From Lacunisphaera sp. (GTDB lineage Bacteria > Verrucomicrobiota > Verrucomicrobiia > Opitutales > Opitutaceae): a stretch of DNA of 35,725 bases. Positions within the stretch are counted from its first letter, which is position 1; every line of letters starts with the position of its first letter. This document shows positions 1-35,725 of the stretch, one piece after another. Under the pieces are notes generated by a model. The model was given only the letters and a program-made list of their open reading frames with translations, made no database searches and was not told the origin of the DNA. The stretch is taken from the NCBI GenBank assembly GCA_029945855.1, contig JAQSDJ010000109.1, forward strand, positions 1-35,725. The letters run 5' to 3'. A program made the position numbers and the translations under genes.

Positions 1-1314
1 TGACATGTGAGCTTCTAGTTGGCGCCGGGGGGTAGCATCTACTGGCGTCCTACAGCTGCTCGGCCTCGTAGTCCGATTCGCTCTACTCTCGGTCGGCGCG
101 TGACCCCGGCAGTGTCCATATCGCGCCCAAAAGGCGTCGCTCAAGCGGCGATGTTTCGGCGTCATTGGAATCTGCCAATTGGCGGCCGTTCCCGCGCCGA
201 CTTTCCACCGCACTTCGGCCATCCCGGCATCGTCGTCGCGCCCGGCGTTCTCCAGACAGGTTTCCGCAGGTAAAACCGACCTAAAGTATTATGTTCTCCG
301 CTAATCCGCCTCCCCAATTCTTTTTAAGCCCGCCAGCGAAGAATCCGCCAAAAAACCACCGCATTCCCGCCAAAATCCCACCCAATTTCCGACGCCAATA
401 AACGACGGATGCTCATCGATCTCCTGCCCCAGATTTGGCGGATCGCTTTGTTTTTAAAACGGGTCGCATCCCCCCACCCCGCCCATTGTCCGTTTTCACA
501 TAGACTCAACCACCGCAGCCACACTTATCAGAACAAACATCCCATCTCCGATTACATCCACAGACAACTCCTCCCACCCCTAATTGGATCCCTTGGCCCC
601 CATCCCTGCAAAAGTCGGAGTCCGGCTTTGTAGCTGTCGACTCCCTCCGAACCCCGACAAAAAGAAAGATTTTCGGGATTGGGGCAAAGTCGGCGGGTCG
701 CGGGCGGTGTTGGTCACAAAGGAGAGATGCAATTCCTGCAAGGGGGGGGGCAGGTCGGGTTGGCACCAAAGGCGGCTGCCACGTGGAGGTCTTCGGCCGG
801 CGCCGACAACACAGGAGATTCGACCGGCTCCCCATCGGTGCCGACAGCACCGGGCACGGCCTCACCTGACCAAGAAAGTTCTTTCTCGGGGCCCTGACCT
901 GCGAAGCGCTCCCCCCGCGCTACGGAATGTAAGATCTTTCGTCGATACCGGCCGGCCGATCCCAGCTGCCTCACCGCCCGATCAGCGCCACCCTACTCGG
1001 ACCCGCTGTCCCCTCGCCTGGATTCTCCGGAGAATAGGAGCTCATCGCGCATTGGGACCGAACGCTGGAGGATACGAATGAGTGGTAACTCGCGCTTAAG
1101 TGGGAGGGGGCGAGCGAGCGGTCGGGCGAAGCATAATGGAGGGATGCGGCACCGACTTGCCGCGGAGGCCGGAGCGCTGTCCAATCAAACCAGGCGGATA
1201 ACCATGAGTGGACTCGTCCCGTCGTCTGCGGTCACCACCCCGACCTTGCCGTGCCCCTCCTCCCCCGCCTGGAGGGAGGGCCCGCCTGGCTGGGCCCGGT
1301 CGGTCGGTTTTTGG
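1..1314. other. Region without a recognisable gene
   Basis: No reading frame here has a recognisable protein family, a plausible start signal or sensible composition. The open frames are short, arginine- and proline-rich, and look like GC-driven chance frames. The stretch 300-620 is rich in CCCC/CCAC runs. Around 1277-1296 GGGCCC repeats flank an 8-nt loop close to the end of the minus-strand LysR gene; there is no T-run on the minus side, so I do not call a terminator. Confidence 0.6.
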
Positions 1315-2223
1315 TCAAAAGCGCAACTCCGCCTGAAGGCACTCGATCACCTTCTTCGCGCTCGAACGAATACGCGGGAGCCGCGAATTCCAGGCGAGGA
1401 CTAGATTGCGATTCAGGCTCCCGAGCGGCCCGACGGGCAGTTCGTGGTAAGAACCTGACTCGAGATCCTTCAGTGCCAGTGCCGGCAGCACCGAGCCGAA
1501 ACCACCTGAACGGACGGCCGCCAGAGCCTGCGGGAAAGATTGGCAGATAAGTGCCGGGCGAAGCTCCGTTTTCAGGTCTTTGGCCACATCGCGCAGCTTC
1601 TGCGTAAATTGCCCGTCGCTCGTATGGGCGGCGAACGGGAGCAAGCCAAGGACATCACGCAGCGCAGGATTCTCGCGGCCAGACAACAAGGCCTTGGGCA
1701 CGACCGCAGCAAAGCTCAATACGCCAAGCGGCGCCGACTTGAGAGGTTTGACCAGGGCATCCTTGCGGATCACCCCGAAGTCCACCCGACCATCCTTCAG
1801 TTGCTGGACAATCTCGTTGGTGCGAAGATTGGCGGTCGCGAAACGAACAGACGAATGTTTCTTCAGAACGGCGCCGAGCCGAGGGATCACGAGCCAGTGA
1901 ATCAGGCTGTCCCCGGCCGCGATGGTGTAGTCGACGCTTTCCGAACGGCACACGGCCCTGAAGTCCTGCAGGCAGTGAAGCTGAGTCCGGACCATCTCCG
2001 CCAGTTGGATACCTTGAGTCGTGAGCTTGAGCTGACGGCCCTGGCGCCGGGCCACCTCCGTGCCAAAGAATTCAGACAACTCGCGGAGCTGCCGGCTATA
2101 TTGACTCTGGCGGATCGGATCCCCGGGAGCCGCCTTGGCGATGCCCCCGGCATCGTGGACCTCAACGAGGACACGCAGTCGATCAAGCGACAGGCCGCGT
2201 TCGGAGAATAGATTATCATACAT
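1315..2223 (-). CDS. LysR-family transcriptional regulator
   Basis: 302-aa protein of the usual LysR length (about 290-310 aa). Residues 10-70 form the N-terminal winged helix-turn-helix: LDRLRVLVEVHDAGGIAKAA followed by QSQYSRQLRELSEFFG and a wing with LKLTTQG. The remainder (about 90-302) fits the two-lobed periplasmic-binding-like effector domain. The recognition helix reads DPIRQSQYSRQ, with an unusual PGDP turn where small residues are more common. The start at 2223 gives the HTH its normal distance from the N terminus. The gene is divergent from the structured leader and tRNA array that begin to its right, so it could control them, but no LysR box is clear. The target is unknown. Confidence 0.85.
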   Translation of the reverse strand: MYDNLFSERGLSLDRLRVLVEVHDAGGIAKAAPGDPIRQSQYSRQLRELSEFFGTEVARRQGRQLKLTTQGIQLAEMVRTQLHCLQDFRAVCRSESVDYTIAAGDSLIHWLVIPRLGAVLKKHSSVRFATANLRTNEIVQQLKDGRVDFGVIRKDALVKPLKSAPLGVLSFAAVVPKALLSGRENPALRDVLGLLPFAAHTSDGQFTQKLRDVAKDLKTELRPALICQSFPQALAAVRSGGFGSVLPALALKDLESGSYHELPVGPLGSLNRNLVLAWNSRLPRIRSSAKKVIECLQAELRF

Positions 2224-2438
2224 GACTATCCAGTCATATAATATGCACGAAGCGCTATGGCAAGCTCGCGGTGCTCTGGTATGATCCGAAGATCAACAAC
2301 CGACCGTTTGGAACAAATCCCTAGAAAAGAACACCCACCCTCTTGATTTCCCCAGTCGATCTTCCGTTGTAACCTGTAGAACACCTTAACGTCTCCCCAC
2401 CTTCCATGAAACCCACATTATCCATACTAGCACCGGCC

Positions 2439-2590
2439 CTCCGTAGAACGGAGAGGCATTGGTCGTATGCGACCATGTGTGCCCGAGTGACCGGACGGTC
2501 ACTTATCGATTCGGGTAATTTTCAACCCGAACCGCAAAGTCCAGGAAGTGGAATCACCTGACGCTACCGAATAGCTGTAGCCTCTTGCCG
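2439..2590 (+). ncRNA. Structured leader RNA, possibly a GEMM-I-like riboswitch aptamer
   Basis: Five consecutive hairpins are visible: CTCCGT/ACGGAG (2439-2453), TGGTCG/CGACCA (2460-2475), GTGACC/GGTCAC (2487-2502), TTCGGGT/ACCCGAA (2510-2531), and CAGG/CCTG plus GCTAC/GTAGC (2542-2581). The segments CCGCAAAGTCC and CGCTACCGAA resemble the conserved CGCAAAG and UACCGA blocks of GEMM-I (c-di-GMP/cGAMP) riboswitches, but the 5' GCAAACC block is not obvious, so the family call is tentative. GGAAGTGG at 2544-2551 is complementary to CCACTTCC at 2592-2599 in the following terminator. This gives a plausible antiterminator switch. It could also be an independent small RNA. Confidence 0.4.
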
Positions 2591-2618
2591 CCCACTTCCG
2601 CCCGGAAGTGGGTTTTTT
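2591..2618 (+). terminator. Rho-independent terminator of the leader RNA
   Basis: A perfect 10-bp stem CCCACTTCCG/CGGAAGTGGG with a 2-nt loop is followed directly by six T residues. Its 5' arm can pair alternatively with 2544-2551 in the upstream RNA, so it may be a regulated terminator in front of the tRNA array. Confidence 0.85.
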
Positions 2619-2887
2619 CATGCCTGAACGGCCGCTTCCGGGGATCGAGACAAACTCAATTTCCATATACCGTAAGCGGCTTCAACGCTGAGCCCAGTCA
2701 ATCAGCCAACGTCCGCATCAAATCCCGCGGGCGCCCAAACCATGACGACATAGTCGGCACGAGAGGGGCGACGGTGTGTGTTCTTTTTTGCGAAACGCGG
2801 GACCGCCCTTGCGCGGTCCTGCTTACAGCGTGCGGTGCGCCCTCGATGGGCGTTAAACGGCCAGGCCGGCCGCACGCTTCATTTTAC
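2619..2887 (+). other. Spacer between terminator and array, with hairpins
   Basis: No gene. It contains the left 25-bp inverted repeat (2772-2796), a 7-bp hairpin GGACCGC/GCGGTCC (2800-2819), and a 50-nt structure closed by GCGTGCGG/CCGCACGC (2828-2877) that holds two inner hairpins. The last is followed by TTCATTTT and could be a leader or processing element of the tRNA transcript. The promoter of the array is expected here, but I cannot assign it with confidence. Confidence 0.5.
2772..2796 (+). repeat. Left copy of perfect 25-bp inverted repeat bracketing the RNA cassette
   Basis: The 25 bases are exactly the reverse complement of 8877-8901; flanking bases do not match. The repeat begins CGGTGTGTGTTC, has a run of six T, and ends GCGAAAC. 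The two copies lie 91 bp before the first tRNA and immediately after the CCA of the last one, so they enclose the whole tRNA/Y-RNA/Ro60 block. Confidence 0.9.
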
Positions 2888-2963
2888 CGCCTTGTCGTCT
2901 AAGATGAGAGGATGCCGGTCTTTCAAGCCGGCGATGCGGGTGCGAATCCCGTCGAGGCGACCA
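2888..2963 (+). tRNA. tRNA-Glu (anticodon TTC)
   Basis: First tRNA of the array. Acceptor CGCCTTG/CGAGGCG, anticodon loop CTTTCAA, T-loop TGCGAAT with G at position 55, A73 and encoded CCA. The D-arm starts GTCTAAGATGA and lacks the GG pair. Confidence 0.9.
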
Positions 2964-2972
2964 TTTCCTATA

Positions 2973-3012
2973 GGAAACGCCGGTTGTTGATCCGGAACCG
3001 GAGTCCGTTTCC
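2973..3012 (+). other. Degenerate tRNA-like hairpin
   Basis: GGAAACG and CGTTTCC (7 bp) enclose a smaller CCGG/CCGG hairpin with loop TTGTTGAT. It sits in the 109-bp gap between tRNA-Glu and tRNA-Gly, looks like a minimal tRNA-like relic without recognisable D- or T-arms, and could equally be a processing hairpin. Confidence 0.3.
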
Positions 3013-3072
3013 GCCCCATCGGATCTTTACTGTAGCTTGTCGGCAGCCAGAGCCGGCAGGGGCTAATTCTTT

Positions 3073-3146
3073 GCGCGCGTGGCGTAGGAGCAACGCGGCG
3101 GTCTGCCAGTCCGCAGTCCCGGGTGCGATTCCCGGCGCGCGCACCA
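3073..3146 (+). tRNA. tRNA-Gly (GCC)
   Basis: Acceptor GCGCGCG/CGCGCGC, anticodon loop CTGCCAG closed by a T-T mismatch at 31-39, T-loop TGCGATT (G55), A73, encoded CCA. D-loop AGGAGCA. Confidence 0.88.
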
Positions 3147-3147
3147 T

Positions 3148-3224
3148 GGAGCTGTGGTGTCAACAGTCAGCACAGCGGACTTTTAATCCGTAGAGTGCGG
3201 GTGCAACTCCCGCCGGCTCCACCA
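3148..3224 (+). tRNA. tRNA-Lys (TTT)
   Basis: Starts one base after the previous CCA. Acceptor GGAGCTG/CGGCTCC, anticodon loop CTTTTAA, T-loop TGCAACT (G55), A73, CCA. D-loop CAACAGTCA lacks G18-G19. Confidence 0.9.
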
Positions 3225-3307
3225 TTTTGCCACCAGTCAGTCATCGAGGGCGGACAGCGGAGAAATCTTCCGCTGCCGAGCGACCTGGAACTGCTGGCGG
3301 CGGCTTT
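3225..3307 (+). other. Intra-array spacer with anticodon-arm-like hairpin
   Basis: 83 bp without a complete tRNA. CAGCGGA (3255-3261) and TCCGCTG (3269-3275) form a perfect 7-bp stem with a 7-nt loop GAAATCT. It may be a decayed tRNA or a processing signal. Confidence 0.35.
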
Positions 3308-3382
3308 CGCGCGTTGGGAGAGAAGCCATCCGGCAGTCCGCAAAACTGTCCTACGTCGGTGCAAATCCGGCACGCGCGTCCA
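3308..3382 (+). tRNA. tRNA-Cys (GCA)
   Basis: Acceptor CGCGCGT/ACGCGCG, anticodon loop CCGCAAA with C instead of the universal U33, T-loop TGCAAAT (G55), T73 as expected for Cys, CCA. Confidence 0.88.
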
Positions 3383-3390
3383 ATTTCAAC

Positions 3391-3465
3391 GGGGCTGTGA
3401 TGATAATAGCAGCATGCCGCGCCCGCAACGCGGATGAGACGGAGCGTAACCGTCCAGCTCCACCA
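3391..3465 (+). tRNA. tRNA-Ala (CGC)
   Basis: Acceptor GGGGCTG/CAGCTCC contains the G3-U70 wobble that AlaRS recognises. Anticodon loop CCCGCAA has C33. T-loop AGCGTAA has G55 and the reversed A54/U58 combination. A73, CCA. Confidence 0.88.
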
Positions 3466-3469
3466 ATTT

Positions 3470-3544
3470 GCCCGGGAGGTGTTGATAGATGCACGACTGC
3501 CTTCCAAGCAGACAGAGCCGGCGCGATACCGGCCCCGGGCACCA
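3470..3544 (+). tRNA. tRNA-Gly (TCC)
   Basis: Acceptor GCCCGGG/CCCGGGC, anticodon loop CTTCCAA, T-loop CGCGATA (C54, G55), A73, CCA. D-loop contains GATAGAT with no GG. Confidence 0.87.
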
Positions 3545-3545
3545 C

Positions 3546-3620
3546 AGGCCTTAGATGTCCAAGCGGACGGGTTGGTTTCCAAATCCGACCGGGAGGGTGC
3601 GAGTCCCTCAGGGCCTGCCA
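3546..3620 (+). tRNA. tRNA-Trp (CCA)
   Basis: Acceptor AGGCCTT/AGGGCCT, anticodon loop TTCCAAA, T-loop TGCGAGT (G55). G73 is the bacterial Trp identity discriminator; encoded CCA. The 31-39 pair is a T-T mismatch. Confidence 0.9.
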
Positions 3621-3627
3621 GTTTCAC

Positions 3628-3703
3628 GGAGGTTAGGCCGATCAAGTGATGGCGCGTGGCCGAAGACCACGAGAGCGCGGCGCGATACCGCGAGCCTCCA
3701 CCA
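3628..3703 (+). tRNA. tRNA-Phe (GAA)
   Basis: Acceptor GGAGGTT/AGCCTCC, anticodon loop CCGAAGA with C33, T-loop CGCGATA (C54, G55), A73, CCA. D-arm GCC/GGC with loop GATCAAGTGAT. Confidence 0.87.
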
Positions 3704-3709
3704 TTTCAT

Positions 3710-3782
3710 AGCAGGAAGCGGACAGTTCCGCCGTCGGTCTCATAAGCCGGCTCATTCCGTGCAACTCGGAATCCTGCTCCCA
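3710..3782 (+). tRNA. tRNA-Met-type (CAT), first copy
   Basis: Acceptor AGCAGGA/TCCTGCT fully paired, so it lacks the C1/A72 mismatch of initiator tRNA. Anticodon loop CTCATAA, T-loop TGCAACT (G55), unusual C73, CCA. It could be elongator Met or an Ile2 tRNA that needs lysidine. Confidence 0.85.
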
Positions 3783-3791
3783 TTTTTTCAT

Positions 3792-3867
3792 CGGAGCGTA
3801 GCGTAGCAGCTAACGCGCTCGGCTTGGGACCGAGAGATCGCAGGTGCAACTCCTGTCGCTCCGACCA
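3792..3867 (+). tRNA. tRNA-Pro (TGG)
   Basis: Acceptor CGGAGCG/CGCTCCG, anticodon loop CTTGGGA, T-loop TGCAACT (G55), A73, CCA. It is the only Pro tRNA in the set; the wobble U could read all four codons. Confidence 0.9.
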
Positions 3868-3874
3868 ATTTCAT

Positions 3875-3950
3875 CAGGTGCGTGGCCCAGTTAGCGGGGC
3901 ACCGGCCCGTGACGCCGGGGAAGTGGGTGCAATTCCCACCCACCTGACCA
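3875..3950 (+). tRNA. tRNA-His (GTG)
   Basis: Acceptor CAGGTGC/CCACCTG with one C-C mismatch next to the D-arm. Anticodon loop CCGTGAC with C33, T-loop TGCAATT (G55), CCA. A73 with T at -1 replaces the G-1/C73 pair usual for bacterial tRNA-His. Confidence 0.85.
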
Positions 3951-3955
3951 CTTTT

Positions 3956-4032
3956 GCTCGTGGAGATGAAGGAGTCGAATCAGCCCTCTGTCGAAGGGAA
4001 GTCAGTCGGTGCGAGTCCGATCACGAGCGCCA
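3956..4032 (+). tRNA. tRNA-Asp (GTC)
   Basis: Acceptor GCTCGTG/CACGAGC, anticodon loop CTGTCGA, T-loop TGCGAGT (G55), G73 as expected for Asp, CCA. Confidence 0.9.
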
Positions 4033-4036
4033 TTTC

Positions 4037-4111
4037 GGGCGGGTCGTCCAACAGTCAGGACCCCTCTCCTACACAGAGGAGATCACGGTGCGAATCCGTG
4101 CCTGCCCACCA
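4037..4111 (+). tRNA. tRNA-Val (TAC)
   Basis: Acceptor GGGCGGG/CCTGCCC, anticodon loop CCTACAC with C33, T-loop TGCGAAT (G55), A73, CCA. D-arm GTCC/GGAC with loop AACAGTCA. Confidence 0.9.
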
Positions 4112-4112
4112 T

Positions 4113-4187
4113 TGTCAGGTAGCTCAATAGTCGAGCGGCCGATTGTTAATCGGCGAGATGCAGGTGCGAGTCCTGCCCTGACAGCCA
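4113..4187 (+). tRNA. tRNA-Asn (GTT)
   Basis: Acceptor TGTCAGG/CCTGACA, anticodon loop TTGTTAA, T-loop TGCGAGT (G55), G73 as expected for Asn, CCA. D-arm GCTC/GAGC with the short loop AATAGTC. Confidence 0.9.
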
Positions 4188-4191
4188 ATTT

Positions 4192-4266
4192 CGTCGGCGA
4201 GTGAGCCAGTGACCACGCCTGCCCGACATGCAGGAAGGCCGGGTGCGACTCCCGGGCTGACGACCA
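4192..4266 (+). tRNA. tRNA-Val (GAC)
   Basis: Acceptor CGTCGGC/GCTGACG, anticodon loop CCGACAT with C33, T-loop TGCGACT (G55), A73, CCA. Confidence 0.88.
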
Positions 4267-4271
4267 TCTGT

Positions 4272-4345
4272 TGCGGTGTCGTCTAACAGCAGGACAACGG
4301 GCTTTGACCCCGTGGATGGAGGTGCGAGTCCTCCTGCCGCAGCCA
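4272..4345 (+). tRNA. tRNA-Gln (TTG)
   Basis: Acceptor TGCGGTG/TGCCGCA with the weak U1-A72 pair typical of Gln. Anticodon loop CTTTGAC, T-loop TGCGAGT (G55), G73, CCA. Confidence 0.9.
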
Positions 4346-4348
4346 TAC

Positions 4349-4427
4349 GGGGCCTGGGACTGCGCAGCGTGGTCGTCTCCCTGGCAGGGAGAAATTCAGG
4401 CGGGTGCGACTCCCGCAGGCTCCACCA
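4349..4427 (+). tRNA. tRNA-Ala (GGC)
   Basis: Acceptor GGGGCCT/AGGCTCC keeps the G3-U70 AlaRS identity pair. Anticodon loop CTGGCAG, T-loop TGCGACT (G55), A73, CCA. The D region is slightly longer than in the neighbours. Confidence 0.88.
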
Positions 4428-4434
4428 TTTTCAT

Positions 4435-4509
4435 GGGTCGCAAGCATTAACAGTGATGCCGCCGGTTCTTACCCGGCAGAACCCGGAGCATTACCGGGGC
4501 GGCCCACCA
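4435..4509 (+). tRNA. tRNA-Lys (CTT)
   Basis: Acceptor GGGTCGC/GCGGCCC, anticodon loop TTCTTAC, T-loop AGCATTA (A54, G55, U58), A73, CCA. D-loop contains TTAACAGTG. Confidence 0.87.
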
Positions 4510-4510
4510 T

Positions 4511-4586
4511 GGCTCGGTGGCGCAGCAGTCAGCGCAGCTCCCTCATAAGGAGAAGGTCGCGGGTGCGAATCCCGTCTGAGCCCCCA
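4511..4586 (+). tRNA. tRNA-Met-type (CAT), second copy
   Basis: Acceptor GGCTCGG/CTGAGCC, anticodon loop CTCATAA, T-loop TGCGAAT (G55), C73, CCA. Neither the 1-72 mismatch nor three G-C pairs in the anticodon stem are present, so this is not a canonical initiator. Elongator Met or Ile2. Confidence 0.85.
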
Positions 4587-4590
4587 TTTT

Positions 4591-4677
4591 CGAGGCGTGG
4601 CAGAGCAGCAAATGCAGCGCGCTGTAAACGCGCCGCCCTCACGGGCTGCGGAGGTGCAAGTCCTTCCGCCTCGACCA
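4591..4677 (+). tRNA. tRNA-Tyr (GTA), class II
   Basis: Acceptor CGAGGCG/CGCCTCG, anticodon loop CTGTAAA, long variable arm GCCCTCACGGGC as expected of bacterial Tyr, T-loop TGCAAGT (G55), A73, CCA. Confidence 0.92.
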
Positions 4678-4685
4678 TTCTCTAT

Positions 4686-4760
4686 TCCGGCAAAGCGTAG
4701 GTAGCGACGTATCCCAGTGGTATTGGGAAGAGCGGAGCGCAACTCTCCGTGCCGGATCCA
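4686..4760 (+). tRNA. tRNA-Thr (GGT)
   Basis: Acceptor TCCGGCA/TGCCGGA, anticodon loop GTGGTAT, T-loop CGCAACT (C54, G55), T73 shared with the other two Thr tRNAs of the array, CCA. Confidence 0.87.
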
Positions 4761-4766
4761 TTTTGT

Positions 4767-4853
4767 GCGGACGTGGCGGAACTAGCAGACGCGCCGGCCC
4801 GAGGAGCCGTCGGGCGCAAGCCCATGAGGGTGCAACTCCCTCCGCCCGCACCA
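4767..4853 (+). tRNA. tRNA-Leu (GAG), class II
   Basis: Acceptor GCGGACG/CGCCCGC with an A-C mismatch, anticodon loop CCGAGGA with C33, long variable arm TCGGGCGCAAGCCCAT, T-loop TGCAACT (G55), A73, CCA. Confidence 0.9.
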
Positions 4854-4860
4854 CTTTATT

Positions 4861-4949
4861 CGCGACGTGGATGGAACAGCAGACACGACGGGCTTAAACC
4901 CCGTTGGACCTCCGGGTCCGTGCCGGTGCAACCCCGGCCGTCGCGACCA
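4861..4949 (+). tRNA. tRNA-Leu (TAA), class II
   Basis: Acceptor CGCGACG/CGTCGCG, anticodon loop CTTAAAC, long variable arm, T-loop TGCAACC (G55), A73, CCA. D-loop GGAACAGCAGA. Confidence 0.9.
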
Positions 4950-4954
4950 CTCAT

Positions 4955-5043
4955 GCGGCCGTGCGTGGAACAGAAGACCGGGCGGTTTCAAAAACCGCTG
5001 CGCCTCACGGCGCGTGGGCGTGCAAGTCGCCCCGGCCGCACCA
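4955..5043 (+). tRNA. tRNA-Leu (CAA), class II
   Basis: Acceptor GCGGCCG/CGGCCGC, anticodon loop TTCAAAA, long variable arm CGCCTCACGGCG, T-loop TGCAAGT (G55), A73, CCA. Confidence 0.9.
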
Positions 5044-5050
5044 ATTTTAT

Positions 5051-5135
5051 CGACGGGTGGTGGAACGAATACACGCGAGTCTCAGAAACTCGTGGGCGAA
5101 AGCCCGTGCAGGTGCGAATCCTGTCCCGTCGACCA
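5051..5135 (+). tRNA. tRNA-Leu (CAG), class II
   Basis: Acceptor CGACGGG/CCCGTCG, anticodon loop CTCAGAA, variable arm GGGCGAAAGCCC, T-loop TGCGAAT (G55), A73, CCA. D-loop has CGAATA rather than the AG doublet found in the others. Confidence 0.9.
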
Positions 5136-5218
5136 CTTTGGCTCGCTATCGCTCGGCGCTTCGCGCCAGCCCTGCGGGCTGCCCATCTTCACACGATCGA
5201 GGGATCGTGTTCCGTCAG
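5136..5218 (+). other. Intra-array spacer with three hairpins
   Basis: 83 bp without a tRNA. Hairpins: GGCGC/GCGCC with loop TTC, AGCCC/GGGCT with loop TGC, and CACGATC/GATCGTG (5192-5209) with loop GAGG. No T-run follows, so it looks like a processing or pausing region rather than a terminator. Confidence 0.4.
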
Positions 5219-5293
5219 CGCTTCGTCCTCTAGCCAGCAGGAGACCCGTCTCTCAAGCGGGCAACACGGGTGCAAATCCCGTCGGAGCGACCA
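5219..5293 (+). tRNA. tRNA-Glu (CTC)
   Basis: Acceptor CGCTTCG/CGGAGCG, anticodon loop CTCTCAA, T-loop TGCAAAT (G55), A73, CCA. D-arm GTCCTCTAGCCAGCAGGAC. Confidence 0.9.
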
Positions 5294-5297
5294 CTTT

Positions 5298-5389
5298 TGC
5301 CGCGTAGTTCAAAGAGAACCGTCCGCCTTATACACGGAATCGCGCTAGATGAGCGCCAGGCCCGGGAGCGTTACCCGGCGCGGCAACCA
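5298..5389 (+). tRNA. Unusual class II tRNA with anticodon TAT (Ile-like)
   Basis: Acceptor TGCCGCG/CGCGGCA, D-arm GTTC/GAAC, anticodon loop CTTATAC closed by a C-A mismatch, T-loop AGCGTTA (A54, G55, U58), A73, CCA. A 23-nt variable region holds a 5-bp stem GCGCT/AGCGC (5342-5356). Class II variable arms belong to Leu, Ser and Tyr in bacteria, so pairing with an Ile anticodon is anomalous and the charged amino acid is uncertain. Confidence 0.75.
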
Positions 5390-5390
5390 T

Positions 5391-5465
5391 GCCTGTCAAA
5401 CGTAGCGAGCGACGTGCCGGCCTTGTAAGCCGGACAGGCCGGTGCGACTCCGGCGATGGGCTCCA
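5391..5465 (+). tRNA. tRNA-Thr (TGT)
   Basis: Acceptor GCCTGTC/GATGGGC with G1-C72 and C2-G71 as expected for Thr. Anticodon loop CTTGTAA, T-loop TGCGACT (G55), T73, CCA. Last tRNA before the Y-RNA block. Confidence 0.88.
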
Positions 5466-5474
5466 TTTCAATTT

Positions 5475-5605
5475 CCGGGCAGTGAGATCAGGGTTACTTC
5501 GCCTCATAAGCGCGTGGTTGTCGGTTCGAGTCCGACCCTTCCCCCCAATGGGAAGGTAGCTCAATGGTAGAGCACGTTAACATACCTTGGTCGGTTTTCT
5601 CCCGG
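5475..5605 (+). ncRNA. Y-RNA-like gene A (tRNA-mimicking module)
   Basis: Ends pair as P1 CCGGG/CCCGG. An internal loop CAGTGA opposite GGTTTTCT follows, then the 9-bp P2 GATCAGGGT/ACCTTGGTC, then TACTTC. Inside is a circularly permuted tRNA-like module: T-arm GTCGG-TTCGAGT-CCGAC, acceptor strands CCTTCCC and GGGAAGG joined by a 6-nt loop, then D-arm GCTCAATGGTAGAGC. The T- and D-loops are canonical (TTC, GG), unlike the array tRNAs. This matches the established architecture of bacterial Y RNAs, where a Ro-binding stem carries a tRNA-like module. Confidence 0.75.
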
Positions 5606-5611
5606 CTCCAT

Positions 5612-5802
5612 TTTCTGGGCAGTGAAGATAAGGCTACTTCCGCCACCATCAGTCCCCGTTCCCTTCGGCAGTAAGGGATGCGAAAACGAGCGTCCGGGCG
5701 CGGTGAAAACCGCACCCGGGAAAGGCTCCAGGGGAGCCGGGGCCTCCGCGCTAACGCGCTGGCGGGTTCCGGTCGATTCCTTGTCTGATTTTCTCCCAGA
5801 AA
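5612..5802 (+). ncRNA. Y-RNA-like gene B (long non-tRNA insert)
   Basis: Same core as the others: P1 TTTCTGGG/CCCAGAAA, internal loop CAGTGA opposite GATTTTCT, P2 AGATAAGG/CCTTGTCT, then TACTTC. The insert (about 5641-5778) lacks an obvious tRNA-like module. It has a GC hairpin capped by GAAA (CCGGG, GCGGT / ACCGC, CCCGG) and GGCTCC/GGAGCC with loop AGG. It may be a Y RNA with a different effector domain. Confidence 0.65.
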
Positions 5803-5809
5803 TCTTCTT

Positions 5810-5941
5810 CAGAGGCAGTGAGCGTGCGGTTACTTCGGAAAACGCGCCCGTCGAAAGACGGGAGTTGCAGGTTCAACTCCTGCCTGGACCGGCGACGGTC
5901 CAGTGGCGGAATCATCATCCCGCATGCGGCTTCCTCCTCTG
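5810..5941 (+). ncRNA. Y-RNA-like gene C
   Basis: P1 CAGAGG/CCTCTG, internal loop CAGTGA opposite GGCTTCCT, P2 GCGTGCGG/CCGCATGC, then TACTTC. The module has hairpin CCCGTC-GAAA-GACGGG, T-arm GCAGG-TTCAACT-CCTGC with canonical U55, and an acceptor-like 8-bp stem CTGGACCG/CGGTCCAG capped by a GCGA tetraloop. A D-like arm then merges into P2. The capped acceptor cannot be aminoacylated. Confidence 0.75.
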
Positions 5942-5949
5942 ATTCACTT

Positions 5950-6036
5950 CGAGGGCAGTGAGAGCACGGTTACTTCCGGTAATGCACGCAAGTGCCCTGG
6001 TTCAAATCCAGACACCGTGTTCGCTTTCCTCCCTCG
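5950..6036 (+). ncRNA. Y-RNA-like gene D (short form)
   Basis: P1 CGAGGG/CCCTCG, internal loop CAGTGA opposite GCTTTCCT, P2 GAGCACGGT/ACCGTGTTC, then TACTTC. Only 87 nt: the module has a small hairpin GCAC-GCAA-GTGC and a canonical T-arm CCTGG-TTCAAAT-CCAGA, without acceptor or D-arm. Either a minimal Y RNA or a deletion derivative whose Ro-binding core is intact. Confidence 0.68.
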
Positions 6037-6042
6037 TCCATT

Positions 6043-6185
6043 TTTGCAGGCAGTGAGGCCACAGATACTTCATGTCGGCGGTTCGAGTCCGCCTGCGCTT
6101 CGGCGCATAGCTCAGTTGGTAGAGCAGAACCCAACCTGGACTGCGAGGTCCGGGCGGATGCTGTGGCCGGCTATTCTCCTGCAAA
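6043..6185 (+). ncRNA. Y-RNA-like gene E
   Basis: P1 TTTGCAGG/CCTGCAAA, internal loop CAGTGA opposite GGCTATTCT, P2 GGCCACAG/CTGTGGCC, then ATACTTC. The module is the clearest tRNA mimic: T-arm GGCGG-TTCGAGT-CCGCC, acceptor TGCGC/GCGCA capped by a TTCG tetraloop, D-arm GCTC-AGTTGGTA-GAGC with G18-G19, plus an extra hairpin CCTGGAC/GTCCGGG. It lies 82 bp upstream of the Ro60-family gene, the usual place for bacterial Y RNA genes. Confidence 0.8.
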
Positions 6186-6255
6186 TTCTTAACCATCGTT
6201 TCCCGGCGTTTCCGGGCTATCCCGCTCGGCCATTTCTGGTCGGCACCATTCATAA

Positions 6256-6262
6256 AAGGAGG
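6256..6262 (+). promoter_or_regulatory. Strong ribosome binding site of the Ro60 gene
   Basis: AAGGAGG lies 5 bp before the ATG at 6268. It is the only near-perfect Shine-Dalgarno sequence I noticed in this part of the window; most neighbouring genes have weak or no SD. Confidence 0.8.
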
Positions 6263-6267
6263 CCATC

Positions 6268-7707
6268 ATGGCCAAATTCAGTATTCTCCCGTTTCTTTCC
6301 CGCAAGACCACCGTGCCCAACACGGTGAACTACGCCGGCGGCCGCGCCTTCACGCAGACGGCCAAGCTCGAACTCGTTTCGATCCTGCTCACCACGTTCC
6401 TCGAGGATGAGTTCTATCGCACCGAGCACCAGACCACGGCGCGTATCCGCGAGCTCATCACCAAGGTTCGTGACCCGCGCTTTGTCGCCCAGGCGGCGAT
6501 CTACGCTCGTCATACCCATGGCATGCGCTCGGTGAGCCACCTGGTGGCCGGCGAACTCGCCAAGTCCATCAAGGGTGCGCCATGGACGAAGCGTTTCTAC
6601 GCCCAGGTTGTCCGTCGCCCGGACGATGTGGTCGAGATCCTCGGCTACTATCTGGCCGTCTACGGTCGTCCGGTGCCCAACGCCCTCAAGAAGGGCTTGG
6701 GCGTTGCCCTCGGCCGTTTCGACGAACACCAGCTGGCGAAGTATCGTCGCGATCATTCGACCTTCAAGCTGGTGGATGCGGTCAACCTGGTCCGTCCGCG
6801 GGCCACGCCTGCGCTGTCGAAGCTGATCCGCGGCGAGCTCGCTCCTGCCCAAACGTGGGAAACGAAGCTCACGCAGGCCGGTGTCGCGGGCACGGCCGAG
6901 CAGGCCGCCGCGGCGAAGTCCCAGGCTTGGGCTGATCTGGTTCGTGAGGGCAAGCTCGGCTACCTCGCCCTTCTGCGTAACGTGCGTAACATCCTTACGC
7001 ACGCTCCGGAAGTGGTGTCGGAGCTCTGCACGCAGCTCGCGGACGAGCCGGCCGTGCGCCGCTCGCTCGTGTTTCCGTTCCAGTTCCTCACGACCGTTGA
7101 AGTGCTCAAGCAGGGCAACCTGCGGGGTGCCGACCGGGTGATGGATGCGCTTAACCAAGCCATCGACTACTCGCTCGCCAATGTCCCGAAGTTTGAGGGC
7201 CACACGCTGATCGCGCTCGATTCGTCGGGCTCGATGGCGGGCCGCCCGCAGACGATCGGCTCGCTGTTCGCGGCGGTGCTGGTGAAGGCCGGTGGCGCCG
7301 ACCTGATGGTCTTCAGCGACGATGCGCGTTACGTGACCATCAACCGGCGCGATACGACGCTGACGGCGGCCAACAGCATCCCGTTCGCGGCGGGTGGCAC
7401 GAACTTCAATGCGATCTTCGAGCGCGCCAACCGTGCCTATGATCGCATTGTGATCCTGTCCGACATGCAGGGCTGGATCGGCGGTGGCGCCCCGGTAAAG
7501 CCGTTCGCGGCCTACCAAAAGCGTTATCAAGTCGCGCCTCGCGTCTTCAGCTTCGATCTGAAGGGCAACGGCACGCTCCAGTTCCCTCAGGAGCGCGTCT
7601 TCTGTCTGGCGGGTTGGAGCGACCGGGTGTTCGAGATCATGCAGAAACTCGACCGCGATCCGGAAGCGCTGGTGCGTGAGGTTGAGGCCGTTCCCCTGGA
7701 AGGCTGA
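6268..7707 (+). CDS. rsr: Ro60/Rsr-family RNA-binding protein (TROVE plus VWA domains)
   Basis: 479 aa, close to the roughly 500-540 aa of known Ro60/Rsr proteins. Residues about 15-300 form the HEAT-repeat-like TROVE ring that binds misfolded RNA in its cavity and Y RNA on its rim. Residues about 310-479 are a von Willebrand A domain with an intact MIDAS motif (D318, S320, S322 in LDSSGSM). The start is fixed by the SD at 6256-6262. Five Y-RNA-like genes lie directly upstream, a terminator follows, and RtcB is encoded downstream on the same strand. That context is the known bacterial Ro/Y RNA/RNA-repair association. The likely role is RNA quality control, with Y RNAs gating access and possibly tethering a nuclease. 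Unusually, it sits in the middle of a tRNA array. The long open frame on the opposite strand is a shadow. Confidence 0.93.
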   Translation: MAKFSILPFLSRKTTVPNTVNYAGGRAFTQTAKLELVSILLTTFLEDEFYRTEHQTTARIRELITKVRDPRFVAQAAIYARHTHGMRSVSHLVAGELAKSIKGAPWTKRFYAQVVRRPDDVVEILGYYLAVYGRPVPNALKKGLGVALGRFDEHQLAKYRRDHSTFKLVDAVNLVRPRATPALSKLIRGELAPAQTWETKLTQAGVAGTAEQAAAAKSQAWADLVREGKLGYLALLRNVRNILTHAPEVVSELCTQLADEPAVRRSLVFPFQFLTTVEVLKQGNLRGADRVMDALNQAIDYSLANVPKFEGHTLIALDSSGSMAGRPQTIGSLFAAVLVKAGGADLMVFSDDARYVTINRRDTTLTAANSIPFAAGGTNFNAIFERANRAYDRIVILSDMQGWIGGGAPVKPFAAYQKRYQVAPRVFSFDLKGNGTLQFPQERVFCLAGWSDRVFEIMQKLDRDPEALVREVEAVPLEG

Positions 7708-7726
7708 CGCCGTTTGGTTTTCTGCC

Positions 7727-7755
7727 GGAGTCCCGCTGTGGCGGGGCTCCTTTTT
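7727..7755 (+). terminator. Rho-independent terminator after the Ro60 gene
   Basis: GGAGTCCCGC pairs with GCGGGGCTCC (10 bp, one G-U) around loop TGTG, followed by TTTTT. The next tRNA starts at the very next base, so the second tRNA block probably depends on read-through or its own promoter. Confidence 0.85.
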
Positions 7756-7830
7756 CCCTTCATCGTCCAAAAGCTAGGACGCGAGCGTGCGAAGCTCGAA
7801 ATCGAGGTGCAAGTCCTCGTGAAGGGACCA
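7756..7830 (+). tRNA. tRNA-Arg (GCG)
   Basis: First tRNA of the second block. Acceptor CCCTTCA/TGAAGGG, anticodon loop GTGCGAA, T-loop TGCAAGT (G55), A73, CCA. Confidence 0.9.
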
Positions 7831-7834
7831 TTTT

Positions 7835-7909
7835 CCTCGCGTAGTGAAAGATATATCACCCCGCGCTTCGGACGCGGCATTGCGGGTGAGAGTCCCGCCG
7901 CGAGGTCCA
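7835..7909 (+). tRNA. tRNA-Arg (TCG)
   Basis: Acceptor CCTCGCG/CGCGAGG, anticodon loop CTTCGGA, T73, CCA. T-loop TGAGAGT has G55 and, uniquely in the array, A at position 56. D-arm GTGAAAGATATATCAC. Confidence 0.85.
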
Positions 7910-7913
7910 TTTT

Positions 7914-7989
7914 CTCCGCGTGGCCGAGCAGCTCAGGCCTCCGCCTTCTAAGCGGACCGACGCAGGTGCAAATCCTGCCGCGGGGACCA
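7914..7989 (+). tRNA. tRNA-Arg (TCT)
   Basis: Acceptor CTCCGCG/CGCGGGG, anticodon loop CTTCTAA, T-loop TGCAAAT (G55), A73, CCA. Confidence 0.88.
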
Positions 7990-7990
7990 C

Positions 7991-8080
7991 GGAGGCGAAA
8001 CTGGCCGAGGCGCCAGCACCCGTTTGAAGCGGATTGGGCGGCCGCTGGCCGCTGAGGAGCGTGACCTCTCGCCTCCGCCG
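7991..8080 (+). tRNA. tRNA-Ser (TGA), class II, without encoded CCA
   Basis: Acceptor GGAGGCG/CGCCTCC, anticodon loop TTTGAAG with one stem mismatch, long variable arm GGCGGCCGCTGGCCGC, T-loop AGCGTGA (A54, G55, U58), G73 as expected for Ser. The 3' end reads CCG instead of CCA, so it needs CCA-adding repair or is decaying. Confidence 0.8.
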
Positions 8081-8086
8081 CATTTT

Positions 8087-8172
8087 GGAGAGTAAAGCCG
8101 CGAAGCGCGGTGATCGGTTGGAAGCCGATTCGAGCCGCAAGGCTTGTGGGGCAGGACCACTGCTCTCCGCCA
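8087..8172 (+). tRNA. tRNA-Ser (GGA), class II
   Basis: Acceptor GGAGAGT/GCTCTCC, anticodon loop TTGGAAG, variable arm AGCCGCAAGGCT, G73, CCA. T-loop GGCAGGA has G54 and G55, a form shared only with tRNA-Ser(GCT). Confidence 0.83.
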
Positions 8173-8177
8173 TCCTT

Positions 8178-8266
8178 GGAGAGTGAACCCGTCAAGGCGC
8201 GGGCGCTGCCTCGAAAGCAGACGGACCGGTTCGCCGGTTGAGGCGCAAGTCCTCCGCTCTCCGCCA
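8178..8266 (+). tRNA. tRNA-Ser (CGA), class II
   Basis: Acceptor GGAGAGT/GCTCTCC identical to the previous Ser gene, anticodon loop CTCGAAA, long variable arm ACCGGTTCGCCGGT, T-loop CGCAAGT (C54, G55), G73, CCA. Confidence 0.85.
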
Positions 8267-8270
8267 CTAT

Positions 8271-8344
8271 TGGCTCGTAGCTCAAAAGCAGAGCGCTCGC
8301 CCGATAAGCGAGTGACGACGGAGCGTTACCGTCCGGGCCAACCA
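8271..8344 (+). tRNA. tRNA-Ile (GAT)
   Basis: Acceptor TGGCTCG/CGGGCCA, anticodon loop CCGATAA with C33, T-loop AGCGTTA (A54, G55, U58), A73, CCA. D-arm GCTC/GAGC with loop AAAAGCA. Confidence 0.88.
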
Positions 8345-8349
8345 TTTTG

Positions 8350-8436
8350 GGAGGGTTAACTCCGGAAGCCGGAGGCCGCGGTGCTAACGCGAGCGGCGAT
8401 TCTGTCGCTGAGGGGCGGGACCTCAACCCTCCGCCA
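8350..8436 (+). tRNA. tRNA-Ser (GCT), class II
   Basis: Acceptor GGAGGGT/ACCCTCC, anticodon loop GTGCTAA, long variable arm, T-loop GGCGGGA (G54, G55), G73, CCA. Confidence 0.85.
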
Positions 8437-8437
8437 T

Positions 8438-8511
8438 TGCCGGGTCGTCTAACAGCAGGACGGCGGTCTCTGAAACCGCAGATGCACGTGCGAGTCGTGC
8501 CCCGACAGCCA
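8438..8511 (+). tRNA. tRNA-Gln (CTG)
   Basis: Acceptor TGCCGGG/CCCGACA with the Gln-type U1-A72 pair and one C-A mismatch. Anticodon loop CTCTGAA, T-loop TGCGAGT (G55), G73, CCA. Confidence 0.88.
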
Positions 8512-8599
8512 ACTGCCTTTGCCCGTTCCCAGTCGGAACGTGGCATGCAACGACCGAGTCCCTCCCGGGACAGAGGTCTCAACACCAAGGACAAACACC
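8512..8599 (+). other. Spacer with two hairpins before a peptide ORF
   Basis: GTTCC/GGAAC (8525-8539) and GTCCC/GGGAC (8558-8571) form small hairpins. AAGGA at about 8587-8591 is a plausible SD for the peptide ORF that follows. No tRNA can be folded here. Confidence 0.4.
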
Positions 8600-8695
8600 A
8601 TGAAAGCCATCACGCTCGTGGTCGCTTGGGCTGCGGTGGCTGGTATCGTGCTGATCACGCGAGTTAGCTATCGAAGCCGTCGGGCGACTCGCTAA
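8600..8695 (+). CDS. 31-aa putative single-pass membrane peptide
   Basis: The ATG at 8600 is preceded by AAGGA about 9 bp upstream. The peptide begins MKAITLVVAWAAVAGIVLIT (a hydrophobic helix of about 18 residues) and ends with a basic tail rich in Arg. An intrinsic terminator lies 14 bp after the stop, so this could be a real small gene that closes the transcript after tRNA-Gln(CTG). The form resembles small membrane peptides such as type I toxins or stress peptides, but no family is recognised. A chance frame is possible because of its length. Confidence 0.5.
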   Translation: MKAITLVVAWAAVAGIVLITRVSYRSRRATR

Positions 8696-8708
8696 ACGAG
8701 CAAATCCA

Positions 8709-8738
8709 ACGGCCCGGAGGAATTCCTCCGGGCCGTTT
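8709..8738 (+). terminator. Rho-independent terminator, strong symmetrical hairpin
   Basis: A perfect palindrome in which ACGGCCCGGAGGAA pairs with TTCCTCCGGGCCGT (8709-8736), followed by TT. The T-run is short, but the stem is very stable and, being symmetric, could act in both directions. Confidence 0.75.
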
Positions 8739-8801
8739 CAATTTCCCAAATACCCGGTCCGGCGTCAGGCCGGCCGGGCTCGTGGACCAACAATGTCAGA
8801 T

Positions 8802-8876
8802 GCTCTGCAAGCATAGGCAGCGATGCAGCGGTCCCGTAAACCGCACAGGCCGGCGCAAGCCCGGCGCAGAGATCCA
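8802..8876 (+). tRNA. tRNA-Thr (CGT)
   Basis: Last tRNA, separated from the others by the terminator. Acceptor GCTCTGC/GCAGAGA with a first-position G-A mismatch, anticodon loop CCCGTAA with C33, T-loop CGCAAGC (C54, G55), T73 like the other Thr tRNAs, CCA. The right inverted repeat starts at the next base. Confidence 0.8.
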
Positions 8877-8901
8877 GTTTCGCAAAAAAGAACACACACC
8901 G
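8877..8901 (-). repeat. Right copy of perfect 25-bp inverted repeat
   Basis: Exact reverse complement of 2772-2796. It abuts the CCA end of tRNA-Thr(CGT), as attachment sites at tRNA 3' ends often do, and lies 57 bp before the HNH gene. Confidence 0.9.
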
Positions 8902-8957
8902 ATGTTGGCTGAGACCAGGCCCGGCGTGAGCCCTCTCATTTTCAACCAACTCCTCCC

Positions 8958-9593
8958 ATGAACACCGATCTCCTCGAAAAGCCCATCGTCCTGTCGCTCA
9001 ACCGGGCGTGGCAGGTCATTGGCCATCGCACCGTCAAGCAAGCGCTCATCGCGCTCAATGGTGGTTCGGCCGGCCTTCCCCCTGCCATGGGCCTCGATAT
9101 CGCCTATCCGAAGCTGGAGGATGACTCCTGGAACTTCGACCGGCCGCTCTACTTGAATCCGGTTGCCTGGGACGAGTGGATCAAGCTGCCCGTGCGTGAA
9201 TTCGATTTCGTCGTCTCCACGCCGAAGCTCCACATCAGGGTTCCCACCGTCATCATCTCGACGCAGTTCGACCGCATGCCGATGCGCGTCCCGCGCGTCA
9301 GCCGCACGGCGATCTTCGCCCGGGATGGGGGTGTCTGCCAATATACCGGCGAGCATGTCGGCAAGAACGGCGGCAACCTCGATCACGTCATTCCGCGCGA
9401 TCGTGGTGGTCGCGACTCGTTTGAGAACCTCGTTTGGGCCAAGCGGGAGATCAACTCCCTCAAGGCCAACCGACTCCCGCACGAGGCCGGCCTCCGCCTC
9501 CTCCGCCGTCCGAAGGCGCCGGCGACCCTTCCGGTCGCCGCGACGATCCGCGAACCCAAACACCCCGACTGGCGCCACTTCCTCACGCTCTGA
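8958..9593 (+). CDS. HNH-domain protein, probable nuclease
   Basis: 211 aa. The N-terminal half (VLSLNRAWQVIGHRTVKQAL) matches the conserved front domain of stand-alone bacterial HNH proteins of the VLNxxWxPIxVxxxxRA type. The HNH core spans about 116-180: RTAIFARDGG, LDHVIPRDRGG (H143), ENLVWA (N157) and KANRLPHEAG. The family normally has two CxxC zinc pairs; here only C127 remains (CQYTG, and AKREIN where CxxCN is expected), so structural zinc is probably lost. It opens the HNH-sigma-RtcB gene group downstream of the tRNA array. In this setting it may process array transcripts or cut DNA, as a mobility endonuclease would; neither is shown. The start follows a CTCCTCCC stretch with no SD. 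Confidence 0.82.
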   Translation: MNTDLLEKPIVLSLNRAWQVIGHRTVKQALIALNGGSAGLPPAMGLDIAYPKLEDDSWNFDRPLYLNPVAWDEWIKLPVREFDFVVSTPKLHIRVPTVIISTQFDRMPMRVPRVSRTAIFARDGGVCQYTGEHVGKNGGNLDHVIPRDRGGRDSFENLVWAKREINSLKANRLPHEAGLRLLRRPKAPATLPVAATIREPKHPDWRHFLTL

Positions 9594-9604
9594 CTGCAGC
9601 CCGC

Positions 9605-9635
9605 AGGTGAGGGAGTCGACAGACTCGGTTCACCT
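9605..9635 (+). other. Hairpin between HNH and sigma-factor genes
   Basis: AGGTGA/TCACCT and GAGTC/GACTC form a coaxial 11-bp hairpin with loop GACA, interrupted by a small GG/GG internal loop. It sits 12 bp after the HNH stop and 36 bp before the sigma-factor ATG. No T-run follows; an RNA processing or stability element is possible. Confidence 0.45.
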
Positions 9636-9671
9636 GTAGTCCGAATTCCTTCTGCGTGCTGTTGAACTCCC

Positions 9672-10373
9672 ATGACCTGCGTCAATTCCAGTCCCATCGT
9701 CCTCGCCGACCTCCTCGACATCGTGGAGACCGCGCTGGCTACGGTCTCACGCCGTCTTCCCGCGCACGTCGGCCGCGACGACCTGGCTTCCGTGGGCAAG
9801 CTGGCGTTGATCACCCTCGCCGCGCAAACCACCGGCCCCTCCACGGAGGTCCGCGCCTATTGCTTTGTGCGCGTCCGTGGTGCCATGCTGGACGAACTGC
9901 GTCGCATCGATGCCCTCCCGCGCAACCGCCGGGATGACGCCAATGCCGTGAGCCGGGCCCAATCCGCGCTCGCGACCAAGCTCGGACGTGCGCCAAGCAC
10001 CGACGAACTGGCCGCAGCGACCGGTCTGTCAGTTGCCACCACTCATTCAGCCGTGTCTGCACTCGCCGCCGAAGCCGAGATGCTGGAGATTGAGTGGGGT
10101 TCGCTCCCTGACACTGACAGCCCGAGCCCGGTCGAAATGGTCGAGCAATCCGACTGGCAGGCCAACCTGCGGGCGGCACTCGCGCGCCTCCCGGTCAACC
10201 AGGCGCTGGCGGTGCGCCGCTACTACCTTGAGGACGGCACTCTCGACGACATCGCCGCCGAGCTCGGTGTGTCGCGCGAACGCGCCCGCCAGATTCGCGA
10301 AGCGGGCGAGAAGAAGCTCCGCGCCGACCTGGTCGTCCTTTCCCTGTGGCAAACACTATTTGCTCACCCCTGA
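9672..10373 (+). CDS. Alternative sigma factor of the FliA/WhiG (sigma-28) type
   Basis: 233 aa, typical for group 3 sigma-70 factors. Region 2 includes AYCFVRVRGAMLDELRRID (about 62-80), region 3 includes RAPSTDELAAATGLS (about 104-118), and region 4 ends with LGVSRERARQIREAGEKKLR (about 199-218), the -35-binding HTH. Between HNH and RtcB there is no flagellar context, so this looks like a dedicated regulator of the RNA cassette. That would replace the sigma54 activator RtcR, which controls rtcBA/rsr operons in Proteobacteria. No anti-sigma gene is visible. Start at 9672; a 13-bp gap separates its stop from the RtcB ATG. Confidence 0.88.
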   Translation: MTCVNSSPIVLADLLDIVETALATVSRRLPAHVGRDDLASVGKLALITLAAQTTGPSTEVRAYCFVRVRGAMLDELRRIDALPRNRRDDANAVSRAQSALATKLGRAPSTDELAAATGLSVATTHSAVSALAAEAEMLEIEWGSLPDTDSPSPVEMVEQSDWQANLRAALARLPVNQALAVRRYYLEDGTLDDIAAELGVSRERARQIREAGEKKLRADLVVLSLWQTLFAHP

Positions 10374-10386
10374 CATAATCCATCAA

Positions 10387-11937
10387 ATGCAACCCAACTT
10401 CTCAGTGAATATGGAAATCAAAGCCCGCGATCTGATCGCAGCCGGCTGGCACGAAGGCCGCCGACTGGGCCCGGCCTTGCGCCGTGCCCGCGATCTTGAG
10501 TCGTCGGGCCTGTCGCGCCCGGACGTGCTTACTCAGCTCGAAGCGGAATTCCCGAAGCAATTGGCCGTGATCCTGCCGCGCTATGAGCCGGCTCCATTGG
10601 CCGAAGCCATCGAGGCCGACACCCTGGAGGAGCAGGCCAATGTCGTCACGGCACGCGCGCGCATGCACGAGTTGCTCCACGTTCCCGTGGTTCAGCGCGG
10701 CGTCATCATGCCGGATGCCTGCCCAACGGGCGGTGGTCGCGCGACCATCCCGGTTGGCGGCGGCATCGAGGTTGCCAACGCGATCATTCCCGGAGCGCAC
10801 TCGGCCGATATCTGCTGCTCGATGTTCGCGTCCTTCTTTCCCGCCAATCATCCGGTTGGCGAAATGATGGATCATCTGCAGAAGGTGACGCATTTCGGGC
10901 CCGGCGGCCGCCCGCGCGGCTATCAACTGTCCTCGCCCGTCCTCGAGGAGCCGGTCTGGGACAATCCGTTCCTCACCGGGCTGCGCAGCCGCGCCCAGGA
11001 TTTCCTCGGCACCCAGGGTGACGGCAACCACTTCGCCTATGTCGGCCGCATCGAGTTTTCCGAGCCGCAGCGCGCCGCGATCGAAGCGGCCGGATACACC
11101 GACCTGTCCGACTGGATCACCCGCCGTGAAGGCAAGTTCAACGTCCTGGTGACCCACCACGGCTCGCGTGGTCTGGGCGCTGATCTCTACAAGCGAGGGC
11201 AGGTGGCCGCCCGCAAGTGGTGCGACGAAAACGCCAAGGACATTCCTGATGCGGCCGCCTGGCTGCCGGGCGACTCGCCCGAGGGCCTGGCCTATTGGGA
11301 CGCCCTGCAGTATATCAGCCGCTGGACGCGCGAGAACCACTCCTTGATCCACGCCGCCTTGCTGCGTCGTCTGGGGCAGCGCGCGCTCGTGCAGATCGGC
11401 AACGAGCATAATTTCGTCTGGAAGCGCGGCGACTCGTTCTTCCACGGCAAGGGCGCCACCCCGGCCTGGCGGGACACCGAGGGCCGTCCGCTGCTCGGCC
11501 TCATCCCGCTCAATATGGCGCGTGAAATCCTGCTCGTGCTCGGCTCGAACAACAACGACTACCTGTCGTTCTGCCCGCACGGGGCCGGACGCAACCTGTC
11601 GCGCTCGGCCATGCTGCGTCCCTACAAGGATGCCGAGGGCCTGATTGATCCGTCGCGCGTGCAGCAATCGCTGGCCGAAACCACGGCCGGGCTCGACATC
11701 CGCTGGTTCTGCGGCGGCCCCGACCTCTCGGAATCACCGCTCGGCTACAAGGACGCGACCAAGGTGAAGGCGCAAATCACGCGTTTCGGTCTCGCGACCG
11801 TTGTTGGCGAGATCCAGCCGCAAGGCTGCATCATGGCCGGCGAATCACCGGAGCCGCCATGGATCCGCGCCCGCCGCGAGAAGAAGGCCCGCCACAAGGA
11901 AGAACGTCGCGAAGGCCAGGCCGAGATCGAGACTTGA
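10387..11937 (+). CDS. rtcB: RtcB-family RNA ligase
   Basis: 516 aa from the ATG at 10387 (a second in-frame ATG is at 10411; the frame stays open further upstream only because it overlaps the sigma gene). RtcB joins 2',3'-cyclic phosphate and 5'-OH RNA ends through a guanylylated histidine with GTP and Mn2+. Family motifs: PDACPTGG (109-116), metal ligands in SADICCSM (139-146), GDGNHF (211-216), THHGSRGLG (256-264), GNEHNF (338-343), HGKGAT (353-358) and the guanylylation motif CPHGAGRNLSR with H398. The sequence diverges from the classical E. coli type (GDGNHF, GSNNNDY instead of GSMGT-SY), so it is probably a distinct RtcB subfamily. Its context with Ro60, Y RNAs and tRNAs strongly suggests repair of cleaved tRNAs. 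Confidence 0.92.
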   Translation: MQPNFSVNMEIKARDLIAAGWHEGRRLGPALRRARDLESSGLSRPDVLTQLEAEFPKQLAVILPRYEPAPLAEAIEADTLEEQANVVTARARMHELLHVPVVQRGVIMPDACPTGGGRATIPVGGGIEVANAIIPGAHSADICCSMFASFFPANHPVGEMMDHLQKVTHFGPGGRPRGYQLSSPVLEEPVWDNPFLTGLRSRAQDFLGTQGDGNHFAYVGRIEFSEPQRAAIEAAGYTDLSDWITRREGKFNVLVTHHGSRGLGADLYKRGQVAARKWCDENAKDIPDAAAWLPGDSPEGLAYWDALQYISRWTRENHSLIHAALLRRLGQRALVQIGNEHNFVWKRGDSFFHGKGATPAWRDTEGRPLLGLIPLNMAREILLVLGSNNNDYLSFCPHGAGRNLSRSAMLRPYKDAEGLIDPSRVQQSLAETTAGLDIRWFCGGPDLSESPLGYKDATKVKAQITRFGLATVVGEIQPQGCIMAGESPEPPWIRARREKKARHKEERREGQAEIET

Positions 11938-12116
11938 TAGGCCGTCATCTCGGTTGGCTGGTTGTGTTTTGCCGCGTGAGTGCAATCAGTCTTCGATTTT
12001 GGAAGGCGCGTCTGGGCGGATTTGAATCGCCTTGGGGGGGGTGTTTTCTATTGAGTCTGCCGCGTAGCCCGCAGGGGAAAACGCTCGCGTCAGAGCCATC
12101 CGCAATTCTTCCACCC

Positions 12117-12857
12117 ATGTTTCAACGCTTCACTAATCTCGTCCGTGGTTTTTTCAATGCGATCGCTTCCGGTTTCGAGAAGCGCAATCCCGAGCTTCTC
12201 CTGGAAAACGCCAAGGAAGATTTGCGCAAGAACGTCATCGCGATGCGCAATGGTCGCTCCCAACTGGCGGCGCAATCCGCAAGCCTCCAGCGCCAGATCG
12301 CCGAAATGAGAATCCGCGAGCGCGAGCTCGAGGGTCGCGTGCAGGTTTTCATCGACGCCGGTAAGGACGAGCAGGCGGGCGACGCGGCGCTTGAACTGCA
12401 GACGATCAAGGATGACCTCGCCAAGAATACCGATCAGCTGACTCAGAACGAGTCGGCCTACAAGGAATTCACGACGATGTGCGCCACGACGGAGAAGGAG
12501 CTGATGCGCAAGATCCAAGAATATGGGCGCATGATTTCCGAAGCAAAGGCCAAAGAGGCCGCCGCCGAGGCCGCGGAATTCATCAGTGGTGCCATCAGCA
12601 ATACCACGGGAGCGGGCGACAACCTCGACCGACTCAAAAACGTGGTGACGGAAAAACTCGACAGCGCGACCGGCCGGTTGCGCGCGGCGCAGGATACCTC
12701 GGGCTTCGCCAATGTGAAAGCCATGCAGGAGGAGAGGCAATTGCGTGCTTCCGCCGCCCTGGCCAGCTTCAAGGCAGCCAAGGGCCTCAAGGCGGCGACG
12801 ACCGCACCAGGCAAGACGGAGACGGCCAAGCCTACGATGACTTCCGAATCAGCCTGA
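12117..12857 (+). CDS. pspA: PspA/IM30 (Vipp1) family membrane-stress protein
   Basis: 246 aa, within the family range (220-260). It starts MFQRFTNLVRGFFNAIASGFE, an amphipathic membrane-binding helix typical of PspA. A long coiled coil (about 25-200) rich in Glu, Lys, Ala and Leu follows, with an Ala/Lys/Thr-rich low-complexity tail. PspA proteins are ESCRT-III-like and polymerise on damaged membranes. The start at 12117 gives the canonical N-terminal helix; the longer open frame upstream overlaps the rtcB tail. It begins a run of membrane-associated genes on the same strand, led by an AAA ATPase that could remodel PspA polymers as Vps4 does for ESCRT-III. The 179 bp before it hold no clear promoter. 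Confidence 0.88.
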   Translation: MFQRFTNLVRGFFNAIASGFEKRNPELLLENAKEDLRKNVIAMRNGRSQLAAQSASLQRQIAEMRIRERELEGRVQVFIDAGKDEQAGDAALELQTIKDDLAKNTDQLTQNESAYKEFTTMCATTEKELMRKIQEYGRMISEAKAKEAAAEAAEFISGAISNTTGAGDNLDRLKNVVTEKLDSATGRLRAAQDTSGFANVKAMQEERQLRASAALASFKAAKGLKAATTAPGKTETAKPTMTSESA

Positions 12858-13047
12858 GCGGACGCGGCTGTAGGGACTCTCCGAATGATAGCCGTCGCCA
12901 TTCCCTCCATCGCGTGGGGTTTGTGCGAAAAGGTGAAACGTGTAATAGCTCCGTGGGATTGTAGTATGTTGGAGCATCGATTTGCTGTAGGATTCATCCG
13001 CACATCCGGCTTTCCCGGACACCCTTTCCACAGTCCCATTCACTCGC

Positions 13048-14763
13048 ATGTCATCCTGGGTTGATACCATTCGCGCGCATTACGGCAGCGATTCGTCCCG
13101 TCAGTTCATTCTTTATGGCAACACCGAGGATATTTATTCGCTCACGTCGGCCAGAGGCCTGGGGAAACGCGAGACTCCACTGGTGCCGCTTTCCGACTAC
13201 CTGCAAAAGGAATTGCTGGGCGAATTTGAAGTGGTGATCGCTTACGGAGCCGCAACCGGCATCCAGGTGCTCAAGGGCAAGGAGCTGACGAGTCAGTGGA
13301 CGGAGATCGCCCGGTTAGGCAATGCGGTCACTCATCGTCAAGCCGCGGAAACACTCAAGGTGTTGCTGTTGTTCCTCGACCACCTCTCCGCCCAGCTCAA
13401 GAAGTCGATCAGCGCGGCCTGCATCATCGAGCACGCCGAATTGGTGGTGCCGAACGACGGCTCGCGCCTCCAGCAGGATGTCAGCACCACGGCGGCCATC
13501 ATCCGCTCGTGGAGCCAGCCCAGCCTGAACCAGTCATTCACCTTCACCTCGTTTCTCATCACCCGGAATCTCACGGAACTGAACACCCTGGTTAGTCAGA
13601 ATCCGCGGGCGGCCTTGGTCGAGGTGCCCATGCCTTCCGAGGGGGACATCCTGGGCGAATTGGAAAGGGATTCCGCCTACAAGCCCGTCCTCGGTGAATT
13701 CCAATCCGATCTCCCGGGCCTAGCCAAGCGGCTCGGCGGGGCGAATCTCCAGGGATTGATCCAAACCTTGCGGCTCGAAGCCTACAACAAACGCGTGATC
13801 ACGGGTCGGACGCTGGTCGAAATGCGCAAGAAGCTGGTCGAGCGCCAGGCCGGCGGCGGGCAGGAAGGCAAACGCGTGGTTGAGTTTCTCACCTCCGAGA
13901 AAACGCTGGACCAGCTTCTCGGTCAGCCGGCGCTCGTGGAACTGTTTCGCCAAGACCTTAAGTTATTGCGCGCCGGTCGCACCGACCTCTGTCCCATGGG
14001 TTATCTGCTGAGCGCGCCCGTTGGTTGCGGCAAGAATCATCTGGTCGAATGCCTTGCGGGTGAGGCGGGGATTCCCGTCGTGGTCATCAATAATTTCCGG
14101 GACCGGTGGGTCGGCAGCACCGAAGGAAACGTCGAGAACGTGTTCCGGCTCATCCGCGCGCTGGGCCAGTGTTTCGTATTTGTCGACGAAGCCGACCAGA
14201 CGTTGGGCAAGCGCGACAGCGGCAGTGACACGGGTAGCGGCGTCGACGGTCGTGTCTATTCCATGTTTGCGTCATTCATGGGTGACTCGCGCAACCAGGG
14301 TAAGGTCATCTGGCTCCTGGCCTCCAGCCGGCCCGACAAGATCGAGGTGGATTTCAAACGCCCTGGCCGCATTGACACGAAGGTGCCGATCTTCCCCTCG
14401 CTCACCGCTGAAGCCGGTTACTTTCTGCTGCGGACACTCCTGGCCGCCAAGAACATTGCCCTGCCCGAGGCCTTGCCGGCCGGCTTGGCCATACCGGATC
14501 TGCTGACACCCGGCGCGGCGCGCGCCTTGGTCGGCCAGCTGGCCCGGGAACTGGCTTTGGGGGCGACTGACGGAGGCGCGCCAGATCCGCTGGCGGCACT
14601 CACCGTCGTCCTCCGTAATTACTTTCCTCCGGTGCCGTTGGCGACAATCGCCTTTCAGATGCAGCTCGCGGTCAACGAGACGACCGATGCAAAGCTGATC
14701 CCCCCGGGGGTCCCGGTGAAGATTGCCCAATACCTTTCGGTCAAACCCCAGATCATCCCATGA
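13048..14763 (+). CDS. AAA-family ATPase (CDC48/FtsH-like core), PspA-associated
   Basis: 571 aa. The N-terminal 300 residues are a poorly conserved domain (QFILYGNTEDIYSL), perhaps a degenerate second ATPase-like fold. The C-terminal AAA core has Walker A APVGCGKN (323-330), Walker B FVFVDEAD (376-383) and the second region of homology ending KRPGRID with the probable arginine fingers. Walker A has N330 where Thr or Ser normally coordinates magnesium, which may weaken hydrolysis. Its 3' end overlaps the next gene by ATGA, so translation is coupled. Next to pspA, it is the best candidate for a PspA-remodelling ATPase. Confidence 0.85.
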   Translation: MSSWVDTIRAHYGSDSSRQFILYGNTEDIYSLTSARGLGKRETPLVPLSDYLQKELLGEFEVVIAYGAATGIQVLKGKELTSQWTEIARLGNAVTHRQAAETLKVLLLFLDHLSAQLKKSISAACIIEHAELVVPNDGSRLQQDVSTTAAIIRSWSQPSLNQSFTFTSFLITRNLTELNTLVSQNPRAALVEVPMPSEGDILGELERDSAYKPVLGEFQSDLPGLAKRLGGANLQGLIQTLRLEAYNKRVITGRTLVEMRKKLVERQAGGGQEGKRVVEFLTSEKTLDQLLGQPALVELFRQDLKLLRAGRTDLCPMGYLLSAPVGCGKNHLVECLAGEAGIPVVVINNFRDRWVGSTEGNVENVFRLIRALGQCFVFVDEADQTLGKRDSGSDTGSGVDGRVYSMFASFMGDSRNQGKVIWLLASSRPDKIEVDFKRPGRIDTKVPIFPSLTAEAGYFLLRTLLAAKNIALPEALPAGLAIPDLLTPGAARALVGQLARELALGATDGGAPDPLAALTVVLRNYFPPVPLATIAFQMQLAVNETTDAKLIPPGVPVKIAQYLSVKPQIIP

Positions 14764-15002
14764 GCATCAAAGCGACCAAGCTGCAGAAATCCGTCATCAA
14801 TTCCGGCAAGAAGATCGGCCTCTTGGTCGAGAAAGACGGCCCAACCGATCAGGCGATCAAGCGCAGCACGAAAGCCGCCGCCACGCTCGTCAATGATGGC
14901 GAGAAGCAGCTCAAACGCCTGGCGCGAGGAGCCCGGTCGACGGTCGACGAACTGCGCGCCAAGCTTCATGCCGCCACGGCGCCCCGCCCGGGAAAGAAAT
15001 AG
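14760..15002 (+). CDS. Small basic protein of unknown function
   Basis: 80 aa, Lys/Arg/Ala-rich, predicted helical (KLQKSVINSGKKIGLLVEK and DELRAKLHAATAPRPGKK). The start overlaps the ATPase stop by 4 bp, and the stop is 3 bp before the rhomboid gene, so it is in the middle of an operon. No family is recognised; it could be an adaptor for the ATPase. Confidence 0.7.
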   Translation: MSIKATKLQKSVINSGKKIGLLVEKDGPTDQAIKRSTKAAATLVNDGEKQLKRLARGARSTVDELRAKLHAATAPRPGKK

Positions 15003-15005
15003 GAC

Positions 15006-15605
15006 ATGAATCGGATCCGCCTGGGTGCGCCCTGGACGTTGCTGATTGCCGTCGGTTGCGTCGCCGGCACCTACCTGCCTGGGGCCGGCATGTTCGGCAT
15101 CAGCGGTGGCCTGGGCTCCCTGTTGCTGCCGCTGACGTGGCTGAAGCTATTCACCTGGCCATTCATTCACGCCGACACCGGGCACCTTTTGGGCAACATG
15201 ATGTTATTCTTGCTGCTGTCTCCCGGCCTGGAGGCAAAACAAGGTTGGGTCGAATATCTGTTCTGCCTGTTGCTCACGGCCGTGATCGTGGGCGTCGGAC
15301 ATCTTGCCTTTGGCCGCAGCGACACGGCTCTGGTGGGCGCCAGCGCATGGGTTTTCATGATGATCATCCTCGCGACCTTCACGGCGGGTGAAGTCCGCAC
15401 GATTTCCGTCCCGACCCTGATTGTGGCCGTGCTTTACGGCTGGCAGGAAATCAGGGCGGCAATGACCCCGAACCACGTCTCGCAATTTGCCCATCTGCTG
15501 GGTGGAGCGTGCGGTCTGGTCTACGGCCTGCTGGGCAGCGGCCATCGTCTCCCCGAAACCTCCGGCGCACTTTCCCACGGCGCCGATCGCATCCGGCCAT
15601 TTTGA
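15006..15605 (+). CDS. Rhomboid-family intramembrane serine protease
   Basis: 199 aa with about six hydrophobic segments. It carries the rhomboid signatures HADTGHLLGN (H55, H60, N64), GASAWVF with catalytic S113, and QFAHLLGG with catalytic H163, so it should be active. Rhomboids cleave transmembrane segments. In this operon a substrate could be the single-pass substrate-binding/OmpA protein encoded next. The start is 3 bp after the previous stop, indicating co-translation. Confidence 0.9.
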   Translation: MNRIRLGAPWTLLIAVGCVAGTYLPGAGMFGISGGLGSLLLPLTWLKLFTWPFIHADTGHLLGNMMLFLLLSPGLEAKQGWVEYLFCLLLTAVIVGVGHLAFGRSDTALVGASAWVFMMIILATFTAGEVRTISVPTLIVAVLYGWQEIRAAMTPNHVSQFAHLLGGACGLVYGLLGSGHRLPETSGALSHGADRIRPF

Positions 15606-15641
15606 TTCGCATAGAAACTTCGCCCAACCACAAATATCATC

Positions 15642-17261
15642 ATGAAAAAAGCCCTCATTGCTTTTCTTTTCCTGGGCCTGCTTGGCCTGGGTTATTGGCG
15701 CTGGCAGTCGCAGCAGAAGCCCGCGACTCAGGTCGCCTCGAACCCGTCGGCTCCGGCCGCAGCGACGGCACCCAAGGCACCGATCAAAGGCATCGCCTCC
15801 ACCCTCGACGAGCCGGCCGCGGTCATGCCGCCGGCGACCTATGCCTACAAGGACAACATCGTTGAGGTCGAACTCAGCGAGTATGCCGGTTACGCGGGCC
15901 TGATCTACGCCAATGGCGGATTGGAGCCGAACGAGAATTCGTATTTCTTCAAAACGCACGGCTTCAAGCTGAAGATCGCCCTTTCAGAATCCGAGAACTG
16001 GTCACCCCTGAACAGCGGCCGGCTGGCGGTCACGGCCACGACGGCTGATGTGCTGGCGGTCTACGCGAACCAGATGCAGGTCGTGGTGCCGGTCCAGACC
16101 TCCTACTCGCGCGGGGCGGACAGCATCGTCGTCCGGGAATCGATCAAGCGCATCAACGACCTGAAAGGAAAAATCCTTGTGGCCAGCCAGTTTGCTGAAT
16201 CCGAGTTCTTCCTGCGCTACCTGGCGCAGGAGGCGAACCTTCCCGTCTATAACCTCCAAGAGAGGGAAAAGCCGAAGTCCGACGGCGTGAATCTGCACTA
16301 TGCCGACGATCCTTTCATCGCCGGGGATGTCTTCGCGGCCAATCTCGATGAATACGCCGGTTTCGTCGGCTGGGAGCCGAAGGTGAGCGAGGTGGTGGAG
16401 CAGGCTCACGGGAAGGCCCATGTGCTCGTGGACAACCGCAATCTTCTGATCATCGCCGATGTCTTGATGGTCAACAAGGGCTTTGCCGCTCAGCACCCCG
16501 AAGTGGTGAAGGGATTGGTCGACGGCACGCTCTATGGCAACGATGTCGTGCGCACCGATCCCACCAAGGCGTTTGCCGTGCTCAAGAAGGCTTTCAAATG
16601 GGATGAAGCGGACAGCAAGGCGAACCTGGCGAAGGTGCATCTTTCCAATCATCCCGAAAACCTCGCGTTCTTTGGCGGGGCCGCCGATGCGGCCGGCAGC
16701 TTCAGTTCCATCTATCAAACCAGTCTCTACGCCTACGCGAACTTCGTGAAACACAACGTGGGGCCGGACCGGTTCATCAATACGCAGCCCTTGGAAGCGG
16801 TGAAGGACCATTACACCAAACAAGTGGCCAATATCGAACCGATCCGGACCACGCAGAACGCGGGCATCGAGGGAAGCCCCTTGCTCAGCCGCAACGTGCG
16901 GTTTCTGTTTGAGCCCAACTCCTATCAATTGGCGGAGTCCGCGCAAAATTCAAAATACTATGTCGATATCAAGCGCCTGCTGGATGTGAGTCCGGGCTCG
17001 ACGGTTCTGTTGCGTGGCCATGTTGACAATGGCCAGGTGGAGGATTTCCGGAAGAAAGGCGGCGACGCCCTGGTGCGGCGCATGGGCTTGAGCGCGGTGC
17101 AGCTCTCCCGCGACCGGGCCAATGCGGTCAAAAGCAAATTGATGAAGGACTATGGCATTGGGGCCGAACGGATCGAGATCGTCGGTCGCGGCTGGGATGA
17201 GCCGGTGGGCACCAGCGACGAGAACCGCCGCGTCGAGGTCTACTGGTTTACAGTCGAGTGA
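15642..17261 (+). CDS. Membrane-anchored substrate-binding protein fused to OmpA peptidoglycan-binding domain
   Basis: 539 aa. Residues 4-20 (ALIAFLFLGLLGLGYWR) are a single N-terminal membrane anchor, followed by an Ala/Pro linker. About 65-400 resemble the solute-binding fold of ABC transporters of the NitT/TauT or phosphate type. About 415-539 are an OmpA-like domain (NVRFLFEPNSYQL, LLRGHVDNG, LSRDRANAVKSKL, RIEIVGRGWDEPVG, NRRVEVYW) that binds peptidoglycan. It probably bridges membrane and cell wall in the PspA/AAA module. No ABC permease is nearby, so it is more likely a sensor or scaffold than a transporter part. Confidence 0.85.
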   Translation: MKKALIAFLFLGLLGLGYWRWQSQQKPATQVASNPSAPAAATAPKAPIKGIASTLDEPAAVMPPATYAYKDNIVEVELSEYAGYAGLIYANGGLEPNENSYFFKTHGFKLKIALSESENWSPLNSGRLAVTATTADVLAVYANQMQVVVPVQTSYSRGADSIVVRESIKRINDLKGKILVASQFAESEFFLRYLAQEANLPVYNLQEREKPKSDGVNLHYADDPFIAGDVFAANLDEYAGFVGWEPKVSEVVEQAHGKAHVLVDNRNLLIIADVLMVNKGFAAQHPEVVKGLVDGTLYGNDVVRTDPTKAFAVLKKAFKWDEADSKANLAKVHLSNHPENLAFFGGAADAAGSFSSIYQTSLYAYANFVKHNVGPDRFINTQPLEAVKDHYTKQVANIEPIRTTQNAGIEGSPLLSRNVRFLFEPNSYQLAESAQNSKYYVDIKRLLDVSPGSTVLLRGHVDNGQVEDFRKKGGDALVRRMGLSAVQLSRDRANAVKSKLMKDYGIGAERIEIVGRGWDEPVGTSDENRRVEVYWFTVE

Positions 17262-17304
17262 TCCGGCCAGAGCACGCGGACCACTCCCTTTGCCGTCTTT
17301 TTCG

Positions 17305-18000
17305 ATGAAGCCTCTTTTATCCCTGCTGTTGATCGGGATGTTCACGGGAGTTTGTTTTTGCCAATCAACCGGCGCCGCAGCCGGAGCGGGTTCGCCGATG
17401 GCCGCAGACGATTTCGAGGCCTTGGGCATGAAGGTGAGCGTGACGATCGTCTTCGACACCTCGGGCAGCATGAAAGAACGCAACAAACTGGCGATGGCCA
17501 AGCAGGCCTTTAGCTGGTGGTTGGAAAATGCGCCCAAACAAACGATCGTGCGTTGGTCGCTCTGGGCCTTCGATGCCCGGCAACGCGACGGCATCAACTT
17601 GGTGGATCGGAAGGCCAACGCGATCGATGAGGTGCAGGCGAAAATCGACCGCTTTGCCGCCAACGGCGGAACACCCCTAGGGAAGACCATCACCAAGGTA
17701 ACCCGCATCATCGATGCCGAAAACCGGAAGGCGGAGGAGGGCAAGGCCGACATTCTCCGCCAGATCGTGCTGATTTTCACCGATGGGCAGGACTCGGACC
17801 TCCGCGTGCCCGCCATGCAGGCCACCATCCTGCGCCTGCGCGATGCCGGGGCGGAGGTGTTCTCCATCGGTTATCAGGGCGAGGGGGATTATCTCGCCAA
17901 GGTGTCGGACAAATTCATCATGGTAGATGACGAGAAACAGCTGAAGTCTGGTCTCTCGGAGTTCACCTATTTTATCGAAAAATCAGCCCCCCTAAAGTGA
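17305..18000 (+). CDS. Secreted von Willebrand factor A domain protein
   Basis: 231 aa from the ATG at 17305, which gives a signal peptide (MKPLLSLLLIGMFTGVCFCQS). The VWA domain spans about 45-225 with an intact MIDAS (FDTSGSM, then NGGTPLGKT and FTDGQDSD), so it should bind a metal and mediate protein contacts outside the membrane. It starts 43 bp after the OmpA-fusion gene and ends one base before the next ATG. The longer frame that opens at 17152 overlaps the previous gene and is not used. Confidence 0.85.
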   Translation: MKPLLSLLLIGMFTGVCFCQSTGAAAGAGSPMAADDFEALGMKVSVTIVFDTSGSMKERNKLAMAKQAFSWWLENAPKQTIVRWSLWAFDARQRDGINLVDRKANAIDEVQAKIDRFAANGGTPLGKTITKVTRIIDAENRKAEEGKADILRQIVLIFTDGQDSDLRVPAMQATILRLRDAGAEVFSIGYQGEGDYLAKVSDKFIMVDDEKQLKSGLSEFTYFIEKSAPLK

Positions 18001-18001
18001 C

Positions 18002-18847
18002 ATGAGTCTCTGGCAACGATTGTCGCGGGCCGCGCCGTATCACGCGCATTTCTTTGCCTCGACGAACCATGCTTGGGTGCTCCTCGTCACGGTCGGAGTC
18101 GGCGTCGCGGTCGCCACCCCCCTTTCCGTGGTCGCAGGCATCGCCGCTTACGGCCTGGGCATGATTTTCCTGCCGGATCTTGCGGTTTTCCGCAGGGGCG
18201 TTGATGCCAGGAGCGAGGCCGAAGCCGCGGCCCGGCAGCAGGAGGAGTCCTCGGCCAAGGAACACGTGCGTTCAACCCTCCTGCAGAAACTGTCCCCCAA
18301 GGTCCGGGCCCGGTGGCAGAACTTCTCGACTCTGTGCCTGGAACTTCAGGCCAAGCTGGCCGCCGCCGGCAGCGACAGCCTGATGCAGGAGAACTCGCTC
18401 GCCAAGGTTGCCGACAGCCATCTGCTGCTGCTGGCGATGGATGCAGACATTCGCGGCTACCTGGATTCGGCCGAGAGTTCGACCGCCCTGAAAACACGAG
18501 CCGACGACATTCAGGCGGAGATCGACCGGTTGCACAAGCGGACTGACCTTTCCGAGGTGGAACAACGATTGGTGCTGTCCAAGGAGGAAACACTCCGGAA
18601 TCTCCAGCAACAGGCGGAGCAGGCCAAGCGCATGCAGTTGAATCTCGAGCTGGCCCAGTCGGAGCTACAGCGGTTGGAAAGCCAAATATCATTCCTGCGT
18701 GCCGAACTCATTTCGACCCCGGCGAATCAATTGTCGAACCGGTTGGGCGAAACACTTATTCAGGTCGAAGCATCCCAGCGCGTGTTACAGGAAGGCGGGA
18801 TGGTCAACGCACCGGACCTAAACACGCTGTTGGGCGAAAGCGCATGA
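18002..18847 (+). CDS. Membrane coiled-coil protein of unknown function
   Basis: 281 aa. Two hydrophobic segments at about 24-42 and 44-62 (AWVLLVTVGVGVAVATPL and VVAGIAAYGLGMIFLPDL) form a hairpin. A mostly helical cytoplasmic part follows, with a coiled coil at about 160-235 (LNLELAQSELQRLESQISFL). No known family. As last gene of the PspA/AAA run, it may anchor PspA or the ATPase. Confidence 0.78.
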   Translation: MSLWQRLSRAAPYHAHFFASTNHAWVLLVTVGVGVAVATPLSVVAGIAAYGLGMIFLPDLAVFRRGVDARSEAEAAARQQEESSAKEHVRSTLLQKLSPKVRARWQNFSTLCLELQAKLAAAGSDSLMQENSLAKVADSHLLLLAMDADIRGYLDSAESSTALKTRADDIQAEIDRLHKRTDLSEVEQRLVLSKEETLRNLQQQAEQAKRMQLNLELAQSELQRLESQISFLRAELISTPANQLSNRLGETLIQVEASQRVLQEGGMVNAPDLNTLLGESA

Positions 18848-19085
18848 ATTCGGTCGAGTGAAAAGAAGGCCTGCCATAAGGACGCGCCGCGAAGGGCAAA
18901 CCGAGGCGGAAGAAGGACATCACTGACGCCGGAATGAGCGAGATCACCGCGCCTGCTGGCCTCGTGGTTCACTCCTTGCCTCGGGTGTAACCCAAGGGGC
19001 GCGACTTAGGCATCCCGCGACATTTCTCTGTAATATCATTGTAGGGTAGCGCTATGCGCGAGGAGGGGTGCCGATCAAAATAGAT

Positions 19086-19102
19086 AGTGTATGTTAGACA
19101 CT
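19086..19102. promoter_or_regulatory. Palindromic operator 1 (probable NrtR box)
   Basis: AGTGT-N7-ACACT, a 5-7-5 inverted repeat in AT-rich DNA. The centre is 32 bp (three helical turns) from operator 2, so two dimers would bind on the same DNA face. NrtR regulators bind palindromes in their own promoters; this half-site is compatible. Confidence 0.65.
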
Positions 19103-19117
19103 TTATGCTTGCCTCTT

Positions 19118-19134
19118 AGTGTTTTTATCACACT
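19118..19134. promoter_or_regulatory. Palindromic operator 2 (probable NrtR box)
   Basis: Second AGTGT-N7-ACACT, with identical half-sites and a different spacer (TTTTATC). It ends 25 bp before the NrtR-type start codon, so occupancy would block transcription of that operon. Confidence 0.65.
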
Positions 19135-19159
19135 TTGATGCTCAATCCCTACAGCACCC

Positions 19160-19849
19160 ATGAGTTTCACCTACGAATACGCCCATCCTGCCGTCACCGT
19201 CGACTGTGTCGTTTTCGGCTACGACGCCACCGACCTCAAGGTCCTGCTCATCCAGCGCAAACTGGAACCGTTCAAGGGCCGCTGGTCGCTGCCGGGTGGT
19301 TTCGTGCAGATCAATGAAAGCCTGGAGGACGCCGCCCGCCGGGAACTGAGCGGTGAGACTGGCCTGGGGAAACTCTTTCTGGAGCAACTCTACACCTTCG
19401 GGGAACCAAAGAGGGATCCCCGGGAACGCGTCATCAGCGTTGCCTACTACGCATTGGTCAAGCTCACCGACCATGCCCTGCAGGCTGCGAGCGATGCCGA
19501 GGATGCCGCCTGGTTCCCCGTCGCCGAACTGCCGAAGCTGGGCTTTGACCATGAGCGCATCGTCGAGACGGCTCTGCGCCGGCTGAAGGCCAAGGTGCGC
19601 TATGAGCCGATCGGTTTCGAACTGCTGCCGGAAAAGTTCACGCTGGGGGAGCTGCAGCGCCTCTACGAGACTGTGCTGGAGCAGTCGCTGGATAAGCGGA
19701 ATTTCCGCAAGAAGCTGCTCGGGATGGAACTCCTCGAGGCCCTGGACGAATACCAGCGCGACGTGGCCCACCGGGCTGCGCAGTTCTACCAATTCAACCG
19801 CGCCCGCTATGAGCAGCTCCGCAAGAGGGGCTTCAATTTCGAACTCTGA
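19160..19849 (+). CDS. nrtR: NrtR-type Nudix-domain transcriptional regulator
   Basis: 229 aa. The N-terminal Nudix domain (about 10-140) and C-terminal winged helix (about 150-229, including [12 protein letters not shown] and NFRKKLLGM) are the NrtR layout: an ADP-ribose-responsive repressor of NAD genes. The Nudix box reads [17 protein letters not shown] then LSGETG; G65 replaces a catalytic Glu (RELxEETG expected), so it should sense rather than hydrolyse ADP-ribose. It heads an operon with SPFH and NAD-kinase-like genes and has two palindromic operators in its promoter, implying autoregulation. Confidence 0.85.
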
Positions 19850-19877
19850 CCCAATTCATCCTCAACCCACTACTGCC

Positions 19878-20897
19878 ATGCTAGGTCTACGCTTCATCAA
19901 GGTCCAACCGACCAACTACCTCCTGCAATACCAGGGCGGTCGCATCGTGCGCGAGGGCGCCGGCCTCTCTTTCTTTTACTTTGGACCGCGCAGCTCGCTG
20001 GTGGCGATCCCCACGGCCAGCACCGAGGAACCCTTCATCTTCGAGGAAACGACCGCCGACCACCAGAATGTCACCATCCAGGGTCAGGTCACCTATCGCG
20101 TGGCCGACCCCAAGAAGCTCGCGGCCCTGATGAACTTCACCCTGAGCGCCAACGGTCAGAACTACATCTCTGACGATCCCCAGAAGCTGCCGCAGCGCTT
20201 GATCAATATCGTCAACGTTCACGCCCGGGCCGAAATCCAGAGCCTCCCCCTGCGGCAGGCCGTCAAGGCATCAGATACCTTGGTGGCCGCTCTCCGGCCC
20301 AAGCTCACCGGCGCCCCGGAAGTGACGGCGCTGGGCCTGGAGATCCTCGGCTTCTCGGTGCTGGCCATCAAGCCCACGCCCGAGACTGCCAAGGCCCTGG
20401 AAGCGGAAACCCGCGAGCAACTCCTGAAGGAAGCCGACGAGGCCATCTACCGGCGCCGCAACTCGGCTGTCGAGCAGGAGCGCGCGATCAAGGAGAACGA
20501 GCTGAACACCGAGATCGCCGTGGAAATGAAGAAGCGGCAGATCCGCGAGACCAAGATGGACGCCGAGCGGGCGGTCCAGGAGAAACAGCGCTTGCTCCAC
20601 GAGGCCGAGATGGTCGCCAGCATTGCCCTCGAGGAAAAGAAGAAGGAGCTCGTGGACCTCACTGGCCAGAACACCAAGGCCGAGGCGGATGCCCGGGCCT
20701 ACGGCATCGAGGCGACGATGAAGGCCCTGGGCACGGCGGACGCCAAGGTGCTGCAGGCGCTCGTCAACAGCGGCATGAAGCCCGAGCAGCTGATCGCGGT
20801 CGCCTTCCAGGAAATCGCCGGCCGCGCCGACAAGATCGGCCAGCTCAACATCTCGCCCGACCTGCTCCGCGAGCTGATGGGCCAACCCAACGGCTGA
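19878..20897 (+). CDS. SPFH/Band-7 (flotillin-like) membrane scaffold protein
   Basis: 339 aa from the ATG at 19878 (the frame is open further upstream only inside nrtR). The SPFH domain covers about 20-190, without an obvious N-terminal transmembrane helix. A long charged coiled coil (about 170-270, rich in EAE, EKQ and KKE repeats) and the alanine-rich flotillin-like end follow. SPFH proteins form ring-like membrane microdomain scaffolds. It lies between an NAD-sensing regulator and an NAD-kinase-like protein, so it may scaffold membrane-linked NAD metabolism. It also complements the PspA module just upstream. Confidence 0.85.
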   Translation: MLGLRFIKVQPTNYLLQYQGGRIVREGAGLSFFYFGPRSSLVAIPTASTEEPFIFEETTADHQNVTIQGQVTYRVADPKKLAALMNFTLSANGQNYISDDPQKLPQRLINIVNVHARAEIQSLPLRQAVKASDTLVAALRPKLTGAPEVTALGLEILGFSVLAIKPTPETAKALEAETREQLLKEADEAIYRRRNSAVEQERAIKENELNTEIAVEMKKRQIRETKMDAERAVQEKQRLLHEAEMVASIALEEKKKELVDLTGQNTKAEADARAYGIEATMKALGTADAKVLQALVNSGMKPEQLIAVAFQEIAGRADKIGQLNISPDLLRELMGQPNG

Positions 20898-20898
20898 C

Positions 20899-21852
20899 AT
20901 GCAAAGGCTGACCGAGAACAAGATTGTCCTCGTCGTCCGGGAAACGCGCCTGGAGGAACTAAAGGCGCGCTTCAACACGGTCAGCCAGGCGCGCTTCTAC
21001 GTCGAGCAGGTCGGCGGCGACTTCCACGACTACGAAAACGAGGACGCCGCCTACCAGAAAGCCCAGAAGCAAGCGCGCGACATTCTCGATCTCCTCGGCC
21101 GGGTGCAGGTGGTCCACCGCCGGTTCCTGCCCAACTTCATGTTCGGTCCCGACGACCTCGTGGTCGCCATCGGCCAGGACGGATTGGTGGCCAACACGCT
21201 CAAGTATCTCGATCGGTTGCCGCTGATCGGCGTAAATCCGGACCCCGCCCGGTATGATGGCCAGCTCCTCCCCTTCGAGGTCGGCGACCTCGCCAAGATT
21301 GTGCCGGAGGTTTTCCGCCGCAAACGCGGCCTAAAAACGGTCACCATGGCCAAGGCCACGCTGAACAACGGCCAGACGATCCACGCGGTCAACGATCTGT
21401 TCATCGGCCCCAAGTCCCACGGTTCAGCCCGCTACACCATCCGGCTCGACGAGCAGGCGGAGCGCCATTCCTCCAGCGGCGTGATTGTTTCCACCGGCCT
21501 TGGATCCACCGGCTGGTTGACGAGTCTCATCACCGGGGCCAGTGCGGTCGCGGCCGCCTTCAAGAGCCAGCAGATGGGACGCCGGGCGGCCGCCCCCGCA
21601 CCCACTCCCCGCTTTCCCTGGGATGCCCAGCACCTGTTCTTCACGGTCCGCGAGCCATTCCCGAGCAAAACCTCGACCGCGACCCTGGTGTTCGGGCGCG
21701 TCACGGCCGATCACCCACTCAAGATCGAGTCCCACATGCCCGAACGCGGCGTCATTTTCAGCGACGGCATCGAAGCGGACTTCCTCGAATTCAACGCCGG
21801 CGCACATGCCACCATCGGCCTAGCGGAGCGCAAGGGCTTGTTGGTGGAGTGA
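20899..21852 (+). CDS. NAD-kinase-family protein
   Basis: 317 aa, starting one base after the SPFH stop. NAD kinases phosphorylate NAD to NADP. The fold is recognised by the segment VVAIGQDGLVANTLKYL (88-104, GGDGT-like), the following PLIGVNPDPARYDG, and SGVIVSTGLGSTGWLTSL (the STPTGSTAY-like loop). The catalytic motif is GQDGL instead of GGDGT, and the second loop also departs from consensus, so substrate or activity may differ. Regulation with NrtR supports a role in NAD metabolism. Confidence 0.8.
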   Translation: MQRLTENKIVLVVRETRLEELKARFNTVSQARFYVEQVGGDFHDYENEDAAYQKAQKQARDILDLLGRVQVVHRRFLPNFMFGPDDLVVAIGQDGLVANTLKYLDRLPLIGVNPDPARYDGQLLPFEVGDLAKIVPEVFRRKRGLKTVTMAKATLNNGQTIHAVNDLFIGPKSHGSARYTIRLDEQAERHSSSGVIVSTGLGSTGWLTSLITGASAVAAAFKSQQMGRRAAAPAPTPRFPWDAQHLFFTVREPFPSKTSTATLVFGRVTADHPLKIESHMPERGVIFSDGIEADFLEFNAGAHATIGLAERKGLLVE

Positions 21853-21861
21853 CGATCCGCT

Positions 21862-23499
21862 TCAGGCGTTGCCCCGCAACGGCTTCTCGGCGACCAGGAC
21901 CATATTGGTCGGCGGATACTCGATCTGCTGACCGGTGCCGGCGGCGAACAACCGCGCCTGGTTTCGGTAACGGTTATCCACAATCCAAGGGTTGGCGTAG
22001 ACCCGGGACGCCGACTTACCCTGGGCGCCTTCCTCCAGGATATTGAAGCCCACTTCCCGGAGACCCTCCTTCCACCGGGAATAGCTCCAGAAGCAGAACT
22101 CCTCGTTCATCTCAGAGCACCAGTTGTCCGTGTAGTCCTTCTTGGAGAGGAATTCCGCGGCCGACCGCAGTGGCAACTCAAAGCCTTCGGGCGTCTCTCG
22201 GCAGGCCACGCACGTCTCCATGGTTCGCCGTCCCGAAGTGCGCAAGTCGCGGAGGAAATCCTCCAGAAAGAGCCGGAATCGGCTCCGTGTGGAGAGTGTC
22301 TTGAGGAGTTCGGCCGGGCGGCTGGGCGGCACATCTGCGGGGGCGCGCTCTTCACCGTCGTCCGCACGGCAACGCAGCACGACCATCGTGTCGCCATTCT
22401 CGGGTCCAACCACATCGCGCACGATCAGGCGTCCGCCAGGCTGGAGTTGCGCATACTTTTGCGCCAAGTAGCCGCGCACGGTCTTCTCCTGCTCGGCATA
22501 GCTCCAGAGTTCGTGCAGCGTGCTGTTGCAGATCGTCGTGTCGACGGACTCGGGCTCGAAAATGGGGTCGAGGAGATTCCGCAGATAGAAGCAAGTGTAG
22601 ACGTTCCCGAACTCACCGGAGCGCTTCCGTTCGTGGAATCGGGCGGCAAACTCAGCCGACAGGTCAATGCCGAACAGATCGGAATCGGGAAAATCCCTGG
22701 CAATCTCCACCAGCAGCGCGCCGTCGGCACAACCCTCGTCCACGATACGCCCCGGGCGGATGGCTTCCCGGATATCCTGATATTTATTCCGGATGGTCCC
22801 GTTCATACCCCGGGCGTAGGTGTTGTAGTTACGTTTCTCGGTGAGGCTCCCCTCGTGGTTGGTCAGCGGATCGCGATAGATCCGCGTAATCCGCCGCGGA
22901 ATCTCCGGCGAATCAGCAAAGAGTGAGCGTGTAGCCGGGGACAAGTCGCTTTGCACCACCGCCAAGTCCTCCCACCGGCCGCTGCCGGCGCCGATAGCGC
23001 GGATAATTTCGATAGGGACAGCTGGCTTGGGCGCGAGCGCGACATGCTCCGCCGGGGCGACGGCGAAGCCTAACTGCACATACAATGAGGCGACCTCCGG
23101 AGTTGAGCAGAGCACGACGGTATTGTCCGGCCGCAGGGTTTCGTCGTGCTCGGTCTGGGCGACGATCTCCTTCAAGGTGAAGGCGGCGAAGTTAGCCGTG
23201 TGGCCGTAGTGGGGGATGCCGACAATCCGGTAGGTAAAGGCCACGGTGCGCTGGAGTTCGCGAGCGAAGCGATCTACACCGATGGCGCGGACATGAAACG
23301 GGATGGGATTGTAGCGGGAATTGTCCTGATTTGATGAGGTGATCGCGAAAATCACCCGATCCAACCGATCCTTTGGCACAGTCACCCCGGCCTGGAGGGC
23401 AGGAATTTTACCCGGCTCACGGCCGAGGATTCCCTGCAGATATTCTGCCTGGAAGCGGGTGTTCACCAAATGCCGACCCGGAAATAGCAATGTGCTCAT
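21862..23499 (-). CDS. Two-domain protein: nucleotidyltransferase-like N-terminus and SAM-dependent methyltransferase
   Basis: 545 aa, convergent with the NAD-kinase gene (9 bp between stops). The C-terminal half is a class I methyltransferase: motif I VDEGCADGALLVEI (253-266), then LFGIDLS, and ICNSTLHELWSY. The N-terminal about 160 residues (FPGRHLVNTRFQAEYLQG and TSSNQDNSRYNPIPFHVRAI) resemble the Rossmann-like nucleotidyltransferase fold of NMN adenylyltransferases, but the HxGH motif is not intact, so this is a guess. The CVACRE and NWCSEMNEEFCFW segments may bind metal. The methyl acceptor is unknown. Confidence 0.72.
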   Translation of the reverse strand: MSTLLFPGRHLVNTRFQAEYLQGILGREPGKIPALQAGVTVPKDRLDRVIFAITSSNQDNSRYNPIPFHVRAIGVDRFARELQRTVAFTYRIVGIPHYGHTANFAAFTLKEIVAQTEHDETLRPDNTVVLCSTPEVASLYVQLGFAVAPAEHVALAPKPAVPIEIIRAIGAGSGRWEDLAVVQSDLSPATRSLFADSPEIPRRITRIYRDPLTNHEGSLTEKRNYNTYARGMNGTIRNKYQDIREAIRPGRIVDEGCADGALLVEIARDFPDSDLFGIDLSAEFAARFHERKRSGEFGNVYTCFYLRNLLDPIFEPESVDTTICNSTLHELWSYAEQEKTVRGYLAQKYAQLQPGGRLIVRDVVGPENGDTMVVLRCRADDGEERAPADVPPSRPAELLKTLSTRSRFRLFLEDFLRDLRTSGRRTMETCVACRETPEGFELPLRSAAEFLSKKDYTDNWCSEMNEEFCFWSYSRWKEGLREVGFNILEEGAQGKSASRVYANPWIVDNRYRNQARLFAAGTGQQIEYPPTNMVLVAEKPLRGNA

Positions 23500-23870
23500 G
23501 AGATGCCCGTGGCGGTTTTGTTTTTACGCGGCGAAGAGTCGGGCGACCACCCTTTTCCGCGACCTTCCTCGGTCAGCCGCGGGCGCACAAGAATCCGTCG
23601 ATCCCTGCCGGTGTGGCGGAATCTCCGGGGTTGGGGGCGCGGCGCGAACAACACCTAAGGTCGGGAGCGGACCGTTCGGGCGGGAGGCGGGGCGCGGGTG
23701 GGCGGCTGATTCATGAGGGAAAGATGCGGCCTCAAAAAGCCGTCTGAATGCAAACCGGTTGGATGAGACTTAATGCCTGTAAGGTTGCATGGGGTTCACC
23801 CAAACAAGACGATGGCCCGGGCGAAGCGGGCGAAATCGGGAAAACGCCCACTTCGTGAGGGGCCGGGTGA
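23500..23870. other. Intergenic region, left end of the putative integrative element
   Basis: 371 bp with no gene. It is very GC-rich around 23660-23710 and contains the left copy of the roughly 55-bp inverted element (23803-23860) next to the recombinase gene. Confidence 0.5.
23803..23860 (+). repeat. Left copy of about 55-bp imperfect inverted repeat flanking the defence island
   Basis: Two conserved blocks: one ending ATGGCCCGGGCGAAG (23803-23826, 21 of 24 bases matching) and CGGGAAAACGCCCACTTCG (23837-23855, matching except for one A), separated by a divergent 10-11 bp spacer. The same arrangement occurs on the opposite strand at 35525-35585. It lies just past the recombinase stop codon, so it is a candidate recombination end. 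Confidence 0.65.
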
Positions 23871-24566
23871 TCACGCGGCGGCGGCCGGGGCGAGGGACGG
23901 CTCGGCGGCCGGCGGGGCGAGCACCGCCACCTTGGGCGCCCGCACCCGCGGCTTGCGGGTAAAGTCGCACCCGCGGATCGCCTTCATCACGTCGTCCTCC
24001 TCGACCGACAGGTAGGCCTGGGTCACCGCCACGTCGCTGTGGTTGAGGGCCGCCTTCAGTGTCATGAGACAGTTGCCCGAATTTTTGTAGACGTGCTTCG
24101 CCCAAGTCTTGCGCAGCGAGTGGGTTCCCAGCCGGCCGTCATCGAGGATGCCCGCCGAGGCGAAGGCCCGCTGGATGATCAGCCGGGCGCGCTCGCGGCC
24201 AATTGGCTTGGCTGATCCATCAGCCCTCCCCACCCGGGAAATGAAGAGCGGCTGGTCCGGATGGAGGATGACGCGGCGGCGGAGCCAGCCGAGGTAACTT
24301 TCGAGGGCGCGCTGGAGTTCCGGAAGGACCGGCACCCAGCGGGTCCGGCCATAGCCGCCCTTCATATTGCGCGGGGCGATGCCGATTTTTTCGACGAGGG
24401 TGCCGTTGCGCAGCACCCCGCCCACCCGGAGGGAGAGGATTTCGCTGATGCGAAAGCCCGTGAGCCACTGGGCCGTGACCAGAGCCCGGTCGCGCGGACG
24501 GAGCCGGCGGGTGATTTTCAAGAGGAGTCGTTCCTCGATGGGAGTAAGGGGTCTGCGTCCTGCCAT
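23871..24566 (-). CDS. Tyrosine recombinase/integrase (catalytic domain only)
   Basis: 231 aa. It contains all tyrosine-recombinase residues: R39 in TGFRISEIL, the beta-hairpin K69, H149/R152 in THSLRKTW, H176 in LNHSDVAVT and nucleophile Y185. The usual N-terminal core-binding (SAM-like) domain is missing, so it is shorter than phage integrases (over 300 aa) but resembles compact XerC/D-like or integron-related enzymes. An Ala/Pro-rich tail follows the tyrosine. It lies at one end of a defence gene block, next to a repeat that reappears inverted at the far end. Confidence 0.88.
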   Translation of the reverse strand: MAGRRPLTPIEERLLLKITRRLRPRDRALVTAQWLTGFRISEILSLRVGGVLRNGTLVEKIGIAPRNMKGGYGRTRWVPVLPELQRALESYLGWLRRRVILHPDQPLFISRVGRADGSAKPIGRERARLIIQRAFASAGILDDGRLGTHSLRKTWAKHVYKNSGNCLMTLKAALNHSDVAVTQAYLSVEEDDVMKAIRGCDFTRKPRVRAPKVAVLAPPAAEPSLAPAAAA

Positions 24567-24766
24567 AGTCCCTCAGAGATACGAGTTGCTTGCCCTAGTC
24601 TTTTTTCGCTCGGTAGAAATCGTTCAAAGCCAGAACTGAAGATCGCCCCGACCGGGTCAATTGTGGCTTAATTTGTCGAACGGCAGGCTGAACAACGAAT
24701 GTTCGTCCAAGCGGGCCCGTCTTGGGCGTTTGCGTTTTTCCGGGCGCTCATGGATATCTTTCGTGA

Positions 24767-24783
24767 CGACCGAGACTCGGTCG
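24767..24783. terminator. Short perfect hairpin downstream of the HEPN-like gene
   Basis: CGACCGA/TCGGTCG with a 3-nt loop lies 5 bp beyond the minus-strand stop at 24788. There is no T-run on either side, so it is a weak terminator candidate or a protein-binding palindrome. Confidence 0.35.
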
Positions 24784-24787
24784 GTCG

Positions 24788-25378
24788 CTAGAGACCGTCG
24801 CGTTTTGTAGGCCCCGGATAGAGCTGGGCGATCGCTTCGCAAACGATGTCCAGGTGCCGCGGACCGAGATCTTCCATGAACCGGTTGCCGTGCGCGGCGG
24901 CGTTGCGGGCGCGTGGAAAGTGATTCGCCAGATGACGCACGTAGCTCATTTTCGCGGGCTTGCCGGCGACGGGATGGAGCTTGGCGAAGGCCGCGTTGTA
25001 TTCCTTCCAGCGCGGGAAGCCCGCGTCGGTCAGCAAGCCCTGCTTGATGGCCTGCCGCAGGAGGAAGCCGAGCGTGTCGCGCTCCGTGGCATTGAGGCGG
25101 AGGCGCAGCGCCTGTTCCAAAGCCGCGGCCGACTGCAGCGCGGCGGACATCGTAAACGGGTAATAATACCAGGAATAGAGGATCAGGTTCTTGGCGGTGA
25201 CCAGGAGGTCGCGGATCTCCTCGGGGGCGGCAGTCGGGATCGCGATGTCGTCGACGCGGGCTTTGAGATCCTCAAACGCCGCTCGCCGGGTTTGGCCGGT
25301 GGTGCGGTTGCTGATGCTGACGATCGTCCGGCGGATGTCCGGCTCGAGCAGCGTGGCCTTGGTCTTAACCTCCTCCAT
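24788..25378 (-). CDS. HEPN-like helical protein, putative ribonuclease
   Basis: 196 aa, mostly helical. The C-terminal FPRARNAAAHGNRF contains the R-x4-H pattern (RNAAAH) that forms the active site of HEPN ribonucleases, preceded by the SAALEQALRLRL helix often seen in HEPN proteins of defence loci. It lies between the recombinase and the large STAND NTPase gene, all on the minus strand. It could be an RNA-cleaving effector; without its N-terminal partner domain being recognised, the exact subfamily is open. Confidence 0.6.
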   Translation of the reverse strand: MEEVKTKATLLEPDIRRTIVSISNRTTGQTRRAAFEDLKARVDDIAIPTAAPEEIRDLLVTAKNLILYSWYYYPFTMSAALQSAAALEQALRLRLNATERDTLGFLLRQAIKQGLLTDAGFPRWKEYNAAFAKLHPVAGKPAKMSYVRHLANHFPRARNAAAHGNRFMEDLGPRHLDIVCEAIAQLYPGPTKRDGL

Positions 25379-25440
25379 TGGCTTGGACGCCTATCAAAGC
25401 GGGTTATCAGTGCAAGGCGGCTCCGGCCACTGATACATTG

Positions 25441-28400
25441 CTAGGGTGAAGCCGGCAGACCGAACCTTGCCCCAGCGAGAGCGTGCAATTCGGTGCCGAG
25501 CGGGTGCTGAAGGGAGGTCAGCCTGACCGCGAAGGTCAGAAAGGCTTCGCGCGCCTTTGGATTGGCGCGGAGCTCCGCGTCATTCTTGTCCAAGGCCAGT
25601 TGTAGGAGCGAAGCGAACACGCCCTGGGTGTCTTTATCCCAGAAGTAAGATTCGATCAGTGGCACCACTTCGCGGAGCAGGCATAGGCCGGACAACCGGG
25701 TGTCGTGACAGGCGTCACAGAGGAGAAAATGAATATAGACCCGCGCGTCGTAGTTCATCGAGGCGTGCGCCCGGACCCATCGTTCGTGGTAGGGGCGCAG
25801 CGCGACGGCGACGGGCGCCATCCGGTTGTCCCAGAAACTTGAGCCGAACGGGGAAAGGCCGAGGATGTCATTCCAAAGTTCTCGGGCGCCCCTGCGCCAG
25901 CGGTCTGTCTTCCAAGTCGGCGCGGCTTCCGCGTAATCCAGCATGGCCAGCCACTGCTCGAGGATGGCCGGGGCCGGATGATCTCGTCCGCCGGCTTCGA
26001 GGAGCCAAGCCGTCGCGAACGACTCGATCCAGTGGCTGGCCGGCAGCCCCAATTTAAAGAGCGGCTCCCAGAATTGCCGGTGATTGGCGCCCGGTTCGAG
26101 GCCAGCCATGATCTTCGCCATCCGCTTGAGAATCTCCTCCTCCGACTTATAGGGCGAGCGTTCCTGGTTTGTGTCATAAGGATCAGGTTCCTTCTCGGGC
26201 TCGGCAGCCAGGCGTTCGATGCGAATAAGGGCGCAAAGCAACAATTGCCGGTTAAATTTCAGCCATGCGTCCCGTTCAGGCATGTCACGGGCGGCGCCGA
26301 GGTCGGCGCTCCATTCGAGCACTACCGCCATATGATCAAGTTCCAGACCTCCCGAACGAAGCACGCGATTGGCCCGGCTCTGCGGCAGCGTGGTGGCGAG
26401 CTGGCGCCAGTCGGCTGGCAGCGGCTTGGTGCGGCCGGCGACAAAATCATCGACGTGCGAAAGCATCCAGGCCTTCCGGTCGAACTCCACCTGCTCGTCA
26501 TAGCGATTGAGCATCCCGAGCTGTCGGGCCGGAGCGTAGCGGAGTGCATGCGCGAGGAGCCGATCAAACCTGCCTCCTAATTTCTCCCGATGGGCGGCGG
26601 CAATCGCCATCACCCGACCGACGACCAGATAGCGTTCCCACAGCACCAGTGACCCGACGGCTTGGGTAAGGACCGGATCGTCGGGGCTCTCGCACCAGAG
26701 GGTGGTCATGGCCCACGCGGCGAAGTTATCCCACATGTAGCTGGTGGAATCGTCCTCGCCGAACCAGAACCGCTTCGGCTGGTTTTTGCCGATCGATATC
26801 AGGATCTCCCGAGCCTCGTCCTCTCGCTCGGGGCTTCGCGCCAGCCACGCACGATGGCGCACGACCGCGACGGCCACGATTCCCAACAGGCCGTCCTCGC
26901 GGTTCCTCATCCCCTCTTCGTTATCCGGCATCTCCAAGGCGCGGACTTCGGGAATCCGCGCCCACCGCGCTTCCATTTCCTCTTCCGTCCAAGTTTTCTT
27001 GCCGATCAGCACCTGCTCGCAAGCCAGCGGCAGGAACAGCAGCAAATCCAGACGGGTCATGTTCGCCGTTTCCCCGGGTGAAGGCTGCGGGAGGTCGGCC
27101 GGAGGGTTGTAGACGACTATCGTTTGATCGGCGGTTTTCTTGACCTGCCAGTTGGCCAGGTCGAATTGGGCGATCAGGCGGGGCAGCCAAGGTGGCGCGG
27201 GTTTTTCGGGTGTTCCCGCGGCCAGCCTTTGCTGCCAGCCGGTGCGGATCTCCGCCATCATGGTGCGCCATGCCTGCTGGCTCAGGAATAGACGGGTGAC
27301 CAGCTGGCCGAAGGCTTCTTTGCGATGAGGCAAATGGACCCATTCCGCCCACGGCTCCCGCATGATGGAGGAGCGCTCATAAAAAGCGGAGGTCTGGTAT
27401 TTTCCCTCGCCTCGGCGGTCGAAGGATTCCTCGATGACCTGGAAATCGACCGCTTCGACCAACGGGCGGAGGACGGTCAGAAACAGGTCCGGCCGCTTTT
27501 TCCCGACGCAGATCAAAATCGACGCAAGGGCGATTGAGCGGCTTTCGCGAAGGATGATCTGGAGGTGTTCCTCGATCGGTTGATTCTCCTCCATGAGGAG
27601 ATACAGCCATTTCTCCAGCGAAAGGAGCGCGCAACCGGCTGCACGGGGTCCAAAGACATGGACCTGATACCAGAGGTAGCTGAATTGGTGGCCGCGCCAT
27701 TCGCTGGTCTTTCCTTTGAATGTGACGGGGACGGAAAATGTTTGGCGAAGGTCCGGAGGAAGTTCGGCGGCCCGCTCGGTGGCAAAATTGACCAGCTTGA
27801 TGATGGCCGGGAGCGCGAGGGCCGGATTAAGCCGGAGAAACGCGAGAAAGGGTGCGCTGGTCCAGAAGCAGAGTTCGCGGCCGATGTCGTGGCGATTGAA
27901 GCCGCGCTGGTCCGGATGATGGTCGTATTCCCGGCGTTCGTTCTCGACCGGCAGGTCCAGCAGCACCGCGAATAGCACCTCGATGGCGACTTCAGGCCGC
28001 GCCGCCAGCAGCGCAGCGGCATGCTCGCCGCTCATGAATGCGGAGCGAAACGCCGGGGAGGTGTCGGCACGCGGTCCATCCGGCCAGGGGACGTTCTCGC
28101 CGGGTTCCCATAGGAAGCGCGACCGGCCTCTCGCCCGAGGCTCTTCGGCAAGCGCCTCATCGGCAGCGGGCGATTGCCGGCCGCTGAGTTTCAGGCAGAG
28201 TTCAGCAACCTCGTCCGATTTTACCGGGGCGGCCGCGAGCAGTGCGTGGCAGATTTTCACGGCGGTCTCCTCGCGGCTGCTGGACAAATATTGCCGGCGC
28301 GCCTCGCTCAGATAAAACCGCCGGCCAGCAGCCAGGGCCAGCTTCGCCGCCTCTTCCATGCTTTCATCGAAGGCGACGGACAAAGGGAGCCATTTGAGAC

Positions 28401-30621
28401 AGACGTCGGCAATCTCAGGCGGGGCGAGGTCCACCACCCGGTCGGCATGTCGGGCAAGAAATGCGAGTGCCCCGAACCAATACGGTCCCCAGGGCAGGCG
28501 GTAGATGGCGGCGGCTTCGAGCAGCAAGTCGGGGCTCTTGTCCCGGAAGATCGCCTGCATGCGTTCGTTCGGGATCGTGGCCACCCGGAGAAATTGGCGC
28601 AGAAAACGGCGGAGCAGTCCGCCTTTGTCGGCCTCGAGCAATCCCCACAGTCGCTCGAGCACGGCATCCTGGCTGATGGAAAACACCGGCGCCTCGAGCA
28701 TGAGATTCTGCGCGAGTTCATCCGTTACGTCACCAGTGTTGAATGCCTGGAAGAGCGCCTGCCAGCGAGCGGCGTCCGGTTCTCCTTCAAGCAGCGCGAG
28801 GGCATGGTAGCGGACCGCCCGATGCCAGTGGGGCGAACGCAAGCGCGGCTGCAGGAAGCTGGGGACGTCCGTGCCTCGCAGATGTAGCTCATGCTGCCGC
28901 GCCCAATCGCCGATGAGTTCATGGGCGAAGCCGGCCACTTCGCGGGCGCCGTCGATCACGATGTGGCCTTCCCGTGCCAACTCACGGAGGGCGGCAACCT
29001 CCTCAGGGCTCAGGGTGTTAAGCGCAAGCACGGTGGTCATCTTATCGGCGGTTTCCACCGCCACCTTGCGGGCAACTCGGTCACGCAGACTGCCGGGCTG
29101 GTCCTGACCAATGATGCTTTGCCAGAACCAGCGGGAGAGATCGGATTCCGTGGCCCAAGGTTGGTCAGGGCTGCTCGACTGCCAGTGGGTGGCAAGGATG
29201 TCCAGGGCCTTTGGCCAGGACATGATCGGCCGCAAGTGCGGCCGTTGCACGAGCGAGGCCAGGGCGGGGAGCTGAGCGCAGGCTGCCCGCAATTCCGGCA
29301 AGGTCAGGCGAGGCACGGTCGACGAATTCACCGGCACGGCCACGCTACGGCGGATTAGCTGTCGGCGAACACGGTCCCAGTCCTCGGGGATGCAAGTGAT
29401 GACGACTTCCCAGACGTCCGGGTGCTGCGCCGCCGCGACCGCCTTGAGCACCGAGGCGATTTCATCGAACGCCGCTTCATCGAAACAACGGTCAAGGCCG
29501 TCGAGCACCACGCGGACGGGGGTCGCCGCATGCGCGAAAATTTCCGGCAGCGGTTGGCGGAGGCCGAAGCCGTGACGAACACCACCGGGGACGGAAAAGT
29601 CGTTCGCCTTGATCCAGAGCGCGACGCCGGGCGAAGCCAGCGCCCAGGCGCGGGCCACGACGCTCTTGCCGTTGCCGGAGGGGCCGAGCAGCACGAGTTG
29701 CCGGTGTTTCGTGATGCTCGCTGCGAGACTATCCTGGAGCTGCGTCCGGGGAATGGAAACCATCCCCGCCAGCAGAACCGGAATGTTGTCCATTCGCTGG
29801 CGGCTTTCAGTTCCCAGCGCCTGCCAGGCCGCGGAATAATCAGGATGCTGCTTGAGCGGGAATTTCGACGCGAGAGCCGCGAGCAGAGACGGCAGAGCAA
29901 TGCGGCCGCCCTTCCGGCGGAGGTCGGCCACGTGCTGCAGGATGGAGTGCCACAATTCGGCGGCCTTGTTTCTTTCCGCATCAATCAGGGCTTGCTGGCA
30001 GAGGGCGATGGCCTGCGTCGCGCTCTGAGATGAAGCGTGCTGGAAATCCGTTTCCACCAAATGAAATGCCCGCAACAGGTGCGCCGTCTCGAGGAAGGGA
30101 TCGGCCGCTTCACCGCAGGAATCCAGTAGACTCTTGAAGGCGCGCCGACGGAGCGGAGAGGGATCTGTCTGCCACCTGAAACGATCAGCGGTAGTCGCAT
30201 GGACAGTCGCCCGCGCCTCCTCCGCGAGGCCAAACCAAGCCTCCCGGATATCGGGCGGGTGCTGGGCCGAAATGAGCACCAAGCTGTCGCGGTCCGGTTG
30301 GAATCCACTCGGGTCGGTCGCGCGCCACTGCTGCCAGAGGGTGCTGGCGAAGTCGGCGGGCGCCCCTTCCGGGCCGAAGACCGCATAACTTTTGACCGAA
30401 CAACCGGCCTTGGAGTCGCGGCCGTTCTCGCGAACGTGGATCACCAGGTCGTCGAACTTCCATCCGTCCTGTTCGGCCTGGCAATCAACGGCGGTTACCT
30501 GCACGTCAGGTTTACCCAGCCATGGCGCGCCGGATAATAAGTGGCAGGCAACCCACCCCGCCACCAAGGTCTCCACGGTGAATCCCTCACCGACGGAGTT
30601 CTTGATTGGGGTCGAGGCCAT
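25441..30621 (-). CDS. Giant nuclease-STAND NTPase, Avs-like antiphage protein
   Basis: About 1726 aa from the ATG at 30621; an alternative ATG at 30642 adds 7 residues (numbering here uses 1733 aa). Residues 20-110 look like a PD-(D/E)xK nuclease (FDDLVIHV with D64/D65, then CSVKSY with K84), similar to DUF4297/Cap4-type effectors. The NTPase core has Walker A GPSGNGKS (320-327) and Walker B VRVVLDGLD (376-384), typical of STAND ATPases. The remaining roughly 1300 residues are helical repeats that should form the sensor. This layout and length match Avs-type proteins, in which recognition of a viral protein triggers oligomerisation and DNA cleavage. It is divergently transcribed from the next defence operon. 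Confidence 0.8.
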   Translation of the reverse strand: MASTPIKNSVGEGFTVETLVAGWVACHLLSGAPWLGKPDVQVTAVDCQAEQDGWKFDDLVIHVRENGRDSKAGCSVKSYAVFGPEGAPADFASTLWQQWRATDPSGFQPDRDSLVLISAQHPPDIREAWFGLAEEARATVHATTADRFRWQTDPSPLRRRAFKSLLDSCGEAADPFLETAHLLRAFHLVETDFQHASSQSATQAIALCQQALIDAERNKAAELWHSILQHVADLRRKGGRIALPSLLAALASKFPLKQHPDYSAAWQALGTESRQRMDNIPVLLAGMVSIPRTQLQDSLAASITKHRQLVLLGPSGNGKSVVARAWALASPGVALWIKANDFSVPGGVRHGFGLRQPLPEIFAHAATPVRVVLDGLDRCFDEAAFDEIASVLKAVAAAQHPDVWEVVITCIPEDWDRVRRQLIRRSVAVPVNSSTVPRLTLPELRAACAQLPALASLVQRPHLRPIMSWPKALDILATHWQSSSPDQPWATESDLSRWFWQSIIGQDQPGSLRDRVARKVAVETADKMTTVLALNTLSPEEVAALRELAREGHIVIDGAREVAGFAHELIGDWARQHELHLRGTDVPSFLQPRLRSPHWHRAVRYHALALLEGEPDAARWQALFQAFNTGDVTDELAQNLMLEAPVFSISQDAVLERLWGLLEADKGGLLRRFLRQFLRVATIPNERMQAIFRDKSPDLLLEAAAIYRLPWGPYWFGALAFLARHADRVVDLAPPEIADVCLKWLPLSVAFDESMEEAAKLALAAGRRFYLSEARRQYLSSSREETAVKICHALLAAAPVKSDEVAELCLKLSGRQSPAADEALAEEPRARGRSRFLWEPGENVPWPDGPRADTSPAFRSAFMSGEHAAALLAARPEVAIEVLFAVLLDLPVENERREYDHHPDQRGFNRHDIGRELCFWTSAPFLAFLRLNPALALPAIIKLVNFATERAAELPPDLRQTFSVPVTFKGKTSEWRGHQFSYLWYQVHVFGPRAAGCALLSLEKWLYLLMEENQPIEEHLQIILRESRSIALASILICVGKKRPDLFLTVLRPLVEAVDFQVIEESFDRRGEGKYQTSAFYERSSIMREPWAEWVHLPHRKEAFGQLVTRLFLSQQAWRTMMAEIRTGWQQRLAAGTPEKPAPPWLPRLIAQFDLANWQVKKTADQTIVVYNPPADLPQPSPGETANMTRLDLLLFLPLACEQVLIGKKTWTEEEMEARWARIPEVRALEMPDNEEGMRNREDGLLGIVAVAVVRHRAWLARSPEREDEAREILISIGKNQPKRFWFGEDDSTSYMWDNFAAWAMTTLWCESPDDPVLTQAVGSLVLWERYLVVGRVMAIAAAHREKLGGRFDRLLAHALRYAPARQLGMLNRYDEQVEFDRKAWMLSHVDDFVAGRTKPLPADWRQLATTLPQSRANRVLRSGGLELDHMAVVLEWSADLGAARDMPERDAWLKFNRQLLLCALIRIERLAAEPEKEPDPYDTNQERSPYKSEEEILKRMAKIMAGLEPGANHRQFWEPLFKLGLPASHWIESFATAWLLEAGGRDHPAPAILEQWLAMLDYAEAAPTWKTDRWRRGARELWNDILGLSPFGSSFWDNRMAPVAVALRPYHERWVRAHASMNYDARVYIHFLLCDACHDTRLSGLCLLREVVPLIESYFWDKDTQGVFASLLQLALDKNDAELRANPKAREAFLTFAVRLTSLQHPLGTELHALAGARFGLPASP

Positions 30622-30729
30622 GCACCGCCATGGAAGCGGCAACCGCCGACGACGGCAAGCGCAGCCGGAAACTACCTCGGTTATTCATTGCCGGGTGCCC
30701 GGAAACCCACTGGGATGGCGGCCTGCGTT

Positions 30730-30750
30730 GGCTCGGCAGGGTGCCGAGCC
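30730..30750 (+). promoter_or_regulatory. Perfect 9-bp hairpin upstream of the defence operon
   Basis: GGCTCGGCA/TGCCGAGCC with loop GGG ends 12 bp before the start codon at 30763. It would cover the ribosome-loading region of the mRNA, and as DNA it is a clean operator-like palindrome in the 140-bp divergent promoter region. Confidence 0.5.
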
Positions 30751-30762
30751 TGCGTCTTCCAA

Positions 30763-31527
30763 ATGAACCTGGAAAAAGCCCTCCAAATCGTGGACGCAAA
30801 ATGCGACGTCGAGCTGCCGGCGTTAAAGCGGATTTTCCATGACGCAACCCAGCGGAAATATGGCGAACGGGCCGCTCGCAACCTGCTCCTGAGCGGGGCT
30901 ACCTTGGGCATCGTCAAGGATGAGTATAACCGGCTGCTGGTCGAGAAAGGCGCGCAATACCTGCAGCAGTATTCGGTGGTGCTGCCCGCGACGGAAATTG
31001 CGGATTACCCGGAATTGGAGGCGTCCCTGCAGGAGCATTTCCGGCGCAAGATGGATTTCATCTACTCGGAGGCCTGCCACCAGCTGAATACGGCCGAGAC
31101 GAACCTCCAGATGACCGGCTCGGGCATCCATCTGGAGCCTGACTACCGCAACTCCTTGCGCGGTTGGAACGCGGACATCCAGACCCTCGTCGCTTACCTC
31201 GAAAAATCGCAAATGAAACCCCAACCCAACATCACCTACAATTTCCACGGCCACAATGCGCGTGTGACGACTGGCGGCGTCGATGCGTCGGTCAATGTCG
31301 TGAATCTCTCGGAAGGCCAGCTCTTCAACGATCTGCGAAAGCTGCTTGAAGCCGTGCCCGATGCCGCGACGCGGCAGCAGCTCGTCGATGAAACCAACGC
31401 GCTGGAGGCGAAGAAGGATAAGCCCGGTCGGATGGCCGGGTATCTCAAGTTCATTGAACATGCCGCCAACCATGTGTGTTTGATCTCGCCGCTGTTGCCG
31501 GCTCTGGCCCAGTGGGCGCAACAGTAG
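30763..31527 (+). CDS. Defence-operon protein 1, AbiTii-like C-terminal module
   Basis: 254 aa from the ATG at 30763 (frame open further upstream but without coding character). The N-terminal about 165 residues are helical and unrecognised. The middle reads ITYNFHGHNARVTTGGVDAS, a beta segment like the GNNxxVN region of AbiTii-type abortive-infection proteins. The C-terminus (LFNDLRKLLE to LPALAQWAQ) is paralogous to that of the next gene. It starts a three-gene operon with gaps of 9 and 3 bp. Role unknown; probably a partner or regulator of the NTPase encoded last. Confidence 0.65.
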   Translation: MNLEKALQIVDAKCDVELPALKRIFHDATQRKYGERAARNLLLSGATLGIVKDEYNRLLVEKGAQYLQQYSVVLPATEIADYPELEASLQEHFRRKMDFIYSEACHQLNTAETNLQMTGSGIHLEPDYRNSLRGWNADIQTLVAYLEKSQMKPQPNITYNFHGHNARVTTGGVDASVNVVNLSEGQLFNDLRKLLEAVPDAATRQQLVDETNALEAKKDKPGRMAGYLKFIEHAANHVCLISPLLPALAQWAQQ

Positions 31528-31536
31528 CAACGCGAC

Positions 31537-32304
31537 ATGCCGTTACCCGCCCAAATCGCCCGATTGATCGAGGAGAAGAACGCCGCCGCGATGGACGGCA
31601 CGACGCACGCGTTCAATCAAGCCGCCCGGCGAGTATTTGAACTGCAGGCGGGCAGCGGCATCTCTTCACACGCGCAGGCGCGCGCCGCGTTGGCATGCTT
31701 GGAGGAGGCGGAGCGGAGGCTCGTGGTGTTCACCGAGGCGGTGAAACGCATCCTGTTGGCCGCCCGCCATAACCCGACCGAAGCCGACCAAGCCGCTTTG
31801 CTCGGAAGTTTTAATATCACGATGGACGGCCTGATTGCGCTGGTGGAGCGCCGCGGGCAGGCCGACGCAGGCCAAAGTGTCATGGGCCGAAACAACATCC
31901 GCCGGGCATTGTCCGATGTCGGCACTTTGCGGAACCGGCTCCGTCATGATTTCGAGCTGATGCTGGTCGAATGCGCTAATGCCAACCGGGTATCCAGCCC
32001 GAACGTCTCAATCGTATATTACCTTGTAGGCAACAACCCGCGGGTCACTCAGGGCGTCGATGCCTCAACGAATTCGATTTCCGTCTCTCCTGCCGAGCTG
32101 TTCCATGAACTGCGCCAATCGTTGAACGCGCAGGTGACCGACCAGCCAGCCCGGCAACAGTTGTTGGCGGCGGTCACGCAGCTCGAGCAGCAATCAACGC
32201 AGGCCGGGCGCGCCAGTGCGTATCTAGCGTTTGTGGAGAACTCGATTCAGCACTTGCCTGTGGTCACGCCCTTTCTCCCGGCGCTGGCCAAGTGGGCCCA
32301 GTAA
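31537..32304 (+). CDS. Defence-operon protein 2, paralogue of protein 1 at the C-terminus
   Basis: 255 aa. The N-terminal half is a helical domain unlike protein 1. The C-terminal about 95 residues align with it: GNNPRVTQGVDAS, LFHELRQSL, RQQLLAAV, RASAYLAFVE and LPALAKWAQ. The shared module suggests the two bind each other or the same partner. The segment TLRNRLRHDFELM has an R-x3-R-H arrangement in a helical context, but I do not claim HEPN activity. The next ATG is 3 bp after its stop. Confidence 0.65.
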   Translation: MPLPAQIARLIEEKNAAAMDGTTHAFNQAARRVFELQAGSGISSHAQARAALACLEEAERRLVVFTEAVKRILLAARHNPTEADQAALLGSFNITMDGLIALVERRGQADAGQSVMGRNNIRRALSDVGTLRNRLRHDFELMLVECANANRVSSPNVSIVYYLVGNNPRVTQGVDASTNSISVSPAELFHELRQSLNAQVTDQPARQQLLAAVTQLEQQSTQAGRASAYLAFVENSIQHLPVVTPFLPALAKWAQ

Positions 32305-32307
32305 ACG

Positions 32308-35274
32308 ATGGCCGCCGTTCCGCCAGCTCCGGTCGGACCCGGCCCGGGTGCGCCCGGTGGGAAGGGGCTAACTGAGGAAGAAGTTAAAAACAATGTCGTG
32401 ATCCCGTGGCTGCGGCGGCTGGGCATCGATCCGGACGAGATGAGCTTTGAGGGAAGCTTCAGATTGCGGCTCGGCCACAACCAAGTTGTGGTCGGTAAAA
32501 AGCGGAAGCTCAAAAACCAGGTGGGAGGGCGTTACGACACCTTGGTCCGCCGCAACGGAGTGAACTTATTGGTGGTAGAATTCAAGGCCGGCGAACTGCC
32601 GCTGGATGACGTGGACCGAGATCAGGCGGTGTCCTACGCCCGCTTGTTGCACCCGGTTGCTCCCTACGTCCTGGTCACGAATGGAAAGGACTTCCGACTT
32701 TTTGAGGTGGGCACGAAAACCCGAGTGGACCGGATCGAAATCCGTGACGGCTATCACTTGGAGCTGCCGGAAAATCTAATCGCCGAAGCACAAGAACTGT
32801 TTCTTAACCTGTCCTTGGAGAACTTGGTGGTTTTTTGCGGGCAGCAGGTCACCTCACATCTCAAAACGCTCACCGGCTCACCAGCTGACCTTGCCAAGAA
32901 ATATGTTCCGGAACTGACCGTGCCGAGAAGGGTGCTCGACGGTTGGGTCGCAGTCTTGGAAGCCGGGGACAAGCCCGGCCAGCTTGTCTTCGCCGAATCC
33001 GGCCGGGGCAAGACGTCGGCCCTCTGCGATCTGGCGCGGCGGCGGATTGCCGAGGGGCGCCCTACCCTCTTCTTTTCCGGCAGCGAGCTGGAGAGTGGTC
33101 TGTTGGGCGCCATTGCGGATGAATTCAGCTGGGCGTTCATGGAACAGGCGAGCCAGGTGCATCTGGTGAAACGTCTCGCGAAGATGACGGCGCGAGCTCC
33201 CTTGCTGATCATTTTGGACGCGGTGGACGAATGGCGGTATGCACAACGCGCGCAAAACCTCCTCGGATTCCTGCGCGGCATCGAGGGCCTCGGCATCAAG
33301 GTGCTTGTGTCGTGCAAGACGAACGCGTGGCAGGAGTTCACGTCTCCCGGTGGACGCAGCATGGGCATCGACGCGTATCTGCAAAAGGCCGGCGCTAACG
33401 GCACGGAGTGCGGGCAGCACCTGCCCCGCTTGGATGACACTGAATTTAGCGAGGCGCTCGGCCGCTACTGTGACGTCTTCAAGGTCCGCGGTCGGTTCGA
33501 AAGCTCCGCACTGGCCGAGGCTCGGCGGGATCCGTTTCTGTTGCGCGTGCTCTTCAGCGTCGCGGCAGAAGCTGGCGCGAACGACATTTCTTTTTCGCTC
33601 AAGGATTTCTTCGCGCGCTACTATGATTTGCTCCTGAAGCGGACCGGAAATCCGGGGGTTGCCCACGCACAGTTGGCAAAGCTGGCGGCCGGATTTGCGG
33701 AACGGAACCAAGCTAGCCTGCCCCTGGATGAGGCGAGGTCTTTGCTGGGCCTTTCCGTCACCGAATCGCTGCTGGCCGCGCTTTTCGAGCAGGATATCCT
33801 GCAAACGACTCCCACCGGGATTGGGTTCTATTTCCAACACCTCCGGGACTATCTCATCGCGTTCCGGGTATGCGAGTGGCAGCGGATGGCGTCTGAGGCG
33901 TTCGCCCATGTCGCTGCCTCCGGCGTGAAGCTCGAAGCCTTTAACTTTTATCTGCGTTATGCTTCCACCGAACAAATGCGGATGCTGCTGGGGCCGGCAT
34001 ATGATAATGCTGAGAAATACGTCGCGCTCTACGAGGAGCTCCTGGATAGGTATTTTCCGACCTTGAGAGCGGAATTTGAGCCGCGCTCTGCGGGCCCGAT
34101 CGGTTTCATCGCGGAATACGTTACGACGAGGCGATGCATTGGCGGCTACGGCTTCCGGGTGCTCGAAGCCGGGGAGCCGCTGGTGTTGATCGTGCCGGTC
34201 GATGAATTTTTCAGCCGATCGAACCTGCTCGCGATCCACGGCGCGTCGTCGCTCTACCACTGTTCGTCCGCCCACGGATTCATACAAACCGATGTGCCGA
34301 AGGAGGTCGTCGAACATGAGATCCTGAGGCAGATGAAGACGATCCTGAAGGACCAGCGGCTTAGCATGCGCACGGCGGCTAAGGTTCCCAAGGAGGTGAT
34401 GGTGGCGAATGTCGAGGCGACGCCGAGTTATTTCGCATCGCTTTACGATGAGGATATTCGAAAGGTTCAATTCCCGCTGAACGCTGCCAAGCTCCGCAGA
34501 GCGCTTCTGCGGGTGAAGTTGGCCCATCATTTCGGAGACGAAATCAGGGAGCAAAAAGCCGCAGCGGCCAAGCCGGAGGAGAGAAATCGTTGGAGGCCGC
34601 TTACGGATGAGGACAAGCGCGAAGTGTTACGCCGCATCGAGGAGGTGCTGGCGACCGGGCGCGAGGTGACCTTCAGTTCAATCATCGTCAATGTCCGCAA
34701 CCTTGAGGAGGATCTGGACCGGATGGGCGCGCTGGACGTCCCCGGCAACGTCAACGGGCCCGTGTGGCCGAATGATTACTATTTCGAGGAACTGCGCCGC
34801 GCGAAGCCGGACGAGGCACAGCGTCAACTTGAGCAGTCGGTCGGTAAATTCTACCGCGCGTTCTTGGCAGACTATCGATCGGTCATAGAGGAGAATTTCC
34901 CCGCGCTGAAGGGCGCTTTCTCCCTCTACGCTGATCTTCCCGTGCGCATATTCCTCCGGGTGGACCCCCACTACGATCGCCACGAAATCAAGGGCTGGGT
35001 TGCGATAATTGGCGAGCGGCTTCCCGCGGGGTCGCCCGATGAGGTGATTGTGTGCTCCGCGAATGAATTGGACCTGGTGGCCAGGACCTACCGGGGCACG
35101 GCGATAAACGCGTATATGCAGTCCAATGAATCGCTCTCGAATTTCGTTCCTTGGCGGAAGGGGGAGCAGCCGCTTCTCGGACATATCTATCGCATGATCG
35201 CGCAGGAGTGGCCAAAAGCGGCGAACGCATTCCGCGCGGAATGCGGAGTCCCACCCAGGGGCGGCGTCTGGTGA
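32308..35274 (+). CDS. HsdR-N-type nuclease fused to STAND NTPase, putative antiphage effector
   Basis: 988 aa. A Pro/Gly-rich leader (1-20) precedes a type I restriction HsdR N-terminal-like nuclease domain (about 22-160) with PD-(D/E)xK residues D77, E91 and K93 (VVEFKAG) and the QAVSYAR motif. A STAND-type NTPase follows with Walker A AESGRGKT (229-236) and Walker B LLIILDAVDEW, with winged-helix and helical-repeat regions to about 600. The C-terminal 400 residues are unrecognised and may be the sensor. It closes the operon with the two paralogous proteins. Architecture and neighbours point to an anti-phage or anti-plasmid system; no methyltransferase partner is present, so it is not a restriction-modification system. 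Confidence 0.78.
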   Translation: MAAVPPAPVGPGPGAPGGKGLTEEEVKNNVVIPWLRRLGIDPDEMSFEGSFRLRLGHNQVVVGKKRKLKNQVGGRYDTLVRRNGVNLLVVEFKAGELPLDDVDRDQAVSYARLLHPVAPYVLVTNGKDFRLFEVGTKTRVDRIEIRDGYHLELPENLIAEAQELFLNLSLENLVVFCGQQVTSHLKTLTGSPADLAKKYVPELTVPRRVLDGWVAVLEAGDKPGQLVFAESGRGKTSALCDLARRRIAEGRPTLFFSGSELESGLLGAIADEFSWAFMEQASQVHLVKRLAKMTARAPLLIILDAVDEWRYAQRAQNLLGFLRGIEGLGIKVLVSCKTNAWQEFTSPGGRSMGIDAYLQKAGANGTECGQHLPRLDDTEFSEALGRYCDVFKVRGRFESSALAEARRDPFLLRVLFSVAAEAGANDISFSLKDFFARYYDLLLKRTGNPGVAHAQLAKLAAGFAERNQASLPLDEARSLLGLSVTESLLAALFEQDILQTTPTGIGFYFQHLRDYLIAFRVCEWQRMASEAFAHVAASGVKLEAFNFYLRYASTEQMRMLLGPAYDNAEKYVALYEELLDRYFPTLRAEFEPRSAGPIGFIAEYVTTRRCIGGYGFRVLEAGEPLVLIVPVDEFFSRSNLLAIHGASSLYHCSSAHGFIQTDVPKEVVEHEILRQMKTILKDQRLSMRTAAKVPKEVMVANVEATPSYFASLYDEDIRKVQFPLNAAKLRRALLRVKLAHHFGDEIREQKAAAAKPEERNRWRPLTDEDKREVLRRIEEVLATGREVTFSSIIVNVRNLEEDLDRMGALDVPGNVNGPVWPNDYYFEELRRAKPDEAQRQLEQSVGKFYRAFLADYRSVIEENFPALKGAFSLYADLPVRIFLRVDPHYDRHEIKGWVAIIGERLPAGSPDEVIVCSANELDLVARTYRGTAINAYMQSNESLSNFVPWRKGEQPLLGHIYRMIAQEWPKAANAFRAECGVPPRGGVW

Positions 35275-35725
35275 ATGCTCATTTGTGGCTATCGGATTGC
35301 GATAACGGCTCGGGGATGAATGTTGCCCGCCGTTGGGGGTTTGCGTAGGACAATACATGACGGGGCAAGGGCCGGCACGTCGCTAAAGCTCGGAAAACTG
35401 GCAATGAAGGCACGCTGGCTTAAGCGGCTAATATACGGCGCATGATTTTCTGTCTGCGTAAGGAGAAACCTTCGGTTACCAAATGAATCGCGCAACAAAG
35501 GGCCATTACCGCACATTTGTTACGCCCTCCCCCGAAGTGGGCGTTTCCCGCATTATAGCTACTTCGCCCGGGCCGTCGCCGTGTTCCGGCAAGGCCGACG
35601 CAACCTTACGGACAGCAAGGTGCGTCGTAAGGGTATCTCCTCACCCCGCCCCCACCCCAACGTTGCGGCACATTCGTTGAGCTAGCCAAGCGCGGACAAG
35701 TTTCCTCAAGCGGCGGTGCTCACCC
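35275..35725. other. Intergenic region at the right end of the window
   Basis: 451 bp without a convincing gene. It holds the right copy of the roughly 55-bp element (35525-35585) and a 10-bp hairpin with one bulge, GACGC-A-ACCTT/AAGGTGCGTC (35597-35626). The short open frames lack coding character. Confidence 0.5.
35525..35585 (-). repeat. Right copy of the about 55-bp inverted repeat flanking the defence island
   Basis: Contains CGAAGTGGGCGTTTCCCG (35533-35550) and CTTCGCCCGGGCC with following bases up to 35585, the reverse complement of blocks at 23803-23860. The first part also forms a hairpin (ACGCCC/GGGCGT) followed by TT, so it may double as the transcription terminator of the operon. 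Confidence 0.65.

Follow-up and report, generated by a model that had tools for sequence, protein, structure and literature searches.

In the 35,725-nucleotide stretch analyzed here (hereafter, the window), a gene run from an Opitutaceae (Verrucomicrobia) genome encodes, in order, PspA, an AAA ATPase, a small protein, a rhomboid, a binding-protein/OmpA fusion, a VWA protein, and a membrane coiled-coil protein (hereafter, CCTM). This run probably represents a PspA/double-AAA envelope module in a form particular to its lineage, in which an AAA ring would remodel a PspA polymer much as Vps4 does. The core of the module has already been published: in the sections consulted, Ravi et al. 2024 (PMC11237479) report PspA together with a protein of two AAA copies, the first of them inactive, and with ABC genes and a PBPB-OmpA protein. 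The same architecture was confirmed in the window, which has two AAA domains, the first inactive by its motifs, in a PspA and PBPB-OmpA neighborhood. Beyond this published core, we observed recurrent VWA and CCTM genes and clade-specific PspA C-terminal peptides. An earlier note on this DNA had overlooked both the second, dead AAA domain and the 2024 publication of the core operon.

All genes of the run lie on the + strand, and the envelope gene set proposed in the earlier note was recovered at the expected positions from PspA to CCTM, based on open reading frames and on Pfam scores for PspA, AAA, Rhomboid, OmpA/NMT1, and VWA. The PspA and AAA genes are separated by 190 bp, and spacing from AAA to CCTM is tight (a 4 bp overlap, then gaps of 3, 36, 43, and 1 bp). 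Promoter and terminator counts were at the level of shuffled sequence (2 vs. 1.9 and 9 vs. 8.5, respectively), therefore no operon boundary is claimed. ABC permease and ATPase genes are absent from the run. An SPFH gene is located 1 kb downstream, outside the conserved run.

The ATPase (571 aa; 13048..14763; PF00004: 76.3 bits, cut-off 21.2) is best described, from alignment, full-length relatives, and modeling, as a double-AAA protein with a degenerate, dead first domain, which corrects the single-AAA view. The first domain (about residues 1–275; 13048..13872) lacks Walker A and B motifs, and the second (about residues 276–520; 13873..14607) retains Walker B (VDEAD), RPGR in the arginine-finger region, and an intact pore-loop region. 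A single AAA domain was ruled out by the alignment of the two halves with each other (probability 69.7%, E = 4.2e-5) and by the D1-D2 fold match: the structure model, which is weak (pLDDT 62.9, pTM 0.50), matches the D1-D2 ATPases Drg1, p97, Cdc48, and Rix7 over both halves, with high full-length rmsd. No MIT domain was found, PF00004 being the sole Pfam match at E up to 0.1, and scores fell far below the NCBIfam cut-offs for CdvC (28.4 bits; cut-off 650) and CDC48 (55.4; cut-off 802.65). A defense-system reading was also rejected: PADLOC returned only weak IetA matches to the AAA core (≤24.9 bits) and none for PspA, rhomboid, fusion, VWA, or CCTM.

The atypical Walker A motif that had been reported for this ATPase is real. 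Instead of the GK[ST] of an active AAA ATPase, residues 326–330 (14023..14037) read GCGKN. Among 49 Walker A motifs (23, 7 more, and 19 readable of 20), GKN was found in two, the window and its nearest relative (locus L031), and GK[ST] in the remaining 47, which excludes GKN as a family trait. The two are 72–73% identical and form a two-member clade (support 100/100); they share the same five residues but use different Asn codons (AAT/AAC), and GKN is therefore not a sequencing error. GCGKN is, as judged from the compared motifs, derived and, with dS of 1.31 and dN/dS of 0.17 for this gene pair, maintained by selection. The Walker A Ser/Thr helps bind Mg. With Asn in its place, the protein would be expected to bind nucleotide but to hydrolyze it slowly or not at all; the odd ATP-binding site should thus slow the ATPase in the window lineage, and GCGKN is predicted to be a natural variant of Walker A in which binding is uncoupled from hydrolysis.

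To place the pairing of PspA with the ATPase in context, 57 AAA loci (two sets of 37 and 20) were compared. The earlier note had drawn a parallel between PspA beside an AAA ATPase and ESCRT-III/Vps4, and the partnership recurs: 37 of the 57 loci have an AAA-type PspA within the fetched stretch itself (23/37 and 14/20), and for 13 further loci (10 + 1 + 2) one lies at another place in the genome. The seven loci for which no PspA partner was shown comprise one broken contig, the rest being incomplete genomes or loci covered with an unsuitable PspA query. Among 252 Opitutaceae genomes, canonical-type AAA was present in 13, all of which carry canonical PspA (present in 15). Because the AAA-PspA neighborhood recurs in families other than Opitutaceae, it is more than chance. 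The expectation of a conserved gene order was upheld in part: the PspA-AAA partnership and the module gene content are conserved, but gene order is not. With the window protein as query, the named genomes yielded a single locus, that of the Opitutaceae MAG, and a viral scan with a single sequence found nothing, whereas an alignment-based scan of IMG/VR gave 17 loci. PspA-type genes were located near AAA in the IMG/VR loci L132 and L133 (the same match), L134, L136, and L137, and no PspA-type gene was found near AAA in L135.

Based on its PF04012 match along the protein (51.2 bits, cut-off 33.9, residues 2–223), the window PspA (246 aa; 12117..12857) is assigned to the PspA/IM30 family, and thereby to the ESCRT-III superfamily. 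It was the only PspA detected in its own genome with the query used. A profile of AAA-type PspAs matched the Vipp1/PspA structures 8qbr and 6zvr (best E = 4.2e-6). These PspAs carry a short conserved C-terminal peptide after a flexible linker, found in 19 of 21 AAA-type PspAs, in none of 20 other PspAs, and in all three new canonical loci. The peptide varies by AAA clade (RQKIAE, MGP, LPE). In the f23-type clade, a first pattern, [KR]x(1,2)[MILV][GAS]P, failed (3/13; controls 1/20), and the pattern that replaced it, [MLI][GA]P, chosen after looking, was present in 16 of 19 PspAs vs. 1 of 20 controls. All of these tail motifs were defined post hoc from sequences that are related to each other. 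The window PspA lacks the motif of the 19 AAA-type PspAs, its tail being degenerate (KPTMTSESA; 12828..12854). To our knowledge, the PspA tails are unlike known MIM motifs. By analogy, they recall the ESCRT-III tails that recruit Vps4 (PMC8281802, PMC10936438, in the sections consulted). No mention of PspA C-terminal tails was found in the portions covered of PMC11237479, PMC10936438, PMC8281802, and PMC10272220.

The remaining proteins of the run differ in how widely they are shared. VWA and CCTM genes recur among the AAA loci, CCTM in 29 of 57 (22/37 and 7/20), and the rhomboid and the small protein are confined to the window and L031. The exported VWA protein (231 aa; 17305..18000; PF00092: 46.3 bits, cut-off 23.8) contains the DxSxS motif as DTSGS. 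CCTM (281 aa; 18002..18847) was recognized from an alignment of 16 members as a membrane hairpin plus coiled coil with no named family: no Pfam family was common to more than two of these members, and no Pfam match reached the cut-off in the window protein. CCTM as a second PspA/Snf7 protein was not supported by profile (PspA match probability 0.5%), Pfam, or fold comparison, the last giving no significant match. The small Lys/Ala-rich protein (14760..15002), 80 aa in the window and 145 aa in L031, has no Pfam or NCBIfam family above cut-off and is fast evolving (dN/dS 0.61 between the two), whereas the binding-protein/OmpA fusion (0.16), CCTM (0.21), and AAA are under purifying selection. The fusion (539 aa; 15642..17261), which has an N-terminal anchor, combines OmpA (38.0 bits, cut-off 27.2) and NMT1 (29.8 bits, cut-off 20.5) matches in one SsuA-like protein; its NCBIfam SsuA_fam score was below cut-off (41.4 vs. 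163.5 bits). Active rhomboid proteases carry a GxSG serine and a TM6 histidine. The rhomboid-family membrane protein (199 aa; 15006..15605; PF01694: 67.7 bits, cut-off 22.6) has GASA at residue 111 (GASG in L031) and the His-containing AHLLGG at residue 162, and its score against rhombosortase (TIGR03902) was 30.8 bits, under the NCBIfam cut-off of 84.

Compared to the operons of Ravi et al. 2024, as described in the sections consulted, the window shares PspA, the AAA protein with a dead first copy, and the solute/peptidoglycan-binding fusion, but it lacks ABC genes, has a rhomboid, small protein, VWA, CCTM, and GKN, and shows a different gene order. The absence of ABC genes does not exclude membership, because PMC11237479 states in the text covered that such genes 'may occur'. 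Its main text contains none of the terms rhomboid, vwa, or von Willebrand. With the ESCRT-III/Vps4 (Cdv) system the window shares the adjacency of an AAA gene and a gene for an ESCRT-III-superfamily polymer, and a tail peptide behind a flexible linker; in contrast to Vps4/CdvC, its AAA protein has no MIT domain and has two AAA domains instead of one. In archaeal Halo_adaptin loci (PMC10936438, sections consulted), too, a PspA-like protein is encoded upstream of an ATPase that is Vps4-like and lacks MIT, but there the N-terminal domain is VAT-like rather than a dead AAA domain and the partners differ. Cdc48/p97, Drg1/AFG2, and Rix7 have the D1-D2 layout seen in the fold match, whereas the first domain in the window lacks Walker motifs and there is no p97 N-domain. 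Classical Psp and B. subtilis YdjFGHI resemble the window in PspA and in the nearby SPFH gene, which here falls outside the conserved run, and no PspF, PspB, or PspC was found among the ten window proteins scanned. In the sections consulted, PMC8281802 (Cell 2021) places PspA/Vipp1 in the ESCRT-III superfamily and states that it is not clear whether PspF does for PspA what Vps4 does, or whether Vipp1 is helped by an equivalent ATPase. The double-AAA family is a concrete candidate for such a Vps4-like ATPase of PspA, with the short PspA peptide as the putative contact point.

Under the proposed mechanism, which draws on homology, co-occurrence, and clade-matched PspA tails, PspA would polymerize on the inner face of the cytoplasmic membrane, as its family suggests. 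The AAA protein would form a Cdc48/Rix7-like two-tier ring, with the dead AAA domain as the first tier and the motor as the second; holding PspA by its flexible C-terminus, this ring would remodel or dismantle the polymer as Vps4 does ESCRT-III. CCTM is probably a membrane-anchored partner of the ring, and the periplasmic fusion, which should hold peptidoglycan, may act with VWA to sense a ligand or the state of the envelope. The window lineage lacks the ABC permease/ATPase seen in some relatives, has the rhomboid and small protein in addition, and carries Asn at the Walker A Ser/Thr position. Counting against the Vps4-like proposal are the lack of an MIT domain for tail reading, the weak AAA model, the seven loci with no PspA partner shown, the post hoc tail motifs, and the failure of CCTM to match PspA by profile or any fold significantly. 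An unlikely alternative to it is that the AAA protein serves as a general membrane-associated unfoldase/chaperone for an ABC-type transporter and its binding protein, with PspA a mere lipid-facing scaffold. Several relatives do encode ABC permease and ATPase genes between PspA and AAA (L062, L064, L065, L069, L071, L224, L225, L228, and L241–L243), and the consulted text of PMC11237479 links the system to solute transport; however, PspA is retained without transporter genes in the window and other Opitutaceae loci and where AAA sits apart from the operon, and its tail varies with the AAA clade.

For the window lineage itself, we give serious though less than even weight to a non-hydrolyzing structural or regulatory ring (pseudo-ATPase). 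Not only have GKN and the absence of the first motif Gly persisted over the dS given above and become fixed in the fully supported pair, but the first AAA domain is already dead family-wide and the PspA tail is degenerate in the same genome. Nevertheless, Walker B DEAD, RPGR, and the pore-loop region are intact, only two members are known, and slow turnover with Asn might persist. A bolder and rather doubtful reading joins these elements into a bacterial ESCRT-III/'IV' pair, in which a dead-first-tier AAA ring would read clade-matched PspA peptides through a contact of separate origin from the MIT-MIM contact of Vps4; rewiring in the window lineage (GKN, decayed tail, no transporter, added rhomboid) might then yield a nucleotide-locked clamp, with intramembrane proteolysis rather than ATP hydrolysis ending the response.

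The RNA cassette described directly upstream of PspA is present and includes 24 tRNAs, TROVE, HNH, a sigma-70-like gene, and RtcB. Gene order does not support its suggested joint action with the module, and one combined stress system built from the module and this tRNA-array/Ro/RtcB cassette seems very improbable. The two are adjacent in the window, on the same strand and 179 bp apart, and among the 252 Opitutaceae genomes RtcB is present in 13 of 20 with AAA vs. 27 of 232 without (Fisher p = 2e-7, with genome size and kinship uncontrolled), a co-occurrence that is confounded. Against this, RtcB occurs in only one of the 57 module loci, the window itself (1/37 and 0/20; the upstream side of L031 is cut by a contig end), no tRNA was found in 29 other stretches, and none of 12 other RtcB stretches holds the module. 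In genome G099, AAA and RtcB share one contig at a distance of about 265 kb. The tRNA array, HNH, sigma, and RtcB genes occur together in 6 of the same 12 RtcB stretches.

In the window, PspA is encoded beside a double-AAA ATPase (run 12117-18847), and this pairing recurs in many of the 57 AAA loci that we examined (a set of 37, including the window, and a set of 20). An AAA-type PspA lies in the same stretch in 23 of the 37 and 14 of the 20 loci, and 13 of the remaining 20 have PspA elsewhere in the genome (G222, G295, G350, G281, G284, G287, G278, G688, G840, G790, G446, G575, and G606). The other seven loci are those of G416, G333, and G752 and of four genomes that the PspA search covered: no partner was found in G034 (the genome of L031, the nearest relative of the window) or G513, which are 81% and 83% complete, and a query of another PspA type only gave no match in G683 and a weak match in G772. 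Full-length-type AAA matches are present in 20/387 phylum genomes and 20/252 Opitutaceae genomes (own genome counted in each), and a canonical-type query matched 40/365 class genomes. The Opitutaceae search lists 20 genomes of the same genus that gave no match and lack the gene; therefore, its distribution is patchy. A control for the frequency of such PspAs without AAA, run in Opitutaceae only, covered 252 genomes: 15 carry the canonical PspA, and AAA is also present in 13 of these (exceptions at the threshold used: G471 and G609). Comparative evidence gives the PspA-AAA partnership good support. The kind of system is already published, and the window run is a variant of it. PspA-type and AAA genes, mostly with ABC genes, were also seen on IMG/VR contigs L132, L133, L134, L136, and L137, which are probably bacterial stretches, or phage-carried.

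The three kinds of AAA-type PspA (canonical, f23-type, and PspA2) differ in their C-terminal peptide. The motif [RK][QP]K[ILM] is found within the last 12 residues of 19/21 AAA-type PspAs (one of the 21, in G446, sits on a different contig from its AAA) and in 0/20 other Opitutaceae PspAs (shuffled tails: 0.3%), a difference whose Fisher p-value of 9e-10 overstates the case because the sequences are related and the counts not independent. The two lacking it are those of the window (KPTMTSESA) and L060; all three canonical PspAs from later-fetched loci (two from one genus) have it. Using a pattern selected after inspection of the sequences, [MLI][GA]P tails were present in 16/19 f23-type clade PspAs (MGP in 13) and 1/20 controls (MGP: 0). 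Eight of ten different PspA2 proteins end in LPE or LPEN (others: IPE and LHE). Kinship among the sequences makes all of these tail counts non-independent. In archaea and eukaryotes, Vps4 is bound by the MIM region of ESCRT-III, and regions beyond helix 5 are not alignable between families, according to PMC8281802. Tail binding and the mechanism of the PspA/AAA module are predictions.

Every named gene of the PspA-AAA-rhomboid-OmpA-VWA module proposed in the earlier note was recovered by ORF and family searches in the window, a complete contig (G000:C109) of a draft genome. Its genes from AAA to CCTM (a membrane hairpin and coiled-coil protein) are tightly packed, and 190 bp separate PspA from the downstream AAA. 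L031 keeps the AAA, small protein, rhomboid, binding-protein/OmpA, VWA, and CCTM genes in the same order; PspA and all upstream sequence are absent because the contig begins 21 bp before the AAA gene. In this low-coverage relative, an in-frame stop splits the binding-protein/OmpA gene (L031 2886-4529). Consecutive genes for an NrtR-like Nudix regulator, an SPFH protein that begins near 19878, and a protein with weak similarity to NAD kinases occupy window 19160-21852; L031 does not share this row, as none of the three was found in the 1.7 kb of contig that remains after CCTM. Co-occurrence analysis upheld the partnership but not a fixed gene order, which varies between loci. CCTM occurs in 22/37 and 7/20 loci, and binding-protein/OmpA in 23/37 and 7/20. 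With a looser profile, VWA was detected in 9/23 loci (window, L031, L062-L065, and L068-L070), and a stricter pass kept the window and L031 only. L062, L064, and L065 have the order VWA, PspA, binding-protein/OmpA, ABC permease, ABC ATPase, CCTM, AAA, and other loci are variable. A rhomboid of the window kind is in line with AAA only in the window and L031; weaker matches, with E between 2e-6 and 1e-20, lie near AAA in L088, L097, and L099, two of them on the opposite strand.

The atypical Walker A reported earlier (GCGKN versus the usual GK[ST]) was confirmed and, among 49 Walker A motifs compared, is confined to the window and L031. These two form a clade (support 100/100), and its sister group comprises four Opitutaceae rows that have GKT (100/99). 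All 23 aligned rows have Walker B in the second AAA domain, and they read RPGR except canonical rows and L066 (RQGR). The final residue of Walker A serves as a Mg ligand, and the GKN ATPase is predicted to have lost hydrolysis. Its N-terminal half aligns in register to the C-terminal half (69.7% probability, E 4.2e-5), placing Walker-B position on Walker-B position; Ravi et al. (PMC11237479) describe a like relation of halves for their protein. The predicted model (pLDDT 62.9) best matched Drg1 in Foldseek (E 2.0e-18, 589 columns, TM 0.43 by query), and VIA matched it to Rix7 with Z 20.2 (rmsd 12.5 over 437 aligned positions) and, for the second domain only, to Vps4 with Z 19.1.

Upstream of PspA, 24 tRNAs form an array in window 2888-11937, accompanied by TROVE/Ro-like, HNH, sigma-70-like, and RtcB genes. 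The suggested joint action of this cassette with the PspA module found no support in gene order: the module is in 0/12 other RtcB stretches, which were fetched for a subset of the 40 Opitutaceae genomes having RtcB. Conversely, RtcB is in 1/37 (the window itself) and 0/20 of the AAA loci, and a tRNA is in 0/29 other stretches. The tRNA array, HNH, sigma-like, and RtcB genes occur together in six of these stretches, and Ro in three. RtcB is present in 13/20 genomes with AAA versus 27/232 without (Fisher p 2e-7), a co-occurrence of little weight as evidence of a link because genome size and kinship are uncontrolled. The cassette resembles the TrcR regulon of Anabaena, in which a single repressor governs an operon of 26 tRNAs as well as rtcB, a slipin, and genes of the HNH and AAA types (PMC10272220). 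This analogy supports reading the cassette as a putative translation-stress set that possibly includes the window SPFH gene, but not PspA.

Elsewhere on the contig, a Phage_integrase family recombinase (23871-24566; 65.4 bits) suggests that the contig may be, or contain, a mobile island. A 988-aa protein that weakly matches HSDR_N and Avs2 (32308-35274) and a 1733-aa protein with no family match and a P-loop seen by eye (25441-30642) are possible defence genes, and a methyltransferase-domain protein is encoded on the other strand (21862-23499).
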